In this document: piece after piece, positions 1 to 58,239 of the stretch
Layout of the letters: each line of letters begins with the position of its first letter
Numbering within the stretch: position 1 is the stretch's first letter
Assembly (NCBI GenBank): GCA_001029295.1
Contig: LDXJ01000041.1
Location: 1 to 58,239, forward strand
Reading direction: 5' to 3'
DNA length: 58,239 nt
From: Peptococcaceae bacterium CEB3
GTDB taxonomy: Bacteria; Bacillota; Desulfitobacteriia; Desulfitobacteriales; Desulfitobacteriaceae
Notes under the pieces: model-generated
The model's input: the letters and a program-made list of their open reading frames with translations, nothing else
Told to the model about the DNA's origin: nothing
Databases searched by the model: none
Translations under genes and position numbers: made by a program

Positions 1-143
1 TGATTCCAGTGCAGAAACCCCCTGATTTTTTGGTCCAAAGGCAGGAATTGGCCCCTGGTATGCCGAATTGTACAGTATGACGGAGATATTATGAGGTATC
101 TGGATATATTCTGTATATATGGTTATTTGAGGTGATTGTTGCC

Positions 144-1790
144 ATGTTTAGAGAGAATACGTTACATAGACAAGAGAAATTGTTTAATAATTTGAGTGGA
201 ATGGACCCCCGCTATAAAAAGAGACTGGAAGAAAGTTGGGCTGGACTGTTTTATAAGCATGTTTTTTGTCAGATTGACGAGAGGTTGTTTTCTCCTCTTT
301 ATTCGAGTGATAATGGACGTCCCAATTTTCCTATCAACATCTTGGTTGCGCTCGAAATCATCAAGCATTTGAAGAACTTTACGGATGAAGTGCTTTTTGA
401 TGCGTTTGCCTACGACTTTCAAATTTCCTACGCCTTGGGCCTACGTAATATCGGCGAACGTTATTTTGCACGCAGAACCTTCTATGATTTTCGGGCCAGA
501 CTGTATCAATACACCTTGGAACACCCCAAGGAAGGAAGTGTGATCTTTCAACAGTTTGAAACACTCGTTCAGCACTTCATTGAAGTCGCTCAACTGGATA
601 CCGAGGAACAGAGAATGGATTCAACTCAGATTATGTCGAACATCAAGCGGGCTGGGCGACTCGCCTTGGCTTATGATGTTTTGCTTCAAGGAATCAAGGC
701 ATGTCCCTTAGAAATCCTTGGTTCTGAGTTTAAAGAGGTCTTAGATCCACATTACAAGACGAACCTTCTCTATAAATTGAAAGATACCGAAGCCTCGTCA
801 CGCCTGGAAAAACTCTTGAATTTAGGCGGTGAATTAAGCCAACATCGTAAAAGACAACTTGGAATTACAAGGCGTCTAGAAATTCAAGTACTCGTTCGCT
901 TTATAAAGGAACAAACGGTTCATGATGACGAACGTAACGTGTGGCTCGCGAAAGAAAATAAAGATATCACCGCAAGTTCCCTTCAATCCGCTTTCGACGC
1001 AGAGGCAACATATCGGAAAAAGGCGGGCAAGAGTCACGTTGGCTTTGTGGTCAATCTCACCGAGACCTGCGCTGATAATAATCCTGTTCAAATTGTGACA
1101 GATTACCAAGTGGAGCCCAATAGCACAAGTGATGTTAAAATGGCCGGTGAGAGTCTCGAAAAACTCCAAGGAACAACTCCAATGAACGATCTTTACGTGG
1201 ACGGTGGGTATTATAGCAGCGATCTCGTGAAAAAAGCGGAAGGACAGGGAGTTCAACTCCATTACACGGATATGACGGGGCGGAACGTCACCTCGAACAA
1301 ACTGCCTTATAACGTTTTTAATATTGAACACTTCGAAAGGATCTTGAGCTGTCCGAAATTGCAGGAACCCTTGCGGAGTAACTTTGATTCCAAGAGCGGC
1401 ATCTTGAGTGCTCACTTTGACCTAAACGTCTGCACTCCATGTCCCTTAAAGGATCAATGTCCGGTCAAGTTTCAAAAAAGGGATACCGTATTGCGCGTCA
1501 GCCAGAAAAGCCTCATGGCCGAAAATACTCGTTTAATCCTGATGGATAAAAAGGACCGAAGCGAAAACGGTAGTAAACGTGCCGCTATCGAAGGAACCAA
1601 TTCCGCTTTTAAACGGGCGCATGGAGCTGGGAAACTTAAAGTTAGAGGTTTAGTACGCTGTAGTTTGGTCATGGGCTTGAAAACAATCGCTCATAACTTC
1701 CACCAGATCGTTCGTTTCCTCCAAGGTGATACTCGGCAACAGGGCAGAAAAAATGTAGACTTACACCAAGGGACACTTGCGACCATTTAG
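144..1790 (+). CDS. IS1182-family transposase
   Basis: DDE transposase that cuts and joins the ends of its insertion sequence. The N-terminal part matches the DUF772-type domain of IS1182/IS5-like transposases. The C-terminal half holds the catalytic core with an Asp in VDGGYYSSDL and a Glu in AAIEGTNSAFKR, plus a Cys cluster (CTPCPLKDQCPVK) typical of IS1182. I place the start at the ATG at 144 because GAGGTGA lies 8-9 bases upstream; the GTG at 132 overlaps that ribosome site. About 548 residues, normal for the family, with no internal stop, so probably functional. Element ends were not resolved: the left end is near or beyond the window edge and the right end lies between 1790 and about 1960. 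Confidence 0.9.
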   Translation: MFRENTLHRQEKLFNNLSGMDPRYKKRLEESWAGLFYKHVFCQIDERLFSPLYSSDNGRPNFPINILVALEIIKHLKNFTDEVLFDAFAYDFQISYALGLRNIGERYFARRTFYDFRARLYQYTLEHPKEGSVIFQQFETLVQHFIEVAQLDTEEQRMDSTQIMSNIKRAGRLALAYDVLLQGIKACPLEILGSEFKEVLDPHYKTNLLYKLKDTEASSRLEKLLNLGGELSQHRKRQLGITRRLEIQVLVRFIKEQTVHDDERNVWLAKENKDITASSLQSAFDAEATYRKKAGKSHVGFVVNLTETCADNNPVQIVTDYQVEPNSTSDVKMAGESLEKLQGTTPMNDLYVDGGYYSSDLVKKAEGQGVQLHYTDMTGRNVTSNKLPYNVFNIEHFERILSCPKLQEPLRSNFDSKSGILSAHFDLNVCTPCPLKDQCPVKFQKRDTVLRVSQKSLMAENTRLILMDKKDRSENGSKRAAIEGTNSAFKRAHGAGKLKVRGLVRCSLVMGLKTIAHNFHQIVRFLQGDTRQQGRKNVDLHQGTLATI

Positions 1791-1833
1791 AGAAAATGAC
1801 GGGTTGGAGAGAAGAAATACCTCCTCGCATAAC

Positions 1834-1851
1834 GAAAATAGCGCTATTTTC
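1834..1851. repeat. 18-bp perfect palindrome after the transposase
   Basis: GAAAATAGC followed directly by GCTATTTTC, 44 bp after the transposase stop. It may be part of the insertion sequence end or a weak terminator; there is no T-run. Confidence 0.4.
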
Positions 1852-1964
1852 TAAGAGTATTCCCTGATCTTGAGGAGCGCAGGATCTACAAGCTGGCAAA
1901 AGTCGTTTGGATGGGCAGTCAAATGGGAATGAGACTGCTATCTTTTAGACTTTTTGCAGTGAAA

Positions 1965-3305
1965 TCATTGCTGCGTTGTATTTTTAATAGCATTAAATGC
2001 CTGTATCCGATCGCCACCATATTGTTCCAAGAATCCACCGAGATTATGAGCTTCATTGCCGAAGATATGATTTATTTTATTTGGATCTACAACCTCGGCT
2101 AAATTGGTTATATCTCCTCCAATGACAGATGCTTCTTGTGCTATTTCCTGCTCAATATTTGATACCTCATCACCTACTTTATCAAGTAATTCTTGCCCTT
2201 CGGGAGATTCAAGAAGATCATCAATACCATACATTTTACCGTTAGGATCAATATTATTAACGGGATTATCGCCAGCGTAGCTATAAAGATTCAACGTTTG
2301 TGGATCCTTATAATTTACAAAGTCGTTCGAGTCTTTCGTTAAAAACCTGCCAATTCCTGCAGCATAGTAGCGGGACTGGAGAAAATACAGCCCTGATTCT
2401 GGATCAAAACGGTATCCCCGATAAGTGTAAGCATTATTAAATCCTGTATCATTGGCGATATTGATCGAATTTCCGCTGCCATCCTTAACACTTATAATAT
2501 TGCCATACGGGTCATAAACATACTGCCGGTAAAGGTTACCATTTGTATCAGTCACCGCTACGACGTTGCCTTGGGCATCGTAGTGATAGTAGTAATAATT
2601 ATTTGCACCGTTTTGGGACAGGCGGACCCCAAGCAATTTTCCATCCGGTGACCTGAGATAGAGAGCGGTAATGGTGGATCCCACCGTCTCATACATTAAC
2701 TGCCCTTTGAAATAGTGATAAGTGGTCGTTGTCCCATTGGCGGTTTTCGTGATGCGGTTGCCCTCGCCGTCATAGGTGTAGCTGGCGATTACATTATTGC
2801 TGCTGTCCTTCACGGTTGTCAAGCGGTTTTTCGCATCATAAACGTAGTTATAATTTGTGCCGTACATTGCGACAGCGGTTAGATTACCATTGGCATCATA
2901 GCTAAACCCGGAGTTGGTAATCCGATTGTCCGCATCATAAGTGAAGGTTTTTGTTCCAAAGACCGGCACTGTCATGCTGGTAAGGTTCCCGGCTGGATCG
3001 TACTGGTAATTAAACGTTGTCCCGTCAATCACGGCTTGGGTCAGCCGGTTTAATTGCTCCGTACCGTTATTATAGGTGTAACTCTCACTGAGGCTCGAAC
3101 CGGAGGGCCGGGTCCCCGTCACACCATTGATTCGCCCGTCAGCGTCAAAAGAATACTCACTGGACCACTTGGGAATTAGGGAAGTACCATTGGAATTGTC
3201 CACCTTCACCGTCTGGACGCCGGTGATTTGGTTGGCATCATTGTACGTGTAGATATCCTCGGTGCTGTCGGGATTCACCCGGCTGATTAAATTGTCCCTC
3301 CCCAT
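1965..3305 (-). pseudogene. RHS/YD-repeat protein, C-terminal fragment with cut toxin tip
   Basis: Encodes a run of YD repeats (YTYNDANQ, YDADNRITNSG, YVYDPYGN) followed by the conserved RHS core end (RGYRFDPESGLYFLQSRYYAAGIGRFLTKD and LYSYAGDNPVNNIDPNGK, both within residues 290-355). RHS proteins are giant secreted polymorphic toxins that carry a variable toxin after this core. Here only about 446 residues remain: an in-frame stop lies just upstream of the first ATG and no ribosome site is seen, so the N-terminal export and repeat region is lost. The tail after the core (KINHIFGNEAHNLGGFLEQ) looks like the beginning of a toxin domain, and the frame stops a few residues later. Probably a displaced, non-functional RHS tip. 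Confidence 0.8.
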
Positions 3306-3800
3306 GTTCTGCTAAAGAAGTAAATGGGACTGTTGCCATTGCAAATGACTGGAATTTCTGACGCGGCGACAATATACTGCCCAGAGGGTCCAACCCATTG
3401 CAAGCAGGGTTAGCGCACTATCTCGGGTACCAGGGCGTTGGGGGGCGGGCATGGCAACCCTTCACAATTGATCGTTGACGCTAAGGCAGCTTAGGCAGGA
3501 AAATGCCAAGAGCGCGTAGAATAAAAATGTTACATAATGACGTTGGGAGCTGTCCAAGGTAGGAACATGGCGGGAAGGGAAGTATAGTGATACGACGTAA
3601 GAAATGGATATGCGGCGTTGGACTGAGGTCTGGATTCGAGGATACTTTGGGAGCTCACTGGAAGGTCGAACCCTCGAACCGTCCAGTCCGGAGTTAGGTT
3701 ATCTGACGCGCCGGGAGGCGGTCAGAAAATGTTGAGGCGCACAGGGGGAATTTGGCCCCAGCGAATGGCGAGCCTATTTTCTGCACCGGAGGATAGTGAA
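3306..3800. other. Intergenic region with a long inverted repeat
   Basis: No convincing coding sequence. Around 3620-3689 a GGACTG...TTCGAGG arm faces CCTCGAA...CAGTCC, giving a possible structured RNA directly upstream of the glycosidase gene. I could not assign it to a known RNA family. Confidence 0.35.
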
Positions 3801-4784
3801 GTGATCAAAATGAAGCGTAGGAAGAGATTTAGCTGGAAGAAGTTCATGGGTTTTGTGGGCTTTAATATCGTCTTTGCTGCTTTGCTGGCTCCTTTCATCG
3901 TTTTTTACGGACCCTTTCAAGCACTGAAAGTCATGGCTGTGGGCTCTATCGCTCTTTCGCGCCATCCACAGGTAGTGAGGGCCTTTCTTTCCCAAGCTGA
4001 AATTGACAAGATTACTCATGAGTATGATGCCTTAGGAGTGAACACTCAAGCGAAGATTGTCAGTCAACAGGTGACAAACGGCTCGGATAACGGTATCAAG
4101 ATCCAGAACATCCAGGGACAATCGTTTAGAGGAAAAGTCATGTTAATTAAAAATCCAAAACGGATCAAAGTCGCGGTGACCAATCAAGTTGGCACAGCGG
4201 GGGAATTATTGACGCATCTGGTCCAACAGAGCGGGGCCGTGGCCGGGATTAATGCGGGAGGGTTCAATGGACCGAGCTGGGGAGGAAGTGGGGGTTCTCC
4301 GGAAGGCTTGACAGTGCACGCCGGGAAGATTGTTTGCAATGACATTGGGAATAAGAAGGCGGAAGAACTCATCGGGATCAACGATCAAGGAAAACTGGTC
4401 ATCGATCCCATGTCGGCGGACGAGTTGGCTGCTCACCATATTCAAGAAGCGGTAACGTTTTGCGGTCCAACCTTGGTTGCCGACGGTAAGCCGGTTGTCG
4501 CCGGAGATGGCGGGATTGGTATTGCGCCCCGGACGGGAATCGGTCAGACAGCGGACGGGACGATTATTTTTGTCGTGATAGACGGGCGCCAACCGACCTG
4601 GAGTTGGGGCGCCACCGCTCGTCAACTTATGAATGTCTTCCTGCAGTATCATGCGGTCAATGCCGTGAATCTGGATGGCGGTTCCTCCTCGGAAATGGTT
4701 TACCAAGGTAAAATCGTTAATCATCTCTGGGATATCTTCCCCGAACGTTATATTCCCACAGCATTTGTCGTTATGCCAAAATAG
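3801..4784 (+). CDS. Membrane-anchored phosphodiester glycosidase family protein (NAGPA domain)
   Basis: N-terminal basic stretch and one membrane segment (about residues 12-35, FVGFNIVFAALLAPFIVFYG) place the rest outside the cell. The C-terminal domain shows the family signatures GGFNGPSWGGSGGSPEG and the terminal VNLDGGSSSEMVYQGK block followed by ERYIPTAFVV, as in uncovering-enzyme-like (NAGPA/DUF2233) proteins that hydrolyse sugar-phosphodiester links in exopolysaccharide or cell-wall polymers. The start is taken as GTG 3801 because GGAGG (3788-3792) is 8 bases upstream; the frame is open further 5' but without a ribosome site. About 327 residues. No clear operon partner. The exact substrate is unknown. 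Confidence 0.8.
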   Translation: MIKMKRRKRFSWKKFMGFVGFNIVFAALLAPFIVFYGPFQALKVMAVGSIALSRHPQVVRAFLSQAEIDKITHEYDALGVNTQAKIVSQQVTNGSDNGIKIQNIQGQSFRGKVMLIKNPKRIKVAVTNQVGTAGELLTHLVQQSGAVAGINAGGFNGPSWGGSGGSPEGLTVHAGKIVCNDIGNKKAEELIGINDQGKLVIDPMSADELAAHHIQEAVTFCGPTLVADGKPVVAGDGGIGIAPRTGIGQTADGTIIFVVIDGRQPTWSWGATARQLMNVFLQYHAVNAVNLDGGSSSEMVYQGKIVNHLWDIFPERYIPTAFVVMPK

Positions 4785-4985
4785 TGTGTTTAAACATATA
4801 AGTTTCACACACATCCCTTCACCGCCTCATCAGTATGAACGGCAAAGGCCGGGCCAGAGACAGCGCCATCACATGACAAAGGGAGGGACTACTTAGCCGC
4901 ATGCGTCGGTCTAATACGCGTGACGGCGAATAACTTTATATATAGGATAATGCGTAGCAAATTTATATTGAATAGAGACGGTTGT

Positions 4986-5261
4986 ATGTTAAAAAAACTT
5001 GTGTGGGAAAAAAGGTCACTAAAAAAAGCATATAGACTTTTTTTAGCAACAACGATTATTTTTTCTTTCCTTGCATTACTTAATTTAGACAACTGGCTGT
5101 TTCGTACTCTTTTGCAAGGAAGCATGATTTTACTGACGCTGTTTATGGGCATGGACACTGTTTTACGGAAAAAGCAAAAAACCTTAGGGTATTTGCTGAT
5201 TGGAGTATCAGCCTTCTCGTTTTTTGTTATGATTAATGGAATTGTCATGAAACTTAGTTAA
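4986..5261 (+). CDS. Small membrane protein, unknown function
   Basis: About 91 residues with three hydrophobic segments (near residues 15-35, 37-55 and 66-85) separated by short basic turns (RKKQK), so an integral membrane protein. AT-rich compared with its neighbours. The start is uncertain: the frame is open from GTG 4920, and ATG 4950 is also possible, but no good ribosome site decides. I do not recognise a family; small YtpI-like membrane proteins have a similar layout but the match is weak. Confidence 0.55.
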   Translation: MLKKLVWEKRSLKKAYRLFLATTIIFSFLALLNLDNWLFRTLLQGSMILLTLFMGMDTVLRKKQKTLGYLLIGVSAFSFFVMINGIVMKLS

Positions 5262-5317
5262 GTGAATTACTATGGCAAGAAAGCGCCTCGAAACCTATGT
5301 AAAAGACTCGGAAACGA

Positions 5318-5346
5318 AAGGAAGCTGCTGAAATGGTAGCTTCCTT
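5318..5346 (+). terminator. Hairpin downstream of the small membrane protein
   Basis: AAGGAAGCT pairs with AGCTTCCTT around an 11-base loop. The T-rich tail is short, so it may be a terminator for the upstream gene or a structure in the parE leader. Confidence 0.5.
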
Positions 5347-5531
5347 ATCGTTTGCCCATTTTCGGGACGGCAGGCACATGGAATTTCAGCTCTGAAACAT
5401 ATGTTCCAAAAACGCCCACAATGTGGTAAAATAAAGAACCGGTTGGATTCGGCCAAACTCCATGGAGGCGGGTAATCCGAAAGTCAGCACGAGACCGGCA
5501 GTCTGGAAGTCAAGGAAGGGGGCCAAGAGTC

Positions 5532-7442
5532 TTGGCAGGATATAATACAGGATATAATGCGGAGGACATTCAGGTCCTGGACGGGTTGGAAGCGGTGAGA
5601 AAACGCCCGGGCATGTACATAGGAGCCACAAATTCCCGGGGACTGCACCATCTGGCCTGGGAAATTATTGATAACGCGATCGATGAAGTGGAGGCAGGGT
5701 ACTGTACCCGGATTCGGGTTACGCTTGACCCGGATAACTCACTGACAGTGGAGGACGACGGCCGCGGCATTCCCGTGGATATCCATCCCAAAATGGGGAT
5801 TCCCGCCGCCCGGGTGGCTTTCGAGGTCCTGCATGCCGGGGGCAAGTTCGGCGGGGAATCTTATAAGGTCTCCGGGGGGCTGCATGGGGTAGGCGCCAGT
5901 GTCGTCAATGCCTTAGCGGAGTTCTTACTGCTCGAGGTAAAACGGGAGGGGAAGCGTTTTCGGTTGGAGTACGCGGACGGCGGGAAACTCGTCTCCGAAC
6001 TCAAAGTCGTCGGCCACAAGGTTAAAGGGACGGGGACAAAGGTAACTTTCCGGCCGGACAGGGCAATTTTTAAAGAGCAGGTTTTCAAAGCGGAAATTTT
6101 GCAAAGCCGCCTGCAGGAGTTGGCATATCTCAATGCCGGCTTGGTGATCGATTTCTTGGACAGGCGCGGGGGAGAACGTTCTGAGACTTATTGCGCCCGG
6201 AGCGGGTTGGTGGGTTTTGTGGATCAGATCAATGCGGAGGGGGGAAACGAGCCCCTGCATAAGCGCCCGCTCTATTTCCGAGGGGAAAAGGACGGGGTTC
6301 AGGCTGAATGTGCCATTCAGTATAATGACGCGGACATGGAAACATTTTATTCCTTCTGTAACAACATCGCCACCGTGGAGGGGGGAACGCATGAAAGTGG
6401 ATTGCGCACCGCGCTGACTCGGGTTTTCAATAATTACGGCAAAAAAGCGGGCCTCCTGAAAAAGGACGAGAGTTTAATCGGAGACGATTTGCGGGACGGA
6501 TTGGTGTGCGTGCTTTCGGTCAAAGTGCGGGAACCGCAGTTTGAAGGGCAAACCAAGACGAGACTTTCGAACGCGGAGGTGGAAGGCATTGTCCAATCCT
6601 TGGCCAACGAGGGCTTGAACGGCTTCTTTGAGCAGTACCCCAATGTGGCCAAAGAAGTCATCAACAAGTCCTGGCGCACAGCCCAGGTGCGTATAGCCTC
6701 CAAAAGGGCCAAAGAGCTCAAGCGCATGAAAAAGGACGCGGAGGCCAAAGCCCTGGGCGGAAAACTCGCCGCCTGCTCCGAAAAAGATAAATTTAAAAAT
6801 GAACTCTTTCTGGTCGAGGGAGATTCCGCCGGGGGTTCGGCTAAATCCGGCCGCGACCGCCGTTTTCAGGCGATCCTCCCCCTCCGGGGCAAGGTCATCA
6901 ACACTTTCCGAGCGAAGTTGGATAAGGTGCTGGAAAATCAAGAGATACGTTCGATGATCACAGCCATCGGCGCTGGCTTGGGCAAGGAATTTGATGTGGA
7001 GAAGTGTAATTACGCTCGGGTCTGTATCATGACGGACTCGGATTTAGACGGGGCCCACATCCGCACCCTCCTCCTGACCTTTTTCTACCGCTATATGCGC
7101 CCGCTCCTTTTGGACAACCGGGTCTATATTGCCCAGTCTCCCTTATACAAGGTGCAAAAGGGAAAGGGGATTCGCTATGCCTACGATGATTCGGAGCTAA
7201 AACAAGCTTTACGAGACCTGGGCCGCAACGCCCAGGTGCAGAGGTACAAAGGCTTAGGGGAGATGAATCCCGAGCAGCTATGGGAAACCACCCTGAACCC
7301 GGCTAACCGCAAAATGATTCAAGTGACGATCGACGATGCCGTGGCTGCCGAGAGAAAGCTCAACATCTGCATGGGACCGGCGGTTGAACCCCGGCGGGAA
7401 TTTCTCATGGAAAATATCGTCTTTACGGAAGCGGACATCTAA
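5532..7442 (+). CDS. parE: DNA topoisomerase IV subunit B (ParE) / gyrase B-like ATPase
   Basis: ATPase subunit of a type II topoisomerase that separates replicated DNA and relaxes supercoils. The GHKL ATP site is clear (EIIDNAIDE, DDGRGIPVDIHP, GGLHGVGASVVNAL). The TOPRIM domain carries LFLVEGDSAGGSAKSGRDR and the acidic metal site MTDSDLDGAHIRTLLL; the C-terminal end YKGLGEMNPEQLWETT...R is typical. 636 residues. TTG start, with a purine-rich AGGAAGGGGG about 10 bases upstream; there is no ATG before the conserved AEDIQVLDGLEAVRKRPGMY. It is paired with the A subunit 215 bp downstream. The ParE name rests on the ParC-like features of the partner, since B subunits are hard to tell apart from gyrase. 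The last three codons and the stop form the first unit of a 12-bp tandem array. Confidence 0.9.
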   Translation: MAGYNTGYNAEDIQVLDGLEAVRKRPGMYIGATNSRGLHHLAWEIIDNAIDEVEAGYCTRIRVTLDPDNSLTVEDDGRGIPVDIHPKMGIPAARVAFEVLHAGGKFGGESYKVSGGLHGVGASVVNALAEFLLLEVKREGKRFRLEYADGGKLVSELKVVGHKVKGTGTKVTFRPDRAIFKEQVFKAEILQSRLQELAYLNAGLVIDFLDRRGGERSETYCARSGLVGFVDQINAEGGNEPLHKRPLYFRGEKDGVQAECAIQYNDADMETFYSFCNNIATVEGGTHESGLRTALTRVFNNYGKKAGLLKKDESLIGDDLRDGLVCVLSVKVREPQFEGQTKTRLSNAEVEGIVQSLANEGLNGFFEQYPNVAKEVINKSWRTAQVRIASKRAKELKRMKKDAEAKALGGKLAACSEKDKFKNELFLVEGDSAGGSAKSGRDRRFQAILPLRGKVINTFRAKLDKVLENQEIRSMITAIGAGLGKEFDVEKCNYARVCIMTDSDLDGAHIRTLLLTFFYRYMRPLLLDNRVYIAQSPLYKVQKGKGIRYAYDDSELKQALRDLGRNAQVQRYKGLGEMNPEQLWETTLNPANRKMIQVTIDDAVAAERKLNICMGPAVEPRREFLMENIVFTEADI

Positions 7443-7593
7443 GCGGACGTCTAAGCGGATGTCTAAGCGGACATCTAAGCGGACATCCAAGCGGACATCT
7501 AAGCGGACATCTAAGCGGACATCTAAGCGGGCAACTAAACGGACAACTGAGCGGACATCTAAGCGGATGTCTAAGCGGATATCTAAGCGGACA
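7431..7593 (+). repeat. 12-bp tandem array (13 units plus a partial) at the parE stop codon
   Basis: Consensus GCGGACATCTAA, units starting at 7431 and every 12 bases to 7586, then GCGGACA. The first unit encodes the C-terminal Ala-Asp-Ile-stop of ParE. Because the unit length is a multiple of three and nearly all units keep TAA (unit 10 has TGA, unit 5 has CAA), copy-number change never alters ParE. Variation is mostly ACATCT to ATGTCT or ACGTCT. It fills most of the spacer before parC. Confidence 0.95.
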
Positions 7594-7657
7594 GAGCGGG
7601 ATGGCCGGAGCCCCAAGTCGGGCTGAGTGAACCATTCCGCGCAAACGGAGGAAAAGC

Positions 7658-10081
7658 ATGAGCGTCCCGGAAGAAAACATCAGTCAAAGACCTTTGGAAG
7701 AGGTGCTGCCTGAGGCTTATATGGGCTATTCTAAATTTGTCATTCTGCACCGAGCCATTCCCGACGTGAGAGATGGCCTCAAACCGGTGCACAGGCGCAT
7801 TATTTACTCCATGAACGAGCTGGGTATGTATCCGGACAAGCCGTATTCAAAATCTGCCCGTTTGGTCGGGCACTGTATGGGAGCCTATCATCCTCACGGC
7901 GACAGCGCTATCTACGAAGCGGCGGTGAGGATGGCTCAACCCTGGGCTTCCCGCTGCCCTTTTGTCGACGGGCACGGAAATTTCGGTTCGGTGGACGGGG
8001 ATCCGGCCGCCGCCATGCGTTATACGGAGATGCGCCTGACTCCTTTGGCCAGGTTGATGTGCCAGGATTTGGAGAAGGACACTGTCGCTTTCCGGCCAAA
8101 TTATGACAACCGTCTCGAGGAACCCGTGGTCTTGTCCAGTCCTTTGCCCAATGTCTTGGTCAACGGTGCGGGCGGAATCGCCGTGGGACTTTCCACCAAT
8201 ATGCCGCCTCATAATCTGGGTGAGGTGGTGAACGGCATCATTCATCAGATCGACCGGCCGGAGGTTACGCCGGCCGAGTTGATGAACTGGGTGCCCGGGC
8301 CTGATTTTCCTACAGGGGGATTCATCCTGGGAAGGGCGGGCATCAGGGAAGCCTACGAAACAGGGCGGGGTAAAATCATCCTGCGTGGCAAGGCAGCGAT
8401 TGAACCGGGAAAAAACGGCAAAAGCCTTATCGTTATTACGGAAATTCCCTACCAGGTCAACAAGGCCAGTTTGGCCGCTAAGATTGAAACTCTGTCTTCT
8501 GATAAGATCGAGGGGATCGCGGATGTCCGTGATGAGTCAGATCGCGAAGGGATGCGCCTGGTGGTGGAATGCCGCAAAGACGCAGAGCCGGGGGAAATTC
8601 TTAACCGGCTTTACAAGTACACGCAACTGCAGGAATCCTTCGGCATCATTAACCTGGTGATTGCGGCCGACGGTACCCCGAAAGTCATGAACTTAAAAGA
8701 GATTAATGCCGCCTATATTGAGCATCGCCGGGAAGTTGTCGTGAACCGAGTCACTTATGACCTGAAGAAGGCGAAAGAGAGAGCGCATATCCTGGAGGGG
8801 CTGGTCAAGGCGATTCAAAACCTTGACGAGGTGATCGCGGAGATCCGGGCGGCCAAGACTCCGGCCTTAGCCAAGGCGGCTCTGATTCTCCGCTTCGAGT
8901 TTTCCGAAGTGCAGGCCCAGGCGGTCCTGGATATGAAACTTCAGCACTTGACGCATCTCGAGTTGCAAGGGATAGAGCATGAGTATGACAAAATTCTCAA
9001 GACTATTATTTCATTAGAAGGGATTTTAGCCGATGAGAGGAAAGTTTATGGTATTATTAAGAGAGAACTCAAGGAGATAGCGGATAAATACGGAGACGAG
9101 CGAAGGACCGCCATTTTGGACGGTGACGGGGAAGGAGAAACTCAGACCGTTCTCGCAGAGCCGGCCGAGCCGTTGGAGGTTTTGCTAACCGGCAAGGGAT
9201 TCATCAAAGCCCGGATTCCGGGAAAAAATGGACACGGCAAGAGGAGAGACTCGGCAGTCAAAGACGCGGATATATTTCAGTACAAGGATGAGGATATTCT
9301 TCGACACAAAGTGTGTTGCACAGATCAAGATCAGCTCTTATTTTTCAGTGCCAGCGGGAGAGTGTACAGTTTAGCCGCGAAGCTGGTTCCCGAAGCGGCC
9401 GGCAGGGCAAAAGGGAAGGCGCTCTCAGCACTTGTTCCCCTCCCGGAAGGTGAAGAAATCGTGGCTTGCCGGCCTTTGCGGACAGGGGCGGGGGACCATG
9501 TCGTCTTTGTCACCCGGCTGGGACAAGTCATGAGGAGCCCGGCCGCAGACTTTGTCAATCTCAGGAATGCGGAAGGTATGACGCTGAAACCGGACGATAC
9601 CCTGGTTACAGCCTGGTTGAGTCCGGAGGGGCAGGATCTTGTCTTGCTCACGGCTCAAGGGCAGGCCCTGCGTTTGGCGGAGGCTGACGTTAGGGCTATG
9701 GGCCGCAAATCCAAGGGAGTGCGCGGGATCAGTCTGGCGGCGGCGGACTACGTGGCGGCAGCCCTGCCTGTGACGGATTCCGCGGCGGATCTCATAACCG
9801 TGAGTGAGCGAGGCTGGCTCAAACGTACTCCGATCGAGGAGTTCAAACGGCAGAAGCCGGGTGGCAAAGGGGTTACGGCGGCCCGGCTGGACCTGGAAAA
9901 GACCGGGTTGTTGGCGACTGCGCTGCTCGCCGACCAAGGCTCCGCTTTGACCGCCCTGCAGAGGAGTGGGGCGCAAACCCGGATCTCGGTCGCGAGCCTC
10001 AAGGTTGAAGCCCGTTCACGTAAAGGCGCTTTGCTGGTCGCGGTCGTGCTTGACGACTACGTGATCGGGGTCTTTGCCTGA
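7658..10081 (+). CDS. parC: DNA topoisomerase IV subunit A (ParC) / gyrase A-like
   Basis: DNA-cleaving subunit, partner of the upstream parE. The winged-helix region has IPDVRDGLKPVHRRI and YHPHGDSAIYEAAVRMAQ; the active-site Tyr is in AAAMRYTEMRL. In the quinolone-determining loop the second position is Glu, as in ParC, rather than the Asp usual in GyrA. The C-terminal beta-pinwheel (from about residue 500) has QKPGGKG where gyrase has QRRGGKG, a degenerate GyrA box. Both points favour a topoisomerase IV-type enzyme over gyrase. 807 residues. A good ribosome site, CGGAGG, precedes ATG 7658. Probably cotranscribed with parE across the 12-bp repeat. Confidence 0.9.
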   Translation: MSVPEENISQRPLEEVLPEAYMGYSKFVILHRAIPDVRDGLKPVHRRIIYSMNELGMYPDKPYSKSARLVGHCMGAYHPHGDSAIYEAAVRMAQPWASRCPFVDGHGNFGSVDGDPAAAMRYTEMRLTPLARLMCQDLEKDTVAFRPNYDNRLEEPVVLSSPLPNVLVNGAGGIAVGLSTNMPPHNLGEVVNGIIHQIDRPEVTPAELMNWVPGPDFPTGGFILGRAGIREAYETGRGKIILRGKAAIEPGKNGKSLIVITEIPYQVNKASLAAKIETLSSDKIEGIADVRDESDREGMRLVVECRKDAEPGEILNRLYKYTQLQESFGIINLVIAADGTPKVMNLKEINAAYIEHRREVVVNRVTYDLKKAKERAHILEGLVKAIQNLDEVIAEIRAAKTPALAKAALILRFEFSEVQAQAVLDMKLQHLTHLELQGIEHEYDKILKTIISLEGILADERKVYGIIKRELKEIADKYGDERRTAILDGDGEGETQTVLAEPAEPLEVLLTGKGFIKARIPGKNGHGKRRDSAVKDADIFQYKDEDILRHKVCCTDQDQLLFFSASGRVYSLAAKLVPEAAGRAKGKALSALVPLPEGEEIVACRPLRTGAGDHVVFVTRLGQVMRSPAADFVNLRNAEGMTLKPDDTLVTAWLSPEGQDLVLLTAQGQALRLAEADVRAMGRKSKGVRGISLAAADYVAAALPVTDSAADLITVSERGWLKRTPIEEFKRQKPGGKGVTAARLDLEKTGLLATALLADQGSALTALQRSGAQTRISVASLKVEARSRKGALLVAVVLDDYVIGVFA

Positions 10082-10379
10082 GATGCCGCTTTTCGTGCGG
10101 GGTTTCGGTGAGGGGTGCTTCAAGTGTGGAGTTTTAGGCAGTGGTGGGGTTCAAGGGGTCGGGGATACTGTGCTATGGTGCCGTTTCACGTGTGGGGTGC
10201 TTAACGGATGCGTAAAATGGCGGAGTCCACATAGAGCTCAGCGTGGGCGCTTCCTGTGCAAACCGGGCAGACTGCGCCTCCGATTGACGCCGTCAACAAT
10301 GGTTTTTTAGCCCCTCACACCCGGCTTCGGTTAACGGAGGATTGAGATATTAAACGCCTAAGAACAAGGAGGATTTGGC
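10082..10379. other. Intergenic region, nothing assigned
   Basis: GC-rich with TG-rich runs (GGGGT repeats). A short open frame crosses it but has no ribosome site or recognisable protein. Confidence 0.4.
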
Positions 10380-10709
10380 ATGGAAAGCGTCAAGTGGGCA
10401 CGGGTATCGAAAACAGTTACACTTCCCCGCCTGAACCGCTTAAATCCCTCCCTGGAGAGTACGGCCCTAAAGATTATGGAGGAGTCAGGTGAGCTGGCTC
10501 AAGCGATTGGCAAGTTCCGAGGGCTGAACGGCGAAAGGCAGAAAATCGGGGAGAAAGAAGCCATGCAGTTGGTGGCCCGCGAACTGATGGATGTGGCTCA
10601 AACGGCCGTGACCATGATGTTTGTCTTGGAGGAACAGTACGGAATTGATTTGGCGGGGGTTCTGGAGGAGCATACGGAGAAGCTGCGGCAAAAAGGCTAC
10701 TGTGATTAG
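10380..10709 (+). CDS. MazG-like nucleotide pyrophosphohydrolase family protein
   Basis: 109 residues with the helical MazG/dUTPase-superfamily pattern: KIMEESGELAQAIGKFRG (the EExxE-type metal site is represented by EESGE) and ARELMDVAQTAV (ExxD motif). Such proteins hydrolyse nucleoside triphosphates, often non-canonical ones, to monophosphates. A very strong ribosome site (AAGGAGGA) lies 8 bases before ATG 10380. It stands alone between parC and pcrA; substrate not predictable. Confidence 0.75.
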   Translation: MESVKWARVSKTVTLPRLNRLNPSLESTALKIMEESGELAQAIGKFRGLNGERQKIGEKEAMQLVARELMDVAQTAVTMMFVLEEQYGIDLAGVLEEHTEKLRQKGYCD

Positions 10710-10907
10710 GTACCATCAAAAAGCCATTCTTAAATTTCTTGAAAGAAGGAGTGAAAAGCCCGGTTTCTCGACAGCATCCAAGGAGGCTAGTGACCAGCCG
10801 CTCGAAATACGGGGCATGGCCTTAGCAGGGTCGTTGACTTCCCCCGGAAAAAAGACGGAGCAGAGGAAGAATGCGCGTTAAGGCCTTGAGCCTGGTCGCC
10901 GAACCTT

Positions 10908-11102
10908 GTGATGCTGTCCCCCGTGAGTCGGCGGGGGAAAACAGATCAAAAAACGCAAAAAACGCCTAAAAAAGATCATAGAGCAGCTAAAAAAGCTAAG
11001 ACGGGTAAGACAGCTAGGACGGGTAAGACAGCTGAGACAGGTAAAACAGCTGAGACAGGTAAAACAGGCAAGATCGGCAAAACAGACAAAAAGGTCATAT
11101 GA
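10908..11102 (+). CDS. Possible Lys/Thr/Gly repeat microprotein overlapping the pcrA start
   Basis: 64-codon frame (GTG 10908 or ATG 10911) whose second half is an 18-bp tandem array encoding TGKTAE-type units (TGKTARTGKTAETGKTAETG, about 11000-11080). Its TGA stop overlaps the first ATG of pcrA (ATGA), which would allow translational coupling. No ribosome site is seen before its start and I know no family, so it may simply be a repeat tract that happens to be open. Confidence 0.3.
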   Translation: MMLSPVSRRGKTDQKTQKTPKKDHRAAKKAKTGKTARTGKTAETGKTAETGKTGKIGKTDKKVI

Positions 11103-13735
11103 CTTCATGCGTTTTTGATATGTTTTGGAAACCAGGCAAACGGTTTAGAATGTATAGTTTGGCGGATTTGAATCCGGTTCAACGGGAGGCGGTCGAGCAC
11201 CGGGCCGGACCTCTGCTGATTTTGGCGGGGGCCGGATCGGGGAAGACCCGAGTCCTGACCTATCGCATCGCCCATCTTATTGCCCGGGGCGTGGCTCCTT
11301 GGAATATTCTGGCTATTACATTCACCAACAAGGCGGCCAAGGAAATGAGGCAAAGGGTCGAGACATTGTTGGGAAGCGCGGGAGCGGGCCTTTGGGTATC
11401 CACTTTTCACTCCGCCTGTGTCCGCATTTTGCGGCGGGAAATCGATCATTTGCCAGGATACGCGCGCAGTTTTGTCATCTACGACGCAGGAGATCAGCTG
11501 TCCGTATTGAAGTCCTGCCTCAAGGAACTGGACCTGGATGAGAAGAAATTTCCGGCGCGCGGCATTTTGGCGCAGATCAGCGATTGGAAAAACAGGCTCT
11601 GCCCAGTGGAGGATGCGGAGGGTAAGGCGGCCGAGTATTTTGAGAAAATGGCGGCCAAAGCCTACAGACTTTATCAAAAGAAACTTATGGCCAACAATGC
11701 CTTGGATTTTGACGACATCATCATGCTGGCCGTTGAGCTCTTCCGCCAAAATCCAACCGTTCTGGACTATTACCGCGACAGGTTTCGCTATATTTTGGTG
11801 GATGAATACCAGGACACCAATCATGCCCAGTATACTTTGGTCAACTTGCTGGCCGCCCGCTATCGCAATCTTTGTGTGGTGGGAGACGACGATCAGGCCG
11901 TGTATGGTTGGAGGGGGGCCGATGTCCAGAATATCCTCGCTTTCGAGCGGGATTACCCGGAAACCATGGTCCTCAAGTTGGAGCAGAACTACCGCTCCAC
12001 GAAACATATTTTGCAGGCGGCGAACGCTGTGGTTGGGCATAACCAGGATCGCAAAGCCAAATCTCTCTGGACGGAGAATCAGTCCGGGGATCTGCTAATT
12101 CATTATGTGGCGGAAGATGAACGAGACGAGGCACGCTATGTGGCGGAGAGGATCCAGCGTCTGAAAGACCGGGAAGGCCGTCCAAATAAAGATTTCGCCG
12201 TACTTTACCGCTCCAATGCCCAATCCCGTATTTTAGAGGAGTATCTGTTGCGGGAGGGAATTCCTTACCGGGTCTTTTCCGGTATGAAATTCTACGAACG
12301 GATGGAGATTAAAGACATTCTCGCCTATCTGAGAGTTTTGCACAATCCGGCGGATCGGGTGAGCTTCAGCAGGATTCTCAATGTGCCAAAACGGGGTTTA
12401 GGGGAGAGCGTGTTGGCCAAGGTGCTGCTCTATGCGGAAGAGCAGGGCTTGGATATGCTGGCCGCACTGAGGGAAGCCGAGTACATCCCGGGTGTGCGGC
12501 CTCAGGCCCGCAGGGCACTCCTGAGTCTTAGCAGGCTCTTGGAAGAGCTGCGGGAACAGAGCCCGGAGGGGGAGATCACGGATCTGGTCGAGGAGATCCT
12601 GGACAAGACCGGTTATTGGGCCATGCTCAAAGCTGATAACACCCCGGAAGCTCAGGCCAGGGTGGAAAACCTGCAGGAATTTCTCTCGGTCACAGCCGAA
12701 TATGATGCCAAAATAGCCGAGGAAAGAGACGAACGGACGACCGGAGAAATAGACGAACGGGCGGCAGGAGAAATAGACGAACGGGCGGCCGGAGAAGGAA
12801 ACCCGCCCGCGCCGACCTCGGCGGGGATTTCATCTTCCGGGGCAGAGAATGGGCTCTCGTCGGAGACGGGGGACACGCCCACCTTGGGAGGTCGGGGTTT
12901 GCCTGTGCCTGAGGTCGGGGACACTACCATGGCCGGGAGCGAAGGCAGGCCGGCGCCTGGGGTTGAAGGTACTTCCTCCGACGGGAGTGAGGACAGGCTC
13001 TCGTCGAGCGAGGGAAATATGGCCCCCTCGGGTGGCCAAGGTTTGCCCGCGCCCGAGGTTGAGGATACTTTCTCGGCAGGGGTTGGCGGTTTTCTGGAGC
13101 AGGTGGCTTTGGTAGCCGACATTGACCAATTGAACGAAGGTGACGACGGTGTCGTCTTAATGACCATGCATTCGGCCAAAGGGCTCGAGTTTCCGGTGGT
13201 TTTTCTGGTGGGCATGGAGGAAGGCATTTTCCCCAGCTCACATTCCCTTCTGGCGGAAACGGCACTGGAAGAGGAACGCAGGCTGTGCTACGTGGCTTTG
13301 ACCAGGGCCAAGGAGAAAATATACCTCTGTTACGCCGGCCAGCGGTTGCTCTACGGGCGCATTCAAAACAATCTGCCGTCGAGATTTTTCAGTGAAGTTC
13401 CTCCCGACTTAATGCTGGATCGGGATCCAATCGATCCCCCGCCCCAGCGGCAGGGACGCACGAGCGGCGCCCCGCGGGGAGGAGGTTTCGGCGGCTCGAC
13501 CGGAGGGGGGCGCAAGAAATACCGGGATTATGGCTCACTTGCTTCCGAGGGAACTCCCCTGACCACCGGGAAGAGTGAAACGTATCATGTCGGGGACAAA
13601 GTGGAACATGAGAAATTCGGCAGGGGGATTATCGTGAGCGTCAAAGGAGAGGGGGCCTCCGCCATCCTCACAGTGGTCTTTGACGGACAGCTCAAACAGC
13701 TCATCTCCGAATATGCCAAACTGACCCGGTTTTAG
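11099..13735 (+). CDS. pcrA: ATP-dependent DNA helicase PcrA (UvrD family)
   Basis: Superfamily 1A 3'-5' helicase of repair and rolling-circle replication. Motifs in order: Q motif LNPVQREAV, Walker A AGAGSGKTRVL (about residues 43-53), DEYQDTNHAQ, GDDDQAVYGWRGA, QNYRS, VVLMTMHSAKGLEFPVVF and YVALTRAKE. The C-terminus ends in the RNA-polymerase-binding Tudor-like domain (DKVEHEKFGRGIIVSV). At 878 residues it is well over the usual 730-760 because of an approximately 115-residue repeat-rich insertion in domain 2B. Start: ATG 11099, coupled to the upstream frame, or ATG 11151, which matches the canonical N-terminus (MYSLADLNPVQ); neither has a strong ribosome site. Followed closely by ligA, a common clostridial arrangement. 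Confidence 0.93.
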   Translation: MTSCVFDMFWKPGKRFRMYSLADLNPVQREAVEHRAGPLLILAGAGSGKTRVLTYRIAHLIARGVAPWNILAITFTNKAAKEMRQRVETLLGSAGAGLWVSTFHSACVRILRREIDHLPGYARSFVIYDAGDQLSVLKSCLKELDLDEKKFPARGILAQISDWKNRLCPVEDAEGKAAEYFEKMAAKAYRLYQKKLMANNALDFDDIIMLAVELFRQNPTVLDYYRDRFRYILVDEYQDTNHAQYTLVNLLAARYRNLCVVGDDDQAVYGWRGADVQNILAFERDYPETMVLKLEQNYRSTKHILQAANAVVGHNQDRKAKSLWTENQSGDLLIHYVAEDERDEARYVAERIQRLKDREGRPNKDFAVLYRSNAQSRILEEYLLREGIPYRVFSGMKFYERMEIKDILAYLRVLHNPADRVSFSRILNVPKRGLGESVLAKVLLYAEEQGLDMLAALREAEYIPGVRPQARRALLSLSRLLEELREQSPEGEITDLVEEILDKTGYWAMLKADNTPEAQARVENLQEFLSVTAEYDAKIAEERDERTTGEIDERAAGEIDERAAGEGNPPAPTSAGISSSGAENGLSSETGDTPTLGGRGLPVPEVGDTTMAGSEGRPAPGVEGTSSDGSEDRLSSSEGNMAPSGGQGLPAPEVEDTFSAGVGGFLEQVALVADIDQLNEGDDGVVLMTMHSAKGLEFPVVFLVGMEEGIFPSSHSLLAETALEEERRLCYVALTRAKEKIYLCYAGQRLLYGRIQNNLPSRFFSEVPPDLMLDRDPIDPPPQRQGRTSGAPRGGGFGGSTGGGRKKYRDYGSLASEGTPLTTGKSETYHVGDKVEHEKFGRGIIVSVKGEGASAILTVVFDGQLKQLISEYAKLTRF
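12715..13090 (+). repeat. Imperfect in-frame repeat insertion in pcrA
   Basis: Begins with copies of GGAGAAATAGACGAACGGGCGGC (encoding GEIDERAA) and continues with degenerate Gly/Pro/Glu/Ser-rich units such as GLPVPEVGD, GRPAPGVEG and GLPAPEVED. It separates LQEFLSVTAEYD from FLEQVALVADID, which are adjacent in other PcrA proteins. Confidence 0.8.
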
Positions 13736-13739
13736 TTAA

Positions 13740-16034
<2,295 letters not shown>

Positions 16035-16246
16035 GTCAACCCGTTCAGCTTAAGCTGAATATCGAGACTTCGGTGGCGCAGGGTCTCCGGCGCTAAGGTG
16101 AGCGTACACAGCGGAGCCGCTCGTTGACCCAAGAGTGCGGGAAAGTACAAAGCCCGGACTTTGAGTTTCGCTCTGCGGAGGCGGACTCGAACTTGCCGTA
16201 CCCCACCCGATTTGATATATTAAAGAAGTAATTCGGCAGAACAGCG

Positions 16247-16304
16247 CACAGGGGCGCGAATGCAGGTCTAAAGACCACAGGGGCGCGAATGCAGGTGTAA
16301 AGAC
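16247..16304 (+). repeat. 29-bp tandem duplication upstream of gatC
   Basis: Two adjacent copies beginning CACAGGGGCGCGAATGCAGG and ending AAAGAC (16247-16275, 16276-16304) with one mismatch. The rest of the 290-bp ligA-gatC gap shows nothing clear. Confidence 0.85.
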
Positions 16305-16322
16305 AAAAGGGGTGGCGAAAGG

Positions 16323-16607
16323 GTGAAAATTTCACGTCCGGATGTTGAACATGTGGCGATGCTGGCCCGCCTTGAGCTAACTGAACCGGAGATTGAGATG
16401 TTCACGGAACAACTCAACTCCATTTTGGAATATGCGGCACTTCTTGAACAGCTCAATACCGATGGGGTCAGTCCTACGGCCCATGTCCTTCCTCTGCACA
16501 ACGTGCTGCGGGAGGATGTGACTCAACCCTCCTTGGAACAGGAGAGAGCCTTGATGAACGCGCCCGATGCCGAAAACGGCTTCTTCCGCGTTCCGAGGAT
16601 CGTCTGA
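16323..16607 (+). CDS. gatC: Asp-tRNA(Asn)/Glu-tRNA(Gln) amidotransferase subunit C
   Basis: 94 residues, the small subunit that wraps the GatA-GatB interface of the enzyme that makes Gln-tRNA(Gln) or Asn-tRNA(Asn) by transamidation. Typical pattern: [55 protein letters not shown] and the final [11 protein letters not shown] start with GGGGTGGCG just upstream. First gene of gatCAB. Confidence 0.95.
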
Positions 16608-16668
16608 GGACGGGGGACTTCTCGCAAGCTATGTTAAAATGTCTGGTAAGGCGGAAGGAGTGCGGGCG

Positions 16669-18135
16669 ATGGATATCACGGCCAAGACGGCGGTCGAATT
16701 GCATGATCTCTTGGTAAATAAAGAAGTGAGCGCGGTGGAACTGACCCGGGCTTTCATGGAACGGATCCGAGTGGTGGAAGAGAAAGTCTCGGCTTATGTC
16801 TTTGTAAGTGAAGACCTGGCTTTAAAACAGGCGGCGCGGGTGGATGAAAGAATCGCCGGGGGGGAGAACCTGGGCCCCCTGGAGGGAATCCCGATGGGGT
16901 TGAAAGATAACCTTTGCACCGAAGGCATTAAAACGACCTGTGCTTCCAAGATGCTGCAAAACTTTGTTCCCCCCTTCGACGCGACTGTCACGGAGCGGTT
17001 AAAAAAAGCAGGGGCAGTCTGCCTGGGCAAACTGAATATGGATGAGTTTGCCATGGGTTCTTCCACTGAGAATTCTCACTTGCAGCCCACCAGGAATCCC
17101 TGGGATCTTGACCGAGTCCCCGGTGGCTCATCAGGAGGGCCCGCCGCGGCGGTGGCTGCGGACGAAACGGTCTATTCTCTCGGTTCCGACACCGGAGGTT
17201 CCATTCGCCAGCCGGCTGCCTTCTGCGGGGTCGTTGGTTTGAAACCCACTTATGGGGCGGTATCGCGCTACGGGTTGATTGCCTACGCGTCTTCCCTCGA
17301 TCAGATCGGACCGATCAGCAAGGATGTCCGGGATAATGCACTGATCATGAACTGTATCGCCGGGTATGACGCCAAGGATTCCACTTCTGTGAATTATACC
17401 AGGCCCGACTATACGCAGTTTCTGGTCGATGATATCAAGGGCTTACGGGTCGGCATCCCGCGCGAATACCTGGGCGAGGGCACGGACCCCGGGGTGGAGG
17501 AGGTCATCCGCAAAGCGGTGGGGATTCTTCGGGACCTGGGAGCGCAGGTGGACGAATGTTCCCTGCCGCACACGAAGTACGCGATCCCCGCCTATTATCT
17601 CATCGCTCCCGCGGAATGCAGTTCAAATCTGGCGCGCTATGACGGAGTCGGGTTTGGTTATAGGGCGGAGGGGGGCGAAGACATCGTCGACATGGTTTCC
17701 AAAACCAGGGCCGAAGGATTCGGGCCGGAAGTCAAGCGCCGGATCATGCTGGGTACCTATGCCCTCACTTCGGGTTATTATGACGCTTATTACCTCAAAG
17801 CCCAAAAAGTGCGGACTTTGATTAAGGGGGACTTCGACCGGGCTTTTGGGGAATACGATGTTCTCCTTTCTCCCGCCGCTCCTACTCCGGCTTTTAAATT
17901 CGGAGAAAAATCTTCCGACCCCCTGGCCATGTATTTATCGGACGTGTGTACGGTTCCCGTCAATCTGGCCGGTATTCCCGCCATCACGATTCCGGCCGGT
18001 TTTGCCGGAGTGCTGCCGGTCGGCCTGCATTTTATGGGCAAAGCCTTTGACGAGGGGACGCTTTACCGGGTGGCCTACACCTTCGAACAAAACACGGAGT
18101 TCCACAAAGCAAAACCAGATTTGGGGTGGAGGTGA
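16669..18135 (+). CDS. gatA: Asp/Glu-tRNA amidotransferase subunit A (glutamine amidase)
   Basis: Amidase that releases ammonia from glutamine for GatB. From the ATG at 16669 (GGAAGGAG 8 bases upstream) the catalytic triad falls at K79 (GIPMGLKDN), S154 (PGGSSGG) and S178 ([11 protein letters not shown]), the same numbering as well-studied GatA proteins, which supports this start; the frame is open further upstream but overlaps gatC. 488 residues. Stop is 6 bp before the gatB start codon, so translation is probably coupled. Confidence 0.96.
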
Positions 18136-18141
18136 ACGTCG

Positions 18142-19590
18142 ATGGCTTGGGAAGATAGATATGAGATGGTCTGCGGCGTTGAGACGCACGTGGAGCTGGC
18201 GACGAAGACCAAGATCTTCTGTGGTTGCAGCACGGAATTTGGCGGGGAACAGAATACCCATGTCTGTCCGGTTTGCCTGGGCATGCCCGGAGTTCTGCCG
18301 GTTCTGAACCGGGAGGTCGTCCATCTGGCTATTAAGGCGGGGTTGGCCCTGAATTGCGAAATCGCGGCCTTTTCTAAGTTCGATAGGAAGAATTATTATT
18401 ATCCTGACTTGCCGAAGAACTACCAGACTTCGCAATATGATTTGCCCATCTGCGGCAAAGGCTGGGTGACGATCGAAACGGAGGGGGGAACCAAAGAGAT
18501 CGGAATCACGCGGGCTCATATGGAAGAAGACGCGGGCAAACTGGTTCACAGCGGGGAAACGATTATGAGCTCGGACGAATCCTATGTTGATTATAACCGG
18601 ACCGGGGTTCCCTTGCTGGAAATCGTTTCGGAACCGGATATGCGGTCCATTCCGGAGGTCCTAGCCTATTTGGAGCAATTGGTGCAAATCCTCCAGTACA
18701 CAGAGGTTTCCGATTGCCGGCTGGAGCAGGGCTCTGTGCGTTTCGACGTCAACCTCTCACTCAGGCGGCAGGGTGCCGCCGGGTTTGGCATCCGAACGGA
18801 GACTAAGAACCTGAACTCTTTCAGTTCGGTGCGCCGTTGTCTTGAATATGAGACAGAACGTCAGGCCCAGGTCCTGGACGACGGCGGACAGGTTAGGCAA
18901 GAAACCCGGACTTGGGATGAGGGCAAAGGGATTACCCTGGCCTTGCGTACCAAGGAAGAAGCCCATGACTACCGGTATTTCCCGGAGCCGGATTTGGTTC
19001 CTCTCGTTATTGAGCGGGCTTGGGTGGACAAGATCAGGAGCACCCTGCCCGAGCTTCCCGCGCAGCGGCTCTCGCGATACCGGGAACTGGGCCTTTCCGA
19101 TTATGACGCCGGTGTCTTGGTTGCCGCTAAACCCCTGGCCGATTTCTTTGACCGGGCGCTCGCTCACTTTCCCCAGGCCAAGGTTTTGGTCAATTGGGTT
19201 ACGGGTGATTTCCTGCGTTTGCTCAATGCGAATCAGCACAGTATAGCTGACTCCCGCATCTCGCCTGAGCAGTTTGCCGAACTCATGGGCTTGATCGACC
19301 AAGGGGTAATCAGCGGCAAGATTGGCAAGAATGTTCTCGAGGAGATGTATCTGACGGGTAAAGATCCGTCGCTCATCGTTAAGGAAAAGAACCTGGCCCA
19401 GATCAGCGATGAGGGGACCTTGCTTGGGATTGTGGAAGAGGTGCTGGCAGCCAATCCGCGTTCAGTGGAGGATTTCCGGGCGGGCAAAGAGAAGGCTATA
19501 GGGTTTCTGGTCGGCCAGGTCATGAAGGCCACCAAAGGGCAGGGCAATCCCGGCTTGGTGAACCGCTTGCTCAGGGAGAAAATGACTTGA
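18142..19590 (+). CDS. gatB: Asp/Glu-tRNA amidotransferase subunit B
   Basis: Kinase/transamidase subunit that activates and amidates mischarged tRNA. Shows [20 protein letters not shown], the zinc-site region CGCSTEF...[45 protein letters not shown] and the C-terminal YqeY-like tail that binds tRNA ([20 protein letters not shown]). 482 residues, normal length. GGAGGTGA at the gatA stop serves as ribosome site. Last gene of gatCAB. Confidence 0.96.
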
Positions 19591-19648
19591 CGCGGCTGTA
19601 CTAATATACAGGGGAAGTTTGGCTCAAGTATACTGTATAAGCGTTCAG

Positions 19649-19674
19649 GCCCTGTTCAAACCGACAGGGCTTTG
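19649..19674 (+). terminator. Terminator after gatCAB
   Basis: GCCCTGT pairs with ACAGGGC around an 8-base loop, followed by TTTG. About 60 bp after the gatB stop. Confidence 0.7.
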
Positions 19675-19862
19675 TGTTAATATTAAAGTCTGTAGGAAGA
19701 AGCCGGACAAGGCAAAGTTCAAGGATTCGACCGAAACAAATATTAAGTATCAAGGGAGTCCTCTGTATTGGGTTGCCCTGTAAGTCATATCCCAAAGTAC
19801 GAAAAAGCCTTAAAGGGTTCTGCTGGCCGTAGATGACGTCGGTGAGGAAAGGGAAGGTTGAA

Positions 19863-20990
19863 ATGAGCAAAGATCTGAAGATCGTGGATACGACTTTGCG
19901 GGATGGAGAGCAGACGGCCGGTGTTGTGTTTTCTAACCAGGAAAAATTACGCATCGCCCGCCTTTTGGATGAACTTGGGGTAGATCAGATTGAGGCGGGC
20001 ATACCGGTCATGGGTGGAGATGAACAGCGAGCCATCCGGGACATCGTCAATATGGGTTTGAAGGCCAGCATCATGGGGTGGAACCGGGCGGTTATCAGTG
20101 ATATTGAGAGCTCTTTGGCCTGCGGCGTGGATGCGGTCGCTATCTCCATTTCCACTTCGGATATTCATATTGAGCATAAGCTTATGACCACACGCGCAGC
20201 CGTCTTGGAGCGTATGGTCAAGGCGACGGAATTTGCCAAAGGTCAGGGAGTCTACATTTCGGTGAATGCGGAAGACGCATCCCGGACAGAGATGGATTTC
20301 CTGATTGAATTTGCTCGCGAAGCCAAGAAAGCCGGGGCAGACCGCCTCCGTTACTGTGACACGGTAGGGATTAATGATCCGTTCACGACCTATGAGAGGA
20401 TTAAGACTTTGACCGAGCGGGTCGGGATTGATGTGGAAATGCATACCCATAATGATTTCGGCATGGCCACCGCCAATGCTCTGGCCGGGATCAAGGCGGG
20501 AGCCACCCATGTGGGAGTGACCGTGAACGGCTTGGGGGAACGCGCCGGAAACGCCGCCCTGGAGGAAGTAGTGATGGCTCTTAAGGTTCTTTGGGAGGCT
20601 GACTTGAATTTCGCGACGACCCGCTTCAGAGAAGTGTCGGAATACGTTGCCCGTGCTTCCGGACGACAGCTCCCTGCCTGGAAAGCGATTGTAGGTACCA
20701 ATATGTTTGCGCACGAGTCGGGAATTCACGCGGACGGCGCCTTGAAAAACCCGTTGACCTATGAGGTGTTCAAGCCCGAAGATGTAGGTCTGGAACGGCA
20801 AATCGTAATCGGCAAACATTCCGGCACCGCGGCCATCAAAGCGAAATTCAGTGAATATGGCAAAGAGATCAGCAATGAGGAGGCGGAAGAACTCCTGAAA
20901 AGGGTGAGGGCCATGGCGGTGGATATGAAACGCTCCTTGTTCGACAAGGAACTGGTTTACATCTTCGAGGATATGATGGCTCAACGCTAG
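19863..20990 (+). CDS. nifV: Homocitrate synthase (NifV type)
   Basis: Condenses acetyl-CoA with 2-oxoglutarate to homocitrate, the organic ligand of the nitrogenase FeMo cofactor. Signature DTTLRDGEQTAGVVFSNQEK, the GIPVMGGDEQ and SIMGWNRAV blocks characteristic of NifV rather than LeuA, and the metal-binding HTHNDFGMATANALAG. Ends with the small lid domain, without the long regulatory domain of LeuA. Start ATG 19863 with GGGAAGG upstream; 375 residues. No nif genes are in view, so the nitrogenase role is inferred from family; homocitrate could also feed other pathways. Confidence 0.88.
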   Translation: MSKDLKIVDTTLRDGEQTAGVVFSNQEKLRIARLLDELGVDQIEAGIPVMGGDEQRAIRDIVNMGLKASIMGWNRAVISDIESSLACGVDAVAISISTSDIHIEHKLMTTRAAVLERMVKATEFAKGQGVYISVNAEDASRTEMDFLIEFAREAKKAGADRLRYCDTVGINDPFTTYERIKTLTERVGIDVEMHTHNDFGMATANALAGIKAGATHVGVTVNGLGERAGNAALEEVVMALKVLWEADLNFATTRFREVSEYVARASGRQLPAWKAIVGTNMFAHESGIHADGALKNPLTYEVFKPEDVGLERQIVIGKHSGTAAIKAKFSEYGKEISNEEAEELLKRVRAMAVDMKRSLFDKELVYIFEDMMAQR

Positions 20991-21390
20991 TCCGTCGCCA
21001 ACATCATCGTGAGGAGGGGAGCCTGCCATTTCGGAAGCGGCATCGGCCAGGAAGTTACGGTTGTGCCGGCGAGGGGAGTAAGAGTATGGCAGGTATCCCA
21101 GGTACCGGGCTCGAGGAGCGCGGGTCAGCGAGCGCCGCGGCTCCGCGATTCTGGGGTTACTGAACGAGACGGTTCAATGGGCAGTTGGCGTTATGCTTTT
21201 TCGGTCGGAGAGTGTTACCTGGAAACTGTCCACAGCGACACTGGCGGCGGTAAGTTAGCGTTATGGAAGTACGGCCGCAGGGTGTCATGGTCGCAGGGTG
21301 TCATGGTGCTACGGCACCTGGAGTTGCGTTCACGGTTAGAGGATCTTATGGCAGCCTCGTGAAACGCGTCGGAAGGAAAGGGGATGTGTT
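20991..21390. other. GC-rich gap with a 16-bp tandem duplication
   Basis: No supported gene. GCAGGGTGTCATGGT(C/G) is repeated at 21277-21292 and 21293-21308. An open frame across it lacks any recognisable features. Confidence 0.5.
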
Positions 21391-22725
21391 ATGTTCTCTG
21401 GCGAATACCGGAGGAAATGCGTGTCGGCAGATACCGCAGTCAAGGCGGTGAAGAGTGGCGACTGGATCGAATTTGGCTGGGCGGCCAGTATGCCCAAACT
21501 TCTGGATGAGGCCTTGGCCAGGCGTCGGGACGAACTGACAGAGGTGAAGCTGAGAGGCGCGGTTTTGACCGCTCCCCTCGCCATTTTGACCTGTGACCCC
21601 GAAGCTCGCCACTTCTTATGGAATAGCTGGCATTACAGCGGTCTTGAGCGGAAATACGGGCAGAAAGGCCAGGCTTACTACATTCCCATCAAGTATTCCC
21701 AGGTTCCGCGCTACATACGGGAAAACCTACGCACGGACGCAGCCATGATTCAAGTGACACCCATGGATCGATATGGCTATTTTAATTTCGGGGTGACGAT
21801 TTCGCATTTTGCGGCCGCGGTTGAAAAAGCACAGACTGTGATTGTAGAAGTTAACGAAGATATGCCTCGGGTTCAGGGTGGGTACGACCATGTCGTTCAC
21901 ATTTCCCAGGTGGACTATATTGTCGAAGGGGGCCATTTGGGTTTACCGCTGCTGCCGACTCCCCCGGTAAGCGAGATTGACCGGCAGATTGCCGGACAAA
22001 TAATGCCGGATATTGAGGATGGGGCCTGTATACAGCTGGGCATCGGGGGAATGCCCAATGCTCTGGGCAAGATGATTGCCCAGTCTGACCTGCGTGACCT
22101 CGGTGTACATAGCGAGATGCTTGTGGACGCGTTCGCCGATATGGTGGAGGCGGGCCGGGTCAACGGAACGCGCAAACAGATTGACAGGGGGCGCGTGGCT
22201 TTTTCGTTTGCGGCAGGCTCCCAAAAGCTGTATGATTTTATGCGGGACAACCCTGTTCTGGCGGCCTACCCGGTGGATTACGTGAATCATCCCTGTATAG
22301 CTTCACGTAACGAGCGGCTTGTTTCCATTAACAGCGCACTGGAAGTGGACTTGGCCGGTCAGGTCTGTTCGGAGACTGTTGGACCGAACATGGTATCAGG
22401 CTCGGGAGGGCAGCTGGATTTTGTGGAGGCCGCTTACCTGTCGCAGAAAGGCAAGAGTTTTATTTGCTTGCCGGCTGCCTATCGCGATAAAGAAGGTCAG
22501 GCGCGGTCGAGGATCAAGCCCTTCATGACCTACGGATCAGTCATCACGGATACACGGGCCAGTGTACAGTATATTGTGACAGAGTATGGTAAGGTTAATC
22601 TAAAGGGATTGGCCAGTTGGCAACGCGCCGAAGCCTTGATTGGAATCGCCCATCCCGATTTCCGGGAAGAGCTGATTCAAGAGGCCGAGAAAATGGGAAT
22701 CTGGCGCAACAGCCAAAAACGGTAA
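21391..22725 (+). CDS. Butyryl-CoA:acetate / 4-hydroxybutyrate-type CoA-transferase
   Basis: Member of the acetyl-CoA hydrolase/transferase family, moving CoA between acyl groups and acetate in fermentation. Two-domain protein: N-terminal part WIEFGWAASMPKLLDEAL, C-terminal part with CIQLGIGGMPNAL and GVHSEMLVDAFADMVEAG, where the Glu is the likely CoA-accepting residue, then GSGGQLDFVEAAYLSQKGKS. 444 residues, normal. AAGGGGATG upstream of ATG 21391. Substrate range cannot be told from sequence alone; butyryl-, propionyl- and 4-hydroxybutyryl-CoA enzymes are close relatives. Confidence 0.85.
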   Translation: MFSGEYRRKCVSADTAVKAVKSGDWIEFGWAASMPKLLDEALARRRDELTEVKLRGAVLTAPLAILTCDPEARHFLWNSWHYSGLERKYGQKGQAYYIPIKYSQVPRYIRENLRTDAAMIQVTPMDRYGYFNFGVTISHFAAAVEKAQTVIVEVNEDMPRVQGGYDHVVHISQVDYIVEGGHLGLPLLPTPPVSEIDRQIAGQIMPDIEDGACIQLGIGGMPNALGKMIAQSDLRDLGVHSEMLVDAFADMVEAGRVNGTRKQIDRGRVAFSFAAGSQKLYDFMRDNPVLAAYPVDYVNHPCIASRNERLVSINSALEVDLAGQVCSETVGPNMVSGSGGQLDFVEAAYLSQKGKSFICLPAAYRDKEGQARSRIKPFMTYGSVITDTRASVQYIVTEYGKVNLKGLASWQRAEALIGIAHPDFREELIQEAEKMGIWRNSQKR

Positions 22726-22845
22726 GCGAACGAAGTTATCTTGCCGTTGTGGAATGTCACGAGTGTTTGCTGGCTGGAATGCTGAAGGGAGGGAACGGCC
22801 TTTACCTTTCCCGCCGGGGTTAGAGGCGGCCGGGCCGCGATTATT

Positions 22846-23568
22846 GTGAAAGAAAAGGACTCTGAGACGGCGATGGAGACAAAGCCCCTGCCTTGGCGCC
22901 GTCCCTCATGGAACCTCTGGCAGGCCCTAATGCTCATTGCCGTAGTCGGTTTGATTGAATTTCCCCTCGGCTGGTTAAAGATTCCCCAGAATCTAACGGC
23001 GGTGGCAGGGATCGTGCACTTTGCTTCCGTTGATATTATGGACGGGGTTCTCTACGCCGGGGCCCTGGTTTTTCTTTTCTGGCGTTTGCACCGGCCCCTG
23101 CGCGATCTGGGGTTTGTCCGGCCAAAGGCCGCCCAGATTCTTTTGGGTTTAACGGTGGGAGTGTTCCTCTTCCTCATGATCGGCCTGATAGGGACTGTTA
23201 TCACACGCTGGGCCGGAACTCCGATGCCGCAGAGCTTTGCCGTTGCCGTGCAAAGTGCCAAGTATCCTTGGGAGTTTTATCTGCTTCTCTTATTGGGGGG
23301 TATCATCGCTCCTCTGAAAGAGGAAACTATATTCCGCGGTTTGTTTTACCCTCCGCTGCGCCAAGATTATGGCCGGGGCAAAGGGATGGTATTCACCGCG
23401 GCTCTGTTTGCCGTAGTGCATTTGGACCTGGTGCGTTTTCTGCCCCTTTTTCTCGGCGGTCTCGTTTTAGTATGGCTTTTCGAAACGACGGAAAGTCTGT
23501 GGCCGTCGATCTTGGCCCACGGCACGTGGAATATCCTCATGGCGCTGGCACTTTGGCTGCAGCGCTAG
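22846..23568 (+). CDS. CPBP family intramembrane metalloprotease
   Basis: About 240 residues with several membrane spans and the three Abi/CPBP motifs: KEETIFRGLFYPPL (Glu-Glu-x-x-x-Arg), FAVVHLDL (His) and LAHGTWN (His). Members are membrane-embedded proteases or protein-processing factors, some tied to bacteriocin self-immunity. GTG 22846 and ATG 22873 are both possible starts with weak ribosome sites. Stands alone between the CoA-transferase and rlmD. Confidence 0.85.
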   Translation: MKEKDSETAMETKPLPWRRPSWNLWQALMLIAVVGLIEFPLGWLKIPQNLTAVAGIVHFASVDIMDGVLYAGALVFLFWRLHRPLRDLGFVRPKAAQILLGLTVGVFLFLMIGLIGTVITRWAGTPMPQSFAVAVQSAKYPWEFYLLLLLGGIIAPLKEETIFRGLFYPPLRQDYGRGKGMVFTAALFAVVHLDLVRFLPLFLGGLVLVWLFETTESLWPSILAHGTWNILMALALWLQR

Positions 23569-23707
23569 GCGGCGCGGCATAGCCTCAGCTATCTACTGAG
23601 CTTCTGAGCTTTTTGGACGGGGCTTTAATAAAGTACGTTTGCAAGGAAAGAGAGCTTTGCCGGTCGTGTGCAGGTGTAGTATGGCTGGGACAAAGGAGGT
23701 AATTGGC

Positions 23708-23764
23708 GTGGACGAGTATCTTATCTCGTATCTCTCGCGGGCTCGGTATGGCTGTGACATATGA
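23708..23764 (+). CDS. Possible 18-residue leader peptide upstream of rlmD
   Basis: AAAGGAGGT sits 8 bases before GTG 23708, an excellent ribosome site, yet the frame ends after 18 codons (MDEYLISYLSRARYGCDI). It lies about 105 bp before rlmD. It may be a leader peptide or a chance match. Confidence 0.3.
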   Translation: MDEYLISYLSRARYGCDI

Positions 23765-23870
23765 GGTACTCAGCGTATCAGCTCCCCTGATGGGATCGGC
23801 GTTTGATAGGTTGACAAGACGTGTGCGGTTGATTAGGAGGGAAGGCTAGGTTATATACAGCCATAAACGT

Positions 23871-25586
23871 ATGAAAGAAACCAGAGAAAAAACCCACGGA
23901 GAAGCCGGAGAGGGAACCCACGGAGTAAGCGGAGAAGGAACTCACGGAGTGACCGGAGAAGGAACCCACGGAGTGATCGGAGAAGAAACCCACGGAGAAG
24001 TCCAAGAAGTCCCTTGCGATGCGACCGGCACGGGAGTCGATGACGGAACTCAGGACGGAACTTACGAGAGCTCTAGAGAACACACACGAGAAGAAGTTGG
24101 TTTGAAAAGTCAAGTCGGAATTCGAGTTAAACCTCAGGCAGAAGATCGAGCTAAACATCAGGCAGAAGATCGAGCTAAACATCAGGCAGAAGATCGAGCT
24201 AAACCTCAGGCAGAAGCTCGGGCTAAAACTCTAGCAGAAGCTCAACTTAAAACTCAGGCACAAACTCGAGAGCCGTATTTACTGGAATGCGTTCGCTTAG
24301 CTTCAGATGGTACCGGTGTAGGCTATATTGACGGTCTGGTCACTTTTGTTCCCGGACTCCTGCAAGGCGAAACCGGCCTCGTCCGCATCGAAGAGCGCAA
24401 AAAGCATTTTCTGCGGGGTGAGCTCGTGAAGGTGATGAAAGCCGCGGCCGTCCGGCAAGACCCGCCTTGCCCGGTGTTTCATGCGTGCGGCGGCTGCCAA
24501 TTGCAGCATATGAACTATGAAGAAACTTTGTTGTGGAAAAACCGTTGGGTCCAAGATGCCTTGGCAAGGGTGGGCAAAGTCCATGTGCGGGTGGAACCCG
24601 TTCTGGGTATGGATTTTCCCTGGCGCTATCGCAATAAAGTCACTTTACACCGCGACAAGGCCAATGCTTCCAGTGGAGGGAAGCCGACTCGTGGAAACGC
24701 GGCGGAAGGGACAGGGACGCAAGCGGTTTTGGGGTATTATCAAAACCGGAGTCACACTACGGTGGCCTTCCACGACTGCCTCCTGCTAAGCGAGCGCATG
24801 AATTCTTGGATTCGCGCCGTATCCCGGGTTATCGATGATTTCCCGGGGATAGAAGACGTCACTTTAAGGGAGTCAGATGCAGGAGAAGGGCTTTTTTTGA
24901 TCAAGGATTCCCGTTCAGGGAAGGGTTCGACTTTCGCCGTGAAGCGGGCTTTCTTTCCCGAAGTCGGAAGTGCCTTGGCGACGCGGGCGGGGGACACACC
25001 TCTGCGCCTTTGGGGACAGGAAACGCTGGAGGTTTCTTTCCTGGGAGTTCACTTTAGAGTTTCTCCTTTGGCTTTTCTCCAGGTCAATTACATCATGGCA
25101 GAAAAACTCTATTCTCTGGTTCGGCAGTTCGCGGGCTTAACAGGGAAAGAGCACGTTTGGGACCTGTACTCAGGGGTCGGTACATTATCCCTGATAGTTG
25201 CCGGCTGCGCCCACGATGTCTATGGGATTGAGGAGAATCCTTTCGCGGTCGAAGATGCGCGGAGGAATGCGGACTTAAACGGCTTCAAACACGTGCAGTT
25301 TCTGCAGGGCAAAGTAGAAGACAACCTGCCGAGGCTGCCTCTAAGGCCGGACGTGGTCATTATGGATCCACCCCGTGCCGGAGTCACGGCGGCCGTCATT
25401 GATCACATCCTACGCTCCCGCCCCGGGAAAATTATCTACGTTTCCTGTGATCCAGCAACCTTGGCTCGTGATCTATCCCGAATCGTCCGGGGCGAATACC
25501 AAGTGAGCTTGGTCCAGCCGGTTGACATGTTTCCTTGGACGAGGCATGTTGAGACGGTAACATGTATCGTAAATAAGAACAGATGA
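23871..25586 (+). CDS. rlmD: 23S rRNA (uracil-5-)-methyltransferase RlmD/RumA, with repeat-rich N-terminal extension
   Basis: SAM-dependent enzyme that methylates a uracil in 23S rRNA. Core from about residue 135: TRAM-like domain (CVRLASDGTGVGYIDGLVTF), [4Fe-4S] ligands C200, C206, C209 (CPVFHACGGCQLQH) with a fourth Cys in FHDCLLLSERMN, SAM site DLYSGVGTLSL, MDPPRAG, and the catalytic nucleophile C526 in VSCDPATLARDL. Intact C-terminus. 571 residues against about 450 usual, because of two in-frame 24-bp repeat tracts. AGGAGGG lies 25-30 bases before ATG 23871, too far for ordinary initiation, so the true start is uncertain. Two broken copies occur at 29.3 and 46.8 kb. Confidence 0.9.
   Translation: MKETREKTHGEAGEGTHGVSGEGTHGVTGEGTHGVIGEETHGEVQEVPCDATGTGVDDGTQDGTYESSREHTREEVGLKSQVGIRVKPQAEDRAKHQAEDRAKHQAEDRAKPQAEARAKTLAEAQLKTQAQTREPYLLECVRLASDGTGVGYIDGLVTFVPGLLQGETGLVRIEERKKHFLRGELVKVMKAAAVRQDPPCPVFHACGGCQLQHMNYEETLLWKNRWVQDALARVGKVHVRVEPVLGMDFPWRYRNKVTLHRDKANASSGGKPTRGNAAEGTGTQAVLGYYQNRSHTTVAFHDCLLLSERMNSWIRAVSRVIDDFPGIEDVTLRESDAGEGLFLIKDSRSGKGSTFAVKRAFFPEVGSALATRAGDTPLRLWGQETLEVSFLGVHFRVSPLAFLQVNYIMAEKLYSLVRQFAGLTGKEHVWDLYSGVGTLSLIVAGCAHDVYGIEENPFAVEDARRNADLNGFKHVQFLQGKVEDNLPRLPLRPDVVIMDPPRAGVTAAVIDHILRSRPGKIIYVSCDPATLARDLSRIVRGEYQVSLVQPVDMFPWTRHVETVTCIVNKNR
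23883..24263 (+). repeat. Two 24-bp repeat tracts in the 5' part of rlmD
   Basis: Tract one (23883-23999) encodes GEGTHGV(S/T/I) units. Tract two (24135-24263) encodes QAEDRAKH units, three near-perfect then drifting. Both periods are 8 codons. The encoded segment is very hydrophilic and charged. Confidence 0.9.
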
Positions 25587-25618
25587 AACCCGCTCGTAGA
25601 GCGGGTTTCAGGGTTTTA
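25584..25618 (+). terminator. rlmD terminator
   Basis: TGAAACCCGCTC and GAGCGGGTTTCA form a perfect 12-bp stem with a 3-base loop, followed by GGGTTTT. The left arm starts with the rlmD stop codon. Confidence 0.9.
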
Positions 25619-25664
25619 ATGGGGTACACATAACATTAGTTTTAATGGGGTACACATAACATTA
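25613..25664 (+). repeat. 26-bp perfect tandem duplication
   Basis: GTTTTAATGGGGTACACATA... occurs twice in a row (25613-25638 and 25639-25664). The matching place after the third rlmD copy (47.37 kb) has one related unit followed by ATTAC microsatellite repeats. Confidence 0.9.
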
Positions 25665-25669
25665 CATCA

Positions 25670-25878
25670 CAGGATGTTTCAATGACGACTGCGAGATGTG
25701 GTTTTAAGGAAAGATGCGGGACGGTTTTGTGCCTTTTTCGTATAACCCCGTCCGTCGGAACATGTTCCTCGCACAGGGGAACATGTTTATGGGTAAAATT
25801 AGGTGAATACGCAGAAAAACATGTTCCGGTGTGCAACCATCCGTGTGGACGGGAAACGTCGGGTGAGGTAATTTGTGG
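25670..25878 (+). repeat. Structured repeat element, copy 1
   Basis: About 205-bp element found four times in the window (others at 33000, 47405 and 52173). Conserved start AGATGTTYCARTGACGACT. It contains the perfect palindrome GGAACATGTTCC (25757-25768) and an 18-bp inverted repeat, GCACAGGGGAACATGTTT (25771-25788) against AAACATGTTCCGGTGTGC (25817-25834), with two mismatches. It ends near GTGAGGTAATTTGTGG. This copy lies between rlmD and regulator 1. Confidence 0.85.
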
Positions 25879-25927
25879 GAAGAAGGATGGTAAGTTGTTG
25901 CATCTGATGGGTGAGAGGGGCTTGGAG

Positions 25928-25956
25928 GCCAGGGTATTTTGAGCTCTGGCTTTTTT
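25928..25956 (+). terminator. Intrinsic terminator or attenuator in the regulator 1 leader
   Basis: GCCAGGG pairs with CTCTGGC (one G-T pair) around a 9-base loop and is followed by six T. It sits 102 bp upstream of the regulator ATG and is kept in the second regulator's leader, so it could end a transcript of the structured element or attenuate the regulator. Confidence 0.7.
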
Positions 25957-26058
25957 GTTCTAGAGAAATCACTGATTGTTTCGGCTTTAGCAGGAACTTG
26001 CAATAACAGCGTCGAATGCTTGTGGAGTGCGATTTTCGCGGGTGGGGAGAGGAACACA

Positions 26059-27303
26059 ATGAAAGGCACGGCTCTAAAGGCTTACCTGGAAAAGAAGAAT
26101 ATTCGCCCGTCAACGTTGGCGAAAGAGTGCCAAATTGACAAGAGCTACTTAAGCAGACTTCTTAATGGTCAACGTTCTAATCCCCGCTTTCAGGTTTTGC
26201 TGTGTCTTGCGGCTAAACTGGGCTTATCCGAGGTCGCGGTGCAGAAGCTCCTTGAAACTACCTATGAGTCTTACGTGTTGGAAAACTTCCCAGAGATGCT
26301 TGCGGAACGGGCTTCTCAAGAACGGTTTTTCAACTACTTGCAACAAGTTATGGATGCTTCGGATGACAGTGAAATTTCCAAGGTGGCGGATCTCACCGAG
26401 ATTATTCGTAAGGTGGTTCCCGACAACTTTCCCATGAAGATATATTATCTATGCTGGTACGAGGCCTATACTTTGACCTTTCAAGACCAATTCGAAACTG
26501 CAATTCCGCTATTTATTGAGGCAGCGGGTGCGGGATTCAGTCCAAAATATGATATTGAGAAGCGTTTTAAAGCGAAGGTGCTTTTAGGTTTAGGTACAGC
26601 TTATATGGCCAGAGGGAAGTACAGCCAAAGTGCCCAGGCTTTTCGGCGGAGCTTGCTCTTGTGGGATGAGGGGTTTCAAGTAGGTCGGGTGAATATGAAT
26701 CTGGGCACACTTTATAGGAGGCTTGGCAGGTACGAGCGTTCTGCCGACGCATATGAGAGAGCCTATGAATTTGGAACCTCGGTCATTAAGCTATATGCTA
26801 TTTCCGGTTTAATTCAGGTCGCCCTTGATAAAAAAGATTATAGGGTTGCAAGAAAATGGGTTATTAGAGGATATATCCAAGCGAAAACAACGGACCTCCC
26901 ACGAGGCAAGGGCGACATCTACTGCAATATTGCTGAGTATTACTTGGCAATCGCAAAATTGCATCAGGCAGACTTTTTTTTCCGAAAGGCAATTCTTTTT
27001 GCAGACACCTCAGGAAGCATCCGAACAAAACAATGGGCTGAGGTGGAGTTCGCCACACTCTTCTTAAGAAAAGGCCTGGTAAAGGAGTTCCAGGGCATGG
27101 TCCAGAAGCTGGAGTCCGAATTATCAGGCCACGAGGATGTCCTACTTATTGCAAAGCATTTGAATGCTAAGGGGAGGCAGTGTCTTGAACGACGTGAGTA
27201 TTCAACTGCGGTTTGCATAATTCAAAAAGCCTATGCGCTTTTGAATTCCGGTTTTCCAACAGAATCTAAAGAGTGCTGTAAAATGCTGTATAAAGCTGTA
27301 TAA
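26059..27303 (+). pseudogene. HTH-TPR transcriptional regulator 1 (RNPP-like), C-terminus frameshifted
   Basis: XRE-type helix-turn-helix at residues about 4-60 (STLAKECQIDKSYLSRLLNGQR) followed by TPR-like helical repeats (FETAIPLFIEAAGAG, GKYSQSAQAFRRSLLLWDE, GRYERSADAYERAYEFG). This is the architecture of peptide-sensing RNPP regulators such as PlcR and NprR. ATG 26059 has GGGGAGAGG upstream; the frame is open 5' of it only by chance. GCTGTATAAA is duplicated in tandem at 27285-27304 and shifts the frame into a stop. Removing one copy restores KAYKALHEPKLATLYLNE and a stop at 27382, matching the end of the paralog at 33.4 kb. About 26 C-terminal residues are lost. Whether it is dead, partly active or reversible is unknown. 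Confidence 0.8.
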
Positions 27304-27396
27304 AGCATATAAGGCCTTGCATGAACCCAAATTGGCGACACTCTACTTAAACGAAATCAAAAGTACAAAGGATAACATTTAAGGAACAAAACGGTA

Positions 27397-27431
27397 ATTT
27401 TGTCGACTAGGCAACTTCGACAAAATACGAC
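27397..27431 (+). promoter_or_regulatory. Candidate regulator operator (perfect 10-bp inverted repeat)
   Basis: ATTTTGTCGA (27397-27406), 10-base spacer, TCGACAAAAT (27417-27426). The right half is part of TTCGACAAAATACGAC (27416-27431), nearly repeated at 34731-34746 behind regulator 2. No T-run follows, so not a terminator. It lies just upstream of a -35/-10 pair, a position suited to an activator. Confidence 0.65.
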
Positions 27432-27442
27432 ATTATTATATA

Positions 27443-27472
27443 TTACAAAGTAGTCTGACGTTCTGATATAAT
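27443..27472 (+). promoter_or_regulatory. Promoter downstream of regulator 1
   Basis: TTACAA (27443-27448), 18 bases, TATAAT (27467-27472). The TATAAT begins 36 bases after the end of the TTCGACAAA motif, the same distance as in cassette 2. Confidence 0.6.
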
Positions 27473-27600
27473 CCATTTATAATCAGATTAAGGGAGGATT
27501 TGATGCCTATTACGATATTGACGCGGCCGCTTACGGCAGTGGGAATGAATATTATTATCTTTACACTCCAGACAGAAACAATGGGAGCTTTTCCGGTATT

Positions 27601-27882
27601 GTGGGAATTGGTTCAAATGAATACAATTTATGCAGTTCATTCTATTCAGACGTATCTAATATAAATACTGATTGGGTTACAGTATACGGCATGCTGGGTG
27701 GTGCTTACTGCTCAGCGTTAGCGGCGGCAATAACTGGAGGAGAAACACTCGGTGTGGGGACAATTGTTGGTATTTTAACGGGTATGGGTCTTGGGTTAGG
27801 AAGTGTTGGATATTTGTATGGAGCATGGTCAAACGCACAGGCAGCAGATAAGGTTCTTGATGAACTAAGTGCAGCGTATTGA
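27601..27882 (+). CDS. Gly-rich hydrophobic small protein, start unclear
   Basis: Not recognised. The frame ends in a glycine-rich hydrophobic stretch (MLGGAYCSALAAAITGGETL, then VGTIVGILTGMGLGLGSVGY), reminiscent of small membrane-active peptides such as bacteriocins, but no family is certain. The same frame is open back to 27472 and reads sensibly (DAYYDIDAAAYGSGNEYYY) but has no ATG/GTG/TTG before GTG 27601, which lacks a ribosome site. The well-placed GGGAGG and ATG at 27503 are one base out of frame and give a 53-codon frame ending at 27664. So either the gene is frameshifted at its 5' end or the short frame is the true product. Confidence 0.4.
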   Translation: MGIGSNEYNLCSSFYSDVSNINTDWVTVYGMLGGAYCSALAAAITGGETLGVGTIVGILTGMGLGLGSVGYLYGAWSNAQAADKVLDELSAAY

Positions 27883-27923
27883 TAGATATGCAATTCTACT
27901 ATGAAAGGCGGCGATAAGACTTA

Positions 27924-28139
27924 ATGCTTCGCAATTTTGGCCCCATTATAGGAGTTGCATTGATTGCAGGTATAGTTTTATGTGTAATAATTGTGATGTT
28001 CGAGATATTTAAAAAGAAGGCCCGATACCCATGGATAAAACCCGTAATTTTTGTGTCATGCATAGTTATATTGTTAATTATGGCTTTACTAATTATAGCA
28101 TTATTCTTTCCTAAAATATTATCGGTACTTTTCCACTAA
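27924..28139 (+). CDS. Small two-span membrane protein
   Basis: 71 residues: hydrophobic segment 8-27, basic loop KKKARYPWIK, hydrophobic segment 39-66. No family recognised. It follows the Gly-rich protein by about 40 bp and precedes a hairpin, so the two are probably one transcript. Small two-span proteins beside bacteriocin-like genes often give immunity, but that is only a guess here. Confidence 0.5.
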   Translation: MLRNFGPIIGVALIAGIVLCVIIVMFEIFKKKARYPWIKPVIFVSCIVILLIMALLIIALFFPKILSVLFH

Positions 28140-28150
28140 GAAAGGTTGAA

Positions 28151-28186
28151 GAAGTCAATCAATTTGATTGACTTCTGACTTCTTTA
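28151..28186 (+). terminator. Hairpin after the small membrane protein gene
   Basis: GAAGTCAATCA pairs with TGATTGACTTC with a 3-base loop, followed by TGACTTCTTTATT. The next 290 bp to 28474 show nothing I can assign. Confidence 0.65.
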
Positions 28187-28474
28187 TTGTGGCTTAGTAC
28201 TAGCGTTGCATGAAGTTAAGGTAAGTTTGGCAAGCTGCGTCTTGCCAGGATACTAAAAGAAATAAGATAAAAATCTGCTATGAATCCTGTATTTTGGCAC
28301 AAAGAAGCCTTACAACTAGAGATGGGTGGCTCTTGTCCAAGTCCAAGTGTAAGGAGTCAAAAATGCAGGACAAGAATACCACAGAGTCCACATTTTTCCG
28401 ACTTCGCATTTCGGAGCAAATTCAATACTGCCTTGGAATAGACTTAGGAAACAAGGATTAAGGATGGAATATTT

Positions 28475-29077
28475 ATGAAGTTAATACTAATTGCTCTGGC
28501 AATATATATGCCGATTAGCTTTATCTTAATGATTCTAAGTGTGCTTGGGCTAATACCAGATATAGTTGTTGTAATCTGGTACATTGTTTTGGGTGCCTTG
28601 ATCGTGAGCGGAATAGCAAGGATTTTAATTACTGAAAGATTAAAAAAGTCATTAGGTGGAAGCGTTCTAGAATTAAGGGGTATACCGACCGCAATAAAGA
28701 TAGGGTATGTGTGTCTCTGGGTAGCTTTTTTTCTGGCAGAGTATGTATCAACAGAGCATTTTATAAATTCTGTACGGAGGTTGGAATTACTATCATGGAG
28801 TGGTGCAGGAATTATTGATGTGCTATATCTAGGTATATTCGCAGGAAGGTTCATAATGGAAGACGGAATTGTTTATGACGGTACAATTCTTGGTTGGAAT
28901 GAAATCTATAGTTATGAATGGAAGAATCCTTCTAATGTAATGAAAAGGATAGGGTTCTCATCTAAACTACTTGTCAGAGCAAAAAAGAAGCCGGAATTAA
29001 AAATGAATATTCATGATGAACAGTTGGAATCAGTAGGTGACATTTTCCGACGAAAGGTTTTTAACAGCTCAGTTTAA
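28475..29077 (+). CDS. Membrane protein of unknown function (DUF5673-like C-terminus)
   Basis: 200 residues. Four hydrophobic segments (about 2-24, 28-50, 72-92, 104-125) precede a soluble C-terminal part, EDGIVYDGTILGWNEIYSYEWKN within residues 129-152, resembling the PH-like domain found at the end of DUF5673-type membrane proteins. AAGGATGG precedes the ATG. AT-rich, isolated among remnants; function unknown. Confidence 0.6.
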   Translation: MKLILIALAIYMPISFILMILSVLGLIPDIVVVIWYIVLGALIVSGIARILITERLKKSLGGSVLELRGIPTAIKIGYVCLWVAFFLAEYVSTEHFINSVRRLELLSWSGAGIIDVLYLGIFAGRFIMEDGIVYDGTILGWNEIYSYEWKNPSNVMKRIGFSSKLLVRAKKKPELKMNIHDEQLESVGDIFRRKVFNSSV

Positions 29078-29099
29078 AAGCTGCGAACGACTCCCTAAT

Positions 29100-29202
29100 T
29101 TGAGGCAAGACATAAAGGATTTCGTGGATTCTCAAACTCAGACCGATCCAAGTTTTAAGACGACAAGGATCTTTACAAGGCTTACGGTCAAAGAAGTTAG
29201 AT
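29100..29202 (+). pseudogene. ISAzo13-like transposase fragment
   Basis: Encodes QDIKDFVDSQTQTDPSFKTT and RIFTRLTVKEVR, matching the N-terminal part of ISAzo13-family transposases; the rest is missing. It lies at the junction where rlmD copy 2 begins. Confidence 0.6.
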
Positions 29203-29257
29203 TTTGGGGTAAGGGGAAGCTGCATTCTCTTTTACCGAAAACAAGCATGACGTTCGC

Positions 29258-30460
29258 TTGGCTTCAGATGGTACCGGTGTAGGCTATATTGACGGTCTGG
29301 TCACTTTTGTTCCCGGACTCCTGCAAGGCGAAACCGGCCTCGTCCGCATCGAAGAACGCAAAAAGCATTTCCTGCGGGGTGAGCTCGTGAAGGTGATGCA
29401 AGCCGCGGCCGTCCGACAAGACCCGCCTTGCCCGGTGTTTCATGTGTGCGGCAGCTGCCAATTGCAGCACATGAACTATGAAGAAACTTTGTTGTGGAAA
29501 AACCGTTGGGTCCAAGATGCCTTGGCAAGGGTGGGCAAAGTCCATGTACGGGTGGAACCCGTTCTGGGTATGGATTTTCCCTGGCGCTATCGTAATAAAG
29601 TCACTTTACATCGCGACAAGGCCAATGCTTCCGATGGAGGGAAGCCGACTCGTGGAAACGCGGCGGAAGGGACAGGGACACAAGCGGTTTTGGGGTATTA
29701 TCAAAACCGGAGTCACACTACGGTGGCCTTCCACGACTGCCTCCTGCTAAGTGAGCGCATGAATTCTTGGATTCGCGCCGTATCCCGGGTTATCGATGAT
29801 TTCCCGGAGATAGAAGACGTCATTTTTAGGGAGTCAGATGCAGGAGAAGGGCTTTTGTTGATCAAGGATTCCAGTTCAGGGAAGGGTTCGACTTTCGCAG
29901 TAAAGCGGGCTTTCTTTCCCGAAGTCGGAAGTGCCTGGGCGACGCGGGCGGAGGACACACCTCTGCGCCTTTGGGGACAGGAAACGCTGGAGGCTTCTTT
30001 CCTGGGAGTTCACTTTAGAGTTTCTCCTTTGGCTTTTCTCCAGGTCAATTACATCATGTCAGAAAAACTCTATTCTCTGGTTCGGCAGTTCGCGGGCTTA
30101 ACAGGGAAAGAGCACGTTTGGGACCTGTACTCAGGGGTCGGTACATTATCCCTGATAGTTGCCGGCTGCGCCCACGATGTCTATGGGCTTGAGGAGAACC
30201 CTTTCGCGGTCGAAGATGCGCGGAGAAATGCGGATTTGAACGGCTTCAGACATGTGCAGTTTCTGCAGGGCAAAGTAGAAGACAACCTGCCGAGGCTGCC
30301 TCTAAGGCCGGACGTGGTCATCATGGATCCACCCCGTGCCGGCGTCACGGCGGCCGTCATTGATCACGTCCTACGCTCCCGCCCCGGGAAAATTATTTAC
30401 GTTTCCTGTGATCCCGCAACCTTGGCCCGCGATCTATCCCGAATCGTCCGGGGCGGATAA
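29258..30460 (+). pseudogene. rlmD copy 2, truncated at both ends
   Basis: Near-identical to the 23871 gene from its SDGTGVGYIDG block onward. It lacks the repeat-rich N-terminus and the first residues of the TRAM-like domain, and stops at SRIVRGG where copy 1 continues for about 28 more residues: GAATAC in copy 1 is GGATAA here. Fe-S cysteines are kept (CPVFHVCGSCQLQH) and the catalytic VSCDPATLARDL is present, but the C-terminal strands of the methyltransferase fold are gone. Probably inactive. Homology starts near 29244 and ends near 30470. Confidence 0.85.
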
Positions 30461-30493
30461 CAAGTGAACTTTAACATGAGGAGGAATAAAGTT

Positions 30494-31147
30494 ATGGGTG
30501 TAACCAGCCCACAAATATCAAAAGAACTGTCTCAAATAAATAATTTTTCTTCATTTGTACAGGATTTTCTATTGAATGAGACACCAATTTACGCGATAGA
30601 GAGCTATGCCGAACAGATCGAAGGCATGGGATTTTTTAAAATTGATATACGAACAAGCGTATTCGAGAATTGTACCTTTCACAATTGCAGCTTTGAAAAT
30701 GCAAGCTTTATGGATGTTATATTTCAATCTTGCGATTTCGCAAATAGTAAATTTACAGGTGCCTATTATAAACGATGCCAATTTATTAATTGTAAATGCG
30801 TTGGTGTAGATATGTGTGATACGGTTGTAAAGCAAACTACTTTTGAACAATCAAATTTTTCGTATTCAAATTTTGACGAAACAAAAATGACCGATGTTTT
30901 ATTTGACCATATCGACTTTACCGAATCGTCCATGGCTGAAGCAAAACTAAAAAAGTTTGAAGCAAGCGATTCCAGATTTGTTAAAAACAACTTCTTCAAA
31001 ACAATGTTAGCTACAGTAGATTTTACTAATAATGAATTTGCCATGCCAACGGTATCATCCCCTCCTGTCGAGCTGAAAGGAGCTATTATTAATATGTTTC
31101 AAGCAGCAGATTTGATTGGTCTTTGGGGTGTTATTGTTAATCGGTAA
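30494..31147 (+). CDS. Pentapeptide repeat protein
   Basis: 217 residues. From about residue 45 it shows the A(D/N)xxF pentapeptide pattern with Phe, Cys and Met centres (SVFENCTFHNCSFENASFMD, CDFANSKFTGA, SNFSYSNFDETKMTD), which folds as a right-handed square beta helix. Some members (Qnr, McbG, AlbG) shield gyrase or topoisomerase IV from poisons; others have unknown roles. GAGGAGG lies about 10 bases before ATG 30494. The N-terminal helical part and C-terminal hydrophobic tail (NMFQAADLIGLWGVIV) are not typical of Qnr. AT-rich; sits just behind the broken rlmD copy. Confidence 0.85.
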   Translation: MGVTSPQISKELSQINNFSSFVQDFLLNETPIYAIESYAEQIEGMGFFKIDIRTSVFENCTFHNCSFENASFMDVIFQSCDFANSKFTGAYYKRCQFINCKCVGVDMCDTVVKQTTFEQSNFSYSNFDETKMTDVLFDHIDFTESSMAEAKLKKFEASDSRFVKNNFFKTMLATVDFTNNEFAMPTVSSPPVELKGAIINMFQAADLIGLWGVIVNR

Positions 31148-31211
31148 TAAAATATTGGCTATTTAAATTATGAGCATGATGTTTGGCTGAGTTTAATGCA
31201 TATTACTCTTG

Positions 31212-31346
31212 GAAATCACCCCTGCGGAGGCTGTGTTTTATGAGGATGCTATCCTTGCCGCCATCGCCCAGGAGAATCATCTCTTTGAAAACGACTGAGG
31301 ACTTGCAGAATACATCCACGATGAAGCTCTCAATAAAAAGGTGTAA
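31212..31346 (+). pseudogene. Remnant of a mobile-element-type protein
   Basis: One frame reads EITPAEAVFYEDAILAAIAQ and, after an internal TGA, GLAEYIHDEALNKKV. It resembles small proteins carried by conjugative elements, but the identification is weak. No start or ribosome site. Confidence 0.3.
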
Positions 31347-31398
31347 GGGTCATCCCATAGCCTGGAGAATAGGTATAGTGATTCCAAAGGGTAATACG

Positions 31399-31433
31399 TT
31401 ACACCCTCATTTGTTGAAACAATGAGGGTGTAA
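31399..31433. terminator. Strong hairpin after the lipoprotein gene
   Basis: TTACACCCTCATT and AATGAGGGTGTAA form a perfect 13-bp stem with a 9-base loop. It can serve the minus-strand gene ending at 31463. Confidence 0.75.
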
Positions 31434-31462
31434 TACGGTCCCGATGTTCACGGATTAAGTGC

Positions 31463-32275
31463 TTACCATTGCCTGCCCGAAATCCCTGCCATTTGGTTAC
31501 CTGTGCCTTGAGGATAAAGGACATTATAATGCTCCATCGACGGGTTGGGGGTACTGGTTGTGGCTCGCGGGAATATGAATTCAATTTTAAATTGGGTTCC
31601 TGCAGTATAGCCAATAATTTCCTGAGTGTTGGATATTGTATCATAGGCTGGGGTTCCCAAAACCTCTTTGACTTTATTAATAGTGATGCCCACGAAGTGG
31701 CTACTTGCCAAAGACCTGATCTCAAATATTTGTCCCCCTTTATTGAAGCCAAATACGATGTGATGACTTAAATAGGTAGCATAGGTACCATTGGCAGCAG
31801 CCACATAGTCAACTTGATCGGGCTTTCCCCAGTACGCTTCAACAGTTCTGATATTCGTCGTCTTTGCGGAAAATCTACTTGGAAAGTCGAAATCATAAAT
31901 TTTACCCTGTTTAGCTAGTTGCATCATATTTAATAGCAGAGCCGTAGCAGCATTGGCGCTTTGAGACGCCAAATCCGTTGAGGCAAAATTAGGACTGCCG
32001 GTAGAATGCTGTGGTTGGGTCCCGGTTGAGGACGGATTAGCGGAATTGCTGCCCGAACCCGAACCCACAGTAGTAGGGGTTGAGGATGTGCTGCTCTTTT
32101 GTTGGCTGGGATTACTGGCGCTTTGGGTCTGATGGGTCGCGGCATTAGCGGTTTGGCCTGGGGCGTTGACCGTGGAGGCAATAGGATTGCTCAGGCTTGA
32201 ACACCCCACGACCAGGGTCAAAGCTAGGGCCGCGACCGTCCACTTCACGGTTGCTTTTTTGAAAGAAGCGATCAT
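31463..32275 (-). CDS. Membrane-anchored sensor-like protein with DUF4309 domain (lost its M56 protease part)
   Basis: About 270 residues. N-terminal membrane segment ending in VVGCSS, usable as a lipobox, then a Ser/Thr/Asn-rich linker (residues about 30-95) and a C-terminal domain resembling DUF4309/YjgB (VEAYWGKPDQVDYV, HHIVFGFNKGGQIFEIRSL, VKEVLGTPAYD). It has its own ribosome site (AAGGAGAATT). The DNA from the linker through blaI duplicates 50.3-52.4 kb, where the same membrane segment is fused behind an M56 protease and the sensor domain is different. Here about 880 bp encoding the protease are deleted and only a short remnant (QLLSEPHWAPGTIGFANKFN) is left upstream in frame. Confidence 0.75.
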   Translation of the reverse strand: MIASFKKATVKWTVAALALTLVVGCSSLSNPIASTVNAPGQTANAATHQTQSASNPSQQKSSTSSTPTTVGSGSGSNSANPSSTGTQPQHSTGSPNFASTDLASQSANAATALLLNMMQLAKQGKIYDFDFPSRFSAKTTNIRTVEAYWGKPDQVDYVAAANGTYATYLSHHIVFGFNKGGQIFEIRSLASSHFVGITINKVKEVLGTPAYDTISNTQEIIGYTAGTQFKIEFIFPRATTSTPNPSMEHYNVLYPQGTGNQMAGISGRQW

Positions 32276-32394
32276 AATAATTCTCCTTTTGTTAAATTTG
32301 TTGGCAAAACCGATGGTTCCCGGAGCCCAATGAGGTTCAGAGAGGAGTTGCAAAAGGCGGATGATCGTCTGGCCGAATCCCTTTCCCTACGTCC

Positions 32395-32775
32395 CTACGT
32401 CAGCCGCGCATCCAGCAGGTTTCTCAGGTCCTTGACTTCTTGGAGAGACAAGTATTCACTCTTGACAAAGTTCGTCAGCATAAGGTGAAGCGAGTCTCCA
32501 TAAACCTTGTGCAGAAAAGATTTCGTTTCTTCGCGCATGCAGTCTTCCTGCGACACTAGAGGATAAAACTGGCGCAAAGTTGCGGAATCCTTGTCAACCC
32601 CAAGAGCCCCTTTTTTCACCAACCGCCCCATCAAGGTCTGAACGGTCTTAGGGCTCCAGGAACTGTCCGCCCTCAGACGCGCGACCACGTTGGAAGCCGT
32701 CAGCGGGGATTCCTGCCAAAGGACTTTCATGACTAGCCACTCTGCAGTGGAAATTTTACATGCAACATCGTCCAT
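32395..32775 (-). CDS. BlaI/MecI-family repressor, copy A
   Basis: 126-residue winged-helix repressor (KISTAEWLVMKVLWQESPLT, WSPKTVQTLMGRLVKKGAL), of the kind that represses beta-lactamase or other genes until an M56 sensor protease triggers its cleavage. Differs from the 51568 copy by only a few residues. GGGGGAGG lies 9 bases before the start. A palindrome just upstream is the likely autoregulatory operator. Its own M56 partner is deleted here, so it could respond only to the distant sensor at 49.8 kb. Confidence 0.9.
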   Translation of the reverse strand: MDDVACKISTAEWLVMKVLWQESPLTASNVVARLRADSSWSPKTVQTLMGRLVKKGALGVDKDSATLRQFYPLVSQEDCMREETKSFLHKVYGDSLHLMLTNFVKSEYLSLQEVKDLRNLLDARLT

Positions 32776-32790
32776 GGGGCCATACCTCCC

Positions 32791-32820
32791 CCCTACAATC
32801 GTTGCTTAAGCAAAGATTAC
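32791..32820 (-). promoter_or_regulatory. Candidate BlaI operator, copy A
   Basis: Perfect palindrome TTGCTTAAGCAA (32802-32813) flanked by TACAATC and GATTACA, giving an imperfect dyad of about 30 bp directly before the repressor gene. Also present before copy B. Confidence 0.55.
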
Positions 32821-32999
32821 ACCGGTAGGTCATTCGTTGTCAAGTGGTATAGTTTATCTTGTTCTGCTTTGGCATTATCGAGGGAGCCAGCCACCTGTCT
32901 TCCATAAAGGCTGAGTGTTCAAGGCGGTTTCCTACTACTCAGCTAATATCACGACGTCGTCCGCAAGATACCCCGAGGTTTGCGGATACCTCGCTGTCT

Positions 33000-33207
33000 C
33001 AAGATGTTCCAGTGACGACTGCGAGATGTGGTTTTAAGGAAACATATGGGACGATTTTGTGCCTTTTTCGTATGACCTCGTCCGCAGGAACATGTTCCTC
33101 GCACAGGGGAACATGTCTATGGGTAAAATTAGGTGATATACGCGGAAAAACATGTTCCGGTGTGCAACCCTGCGTGTGGCTGAGCAACGTCGGGTGAGGT
33201 AATTTGC
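33000..33207 (+). repeat. Structured repeat element, copy 2
   Basis: Same element as at 25670, with the GGAACATGTTCC palindrome and the 18-bp inverted repeat. The upstream flank (ACGACGTCGT palindrome, CCGAGGTTTGCGGATACCTCG hairpin near 32951-32993) is shared only with copy 4. Confidence 0.85.
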
Positions 33208-33262
33208 GGGAAGTTTAGCGGTAATTTGTGGCATCGGATGAGTGAGTGAGAGGTGCCTGGGG

Positions 33263-33291
33263 GCCAGGGTATTTTGAGCTCCGGCTTTTTT
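33263..33291 (+). terminator. Terminator-like hairpin in the regulator 2 leader
   Basis: GCCAGGG faces CTCCGGC with one mismatch, then six T. Equivalent to the hairpin at 25928, 101 bp before the regulator start. Confidence 0.55.
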
Positions 33292-33391
33292 GCAGGGAAA
33301 ATCACCGGTTGTTTCGGTTTTAGCAGGAACTTGCAATGACAGCGTCGAATGCTTGGGGAGTGCAGTTTGCGCGGGAGGGGAGAGGAACGCA

Positions 33392-34702
33392 ATGAAAGGC
33401 ACGGCTCTAAAGGCTTACCTTCAAGAGGAAAATGTTCGCCCATCAACGTTAGCCAAGTCATGCCGTCTCAGCGAGAGCTATATGAGCAGGATCCTCAATG
33501 GCCAACGTCTTAATCCCTGCATCGGTGTGCTTGAGCGTCTGGGGGCAGAACTCGATTTGCCGGTAGATAGAGTTCAGAAACTCCTTGACACTCCGTATAA
33601 CTCATTTATCTCTGCAAGAACTTTGTCACAAAACGCTACCGAACAGTTCTTTGGCTTATTGAAGGAGACCTTGGATGCTTTGGATCAGAGTGATTTAGCA
33701 ACAGTTTGCGGCTTAAATGATGTGATTTGTAGGAAAGTTCCAGACTCAGTCTGCTTGAAATTCAACTACTTATCTTGGTTTGAGGCCTTCAATTCGACGT
33801 TGCAAGGCAAATTCGAAACCGCCATTCCTGTTTTTTTTGAAGCGTCACAGTTTAGCCCCAGATATGACATTGAGAAGCGTTTCAAAGGAAAAATACTGGG
33901 AGGATTAGGCGCCGCCTACACGGCGAGAGGAAAGTACACCCAAGGTATGAAGGCATTTCGCCAGAGTTTGTTTTTGTGGTCGGAGGGTTTCCAGGCGGCT
34001 TGGGTGAATATGAATCTGGGTACACTTTATCGGAGACTTACCAGATACGAGCTTTCGATCGGTGCCTATGAATACGCCGACAAGTACGGGACAGCGGTCA
34101 CGAAACTTCAGGCATTTGTCGGGCTGATTCAAGTCTCTCTTGATAGGAAGGATTTTAGCGCCGCGAGAAAATACGTTCTCAAAGGATACGCCCACGCAAA
34201 GACCCTTGATTCCCCAAGAGGTAAGGGTGATCTGTATTGCAATATTGCCGAGTACTATTTCGCCAGCGGAGACTTGCGTCGCTCTGAATTCTTTTTCCGG
34301 AAAGCTATTTTGTTTGCTGATCGTTCCGGAACACCCCGGACAAAACATTGGGCCTGCGTTGAATTGGGTGCGCTCCTGTTAGGGCGAGGTTTACACAAAG
34401 AATTTGAAGCCACGATGCAAGCACTGGAATCAGAATTGTCAGGCGGCGAGGATGTTCTGCTCGTAGCTAAACGCTTAAATGTGTTAGGTAGGCAGTCCCT
34501 GGCAGAGAGGCGATACAGTCAAGCGATTCGTCTTGCCGGACAAGGATACGCGCTTCTGGTTTCGCTTTCCACGCCTTCTTGGGTAGACTTTGAGGAGTCT
34601 ATTCAATTGCTGGCTGAGGCGTACTCGGGCTTAAAAGACAGAAATGCGGCGAATCTGTATATTCATGAACAAAGAAGATTAAAGAGGTTCGAGCCCAGAT
34701 AG
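33392..34702 (+). CDS. HTH-TPR transcriptional regulator 2 (RNPP-like)
   Basis: 436 residues, intact paralog of the 26059 gene. XRE-type helix-turn-helix (STLAKSCRLSESYMSRILNG) at residues about 18-37, then TPR-type helical hairpins through the C-terminus (FETAIPVFFEASQFS, GKYTQGMKAFRQSLFLWSE, DLRRSEFFFRKAILFA, RYSQAIRLAGQGYALL). In RNPP regulators the TPR domain binds a short imported peptide and switches DNA binding. A promoter with a putative operator and a secreted peptide gene follow at once, as in PlcR-PapR and NprR-NprX. Ribosome site GGGGAGAGG before ATG 33392. The assignment to peptide sensing is inferred from architecture and neighbourhood. Confidence 0.8.
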   Translation: MKGTALKAYLQEENVRPSTLAKSCRLSESYMSRILNGQRLNPCIGVLERLGAELDLPVDRVQKLLDTPYNSFISARTLSQNATEQFFGLLKETLDALDQSDLATVCGLNDVICRKVPDSVCLKFNYLSWFEAFNSTLQGKFETAIPVFFEASQFSPRYDIEKRFKGKILGGLGAAYTARGKYTQGMKAFRQSLFLWSEGFQAAWVNMNLGTLYRRLTRYELSIGAYEYADKYGTAVTKLQAFVGLIQVSLDRKDFSAARKYVLKGYAHAKTLDSPRGKGDLYCNIAEYYFASGDLRRSEFFFRKAILFADRSGTPRTKHWACVELGALLLGRGLHKEFEATMQALESELSGGEDVLLVAKRLNVLGRQSLAERRYSQAIRLAGQGYALLVSLSTPSWVDFEESIQLLAEAYSGLKDRNAANLYIHEQRRLKRFEPR

Positions 34703-34730
34703 GAGAGGGAGGCTGATCAGGCCAGTCAAG

Positions 34731-34787
34731 TTCGACAAATATCGACGGGAAAGTCAGCACCAAATCGTCCCGCCAATGTGCTAAGAT
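34731..34787 (+). promoter_or_regulatory. Operator motif and promoter of the peptide gene
   Basis: TTCGACAAATATCGAC (34731-34746) matches the cassette 1 motif at 13 of 16 positions. TAAGAT (34782-34787) is a reasonable -10, again starting exactly 36 bases after the motif ends. The -35 region (ACCAAA) is poor, which would fit activation by the bound regulator. Confidence 0.6.
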
Positions 34788-34810
34788 GATTGCAAGAGGG
34801 AGGTGAGACT

Positions 34811-34972
34811 ATGAGAAAGACCATTCTGAGTGTATTATTAGCAGGTAGTCTTCTTTTAGTTTCATTCCAATTTAGTCCGATTCTACACCTCGCTCATTCA
34901 GCTCATATTTCTACGCATCCAACCCAAAGCTCCACTTTCCACCCTAATATCGACCCGATTGAAGGGGGATAA
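34811..34972 (+). CDS. Secreted peptide, candidate pheromone precursor of regulator 2
   Basis: 53 residues: basic start MRKT, hydrophobic core LSVLLAGSLLLVSF, then HLAHSA, a plausible signal peptidase site, and a polar tail ending STFHPNIDPIEGG. Size and plan match PapR/NprX/Phr-type precursors, which are exported, trimmed and re-imported. GGGAGGTGA lies 7 bases before ATG 34811. The gene follows the HTH-TPR regulator by 108 bp behind its own promoter. The active peptide would come from the C-terminal tail; its exact ends are not predictable. Confidence 0.65.
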   Translation: MRKTILSVLLAGSLLLVSFQFSPILHLAHSAHISTHPTQSSTFHPNIDPIEGG

Positions 34973-35229
34973 TCAATAGAGACGCTCCAAGATCGTTCAG
35001 ACCGGCAAAGTAGCAATTGATCTTTGTAAACTGCTAGCACTGTCGGTTAAAAGCTGTAGACCAGAATTAAACGTTTAGGTAGGCTAAGAAAATGAGTTCA
35101 GATGGAAATTCGGCGCTAGAAGTACATAGCAAAGCAAAGTCTTTGGCAACGAGCCTTTCAACAGGTATCGACTCGACGCTTAGGATTCCATGGCGCTCAT
35201 GGTTTGGAAGATGTCCTTCAAAATCGCTT

Positions 35230-36180
35230 TCTCAAAATGTCAGTACCATGCGTCAATATATTGGAGCCGCTGCAATAAAAGTTCGGAAGTTACCAATGTT
35301 TCGTACGGCGAACCCTGACCTGTTACAGGTTATAGTCGCATTTCTTACGCTTGTTTGATAGGCGGAACGCTTTTTGTACTGCTTTCTCCAGATGGCTGAA
35401 TTCCTCGGTGGCGAGCGAAAGAGTCTGAGGTTTTCCTGGAAGGTCGTGTAAACAATCCGGCCATAGGGGGAGGCAGAGCAGGGCTCAGAGCTTAGGCATC
35501 GGCGAGCTGGCCGATGATTACCGGACAACGCCATTCGGTTCTCCTCCTTTTGAAGTCACGGGTATTGTAAACCATTGGCGCTCCGCATTTGCAGATAGGT
35601 ACACCCGTAGGGGTAACATTAAACTTTTCGTGTACGGGGTTAGAACATTTACGAGGATTGGCAGCAATGATGGGGGTGATGTTCCACGAATCAAGTAAAC
35701 AGTATATCGGATAGGCATCATGAGCAGAGTCCAGGCTCAGCTCAGAGAAGGAGAATTCGCGGTAAAGCTTGCGGGTTTTATGAAAGGCAGACACACAGAG
35801 TACTGTCATGGCTCTTGGCAGAGGCGAGCATAAAGTAAATGGGTAAATCATAAGGACAGTCTAAAGCGACAAACTCGTAGAGAGAGCGCCCCCAATAATA
35901 CTCTCCTCAATAGTTGTCCCAACCCCAGGAGGCGTCTGGATCGGAAAGGGATCTTAGACAGTCGCAGTGCTGAATACCTTGTTCATGACAAGAACAGGTT
36001 TTGTGACCGATCCTGCTTGAACCACTCCTGACGGTGGTTCCGTCACCGGCAAGAGAAAAGTTCGAGGGATCTCCTAAGAGACCGAAACGGGCCGAAGATA
36101 GCACAAAACAGTACTTGAAAAGGTTCATAACAATCTCATGGGGAGCAGAAGGTGCTGGAGAGTCTTGGTATTTGGCAACC
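35230..36180 (-). pseudogene. Broken DDE transposase
   Basis: Minus-strand pieces in different frames line up as one transposase: FSLAGDGTTVRSG and SDPDASWGWDNY (36128-35907), then LDSAHDAYPIYCLLDSWNIT, CKCGAPMVYN and RRTEWRCPVI (about 35760-35515), then GRIVYTTFQENLRLF and a basic stretch (35460-35260). At least two frameshifts. Recognisable as a Cys-rich DDE transposase; subfamily not settled. Confidence 0.75.
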
Positions 36181-36262
36181 CGGTTACCAAGCGCTCGACG
36201 CTACCTGGGTGTTTGGGAGGTTCCATTTTATATTCAGATTTGGCAGAAAGGAGGTTAAAGGC

Positions 36263-36379
36263 ATGAATGAACAAGAAAATGACAACTCTCTCACTCAGTG
36301 TGATGTTTTTGAAGTAGACGAAACTACAGAAAAGGAATATTTATCGTGTGAGATCGTCGGTTCAATCGGTGCACAATAG
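36263..36379 (+). CDS. Candidate RiPP precursor peptide
   Basis: 38 residues with an excellent ribosome site (AAAGGAGGT, 8 bases before ATG 36263). The first 25 residues are acidic and polar (MNEQENDNSLTQCDVFEVDE), like a leader; the end is YLSCEIVGSIGAQ, which could be the core. Two Cys, at residues 13 and 29. It is the first gene of an AT-rich cluster followed by two radical-SAM proteins, the usual neighbourhood of a ribosomally synthesised, post-translationally modified peptide. I do not recognise the family. No exporter or peptidase gene is adjacent. Confidence 0.6.
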   Translation: MNEQENDNSLTQCDVFEVDETTEKEYLSCEIVGSIGAQ

Positions 36380-36400
36380 AAGATAGCTTTTATTTCTTGT

Positions 36401-36459
36401 AGATTTCCCCCACTTTCTAGAATTATAAATTATAAAATTTAGCAAAGTGGAGGAAATCT
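36401..36459 (+). promoter_or_regulatory. Long stem-loop between precursor and first radical-SAM gene
   Basis: AGATTTCCCCCACTTT (36401-36416) and AAAGTGGAGGAAATCT (36444-36459) pair over 16 positions with one mismatch; the 27-base loop is very AT-rich. It lies 22 bp after the peptide stop and 76 bp before the enzyme start. It may end most transcripts after the peptide, giving excess precursor over enzyme. Confidence 0.65.
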
Positions 36460-36535
36460 TATCTTACTGGCCTTAATTAAAGCTAGAAAACTGTTTTTGG
36501 CAATGTTGAAGTGTTTTTTAGCATGGAGAAACAAA

Positions 36536-38101
36536 ATGAAATTTATATTAATGATACCATTTGGGGGACTTCCTATTTCATCACCCGACCTTGGAGAATG
36601 GTACCATAAAGCAAGACGCACTGAAGAAATCGATGTTATCAATTTAAATTACGAGTTTTGGTTACATATCGTTAGCCAGGAATGCATGAGATTACTTGTT
36701 GGCGATAAAGTCAATGAAATAAGTATGAGCAACACGACTCTGCAAAGATTAGAAGCTGAGAAGTCGTTTGCTGATTTAAGATCCTACAATACTTACTTCT
36801 CAAAAAATAATTACTCTAGATGCATTGAGAGAATAGAAAACTATTTAAGATTTTTAAATAGCTGTCAAGCCGAATTGTCCTTTAGTATTTTACTTGGGTT
36901 AAGAGTTAATCAAATTGACTATAACCATACCAAAAGCGTTGAGAGGTATTTAGATGATGCTCCTCTCCTAGAGAAAATACTTTATAGCTATTTTAATAAA
37001 AACAGTATGAAAGCTGATGGTTTACTGCTAAAGGTTAGAACCCAATATGAATTGGTATTTACAATAGTATTGTGCAAGGTAATTCGAAATTTAAAAAGGG
37101 GCATAAAAATTTGTTTAGTTGACCGTGAATACGAAAGTTTTATATTAAATAATGTTGGCTTAGATAATACTCTGTTTAAAAATGCCTTTGATTCGATAGT
37201 TCTAAAGCCCACGGAGCGTAACCTTCTTATACTAATAGAAGCCTTAAAGGCAAATCAGTCAATTCCATATATTATCGAAGAAAAAACTCTGCATGAAATT
37301 GAAGGACCTTCCGGTCAGTACCAAAAGAAGCAGTATAAAAAAACAGAGTTTGTCCCAACGCTTAAATCCTTTGTTCCTGACTATTCTGTTTCAACTAGGC
37401 TAAGCATGAGGCCCTGTTACTGGAAGAAATGCTCTTTCTGCATCCAAAATACTAAGGTCGGTCTATTAGAAGCTAATATACGAGAAGATGAAAAATATGC
37501 CCACATAAAACTCATGTATGAAAGCGGATATCGCTACTTTGTATTTATAGACGAGGCACTAGACAGGTCAACTATAGTGGATTTTGGGAAATGGGTCAAG
37601 GAGCAAGGCCTTGAAATAACTTGGCTATTCAGGACTCGCTTAGATTGCGGTTTTGACCAGGAATTAGTTGAAACCATAGCCGCCTCGGGTTGCATAAGTG
37701 TTGGTTTCGGATTTGAAACAATCAATTGCCTAACCTTAAAGTCCATGAATAAATACAAAGATATTCCCTCTTTAAGTGAGATTGGAAGATTATTAGATAT
37801 GTTAGTTAAAAATAATATTATGATTCATCTCAATTTAATATTGGGTTACCCGGGAGAATCCATCGCTGATATGAATAAAACTATCGAATATGTTGGAGAA
37901 TTATTAAATACTTCCTATTTATATACCTTTACTTTAAATAGATTTACATTATTTAAGAATACAAGAATTTATGAGAATCCAGAGGATTATGGAATAGAAA
38001 TAAGTGAAGCAGAAACCGATTTTAGTTTTACTAAGGCCCATGAGATAAAGGATAGGACTTACTCTGATATGGAATTTAATAAGTTTATTTATAAGGCATA
38101 A
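36536..38101 (+). CDS. Radical-SAM protein (RiPP-maturase-like), N-terminal B12-like domain
   Basis: 521 residues. The start at ATG 36536 (GGAGA 7 bases upstream) gives MKFILMIPFGGLPISSPDLG, like the N-terminus of B12-binding/RiPP-maturation radical-SAM proteins. The [4Fe-4S] cluster motif is RPCYWKKCSFC (C294, C299, C302; spacing C-x4-C-x2-C, as in CYWGKCxFC families rather than C-x3-C-x2-C). It is followed by the SAM-domain strands FVFIDEALD, FRTRLDCGFD, GCISVGFGFET and LNLILGYPGES. It probably installs a modification, such as methylation, a thioether or epimerisation, on the adjacent peptide; which one cannot be told. AT-rich against the core genome, suggesting transfer. Confidence 0.75.
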   Translation: MKFILMIPFGGLPISSPDLGEWYHKARRTEEIDVINLNYEFWLHIVSQECMRLLVGDKVNEISMSNTTLQRLEAEKSFADLRSYNTYFSKNNYSRCIERIENYLRFLNSCQAELSFSILLGLRVNQIDYNHTKSVERYLDDAPLLEKILYSYFNKNSMKADGLLLKVRTQYELVFTIVLCKVIRNLKRGIKICLVDREYESFILNNVGLDNTLFKNAFDSIVLKPTERNLLILIEALKANQSIPYIIEEKTLHEIEGPSGQYQKKQYKKTEFVPTLKSFVPDYSVSTRLSMRPCYWKKCSFCIQNTKVGLLEANIREDEKYAHIKLMYESGYRYFVFIDEALDRSTIVDFGKWVKEQGLEITWLFRTRLDCGFDQELVETIAASGCISVGFGFETINCLTLKSMNKYKDIPSLSEIGRLLDMLVKNNIMIHLNLILGYPGESIADMNKTIEYVGELLNTSYLYTFTLNRFTLFKNTRIYENPEDYGIEISEAETDFSFTKAHEIKDRTYSDMEFNKFIYKA

Positions 38102-38856
38102 TGATTTATGGGAAAAGCAAGTTTGCACCCTATCAACTATAGGAGCGAAATTCTTATATAATAATAGCCTTCACGGAATATATCTAAGGCAGAAAAGATA
38201 ACAGTTAAACAATTTTTTAGTCTTTAGATAAAATATGATTATCTCCGTTTTTTTGCCGCTCTTCTTACGCAGGCTCTTAGTTCTTACAAAACTGACACTG
38301 GAAGGAGGCTTGCTGCTGTTCCTACTATTTGTGTTTTCAAGTTGTTTGACTCTTGCTCGAGGACGGGCGTTTGCAGGGCCTTCTACTGATAAGAGCTGCT
38401 TAAAAGAAACGACCAGAGAGATCACAGCATCGACTCCCTTGTCGTAGACGGCCTGGTGTCTTCACGTTTTACCTAAAGATCACCTCCGGTCGGGTGAGGC
38501 GGAGTTAAGGCCTTCTCTTTTTTGGACGAGGCGTACCTTCCTAAAAAGCTGTTTTTATAGGAAAATCGCGCCTTGCTAATGCATTCCTGCTTAGACATCT
38601 TTTTGAAGAAAATTTTGTCATCAGCTCACACAGCCCTGCTTTACATGGGGCGGGATCCGGCGAAAGATTAAGCAACTACGTCATCCGGAAGCCTGGCTTT
38701 TTATAATTTACGTGGCTGAGGAAAACCTCAAAAAATGGCTTGATTACCGAAACTATCGGGAATCCCCAAAAAAGAGCGCACTTAACTAAGCTAATTGGTC
38801 AGGTTAAAAAATGTGTTAGAAAAAAGTCATAAAAGAATCATAAAGGAGCAGAATTT
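38102..38856. other. Gap between the two radical-SAM genes, transposon debris
   Basis: Contains the IS66-like fragment listed separately. Near 38660-38790 a plus-strand frame reads IKQLRHPEAWLFIIYVAEEN followed by KKWLDYRNY, a remnant of an unknown protein. The remainder shows nothing. Confidence 0.4.
38250..38390 (-). pseudogene. IS66-type transposase fragment
   Basis: Encodes ARVKQLENTNSRNSSKPPSS followed by KSLRKKSGKK, the conserved N-terminal NSSKPPSSD-like motif region of IS66 transposases; nothing else of the gene remains. Confidence 0.65.
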
Positions 38857-40047
38857 ATGAAAATATTATTAATAAATAGTTTTCAATTTGGAAGACTAGT
38901 AGTTCCAATTAATGTACTTAGTTTAGCCGCTGCCCTCCAAAAAGAAAATTATGATGTAAGTATCCTGGACTATAATTATGCTTCACAATCTGGGAATTTA
39001 GTAGTTAAGGAAAATAATATTGATGAAAATTTAGATGCCATGACAGATTTAGCCTTGTCTTACGGAGCTGATTTAATTGGACTAAACTGCATCTGTAGCA
39101 ATTACCATATTTTCCTTGACCTAGGAAGAAGAATCAAGTTAAAAAGACCTCATGTTAAGCTATTCCTGGGTGGTCCTCAGGCATCCATCACTGCAGAAGA
39201 AACCCTGAAGGCCTGTCCTTTTGTAGAGCTCATTGGAATAGGCGAATGCGAGCGTAATATTTGCAGTATAGTCAATTACTTGAGTGGGAAAATAGAACCG
39301 AACAATATTCCCGGGATAGCCTACAGAAAAAATGGACAAGTAGTCCGTAATGCTGAAGGCGCTTTGATTCTTGACTTCGAAGACTTGCCAAAGCTCAACT
39401 ATTACCTATTACCTTACATGGATAAGTTAGAAGAAGTAGACATTGAAGGAGGACGGGGGTGCCCTTTTAGCTGTAAATTTTGCTCAACAAAAACCTTTTG
39501 GAAGCGTAGATTTAGATTAAAGGATCTTAATCTTATTATTGATGAAATCAAGGAATTAAAGAAAAATTACGGAATAAAGCACTATAATTTTATCCATGAT
39601 CTTTTTACAGCTAATAAAGCAAAAATCCTAGAATTTTGTGATATGCTTGTAGAAAACAATCTAAACATAATTTGGACTTGTAATTCTAGACTAGACACGA
39701 TAGATGAAGAAATAATGATAAGGCTAAAGGAAGCTGGCTGTTATCTGGTTTTCTTTGGTATTGAAACAGGTTCTCCTAGAATGCAAAAGATAATAAGTAA
39801 AGATTTGGATTTAACTGAATTGCTACCCAAAGTTAAAATGCTTCAAAAGCATAAAATAAAACTAGTATTATCTTTTATATATGGATTCCCAGAAGAAACT
39901 ATCGAGGATGTTAGAGCTACCCTATCAACAATAAGGCAACTACAAAAACTTAATGTAAAAGTAATTCAAATACACCGCTTTACAGTATTAAGCGGAACAG
40001 AATATTATTATAAATATAGAGATAAATTGAAATTTAAGGCAAACTAA
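38857..40047 (+). CDS. B12-binding domain radical-SAM protein (5' part of a split gene)
   Basis: 396 residues. N-terminal cobalamin-binding-like fold (MKILLINSFQFGRLVVPINV, KLFLGGPQASITAEETL) followed by a radical-SAM barrel with GGRGCPFSCKFC (C202, C206, C209, C-x3-C-x2-C), NSRLDTIDEEI, FFGIETGSPRMQK and LSFIYGFPEETIED. Class B radical-SAM enzymes of this kind include peptide and carbon-centre methyltransferases. AAAGGAG lies 9 bases before ATG 38857. The frame ends early at FKAN-stop; the next reading frame looks like its own C-terminal domain, so the gene is probably frameshifted. Confidence 0.8.
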   Translation: MKILLINSFQFGRLVVPINVLSLAAALQKENYDVSILDYNYASQSGNLVVKENNIDENLDAMTDLALSYGADLIGLNCICSNYHIFLDLGRRIKLKRPHVKLFLGGPQASITAEETLKACPFVELIGIGECERNICSIVNYLSGKIEPNNIPGIAYRKNGQVVRNAEGALILDFEDLPKLNYYLLPYMDKLEEVDIEGGRGCPFSCKFCSTKTFWKRRFRLKDLNLIIDEIKELKKNYGIKHYNFIHDLFTANKAKILEFCDMLVENNLNIIWTCNSRLDTIDEEIMIRLKEAGCYLVFFGIETGSPRMQKIISKDLDLTELLPKVKMLQKHKIKLVLSFIYGFPEETIEDVRATLSTIRQLQKLNVKVIQIHRFTVLSGTEYYYKYRDKLKFKAN

Positions 40048-40063
40048 AAAATCAATAACCGGA

Positions 40064-40639
40064 ATGTTCAATCAGCTTCCGGATGAACTCTTTGTTAAAA
40101 ATAATCCCGAACTATTCCCCCACTTTCATGCAGTAGACGGCTACCCGGAGTATCTAGAATCACTGGATAAGTTTATTTGTTTATTTTCCTTTGAAATCAG
40201 GAAATATTTTAAAAGTACCTATGACACCTTATTAGAATATTTCAATGAAGACCTACTGCGATTTTATTTAGAATTATTAAGATTTGATAGTGAGATATTC
40301 AACGATCTCGATAATTATTTCTTAAGCAATAAAGTTGTAATGGAAAAAGCTTATCTTAGGCTAGGACGAGATATTTGTATCCCTAAATTCAAAGCATACA
40401 TTATGCAGTCTGATTTTGCTGAAAAGACTGAGCTGATTAGGGAGATACTTAATTACGAATCCGATAGAATGAAGTATTACTACTTAGAAGATAATGAGCC
40501 AGTAGTAAAAAAGTATATGTTCGATGTAATAGACATATGTATAAAAAATCAAAACAAACAAGTTGCAGAATATGACCTCACTACCGTTGAATTTGTGAGG
40601 GATGGTCGAAAGGTTATAGCGAGGAGAATTACAGGTTAG
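40064..40639 (+). pseudogene. C-terminal domain of the split radical-SAM protein
   Basis: 191 codons, mostly helical, starting MFNQLPDELFVKNNPELFPH. ATG 40064 has no real ribosome site. Dropping the T at 40045 joins the frames as FKANKKSITGMFNQLPDELF without a stop, giving one protein of about 593 residues. Either a genuine frameshift mutation, a sequencing error, or a separate partner protein. Confidence 0.6.
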
Positions 40640-40954
40640 AAAGATATATTTGGATAGTGCAATAAATGTAGTAATTTATGATTCCTTTGCTGATAGTTAA
40701 GTCCTGTGAATCTCTATACCTGACCCGTTGCGAATATCAGTCAGGAAAAACCTTTGAATATGATTGAACGGTCGTTTTGAAGTCATTTTTGGTCCTGCAG
40801 CCGCCCCATTATGCCCCCTTTCTTAAAAAAAGCAGACTGGTCCCCAGGGCAGGTTGTAATGTAACCGCCAAATAACTCGGTGGATAGAAAAGGTACAAGA
40901 GCTCATGCTAACTAAGTTTTTGCCCTATTGTCAGGCTTCTTGAACTCTTGGACT
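40640..40954. other. Intergenic, nothing assigned
   Basis: No supported gene, repeat or structure seen between the radical-SAM cluster and the broken IS1634 element. Confidence 0.4.
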
Positions 40955-41894
40955 CTACTGAAGGTAATCCTCAACCTCGGGTTTACCGGCTGTGAGGCGT
41001 TCCCCTGCGATGTAGTGACCTCCAGTCCTTTGCAAAATCCGCAAGTTCTCCTCGGAGGAAAAACCCCTGTCAATCACGCTCACGACCCGTCCCAACTTCC
41101 AACCCGTCAGATCCCGCTTGACTTCGGGAATAACCGACATATCGGAGGTGTTGCCGGGCCAGACCCAAGAGCGAATCGGAATCCCGTCCCGAGTAACCGC
41201 CAAGCCTATCACGATTTGGGGCAGATCGGGCCGACTGTCCTTCGAATGGCCCGGAGCCTTCAGGTCTTCCTCTTCTTCGTCTCACTCGTCCATTTCAACG
41301 TAAGTGGACGTGGTGTCGAAGAACAACAGATCGACTTCCAGATGAAACAACTCTGCTACGGCGTGAAATAGCTCCCGCTCAACGTCTTCCTGGGATTCCA
41401 AGAGGAAACCCATCAGCCCGGTAGCAATGCTGAACATCCACGCTCGGAAGGCTGGGAATGACAACCTTCTCGGGCACCCACTTCTCCAGTTTCAGCTTAC
41501 TCGAAGGCGCCAAGGCTCGGTGGGCCACCATCGCGAACAGAGTCCGCTCCACCTCTGTGCGATACTGACGTTCTTTCAACCAGCGCTCCAAAATGGTATC
41601 GATTCTGAGCCTGCGCCAAAGTTGATCCGGAAACCACGCCCCGCCCAGCGGGCGACTGGAAAGGAACTCCGGTTTTGGGGCCTGGGCCGGATCGAGCGGT
41701 TCCCCGAGAAAGCGCCGAATACTGCGCTCAAGCCGACGAAGGGCGTCCATGTCCAATCGATCCAAACGTCCGAAATTGAAAAGGACATCCGCTTGCGGAG
41801 AGCCGGTTTTCGGGTTGCGAACGTTGTGAGCCAGCTGAACGTATTTAACCACAGTATTCTCTTCGCTCTTGCGAGACGTCACACGTATATACAT
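40955..41894 (-). pseudogene. Broken IS1634-family transposase
   Basis: N-terminal part (MYIRVTSRKSEENTVVKYVQ, FNFGRLDRLDMDALRRLERS) in one frame. After a frameshift near 41430 the catalytic first half follows (VDLLFFDTTSTYVEMDE), and after another the central part (DSRPDLPQIVIGLAVTRDG, SVIDRGFSSEENL). It is cut off at 40955 and lacks the final Glu region. Unlike the intact element at 44.2 kb it is GC-rich, so it is an older and different member. Confidence 0.8.
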
Positions 41895-41956
41895 GCCTAC
41901 ATTATACCACCCGTTTCCACACGTTTCGTGCCGTGACTATAACGACTATCTACAAA

Positions 41957-42010
41957 TTATCCACAGAATGCGTGTGCCTACACATTCTCGCCGTTTTTGC
42001 CTGTGGATAA
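41957..42010. repeat. Inverted pair of perfect DnaA boxes
   Basis: TTATCCACA at 41957-41965 and TGTGGATAA at 42002-42010, facing each other 36 bp apart upstream of the broken IS1634 gene. Could bind DnaA; too few boxes for an origin. Confidence 0.5.
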
Positions 42011-42035
42011 ACCAGGAGACCCACATGAATAAAGA

Positions 42036-42055
42036 CATCCGTTTTTTTACGGATG
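42036..42055. terminator. Small hairpin
   Basis: CATCCGT and ACGGATG with a six-T loop. The stretch from 42056 to 42321 shows no gene. Confidence 0.35.
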
Positions 42056-42321
42056 CCTAAATCCACGAAAAACTGTCGAAGCCGAGCTAATAATGGCTAT
42101 GATATGTGACAGGTCATAATGTCGAAGGGACAGAAGAAGTGCTTTTGACGTTTAGTCTTTTATAAACCGAAAGAAATACGCTAGAGTTACTTGAGTATGC
42201 ATGTTCTTTAATATTTGTTAGTGATACCCATTGAGCAGAAAGCGGCCAACGTAGGCAAGATAGCAACTCTGTATGATACTGAGAGAAATGAACTCGAACG
42301 ACGATTGGAGGCTCCCGACAA

Positions 42322-43599
42322 ATGAACAATTCTACTAACAAGTCGATGCTCTCGATCGATTCTGCTGAAACTGTTCGCGGATCGTTGCTACGTCCTTTAA
42401 GATCCCGACGATTCACAATGCTGTGGATGGGGCAGACTTTCTCGCAATTCGGAGATGCCATCCTCTGGGTGGCATTACCGCTTACGGTGTATTCCATGGG
42501 CCGCTCCACGCTACAAATGGGCCTTGTCATGGCACTGCTCATATTGCCGCAAGTTGTGCTCTTACCATTTACGGGTCTTCTAGTTGACCGCGCTTCGCGC
42601 TCCCTGCTGATGATGACGACAGACATTTTTCGTGGACTGCTCCTGGCCGCCATAGCCGTATTGGCGGGGACGCATCGCTTGGCGATGCCGCTTCTCTATG
42701 CGTTCGTGCTACTTTACGGTGTTATGGATTCCCTGTTCCAACCGGCCTATTCGGCAGCCCGCTCTCAGATTTTCACGCTCGATATCCGAAATGCGGCGAA
42801 CGGGTTAACCCAGGTGAGTCAGCAGGTTGCAAAGTTGCTCGGTCCGGCCGCTGGTGGGCTGATTATTGGCTTGGGCACCGTGGCTGTTGGATTTTGGGTT
42901 GATGCCGCAACATTTCTGGTTTCAGTCGTCAGCCTGGCATTTCTTCGACTCGACTCGCCTGAACGGATTTCTGATCTAGAAGCGGGTGGCCTACGCCATT
43001 TCGCGCATGAACTCACGGATGGGTATCGGGAACTGCGTAAACACCAGTGGCTGTGGATAGGTATTATTACCGCTGCTTTCATTAATATTGCCAGTAGCGG
43101 AATCGCAACCATTCTGCTGCCTTGGTTAATCAAGGTTCATCTTGGCATGTCTGCCACCATCTATGGGCTGGTTGCCAGTGCATCAGGGTTTGGAGGAATT
43201 GTATGCGCACTAGTCTACGGACACCGGCAGCGTTGGCATAAAAGGGGATTGATAAACTATGGAAGTATGATCGGCTTAGGGGTAGCAAGACTCGTCCTTG
43301 TTCTCGCACGGACACCACTGGTACTCGTGGCTACCTCGGCGGCATATGGTGCATGTCTCATGATCATGTCATTAACGTGGCAAGGAAGTCTTCAGGAACT
43401 GGTGGCTCCGGAGGCGTTTGGACGTGTTGCCAGCCTGGATATGTTCGGCTCCTTTGCGTTGCTGCCTGTGGGAAGCCTGTTGACAGGCTGGTTGGCCATA
43501 AAAATCGGCGGCATCATGACCATCGTGGTGAGTGCCCTGGTTATTATCCTGGGGGCGGTCGCGTTGCTCTGTCTACCAGCAGTACGTCATTTTGATTGA
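42322..43599 (+). CDS. MFS transporter
   Basis: 425 residues with about 12 hydrophobic segments and the major-facilitator loop 2-3 motif region (GLLVDRASRSLLMMTTDIFRG, residues about 84-104). Begins SRRFTMLWMGQTFSQFGDAI, typical of MFS_3-type exporters related to enterobactin and macrolide efflux proteins. Substrate unknown. GGAGG lies about 12 bases before ATG 42322. It sits close to the radical-SAM cluster but a broken transposase separates them, so a link to peptide export is only a possibility. Confidence 0.85.
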   Translation: MNNSTNKSMLSIDSAETVRGSLLRPLRSRRFTMLWMGQTFSQFGDAILWVALPLTVYSMGRSTLQMGLVMALLILPQVVLLPFTGLLVDRASRSLLMMTTDIFRGLLLAAIAVLAGTHRLAMPLLYAFVLLYGVMDSLFQPAYSAARSQIFTLDIRNAANGLTQVSQQVAKLLGPAAGGLIIGLGTVAVGFWVDAATFLVSVVSLAFLRLDSPERISDLEAGGLRHFAHELTDGYRELRKHQWLWIGIITAAFINIASSGIATILLPWLIKVHLGMSATIYGLVASASGFGGIVCALVYGHRQRWHKRGLINYGSMIGLGVARLVLVLARTPLVLVATSAAYGACLMIMSLTWQGSLQELVAPEAFGRVASLDMFGSFALLPVGSLLTGWLAIKIGGIMTIVVSALVIILGAVALLCLPAVRHFD

Positions 43600-43639
43600 G
43601 AAGGGGATAGTGAGTTTGAATACCTATCCACAAGTATAT

Positions 43640-43897
43640 ATGAGAGAAACCGGAGAAGAAAGTCAGGAAGAAACTCACGAAGATACTCAGGAAAGAACTC
43701 AGGAAGAAACTCACCAAAGAACTCAAGAACAGACTCACCAGAGAAACCCACGAACAAACCGAAGAAGGCTTTCGCGACAGAGCCCGGTGCGAGAAATTTG
43801 CACGGGCCGCTGGATGGTGGAACTTCTACCTGGAGAGCGTTGTGTGTGGAGCGATAGAGCGTTGGCGAGCATCGGACCGCTCCGATGGTTAGGCTGA
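43640..43897 (+). CDS. Short frame with a 12-bp repeat tract, possibly an rlmD 5' remnant
   Basis: 86 codons from ATG 43640. The first third is a 12-bp tandem array encoding TQEE-type units (ETHEDTQERTQEETHQRTQE), seven or more copies. It begins MRETGEE, much like the MKETREKTHGE start of RlmD, after a similar TATA-rich lead. The remainder (VREICTGRWMVELLPGERC) is not recognised. Probably a relic rather than a working gene. Confidence 0.35.
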   Translation: MRETGEESQEETHEDTQERTQEETHQRTQEQTHQRNPRTNRRRLSRQSPVREICTGRWMVELLPGERCVWSDRALASIGPLRWLG

Positions 43898-44011
43898 GCC
43901 GTGAAAAGGCATCCGTTGCCCAAACCGAAACTGTACATGAACATCTTCGAATTAAGAAGACACATAAGGGAAAGCATATGTTAAAAGTTAGGAAGTAAAG
44001 GAGATAGTTTA

Positions 44012-44129
44012 ATGGAAGTTACATTTACAACAGAATTACCTAAAAAAAGATCTATATAATCTTTATGAACATCTTGACTGGAATAGCTTATATACCAAGG
44101 CTTCTGAGGCACTGGCCCGGATAGTGTAG
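44012..44129 (+). pseudogene. GNAT acetyltransferase N-terminal remnant
   Basis: Good ribosome site (AAAGGAGAT) and MEVTFTTELPKK, but a shift in the run of seven A breaks the frame; the other frame continues DLYNLYEHLDWNS and stops at 44129. Confidence 0.55.
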
Positions 44130-44229
44130 TCCTCAATTATTGAGTAAATAGCATCGACTTGCCCTTGCAATTAAGGCAGTGTGTGGTATAATGAGTGTAG
44201 TCCTAACCATCTGGGCTTGGAGGGCTACA

Positions 44230-45984
44230 ATGTTTCTTAAAAAAGTTACCATTAAGCAAGAAAATAAAACCTACAATTACTACAAAATTGTCGTTTCCTA
44301 CAGGGATCAAGACGGAAAACCCAAACACCGCCTCATCCAGAACCTTGGTGTCCTATCTGAAAGTGATGCCGAACGAATGCGGTTAATCCTTAAAGCTGAG
44401 CAGGATTCAGAACTGGTTTTAGCTAAAAGTTCCGATATCGTAGTCATAAAGCATTGGTTGTTTTTGCCCATCATTTTGCTGCATTCCCTGTGGGAAACCT
44501 TTCAGTTAGAGCGATTTTTCCCAGGTGGTTTATTAATCGAGGCAATGGTACTGAATCGCTGCATCGAACCTCTGAGTAAAATCCACGTGGTGGATTGGGT
44601 GCAGAGTACTGTGCTACCCGCTCTGTGTGGGTCTTCCCAGTTGCCGGATGATTTCGCAGTATACCGGGAGTTGGATTTCCTTAATCAACAGGAAGTCACT
44701 TTGCAAACTCATCTCTATACTCAGCTTCAGCAGATTGACTCTACGGTGGGGCAAGGATTTTTCTATGACATTACGTCTACCTATATGGAAGGCAGTCAAT
44801 GCGTGATTGCCAAACTGGGATATTCCCGCGACCACCGACCCGACCTGGAGCAAATTGTTATCGCCCTCATGGTTACCCCACAGGGTTCCCCTTTTTATTG
44901 GAAGGTACTTGAGGGAAATACTCAGGACGTCACCACCTTACCGGCTGTGGTGAACGATCTGAAACAGCGATTTGGCTTAAAAACGTGTCACCTGGTGTTC
45001 GATCGGGGCATGGTCTCTGCCGATCATCTCGATTTACTGGAAACAAAGGGACTAACCTATCTGTCAGCCATGGACAAGGATGAAATGGCCTGCCATCCGC
45101 TCTTTCGGGAATTTGTTCCGGAGCCTGCCTCAAAAGAGGATTATGAGCAAATCCTAGCTCTTCACGAATTCGTACCCACCGACGATCATCAATGCTTCTA
45201 CACGAGGGAAGGCCAAGTGGGACAAAGGCGGTTCATCTTCTCCTTTGATGTGACCCGGTTTTTTGAAGATATTACGACCCGCGAGAGACGAATCGCAAAA
45301 ACCATGGCTTGGATTGCTGAAGAAAATGCAAAATTGGCTGTCGCTAAGAAGTCCCGCCAGAAGGAACTTGTTGAGCGAAATGTGCAAAAAGTCATCTCCA
45401 AACGAAAACTGAAGTCATTGATGAGAGTCACGGTCACTCCGTTTGAGGTAAAAGCAACTAAAAAGGATGGTTCAACACGAATCGTCCATTCTTTCCAGTT
45501 ATCCGCAACGATTGATAAGACAGGGGAGGCGGAAGTTAGACGATTGGACGGGATCACTTGTTTCATGACGAACGACGCAACGATTCCCCAAGTTGAAATC
45601 ATTCAAAGATATCGAGAGAAGAACAAAATAGAAGAGGCCTTTCGGGAAATGAAGTCTCAATTGGCCTTGCGCCCCATTCACTTAACGCGTCCCGAACGCG
45701 TCAAGGCCCATGTCACGGTTTGCATTTTGGCCTACCTTCTCGTCAACACCATGGAAATGATACTAAAAGAATCCGGACATTCAACATCCCCTATAGACGT
45801 TTTGAAAGAAGCCCAAAGTTGTCAGTTAAATCAAGTAGGTCTCAAAGGTTCAACCGGTTCTTCTTTTACTGTAACAGAAATGACAGAACAACAACTCGAA
45901 TGGACAAGAATCTTCAACTGTGAAAATTTGTTGAAATCTAAGGCCTTGAAACAGTTAACAAAATCCTTGGAAAATGCGTTGTAG
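44230..45984 (+). CDS. IS1634-family transposase, intact
   Basis: 584 residues from ATG 44230 (GGAGGG 5-6 bases upstream; the frame is open a little further 5'). Starts with the family pattern MFLKKVTIKQENKTYNYYKI. DDE core: FFYDITSTYMEG, CHLVFDRGMVSADHL and the Glu in REKNKIEEAFREMKSQLALR. No stops, so possibly active. Element ends not resolved; TGTAGTCCT occurs twice upstream (near 44126 and 44196). Confidence 0.88.
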   Translation: MFLKKVTIKQENKTYNYYKIVVSYRDQDGKPKHRLIQNLGVLSESDAERMRLILKAEQDSELVLAKSSDIVVIKHWLFLPIILLHSLWETFQLERFFPGGLLIEAMVLNRCIEPLSKIHVVDWVQSTVLPALCGSSQLPDDFAVYRELDFLNQQEVTLQTHLYTQLQQIDSTVGQGFFYDITSTYMEGSQCVIAKLGYSRDHRPDLEQIVIALMVTPQGSPFYWKVLEGNTQDVTTLPAVVNDLKQRFGLKTCHLVFDRGMVSADHLDLLETKGLTYLSAMDKDEMACHPLFREFVPEPASKEDYEQILALHEFVPTDDHQCFYTREGQVGQRRFIFSFDVTRFFEDITTRERRIAKTMAWIAEENAKLAVAKKSRQKELVERNVQKVISKRKLKSLMRVTVTPFEVKATKKDGSTRIVHSFQLSATIDKTGEAEVRRLDGITCFMTNDATIPQVEIIQRYREKNKIEEAFREMKSQLALRPIHLTRPERVKAHVTVCILAYLLVNTMEMILKESGHSTSPIDVLKEAQSCQLNQVGLKGSTGSSFTVTEMTEQQLEWTRIFNCENLLKSKALKQLTKSLENAL

Positions 45985-46104
45985 TGACAAAAATACTTTT
46001 GACATAGGGCTCAAACCCTTACTACGCCTGGCGCTGGAAATTTCTTACGCCAAACTTGGGATTAAGATAGCCAAAGTTTATTGCGACCGCAGACAAAGTA
46101 GTAA

Positions 46105-46201
46105 ACGATACGGGTGGAATATCCCATCTGCGTGGATGCGCTCAACAGTAAAGAGAAGAAAATCGAGCGAGTTATTCATGAGGTGAGTTCGAATGAATGA
46201 A
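46105..46201 (+). pseudogene. C-terminal remnant of an unknown gene
   Basis: Frame reading VEYPICVDALNSKEKKIERV then IHEVSSNE and a stop that overlaps the start of the nucleotidyltransferase gene, as if the two had been an operon. The 5' part is missing behind the IS1634 element. Confidence 0.35.
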
Positions 46202-46546
46202 ATCAGAACAGTATTAAATAAAGTTGTAACAGCTTTGATGTCGATATCGGGTATTGAAGCTGTTGTACTTGGCGGCTCGCGTGCAAGGGGAACACATTAC
46301 CCTGAATCAGATATTGACATTGGAATCTATTACGATGCCGACGCCCTAGACCTTTCCGCATTGCAGGAAGCCGCCCGGACCGTCGACGACGAGCGCCCGG
46401 AAAACCTCATCGCGACCCCCGGTGAGTGGGGAAAATGGGTCAATGGCGGCGTGAAAACATCAAAAGGGTATTATGCTACATCGAACGCTCATGACAATGT
46501 CCCATTTGCCGGACGGAGCATGAACGGGATGAAAATGCGGCCATAA
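46193..46546 (+). pseudogene. Nucleotidyltransferase-domain protein, truncated
   Basis: The first 85 residues carry the polymerase-beta-type motif LGGSRARGTHYPESDIDIGI, used by aminoglycoside nucleotidyltransferases and related enzymes, then ENLIATPGEWGKWVNGG. After that homology ends and an unrelated 30-residue tail leads to the stop; intact relatives are over 200 residues. GAGGTGAG upstream of ATG 46193. Confidence 0.7.
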
Positions 46547-46811
46547 ATATACTAGATGAGGGCCTGCGAATATTGGCAGGCTGAACATAGATGAAGATGA
46601 ACCGCAGGGACTGCGGGGATAGCCTGATTGAGTCTTTGTAAGACCTATTCAGCCATGGGGGCAGAAGACGATGAGACAGGAATCCATGAAGCGCCTGGTG
46701 CTTCGGGGTTCGCCTGAATCCCGTGACTTCAGTCGTGGAGAGGTTCAAAGGTTAATGTGACGTGTGCGGTGATGAGGAGGGAAGGCTAGGTTATTTAACA
46801 GCCCTAAACAT

Positions 46812-47344
46812 ATGAAAGAAACCAGAGCAAACCCACGGAGTGACCGGAGAAGGAACCCACGGAAAAGTCCAAGAAGTCCCTCGCGATGCGACCGGCGCGG
46901 AAGTCGATGACGGAACTCAGGACGGACTCAGGGGTCGGTACATTGTCCCTGCTAGTTGCCGGCTGCGCCCACGATGTCTATGGGATTGAGGAGAATCCTC
47001 TCGCGGTCGAGGATGCGCGGAGAAATGCGGACTTGAACGGCTTCAGACATGTGCAGTTTCTGCAGGGCAAAGTAGAAGACAACCTACCGAGGCTGCCTCT
47101 AAGGCCGGACGTGGTCATCATGGATCCACCCCGTGCCGGAGTCACGGCGGCCGTCATTGATCACATCCTACGCTCCCGCCCCGGGAAAATCATTTACGTT
47201 TCCTGTGATCCCGCAACCTTGGCCCGCGATCTATCCCGAATCGTCCGGGGCGGATACCAAGTGAGCTTGGTCCAGCCGGTTGACATGTTTCCTTGGACCA
47301 GGCACGTTGAGACGGTAACATGTATCGTAAAGAAGAACAGATGA
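46812..47344 (+). pseudogene. rlmD copy 3, internally deleted
   Basis: Keeps the rlmD leader (GAGGAGGGAAGGCTAGGTTAT near 46773), a frameshifted bit of the N-terminal repeat, then jumps from the GTGVDDGTQDG region straight to SGVGTLSLLVAGCAHDVYG and runs to an intact C-terminus (MFPWTRHVETVTCIV). The Fe-S domain and most of the protein are deleted. A 152-codon frame from 46886 is open but cannot form the enzyme. Confidence 0.88.
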
Positions 47345-47376
47345 AACCCGCTCGCAGAGCGGGTTTCAGGTTTTTA
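47342..47376 (+). terminator. Terminator of rlmD copy 3
   Basis: Same 12-bp stem as at 25584 with loop GCA, followed by GGTTTTTA. Confidence 0.85.
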
Positions 47377-47404
47377 AGGGGTACACATTACATTACATTA
47401 CATT

Positions 47405-47614
47405 ACAAGATGTTCCAATGACGACTGCGAGATGTGGCTTTAAGGAAAGATGTGGGACGATATTATGCTTTTTTCGTATAACCTCGTCCGCAGGAACATG
47501 TTCCTCGCACAGGGGAACATGTTTATGGGTAAAATCAGGTGAATACACAGAAAAACATGTTCCGGTGTGCAACCATCCGTGTGACTGAGTAACGTCGGGT
47601 GAGGTAATTTGTGG
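47405..47614 (+). repeat. Structured repeat element, copy 3
   Basis: As copy 1 and in the same position relative to rlmD, preceded by an ATTAC microsatellite. The regulator leader and terminator that follow copies 1 and 2 are absent here. The remaining 350 bp to 47968 show no supported gene. Confidence 0.85.
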
Positions 47615-47968
47615 AAGATCGCTTGGTTTTTTTCACGGATAGAAGGGAATAGCGAGAGAGCGTGGAATAATTAATCCTTCATTATAATGCTGCGAAAAGT
47701 GCCAAAGGCTCTGGGAGGTTTATCAGGCCGTAAGGAGCTACATTGACGAACAACTACTACGTGCGGCCCCATCCTGGCATTGGACATTGGGTACCAGCGG
47801 CCCTCAGAATTGTATTTTGGACGGATTGAATCGGCGGAGAAAGCCTGACTGTTAGGATATTGTGTAAGAAAAGTTTTTCGCTTCCCTTTCGGTGTAACAA
47901 AACAAGCCTTAGTACAATACAATAGTCTTAGGACAGGTTCCTGATAACACAAACGGAAGGAAGAGAAT

Positions 47969-48043
47969 ATGTATCAAGTTGGGCCGCGAGAAAAATTACA
48001 CGGAAATGGGGAGTTTACCATCAAGAATGGGACCGTAGGCTAA
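47969..48043 (+). CDS. Possible 24-residue microprotein
   Basis: ATG 47969 with GGAAGGAAGAG upstream; encodes MYQVGPREKLHGNGEFTIKN then GTVG and stops. Sits 31 bp before the DUF1906-associated gene. No family recognised. Confidence 0.3.
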   Translation: MYQVGPREKLHGNGEFTIKNGTVG

Positions 48044-48074
48044 ACGTTTAAGATTTGAAAGGAGAGAATGAGTT

Positions 48075-48530
48075 ATGCCATTATCGACGTCTCAAGTTAT
48101 CCTATATGCTGCGGATACAGTGGATTATGAACTTGCATTAGGCGCAGCGGCTTCGGCGTATATCCCAATTTCCAATGTTATCGGGGATTTTGCAACAGCT
48201 TGGAATGATGTAGCAAGCGGAAACTATCTGGTTATTGCCGTTGGAGGTCCGGCAACCAATGCCTTGTATTATAATCCCTGTGGTTGGGGTGGTGCCGGTT
48301 CTACGCAACTTAACCCAACAGCTGCCTATCCCGTGGATACTCTACCAGGTGCCTATTATTATGAGAATGCTGCCGGAAGTGATAGAACGGCAACTCTGTA
48401 CCTTGCGATCGTATTCGCCTATTACGCAGTCAACGGTGCCCCTCCGCCAAATTACGATAACCTGCCTTCACCAGAGGCCCCGGTGGATACCTGTGCCGGA
48501 AGTAACAGTGTAGGTTGTCCGTGTCCGTAA
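48075..48530 (+). CDS. Hypothetical protein, duplicate of the N-terminal domain of the next gene
   Basis: 151 residues. About 70% like residues 1-150 of the following protein by eye (shared LYAADSVDYE-type start, SYLVIAVGGPATNALFYNPC, YPVDTLPGANYYENAAGSDR, LYLATVFAYYAVNG). No signal peptide. The Cys-rich end (VDTCAGSNSVGCPCP) matches the junction in the longer gene. The domain is not one I can name; it may be a carbohydrate- or wall-related module. GAAAGGAGA lies 11 bases before ATG. Confidence 0.6.
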   Translation: MPLSTSQVILYAADTVDYELALGAAASAYIPISNVIGDFATAWNDVASGNYLVIAVGGPATNALYYNPCGWGGAGSTQLNPTAAYPVDTLPGAYYYENAAGSDRTATLYLAIVFAYYAVNGAPPPNYDNLPSPEAPVDTCAGSNSVGCPCP

Positions 48531-48570
48531 GCTGACGAGGTTTATTCATTTGAAAGGAGTGTGTACAACC

Positions 48571-49668
48571 ATGCCATTATCACCTTCTCAGGTTATTCTA
48601 TACGCTGCGGATTCAGTCGACTATGAAGTCGCATTGGCAGCCGCAGCTTCTGCTGGAATTGTTGCTACAAATGTAATTGGCGATTTCCCAACGGTTTGGA
48701 ACCTTGTTGCAAGCGGAAGTTATTTGGTGATTGCAGTAGGTGGTCCTGCAACAAACGCCTTGTTTTATAATCCTTGTGATTGGGATAATCTTTCCGTTGT
48801 GCCGTTTAACCCAACGGCTTCCTATCCGGTGGACACTTTACCGGGAGCCAACTATTATGAAAATGCAGCAGGTAGCGACAGAACAGCCAGTTTGTATCTC
48901 GCGACTGTATTCGCCTATTACGCGGTAAATGGATCACTACCCACCAATTGGACCAATTCCCCTACACCAGCATCTGCCGTCGATACCTGTGGTGGAAGTA
49001 TCAGTATAAACTGTCCTTGCCAGGCCACATCTTGTCTCAACGGGCTCGACTCCGATTCTGATTTGTCTTCCGAGGCGTCATGCATGTGGACGAATACACC
49101 ATATTGGTTTCTTGGTCGTTATCTGGGCGGCCCGTGCTACCCCGGCACTCCTCTGTCAGAGTCGGAGGCGTCGACACTTAGCAATACTGGATTTTGGCTT
49201 ATGAGCATATATTCTGGAGCAAACTACACGAGCAAAGATAATTGCGGGACACAGTCTTATTCGCAAGGTCAATCGGACGGTCAACAAGCAGTTTCAATGG
49301 CACAGGGGGTTGGACAACCACTCCACTCGGCCATTTACCTTGACCTTGAGGCCAACCAGTTGAATCAAAGCAATTATCTCGGTTATGTTCAAGGGTGGGT
49401 CAGTGCCGTCAGCACAGGCGGGTATGTCCCAGGGGTATATTCGTCGCCAAGCCAGCTAAACACGATCCAGAGCCAATCTTGGGCTGGAAATTCAATTCTA
49501 TATTGGAATGCAGACTGGATATACTCAAGTGTACAAACCCCGGCGCCGTGCCCTTCCTCAGAATTGAGTTTTGCTCAAGGGTGGCAATATGCAGGACTAG
49601 CATCTCTGCGTAATATTGGTATTGACATTGATAGTGCTCAAAACGTGTACGGCATGTGGAAGATTTAA
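48571..49668 (+). CDS. DUF1906 (glycoside-hydrolase-like) protein with the same N-terminal domain
   Basis: 365 residues from ATG 48571 (AAAGGAG upstream). Residues 1-150 repeat the preceding protein. After the linker CPCQATSCLNG comes a DUF1906/Rv2525c-like glycosidase fold: WFLGRYLGGPC, TGFWLMSIYSGANY, GQQAVSMAQGVGQP, HSAIYLDLEANQ, GVYSSPSQLN and WQYAGLASLRNIGIDIDSAQ. Such proteins are thought to act on cell-wall polysaccharide. No N-terminal signal peptide is visible, unusual for a wall enzyme. Followed by a strong terminator, so the two genes form a small operon. Confidence 0.75.
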   Translation: MPLSPSQVILYAADSVDYEVALAAAASAGIVATNVIGDFPTVWNLVASGSYLVIAVGGPATNALFYNPCDWDNLSVVPFNPTASYPVDTLPGANYYENAAGSDRTASLYLATVFAYYAVNGSLPTNWTNSPTPASAVDTCGGSISINCPCQATSCLNGLDSDSDLSSEASCMWTNTPYWFLGRYLGGPCYPGTPLSESEASTLSNTGFWLMSIYSGANYTSKDNCGTQSYSQGQSDGQQAVSMAQGVGQPLHSAIYLDLEANQLNQSNYLGYVQGWVSAVSTGGYVPGVYSSPSQLNTIQSQSWAGNSILYWNADWIYSSVQTPAPCPSSELSFAQGWQYAGLASLRNIGIDIDSAQNVYGMWKI

Positions 49669-49682
49669 CAGTTTATTTTTAG

Positions 49683-49716
49683 AAGCGTGGCTGAGTAACC
49701 TCAGCCACGCTTTTTA
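49683..49716 (+). terminator. Strong terminator of the DUF1906 operon
   Basis: AAGCGTGGCTGAG and CTCAGCCACGCTT form a perfect 13-bp stem with a TAAC loop, followed by TTT. Confidence 0.93.
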
Positions 49717-49765
49717 AGGGTTGATGACGGAATGACGACAATTCGAGAGCTGCCGAAAATAGTCT

Positions 49766-51547
49766 TTATTTGCTTTGCCCCATGATAGAGCTTAAGGGGA
49801 CCATCGATTTAGCTATGTGCTCAATATCCAATTCGGATACTTTATTTATATCAAATGACATCATTACATGTGTTTTGCCTTGGTCTGTTCGGTACTGCAG
49901 AAAGTAAGTTCCGTTATCTGTAGTACTCTTATACCAGTTGGCTGTTACACCGTTTATATTGGTAGTGCCGATCTCTTCAGGATCATTTGTGTTATAGATT
50001 TCGTCATGATTAGATAGATTTATTGTAAAATCATTGAAATAAAGTGAAAAAACTTCAATTGCAGTACCTTGGTATGCTCCGGAATCAGCTTTGATTAACC
50101 GACTACCCTGGGGAACCTGAGTTGGGACAAGTACGTTCACCCCGTTATCGAATTGGTAACTTGCCATATTAGCAAATATCTTAAGGTTCTTTAAAGCATT
50201 ATTGATCATTGTAAGATATTCAGGGGTTAGATTAAAATGTTCAAAGGTGGTTAATTGAGTGGATGCATTTTGCGCAATATTCGCTTCTGCTAGGTTAGGA
50301 CTGCCGGTAGAATGCTGTGGTTGGGTCCCGGTTGAGGACGGATTAGCGGAATTGCTGCCCGAACCCGAACTTACAGTAGCAGGGGTTGTGGATGTGCTGC
50401 TCTTTTGTCGGCTGGGATTACTGGCGCTCTGGTTCTGATGGGTCGTGGTGTTAGCGGTTTGGCCTGGGGCGTTGACCGTGGAGGCAATAGGATTGCTCAA
50501 GCTCGAACACCCCACGACCAGGGTCAAGGCTAGGGCCGCGACCGTCCACTTTACGGTTGCTTTTTTGAAAGAAGCGATCATAATAATTCTCCTCTTGTTA
50601 AATTTGTTGGCAAAACCAATGGTTCCAGGAGCCCAATGAGGTTCAGAGAGGAGTTGCAAAAGGCGGATAATCGTCTGGCCGTATTGCCTATGCTCTTCCG
50701 GTCTGACCACAGCCAGAGCCGTGGCGTCACAGGCCATTTCACAGTCCTGCTTCATATGCCGGAGCGCGTACCCGATGAGCGGATTGAACCAATAGACGAC
50801 TTGCACCGACGTGACCCACGCATTCACCCAGTGGTCCCGTCTTTTTAAATGGCTCAGCTCGTGTAAGAAAATGTAGCGCAGTTCCTCCGGTGCCAACTCA
50901 GCAAGGAGTTTGGGCGAGATGACGATTTTGGGCCGGATTAAACCGAAGAGAGCCGGGGACTTCAGGGAGTCATCATAGATGACAGAAATCTTAGAACGGA
51001 CTTGGAGGGTTAATTGACATTCCCGCAGGATTTCGCGGACCTCCGGAGCTTCGCAGAGGCTTTGTTTCTTGGACTTTAGGAGCAGCCATCCGTTCACGAC
51101 CAGAATATAAGCGAAAAGGAGGAAAACTCCGCCCAGCCAGACAAAGGCGGCCATGAGCCAATTGAGTCCCAACGTGGCACGGGTGGGGGAAGGAACGGGA
51201 GTTTTCCCGGCTGAGGGCAGATTTCCCGCTTCAGGTCGGGCCATGTGGGTGGTCGGTGGGGTGGACGTCAGGGCTTTCTGAGGGGAAGATGAGAAGGGTT
51301 GAGTGGAAAGCGTCTGGGATAAAGGAAAGGTCTGGCGGAGGGAAGGCCAGGGATTCAAGACACTGAATGAACTGGGCAGGGTCAAGGGGATGAGCAATCT
51401 CAGAATGAGCACAAACCAAAGGGCGTAATGCCAATGAGCACTGAGCTTGGGCCGGAACAGCCGCTGGATGAACAGAATGCCCAGGGCCAAAAGGCTGCCC
51501 AGGAGGGATAAAGAAACAACACTGCGAAAGAGGTCCGCTAAACTCAT
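49766..51547 (-). CDS. M56-family sensor protease (BlaR1-like) with DUF4367-like sensor domain
   Basis: 593 residues. Membrane spans at about 8-28, 40-60 and 130-155; zinc protease motif HELSH (H229, E230, H233) in FLHELSHLKRRDHW; a fourth span at about 330-346 (TVKWTVAALALTLVV); then a Ser/Thr/Asn-rich linker and an outer C-terminal domain resembling DUF4367 (VLVPTQVPQGSRLI, INGVTANWYKSTTD, TDQGKTHVMMSFDI). M56 proteases sense an outside signal and cause cleavage of the BlaI repressor encoded 20 bp upstream. An internal ribosome site and ATG at M323 could also give the sensor part alone, as happens in the truncated copy at 31.5 kb. Confidence 0.85.
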   Translation of the reverse strand: MSLADLFRSVVSLSLLGSLLALGILFIQRLFRPKLSAHWHYALWFVLILRLLIPLTLPSSFSVLNPWPSLRQTFPLSQTLSTQPFSSSPQKALTSTPPTTHMARPEAGNLPSAGKTPVPSPTRATLGLNWLMAAFVWLGGVFLLFAYILVVNGWLLLKSKKQSLCEAPEVREILRECQLTLQVRSKISVIYDDSLKSPALFGLIRPKIVISPKLLAELAPEELRYIFLHELSHLKRRDHWVNAWVTSVQVVYWFNPLIGYALRHMKQDCEMACDATALAVVRPEEHRQYGQTIIRLLQLLSEPHWAPGTIGFANKFNKRRIIMIASFKKATVKWTVAALALTLVVGCSSLSNPIASTVNAPGQTANTTTHQNQSASNPSRQKSSTSTTPATVSSGSGSNSANPSSTGTQPQHSTGSPNLAEANIAQNASTQLTTFEHFNLTPEYLTMINNALKNLKIFANMASYQFDNGVNVLVPTQVPQGSRLIKADSGAYQGTAIEVFSLYFNDFTINLSNHDEIYNTNDPEEIGTTNINGVTANWYKSTTDNGTYFLQYRTDQGKTHVMMSFDINKVSELDIEHIAKSMVPLSSIMGQSK

Positions 51548-51567
51548 TTCCCGCCACTTCCCTTTCC

Positions 51568-51948
51568 CTACGTCAGCCGCGCATCCAGCAGGTTTCTCAG
51601 GTCCTTGACTTCTTGGAGAGACAAGTATTCACTCTTGACAAAGTTTGTCAGCATAAGGCGAAGCGAGTCTCCATAAACCTTGTGCAGAAAAGATTTCGTT
51701 TCTTCGCGCATGCAGTCTACCTGCGACACTAAAGGATAAAACTGGTGCAAAGTCGCGGAATCCTTGTCAACCCCAAGAGCCCCTTTTTTCACCAACCGCC
51801 CCATCAAGGTCTGAACGGTCTTAGGGCTCCAGGAACTGTCCGCTCTCAGACGCGCGACCACGTTGGAAGCCGTCAGCGGGGATTCCTGCCAAAGGACTTT
51901 CATGACTAGCCACTCTGCAGTGGAAATTTTACATGCAACATCGTCCAT
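51568..51948 (-). CDS. BlaI/MecI-family repressor, copy B
   Basis: 126-residue winged-helix repressor, nearly identical to the 32395 copy (a few changes such as SQVDCMR for SQEDCMR). Forms an operon with the M56 sensor that follows on the minus strand. Likely autoregulated through the palindrome upstream. Its target genes beyond this operon are not in view. Confidence 0.92.
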   Translation of the reverse strand: MDDVACKISTAEWLVMKVLWQESPLTASNVVARLRADSSWSPKTVQTLMGRLVKKGALGVDKDSATLHQFYPLVSQVDCMREETKSFLHKVYGDSLRLMLTNFVKSEYLSLQEVKDLRNLLDARLT

Positions 51949-51964
51949 GGGGCCATACCTCCTT

Positions 51965-51993
51965 CCTACAAGTGTTGCTTAAGCAAAGACTAC
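51965..51993 (-). promoter_or_regulatory. Candidate BlaI operator, copy B
   Basis: TTGCTTAAGCAA at 51975-51986, same as upstream of copy A, 27 bp before the repressor start. Confidence 0.55.
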
Positions 51994-52172
51994 ACCAGTG
52001 AGTCATTCGTTGTCAAGTGGTATAATTTATCTTTTTCTGCCTCAACCTTGTCGGGAGAACCAGCTACCTGTCTAGTATAAAGGTTGAGTGTTCAAGGCGG
52101 GTTTTCTGCTACTCAGCTAATATCACGACGTCGTCCGCAGATACCCCGAGGTTTGCGGATACCTCGCTGTTT

Positions 52173-52377
52173 CAAGATGTTCCAGTGACGACTACAGGAT
52201 GTGGTTTTAAGGAACGATATGGGACGATTTCGCGGCTTTTATCGCATAACCTCGTCCGCCGGAACATGTTCCTCGCACAGGGGAATATGTTTATGGATAA
52301 AATTAGGTGATATACGCGGAAAAACATGTTCCGGTGTGCAACCATCCGTGTGGCTGAGCAACGTCGGGAATTTGTGG
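52173..52377 (+). repeat. Structured repeat element, copy 4
   Basis: As copy 2 with the same upstream flank; a little more diverged (GGGGAATATGTTT in the left arm) and missing the GTGAGGT near its end. Confidence 0.8.
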
Positions 52378-52429
52378 AAGATATGGAGTAAGCAAGATAT
52401 CTTAGGGCAATATTTAGAGATAAGTTGTA

Positions 52430-52458
52430 TTGACAATAGCAATACGAGCGTATATCAT
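52430..52458 (+). promoter_or_regulatory. Promoter of the brnT remnant and antitoxin
   Basis: TTGACA (52430-52435), 17 bases, TATCAT (52453-52458). It lies just 5' of the toxin fragment. Confidence 0.65.
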
Positions 52459-52473
52459 GGACGTGAGGGATAG

Positions 52474-52608
52474 GTGATTTATGGTCAAAGTGCAGAAGGA
52501 CGTTACCTTACTATTATTCTTATTCTCAAAGGAAATAAAGTCCGGGTTATCACAGCGCGCGACATGGATTATAAAGAAAGACATCTGTTTAAGTACAGGG
52601 AGGGATAA
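52474..52608 (+). pseudogene. BrnT-type toxin, C-terminal 44 residues
   Basis: GTG 52474 after GAGGGA. Reads VIYGQSAEGRYLTIILILKG then VRVITARDMDYKERHLF, the last strands and helix of BrnT ribonuclease toxins. The N-terminal half is missing, apparently lost at the structured repeat upstream. Ends 3 bp before the antitoxin, whose ribosome site lies inside its last codons. Likely inactive as a toxin. Confidence 0.7.
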
Positions 52609-52610
52609 AC

Positions 52611-52904
52611 ATGAAAATACCTGAGTTCAAAAATGAGAAGGATGAAGCCGCTTATTGGGATACCCACAGTGCCGCCGACGTCTTGGATGAACTGGAAAAC
52701 GTAGTTTTAGAACCTACTCCCGAACTAAAAGAAGCTATAAAGAGTCGTGCGCAAAACCGTCTAAAAATGGTTAGTCTCAGGCTCCGCGAAGATCAAATTC
52801 GCGCAGTCAAGGATATCGCCGCAAAAAAGGATATTCCCTATCAAACCCTTCTGCGTTCTTGGATTAACGAAGCAATTCACTCTGAGCAACACTCTCCTCA
52901 GTAA
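52611..52904 (+). CDS. BrnA/CopG-type antitoxin
   Basis: 97 residues. Acidic toxin-binding N-terminus (FKNEKDEAAYWDTHSAADVL) and a C-terminal ribbon-helix-helix (KMVSLRLREDQIRAVKDIAA, IPYQTLLRSWINEAI). Normally neutralises BrnT and represses the operon. GGGAGGGA before ATG 52611. With the toxin cut, it is an orphan antitoxin that could still regulate. Confidence 0.85.
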   Translation: MKIPEFKNEKDEAAYWDTHSAADVLDELENVVLEPTPELKEAIKSRAQNRLKMVSLRLREDQIRAVKDIAAKKDIPYQTLLRSWINEAIHSEQHSPQ

Positions 52905-53731
52905 ACACCGTTGGTGAAATATGTGACTGGGGGCGCCCTGGCTTACAACATTCCCTACACCGGCAGGAATACACCGCAACGTGTGGAATGATACGGGAGA
53001 ACTATGTGATGCCAACCCCAACAAGCGCGCTGTCGATGGTGGGCATTTGGGGTCCGCACCTCCAGTACCCCGATGCAATGGTGGATGCATTCATCCATGG
53101 CGAACCCAGCCGTGCCCCAATCTACCCAACCCGGCACGTAAGGTATATACTGAGGTTGTGGCGGGTCTCCCAACTCAGGGACGATGGCGGCATAGGCAAT
53201 GTGGTGGCTCAAAGAAAGGGCGGCTTGTGGCAGTTTTGCATCTCCCGCGACATGACCTGGCTGGGGGGAAGGGCGGCGCTCAAACGAATGCCCGAGAAGG
53301 AAAGAAGCCGGTCTCAATTATTTGTCTGCGAGATGTGTTATGATAAACTTATGACGGTTTTCCTGATAGTACCTTCTGTTATTTTGTCATTTTTAACAAA
53401 ACCGGTACTAAATGGATGAGTTTACGACGTTCCTATACACAAATCAAGATGGAAGAAACCATACTCCCGCCCCACGCCTCCAGCGTCCCATTAAGGAATG
53501 AATTCCTTTCTGTGCCAGAAGAAGGCACATCGAACCCTGCAAAAAAACAACCTTAAGCTGGCTTATTCCGGTCACGTCATCGAAAGTAATCACCAGCCAG
53601 GAGCGTTGAGGGTGCGGGTGGGTCGCGATGGGAAGATAAGATGGGGCATTGGGATAGGTGCTCATGGGTGGCGGGTAATCGTCATCTCTAAAGTGACAGT
53701 GCATTAGAGGAAGAAGACAGCAATAGGGAGA
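52905..53731. other. Region without a convincing gene
   Basis: A 143-codon frame (52988-53419) and shadow frames on the other strand are open, but the translation (SALSMVGIWGPHLQYPDAMV) resembles nothing and has no ribosome site. CTTAAGCTGGCTTATTC at 53552 is echoed as CTCAAGCTGGCTCATTC at 54257, hinting at old insertion-sequence debris. Confidence 0.35.
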
Positions 53732-54253
53732 GTGAGTAAAATACTTAAAATTAAGCAAATTGGTTATGATGAGCTTGAGATACTTTTGAGTATGTATCGG
53801 GAGAAGGCAGAATGGTTAAACAGAATCGGGCAGCCTATGTGGAGTATGGAGTATCTAGAAAAGCAAAACTTTATTACGAAGTATGATTACCCCGATTGCT
53901 TCGTCGCATATATCAATGATATCCCAATAGGTGGATTTATTTTATTAGAAAGCGATAAATTGTTTTGGGGAACAGACGACCATTTAGCTGTGTATTATAT
54001 CCATAAGCTTGTTGTTACGCATGATTACACTGGGCAAGGTAATGCTGAAAAAATGTTAGGCTGGATAGAAGAATATGCCAAGACGAATGGGAAGGAAGCA
54101 GTAAGGTTAGATTGCTATGAAGATCGAAAATATCTGTTGCAACTCTATAAAAGTTGCGGGTTTAACTTGGTAGAAGTCAAGGTTATGCCAGACGGCACAA
54201 GGATAGCACAGTTTGAAAAAAGGCTTCAGAGTAAAGACGGAAGAACAGGATAA
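53732..54253 (+). CDS. GNAT family N-acetyltransferase
   Basis: 173 residues with the acetyl-CoA-binding motif A (HKLVVTHDYTGQGNAEKMLG) and motif B (RLDCYEDRKYLLQLYKSCGF). The start WLNRIGQPMW resembles small-molecule acetyltransferases that act on amino-group antibiotics or metabolites, but the substrate is unknown. GTG start at 53732 after AGGGAGA. AT-rich; isolated. Confidence 0.8.
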   Translation: MSKILKIKQIGYDELEILLSMYREKAEWLNRIGQPMWSMEYLEKQNFITKYDYPDCFVAYINDIPIGGFILLESDKLFWGTDDHLAVYYIHKLVVTHDYTGQGNAEKMLGWIEEYAKTNGKEAVRLDCYEDRKYLLQLYKSCGFNLVEVKVMPDGTRIAQFEKRLQSKDGRTG

Positions 54254-54521
54254 ACCTCAAGCTGGCTCATTCTGACCACACCACGATAGCAAATTACCTG
54301 CCGTTGCCCCTTGCTAAGTTCAAGGAAATTGGAGTTCTGATAAAGCCTAGCCAGCAGTCAAGTACCAGATTTCCAAAAGAAGGTTCCTTTCGAAAGGGGT
54401 TGGTAGGAGGGTTCGAGTGAAGAGATACTGGTTGACTCAACATAAGGGTTAATATGGGCGGTGGTTGTTGGGGTAGTCGAGGGTTGCTATGTGGACTGTG
54501 CTCCATGATTAGAATGAATAT

Positions 54522-54561
54522 TACAATCAGACGGCAAAGTTAACCTTGTCGTCTGATTGTA
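54522..54561. terminator. 40-bp near-perfect palindrome
   Basis: TACAATCAGACGGCAAAGTT faces AACCTTGTCGTCTGATTGTA with two non-Watson-Crick positions and no spacer, then TTTCT. Looks like a strong terminator or a transposon relic. The rest of 54254-54698 shows nothing. Confidence 0.6.
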
Positions 54562-54698
54562 TTTCTAAATACTATTTGGGAATATCTGAGAGTTTAAATA
54601 GGATAGTATCACCGTGAGATATGTCAATACGGAAATTAGAGACTTTATATTTTAAAGTAAAAACCAATTTGAGGCCTTCATTATTGCTTATTCCGGAC

Positions 54699-54830
54699 TG
54701 ATTCAGTCAGGTTAATCCGGTCAATCCCGACAGACTGTTCTGGAGCAATTCAGTCATGTGGTTCCGGAGCAATTCAGTCAGGTTAGTCCGGACTGATTCA
54801 GTCAGATAAATCCGGACCAATTCAGTCACC
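54699..54830 (+). repeat. Transposase-binding repeat array at the left IS21 end
   Basis: At least five copies of (T/C)CCGGAnnnATTCAGTCA-like units between 54699 and 54830, typical of the multiple terminal repeats bound by IstA. Confidence 0.75.
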
Positions 54831-54885
54831 TCAGGTACAAATCCCCTTACAATTGGTTTGTAACTTTTGTAAGGAGGTCGAGTAA

Positions 54886-56433
54886 GTGAGGTGCGAAAGT
54901 CCAATGAAAATCCTTGAAATCCTCAGATTGTCCGAAATGGGGTATCCTCAGACCAAGATTAAGGAGAGTGCCAACTGTGCCCGTTCAACCGTCGGTGAGG
55001 TACTAAAACGATGCAGGGAGGCTAACCTCACTTTCGAAAAGGCGCAAAACATGACTACTGAGGAAATTACGGCATTGCTGTACCCGGCTGCAGCAAAAAA
55101 GTATGCCAAACAGGAGCCGAACTACGAATATATCTATAACCAAATCAAGAAACACCCTAATTTAAACCTGCGATTCCTTTGGACAGAATACAAGGAGGAA
55201 GCCCCAGGTGGCTTGGAATACAGCCAATTCTGCGAGCGGTTTAACCGCTGGCAGAATAAAACCGGTAAACATGTCACGATGCACCAGGAACGGGAACCGG
55301 GCAAAGACATGTATGTCGATTGGATGGGCGATAAACTGCCTGCTGTCGTCAACCCGGAGACCGGGGAAGTGCATGAGGCTCATTTCTTTGTTGCCGCTTT
55401 AGGAAACAGCGGCTATCCCTATGCAGAAGCCTTTCCTGATGAAAAACTGGATAAATGGCTGCTCGCCCACACTCACGCCCTTCAATACTATCAAGGCATT
55501 CCCCGGATCGTCACTCCTGACAATTGCAAAGCAGCCATTACTAAGCCACAATACTATGATCCGGTCTTAAATCCAACTTATTGGGAATGGGCTAAACATT
55601 ACGAAATAGCCGTTATTCCAGCGAGAGTGAGGGAGCCCCAGGACAAACCTGTTGTCGAAGAAAGCGTCGGATGGCTGGAAACTTGGCTGTTAGGCTGGCT
55701 GCGTAATCAGCTATTCTTCAGCTTTGAGGAACTGAATAAGGCCATTTTAGAACGGCTCCAGACCCTCTGCCAGCAACCATACCGGAAACGCACCGGTTCA
55801 CGTCTCAGCATCTTTCTTGAAGTCGACCGGCCGGCATTGCGCCCCTTGCCCGCAGCTCCCTTCGAGCTGGCAGATATTAAGGTTCGCATTGTCCCGGATA
55901 ACTACCATGTCGAATATGACGGCTTCTATTATTCGGTTTTTTACACCTATTACCGTCAACAAGTTACCATTCGAGCTACCTTAACGACAATCGAAATTTT
56001 TAATAATAACCGGGAGAGGATTACGGCACATTGTCGTCGTTACACTGGGAGCCGATATGTTACCATACCGGAGCACATGCCCGAACACCACCGTAAATAC
56101 TGGGAGTTCAAACAATTCAACGGTATCCGCTATCGGGACTGGGCTGCCAAAATTGGCGAAAACGCTGCCTATGTCATTGACAAGATGCTAACCGCCCAAA
56201 GCGTTGAGGAACAGGCCTACAAATCCTGTATGGGAGTACTGCAATTATCTAAAAAGTATAGTGAGGAGCGCTTGGAAAGCGCCTGTGCCAAAGCACGGAG
56301 CATCAATTCCTTCTCCTTCACCACCATCAGTAATATCTTAAAAAACGGGCAAGATCTGATTCCTCCGGTACCGCCAGCCCGTAAGGCCCTGCCTGCACAC
56401 GAAAACGTCCGGGGCAATAAGTATTACCATTGA
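54886..56433 (+). CDS. istA: IS21-family transposase IstA
   Basis: 515 residues. N-terminal helix-turn-helix (ILRLSEMGYPQTKIKESANC, RSTVGEVLKRC), integrase core with Asp in DMYVDWMGDKLPA and in IVTPDNCKAAITK and a Glu in KPVVEESVGWLE, then the IS21 C-terminal beta region. GTG 54886 with AAGGAGG 9 bases upstream. No stops, so it should be active if its partner were. Confidence 0.93.
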   Translation: MRCESPMKILEILRLSEMGYPQTKIKESANCARSTVGEVLKRCREANLTFEKAQNMTTEEITALLYPAAAKKYAKQEPNYEYIYNQIKKHPNLNLRFLWTEYKEEAPGGLEYSQFCERFNRWQNKTGKHVTMHQEREPGKDMYVDWMGDKLPAVVNPETGEVHEAHFFVAALGNSGYPYAEAFPDEKLDKWLLAHTHALQYYQGIPRIVTPDNCKAAITKPQYYDPVLNPTYWEWAKHYEIAVIPARVREPQDKPVVEESVGWLETWLLGWLRNQLFFSFEELNKAILERLQTLCQQPYRKRTGSRLSIFLEVDRPALRPLPAAPFELADIKVRIVPDNYHVEYDGFYYSVFYTYYRQQVTIRATLTTIEIFNNNRERITAHCRRYTGSRYVTIPEHMPEHHRKYWEFKQFNGIRYRDWAAKIGENAAYVIDKMLTAQSVEEQAYKSCMGVLQLSKKYSEERLESACAKARSINSFSFTTISNILKNGQDLIPPVPPARKALPAHENVRGNKYYH

Positions 56434-56451
56434 GAGGAGAGGGAATAAACA

Positions 56452-57199
56452 ATGCTTAACAACCAGACCCTAGATAAGCTCTCCGGTATGCGGCTCTCCG
56501 CCATGGCCAGGGAGTACCGCCGGCAGCTGGAATCTACACCCACAAATTCTTTAAGCTTTGAGGACCGGTTTGGTATGCTGGTTGATTCTGAATGGACGAC
56601 TCGAAAAAACAACCAGCTGCAAAAGCTTTTAAAAATAGCCGGCCTCCGAATCCGAAACGCTTGTCTGGAGGACCTCGATTATGCTCCCCAACATAATCTG
56701 GATAAAAACATGGTTTCTCGGCTTGTCGACTGCGCCTGGGTCAATAAGGGGCGAAATCTAATCATAAGTGGAGCCACTGGGACGGGAAAGACCTATCTGG
56801 CCTCTGCCTTTGGCAACGCTGTCTGCCGCCAGGGTTTCAAAGTCAAGTATTACCGGGTCAACCGCCTGCTGACTGACTTAACCATTGGTCATGGAGATGG
56901 CTCATACAACAAACTGATGCGTGACCTTAAGAAGATTGACCTAATCATTCTCGGATGACTTTGGCATGGCAATTCTTGACCCTGTATCCAGCCGGGATCT
57001 CCTGGAAGTCATTGAAGACAGGTTCGGAGCCAAAAGCACAATTATTGCCACCCAGTTACCGGTCACCAAATGGCACGACCTTTTCGAGGACAGTACGATT
57101 GCCGATGCCATCCTTGACCGGGTGATCCATAATTCCCATCGTTTTGAACTCAAAGGCGATTCCAAACGGAAGGATAACAACCTGGAATCTCTCTCCTAA
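56452..57199 (+). pseudogene. istB: IS21 helper ATPase IstB, one-base frameshift
   Basis: AAA+ ATPase that remodels target DNA for IstA. Walker A GATGTGKTYLAS is intact. Frame 1 ends at LIILG-stop (56958) because of an extra G at 56953/56954; removing it restores LIILDDFGMAILDPVSSRDL, i.e. the Walker B/DDFG motif, and runs on to 57199. As written the element should not move by itself. Confidence 0.88.
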
Positions 57200-57319
57200 A
57201 AATAATCTGGATAGACCTGTCCTCAGGCAGTCCAATTCTGTATCTAAAAGGATGAATCTGGTAATCAGAAGCCCCGCTAATGTAGTGCCCACCAACCAGT
57301 TGGAATAGGAGGTATAAAT

Positions 57320-57601
57320 TTGTTCATAAGATGGAAAGTAAAAGGTTGGTCCGATTATGCCTATCTGGAAAAACGGGTTAGGGATAAAGGGAAAGTATCA
57401 ACAAAATTGGTTGTCTATCTTGGAAAACATCCATCTTCTAAACTCGAAGCGATGCTGCGTCTGGGTCAAATTACTGTAAAGGAGATCGCCGACATTAGCT
57501 ACATTATTAAAAATGATCCCCCGGATTGGGAAGATATCCTGCTTGAAGGTCTAATAAGTAGATGTCGAGAAACTTTGTTAAATAGCGAGATTCAAATGTA
57601 G
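57320..57601 (+). CDS. Small IS21 passenger protein
   Basis: 93 residues, TTG start with AGGAGG 7 bases upstream. Begins MFIRWKVKGWSDYAYLEKRV, and LVVYLGKHPSS resembles the N-terminal beta domain of IS1634-type transposases (MFIRxxxxG...YLG) without any catalytic core. Function unknown; perhaps an acquired DNA-binding module. Confidence 0.55.
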   Translation: MFIRWKVKGWSDYAYLEKRVRDKGKVSTKLVVYLGKHPSSKLEAMLRLGQITVKEIADISYIIKNDPPDWEDILLEGLISRCRETLLNSEIQM

Positions 57602-57971
57602 TGCCTACACAAAAACAAAAACATCCTTGTTTGACTACGCAACTGATTTAAACCGTCCATTTCTTATTCAAGTCAAAGGTTGTGGATAGTGCCGCTTTGT
57701 GGGTAACCCTTTTTCTGAAGTCAAATAATCCTGCCGGGTTATCCACAAAGCTTGGACAAGCCATTTGAGGTATTCCTTAAAAGAGCTTGTCCACACTCTC
57801 CACAACCTCGACGACTAGAGGAACGGCTCTTGTTGTTGAACACTTCAGGAACTTCTGCAAGAAACACCCGAAAGAAGGTGATGACACGAGCAAATAATTC
57901 TGTTATATTTATGTCAATCCTGAGGTGACTGAATTACTCCGGATTAGTATGTCGGTTTTCCGGCGGATACC
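57602..57971. other. Right end of IS21, with DnaA-box-like sites
   Basis: Noncoding. Contains GGTTATCCACAAAG near 57737 and inverted or weaker relatives (TTGTGGATAGT near 57679, GTCCACAC, CTCCACAAC), then the terminal repeat. Confidence 0.45.
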
Positions 57972-57989
57972 CTGCCGGAATTGACCGGA

Positions 57990-58229
57990 CTACGCATCAT
58001 TATCGGGAAAAATCACTAAATCTGATTCAAGAAGGCCGGGATCAAAATAAATCTTTTGATTAATCGGGTACTTGCCAGGTTTAATGTTTTTAAGGATAAC
58101 AACAAATTGTTGGGGATTGGTCTGGGTAATATGGGGATCGGAGTATTCAGTAGCCATATTGCCATGAGTGGTAATCAAATAGATTTCACCACCCAACACA
58201 AGCATATTTTCAAGAGTTAAGGGTGACAT
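57990..58229 (-). CDS. Hypothetical protein, 3' end cut by IS21
   Basis: 79 residues starting MSPLTLENMLVLGGEIYLIT. Stop codon falls exactly at the IS21 right end, so the natural C-terminus has probably been replaced by the insertion. No family recognised; the ATG is 10 bases from the window edge, so an earlier start is possible. Confidence 0.4.
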   Translation of the reverse strand: MSPLTLENMLVLGGEIYLITTHGNMATEYSDPHITQTNPQQFVVILKNIKPGKYPINQKIYFDPGLLESDLVIFPDNDA

Positions 58230-58239
58230 TTGAATAGTA

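Follow-up and report, generated by a model that had tools for sequence, protein, structure and literature searches.

Regulator and peptide genes

In the window analysed here, the whole 58,239-nt stretch of DNA, the gene of a regulator with HTH and TPR parts is followed by a small ORF on the same strand. Do these two genes form a peptide-pheromone quorum-sensing pair, as an original prediction made from the sequence had it, and to which known kind does the pair come closest? The host is a spore-forming sulfate-reducer relative, and its genome (G000) belongs with genome G001 to one genus, that of Acididesulfobacillus acetoxydans, which NCBI lists under Peptococcaceae, the family that the original prediction had guessed. 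The features of the locus are as follows:

33323..33349, + strand: element GCAGGAA...GTCGAA 5' of the regulator, from sequence comparison of regulator starts
33392..34702, + strand: HTH and TPR regulator, candidate pheromone receptor, from the ORF, Pfam, the fold model and a profile search
33392..33589, + strand: HTH at the regulator N-terminus, residues 1-66, from Pfam, the alignment and a profile match to the SinR HTH (E 9.6e-10)
34811..34972, + strand: 53-aa candidate pro-pheromone with a signal-like N-terminus, from the ORF, small-ORF comparison and peptide alignment
34943..34960, + strand: conserved peptide core PNIDPI, from peptide alignment and a codon-pattern search

The regulator ORF runs from an ATG at 33392 to a stop at 34702 and encodes 436 aa. 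Both domains claimed for it are seen: TPR families lie over the Pfam cut-off (TPR_1 at 4.3e-9 and TPR_12 at 5.9e-8), and the HTH appears below the cut-off in Pfam (HTH_31 at 1.7e-4, 22.3 bits vs 27) and in the SinR profile match. In the C37 paralog HTH_3 is over the cut-off (36.4 vs 23), and Y30, S32 and R39 of the HTH are invariant in all seven aligned regulators. RRNPP receptors are described as proteins of 250–500 aa with TPRs (PMC10075063), and the regulator has this length and these repeats.

The peptide ORF starts with an ATG at 34811, 108 bp after the regulator, is preceded by a ribosome-binding site as judged by eye, and ends with a stop at 34972; its size and position lie within the ranges for RRNPP propeptides (10–100 aa, adjacent, -60 to 400 bp). 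The product, MRKTILSVLLAGSLLLVSFQFSPILHLAHSAHISTHPTQSSTFHPNIDPIEGG, has a positive start, a hydrophobic stretch and a polar tail, with MRKTILSVLLAGSLLLV as its N-terminus and FHPNIDPIEGG as its end, and a plausible signal-peptidase site (HSA followed by H) was read by eye. Hence the regulator and peptide ORFs of the original prediction are confirmed, together with the short polar tail. The peptide gave no Pfam match and a weak PhrA-like NCBIfam score (E 0.1).

The GCAGGAA...GTCGAA element is common to five regulator starts of the host genus (both window copies, C37 and two regulator remnants) and was not seen at G014 or at the DPIK-type regulators of C32 and G001. As a sigma-H promoter for the regulator it would be weak and is not claimed, having three mismatches to the sigma-H consensus; sites at least as good number 26 in 401,514 bases, and three of these belong to the regulators. 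Palindromes of sequence GGAACATGTTCC lie 5' of both window regulators and were rejected as an operator because they are part of a repeat that also occurs away from regulators and is missing at the C37 locus. This repeat, roughly 130–225 nt long, has four window copies (25757, 33087, 47493 and 52261) with partly matching sites, and the exact palindrome is also present in C35, C46 and C61.

Co-conservation and distribution of the pair

Regulator relatives were searched with a 7-row profile and were found in 5 of the 73 genomes of the order, 5 of the 82 of the class and 3 of a phylum-wide sample of 398, in which no more than four candidates were scored per genome. All fall in one family, in five genomes of four genera, and no relative was found in phage records (E 1e-5), in plasmid records or, by pattern search, in viral contigs; planctomycete and gammaproteobacterial loci were dropped, matching TPR parts only. 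The pair makes up a small subfamily, seen here within a single family of bacteria. The nine full or C-terminal copies compared are the window regulator, a second window copy, C37 (L003), C32 (L004), G001 (L008), G014 (L006/L031), two in G007 (L007 and L009) and a C-terminal fragment in G011 (L025); N-terminal remnants are present in C57 (L005) and G001 (L010). The second window copy is:

26059..27303, + strand: paralogous regulator, frameshifted, 59% identical over residues 1-391

Its frameshift lies at a 10-nt tandem duplication read from the sequence at 27286-27305. The original prediction would have been refuted by a peptide ORF that is not kept beside regulator homologues, and it is kept: eight of the nine loci carry, next to the regulator, a small ORF bearing the core P-x-[IM]-D-[PG]-I, downstream in seven cases and divergently upstream in one (G014). 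The ninth, the frameshifted paralog at 26059, has no partner peptide, and the two N-terminal remnants are without a core-bearing small ORF. Because the C32 and G001 loci are orthologous, the eight peptide loci are not fully independent. PNIDPI-type tails are also found at C37 (...PSPNIDPIEA) and G014 (...YRPNIDPIQA); the others end in ...TPAMDPIKLIHFFA at C32, ...TPAIDPIKLIHFFG at G001, ...NPQIDPIKLMPYM at G011, and ...VPLIDPIQAAVLH and ...APLMDGIDCG in G007. In the alignment of the eight peptides, invariance is limited to the start M and to three core residues (P, D and I), and outside the last few residues the precursors vary in sequence and in length (35–53 aa by aligned starts). A possible Sec-type signal can be discerned by eye in the peptides of the window, C37 and G014, and the DPIK-type peptides are short hydrophobic ORFs with no clear cleavage site.

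When the window and nine loci (200,757 bases) were searched in six frames for P.[IMVL]D[PG][IVL] within stop-to-stop stretches below 110 aa, nine matches were obtained, the eight peptides and one unrelated; this count is partly circular because the motif was drawn from the peptides, and the rarity of the motif elsewhere is not. Across the 73 genomes of the order, the PNIDPI codon pattern gave 11 matches vs 5 with a reversed control. Only three of the 11 close a short signal-like ORF, all of them beside regulators, and the other eight encode no short signal-like peptide. In the regulator tree, the PNIDPI[EQ] regulators form one clade (100/99), which also contains the peptide-less 26059, and the DPIK regulators another (99/97), in which the G011 fragment covers 35% of the alignment columns; both G007 regulators have weak positions in the tree (45/4).

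Could the peptide ORF be no gene at all? Its shortness, the missing Pfam match and the weak PhrA-like score are what such a reading can draw upon, and we regard it as very improbable. Frame and tail are kept in eight loci, a ribosome-binding site and a common promoter box precede the ORF, and per-site dS is above dN in two comparisons over few sites, L004 with L008 (0.21 vs 0.10, from 5 and 8 changes) and P0002 with C37 (1.88 vs 0.48). Thus, since the tail core recurs beside eight of nine regulators and dS exceeds dN in both comparisons, the ORF is not a chance one.

Fold of the regulator

An AlphaFold2 model from the 7-row alignment (pLDDT 90.1, pTM 0.73) contains, by our own reading of the helices, an HTH and nine TPR-like helical hairpins. 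Among the structural matches listed, the best for the TPR region is eukaryotic LGN (Z 25.3), and peptide-bound Rap 4gyo (Z 24.1, 311 residues, rmsd 5.7), NprR 5dbk (Z 23.4, 338 residues, rmsd 6.8, 12% identity in the structural alignment) and NprR with NprX, 4gpk (Z 21.7), are also matched. Ordered by Foldseek E-value, the first Rap structure stands at position 34, and the best 50 matches listed include no NprR; PrgX, ComR, PlcR and Rgg are missing from the best 50 structural matches listed in the Z-score comparison, from which nothing follows against them. In the profile search NprR chains were found at E 9.1e-5 (4gpk, over residues 135-341 only) and 1.8e-4, about 49th of 135 matches, after designed TPRs, LGN and others. 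Since LGN is the best match, Rap ranks low by Foldseek E-value and NprR ranks low in the profile search, the fold and profile matches show a TPR superhelix and little more. T211, R214, R215, Q247, D251 and C283 are among the invariant residues that fall at presumed groove positions, and invariant residues as a whole are weakly enriched at the presumed TPR ligand positions (8/35, vs 7/40 at signature and 10/95 at other positions).

The locus had been predicted to follow the PlcR-PapR/NprR-NprX plan, and by the number of hairpins in the model one half of that prediction stands. The HTH and nine-hairpin architecture of the NprR subfamily is recovered by the fold model, Pfam and the profile search, in likeness to NprR and also to Rap; the five-TPR fold of the PlcR type is not, the model having nine hairpins. 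Hence the regulator is grouped with the nine-TPR receptors and not with PlcR.

A conserved box at the peptide promoter

The peptide gene had also been given a promoter of its own. The standard sigma-70 scan, which listed no promoter for this gene, speaks against that claim, and two elements upstream of the start codon speak for it:

34731..34746, + strand: conserved box TTCGACAAATATCGAC before the peptide gene, from the 12-mer search, containing the reverse complement of the Spo0A core
34782..34787, + strand: extended -10, TAAGAT with a preceding TGC, 51 bp from the box start

The box emerged as the best common 12-mer, TTCGACAAAATA, when the 110-nt regions preceding seven peptide genes were compared, with 9–12 letters matched per region. 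Against its total of 58, 300 dinucleotide shuffles gave 50.2 (sd 1.07) and never more than 53, and none of the 300 was as good at widths of 10, 12 or 14; without the G007 L007 region, one of 300 reaches the score of the box at width 14. A weaker test by exact hexamers gave TTCGAC in five of the seven regions, a count reached by 28 of 2000 shuffles. Relative to the start codon, the box begins between -73 and -80 in six of seven cases and at -111 in C37, where the distances for C32, G011 and L009 were counted from a chosen inner start codon.

A related site lies after the window paralog:

27416..27432, + strand: tandem box TTCGACA-AAA-TACGACA, 51 bp before TATAAT (27467)

The distance from the box to a -10-like element is 51 bp at the window peptide, 26059, C37, both G014 sites (the second box lies 3' of the regulator) and G007 L007, and 41–42 bp at C32, G001, G011 and G007 L009, so that a -10-like hexamer stands at 41, 42 or 51 bp in all ten sites compared. 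Six of the ten have three or fewer of the six -35 letters, six have TG before the -10, and six keep AATA past the Spo0A core. Within 200,757 bases, 43 sites come within two mismatches of the 12-mer, and nine of these have a -10-like hexamer at 40–42 or 50–52 bp; seven are at regulator loci, and the two away from them are L034 8204 and L032 10686. A 17-mer form, allowing two mismatches, has four sites in G000, two at regulator loci, and the box of the window peptide is too diverged to be included. The 17-mer sites in C22, C64 and one in G014 have no regulator-peptide pair and look like chance.

Two proteins come into question as the binder of this box. It may be the regulator's own operator, giving a direct autoinduction loop in the same pair in place of Spo0A control; the constant spacing at ten of ten sites is consistent with this, as are the poor -35, the TG and the AATA at six sites each, the location at regulator loci of seven of the nine correctly spaced 12-mer sites, and that of two of the four 17-mer sites in G000. 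Nevertheless the sequence at 34731 is TTCGACA, which exactly matches the Spo0A core, TGTCGAA, in reverse complement, and the tandem 7-mers 3 bp apart at 27416 fit the Spo0A layout. Moreover, the position of the box in six of seven regions resembles that of the C. difficile Spo0A sites before spo0A and sigH, at -75 and -78 (PMC3485338). A CGACAG box was found by eye in the spoIIGA promoters of all five genomes, although in G007 and G011 it is 28 bp before TATAAT, nearer than the box here; the upstream regions of spoIIE (G007, G011 and G014) have GTCGAAA in the opposite orientation. Because the box contains the Spo0A core, the operator reading was demoted to a rival, and we hold it to be possible at somewhat less than even chance. 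Judged from the sequence, the conserved box is probably a Spo0A site, and Spo0A control of the peptide gene is the likelier of the two.

Cassettes and neighbouring genes

The genes beside the regulators differ between loci. After the box of the window paralog there is:

27601..27882, + strand: bacteriocin remnant resembling geobacillin-26, covering positions 115-191 of the 197 in the family, from a family profile match (E 4.9e-10, 39.6 bits vs a cut-off of 40)

In the C37 cassette, an ATPase comes nearest to lantibiotic-protection ABC subunits (E 1.4e-46, under the family cut-off); it stands with a 301-aa protein that has no match and a 129-aa protein whose start is signal-like. A palindrome, AAAGCTGGCCAGCTTT, lies at about 3377-3396 of L003, just 5' of the -10-like TATAAT of the 129-aa gene. 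Beyond the window pair come transposase-like remnants, read by eye, and then two radical-SAM genes; the first has 23% identity to a radical-SAM gene that follows the regulator of G014, and the second is B12-binding and ApyD-like (E 6.2e-73, below cut-off). The window at 36263-40639 holds a small ORF, the two radical-SAM genes and a 191-aa ORF, a possible RiPP cluster. Downstream of the G011 pair, and of one of the pairs in G007, come a protein whose start is signal-like, the two having no detectable homology, and small membrane-like proteins, which are homologous (31%). These neighbouring cassette genes may be targets of the regulator.

The bacteriocin-like cargo, namely the geobacillin-26-like remnant at 27601 and the lantibiotic-protection-like ATPase of C37, would also suit a peptide that is itself an antimicrobial or other effector, with the regulator sensing something else. 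This we consider improbable: conservation is limited to the last few residues and the rest varies, as in pheromone precursors, and the type of peptide tracks the receptor clade.

Full and shortened copies of housekeeping genes flank the regulator cassettes, an RNA methyltransferase-like gene in the window (23871-25586, 29258-30460 and 46886-47344) and a RarA-like ATPase gene in C37 (L029 6590-7906 and 13891-14985), both read by eye, which suggests duplication at insertion. A gene pair for a BlaR1-type M56 peptidase and, by eye, a BlaI-like repressor occurs twice in the window (31463-32353 and 32395-32775; 49766-51547 and 51568-51948), the first copy being shortened. The window also has two related ORFs at 48075-49668, and the second of these contains an Rv2525c-like glycoside hydrolase domain (Pfam 5.3e-25). 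An AgrB-family gene at L025 8-538 (Pfam E 3.6e-19) lies upstream of the regulator fragment in G011.

A predicted signalling pair and its relation to known systems

Receptor and peptide recur together with the same short motif, and the pair is thus probably a new branch of peptide quorum-sensing systems. We consider it quite probable that the two genes form a quorum-sensing pair of RRNPP type with the HTH-nine-TPR (NprR/Rap-like) architecture, with a probably Spo0A-linked signal and predicted control of cargo genes, and the quorum-sensing interpretation of the original prediction is supported. We infer that Sec would export the 53-aa precursor, and that cleavage followed by trimming would leave a short C-terminal peptide around PNIDPIE. 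An oligopeptide (Opp-type) transporter would then import the mature peptide, which would bind in the concave groove of the regulator's TPRs and alter the DNA binding or oligomeric state of the regulator; this in turn may change transcription of nearby bacteriocin-like, secreted-protein and possibly radical-SAM genes. The probable Spo0A box at the peptide promoter would link the signal to the transition or sporulation state. Opp-type binding proteins (SBP_bac_5) are present in the host genome with 10 matches and in all five genomes, and are common also among controls (11 of 14 control genomes).

A more far-reaching version, which seems to us rather unlikely, is that the receptor family keeps the core P-x-[IM]-D-[PG]-I with a precursor type that differs by clade, long and Sec-type in one, short, hydrophobic and SHP-like, ending in DPIKLIHFF, in the other. 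One Spo0A-timed signal would then fire duplicated antagonism cassettes together, several receptors in one genome sharing a near-identical signal in duplicated bacteriocin cassettes flanked by housekeeping copies.

Known systems resemble the pair in part. The phage AimR-AimP system combines an HTH-TPR receptor with a small peptide, as does the pair here; unlike AimR, the regulator has no relative among phage records at E 1e-5, and its score with the AimR family NF038310 (NCBIfam) is 19.0 bits against a cut-off of 70. PlcR-PapR is an HTH-TPR activator with a secreted precursor, again as here. However, PlcR is placed in a five-TPR clan, whereas the model here has nine hairpins; of the nine-TPR groups, QssR, NprR and Rap form one clan and AloR and AimR another (PMC12700828). 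Rap-Phr of Bacillus is similar in its Phr-binding TPR superhelix (Z 24.1 to 4gyo) and in the weak PhrA-like score of the peptide (E 0.1), but Rap is described as having no HTH (PMC12700828) and the regulator here has one. NprR-NprX of the Bacillus cereus group shares the HTH, the nine-TPR superhelix and the small secreted peptide, and differs in sequence (12% identity), in lineage, and in the core P-x-[IM]-D-[PG]-I and bacteriocin-like cargo found here. Without NprX, NprR blocks Spo0F phosphorylation, and with NprX it is a tetrameric activator (PMC4970707); NprR itself thus ties a pheromone to sporulation. QssR/Qsr of Clostridium is similar by description, as an RRNPP system of anaerobic Clostridia (PMC10075063, PMC7376267). 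The subfamily is not named in the main texts of the literature covered: Desulfosporosinus, Desulfitobacter and Peptococc do not occur in those of PMC10075063 and PMC9765709, nor Desulf and Peptococc in that of PMC12700828, and no publication joining RRNPP with Desulf was found; the 307 clusters of RRNPP_detector may include the pair.

Acidophilic sulfate-reducing Peptococcaceae have been studied for the treatment of acid mine drainage, and the pair would give these bacteria peptide signalling with predictable signal sequences, the predicted signal around PNIDPIE being short enough for synthesis. It would also contribute a compact subfamily of the HTH-nine-TPR kind, with two types of precursor across which receptor, signal and promoter lend themselves to comparison.
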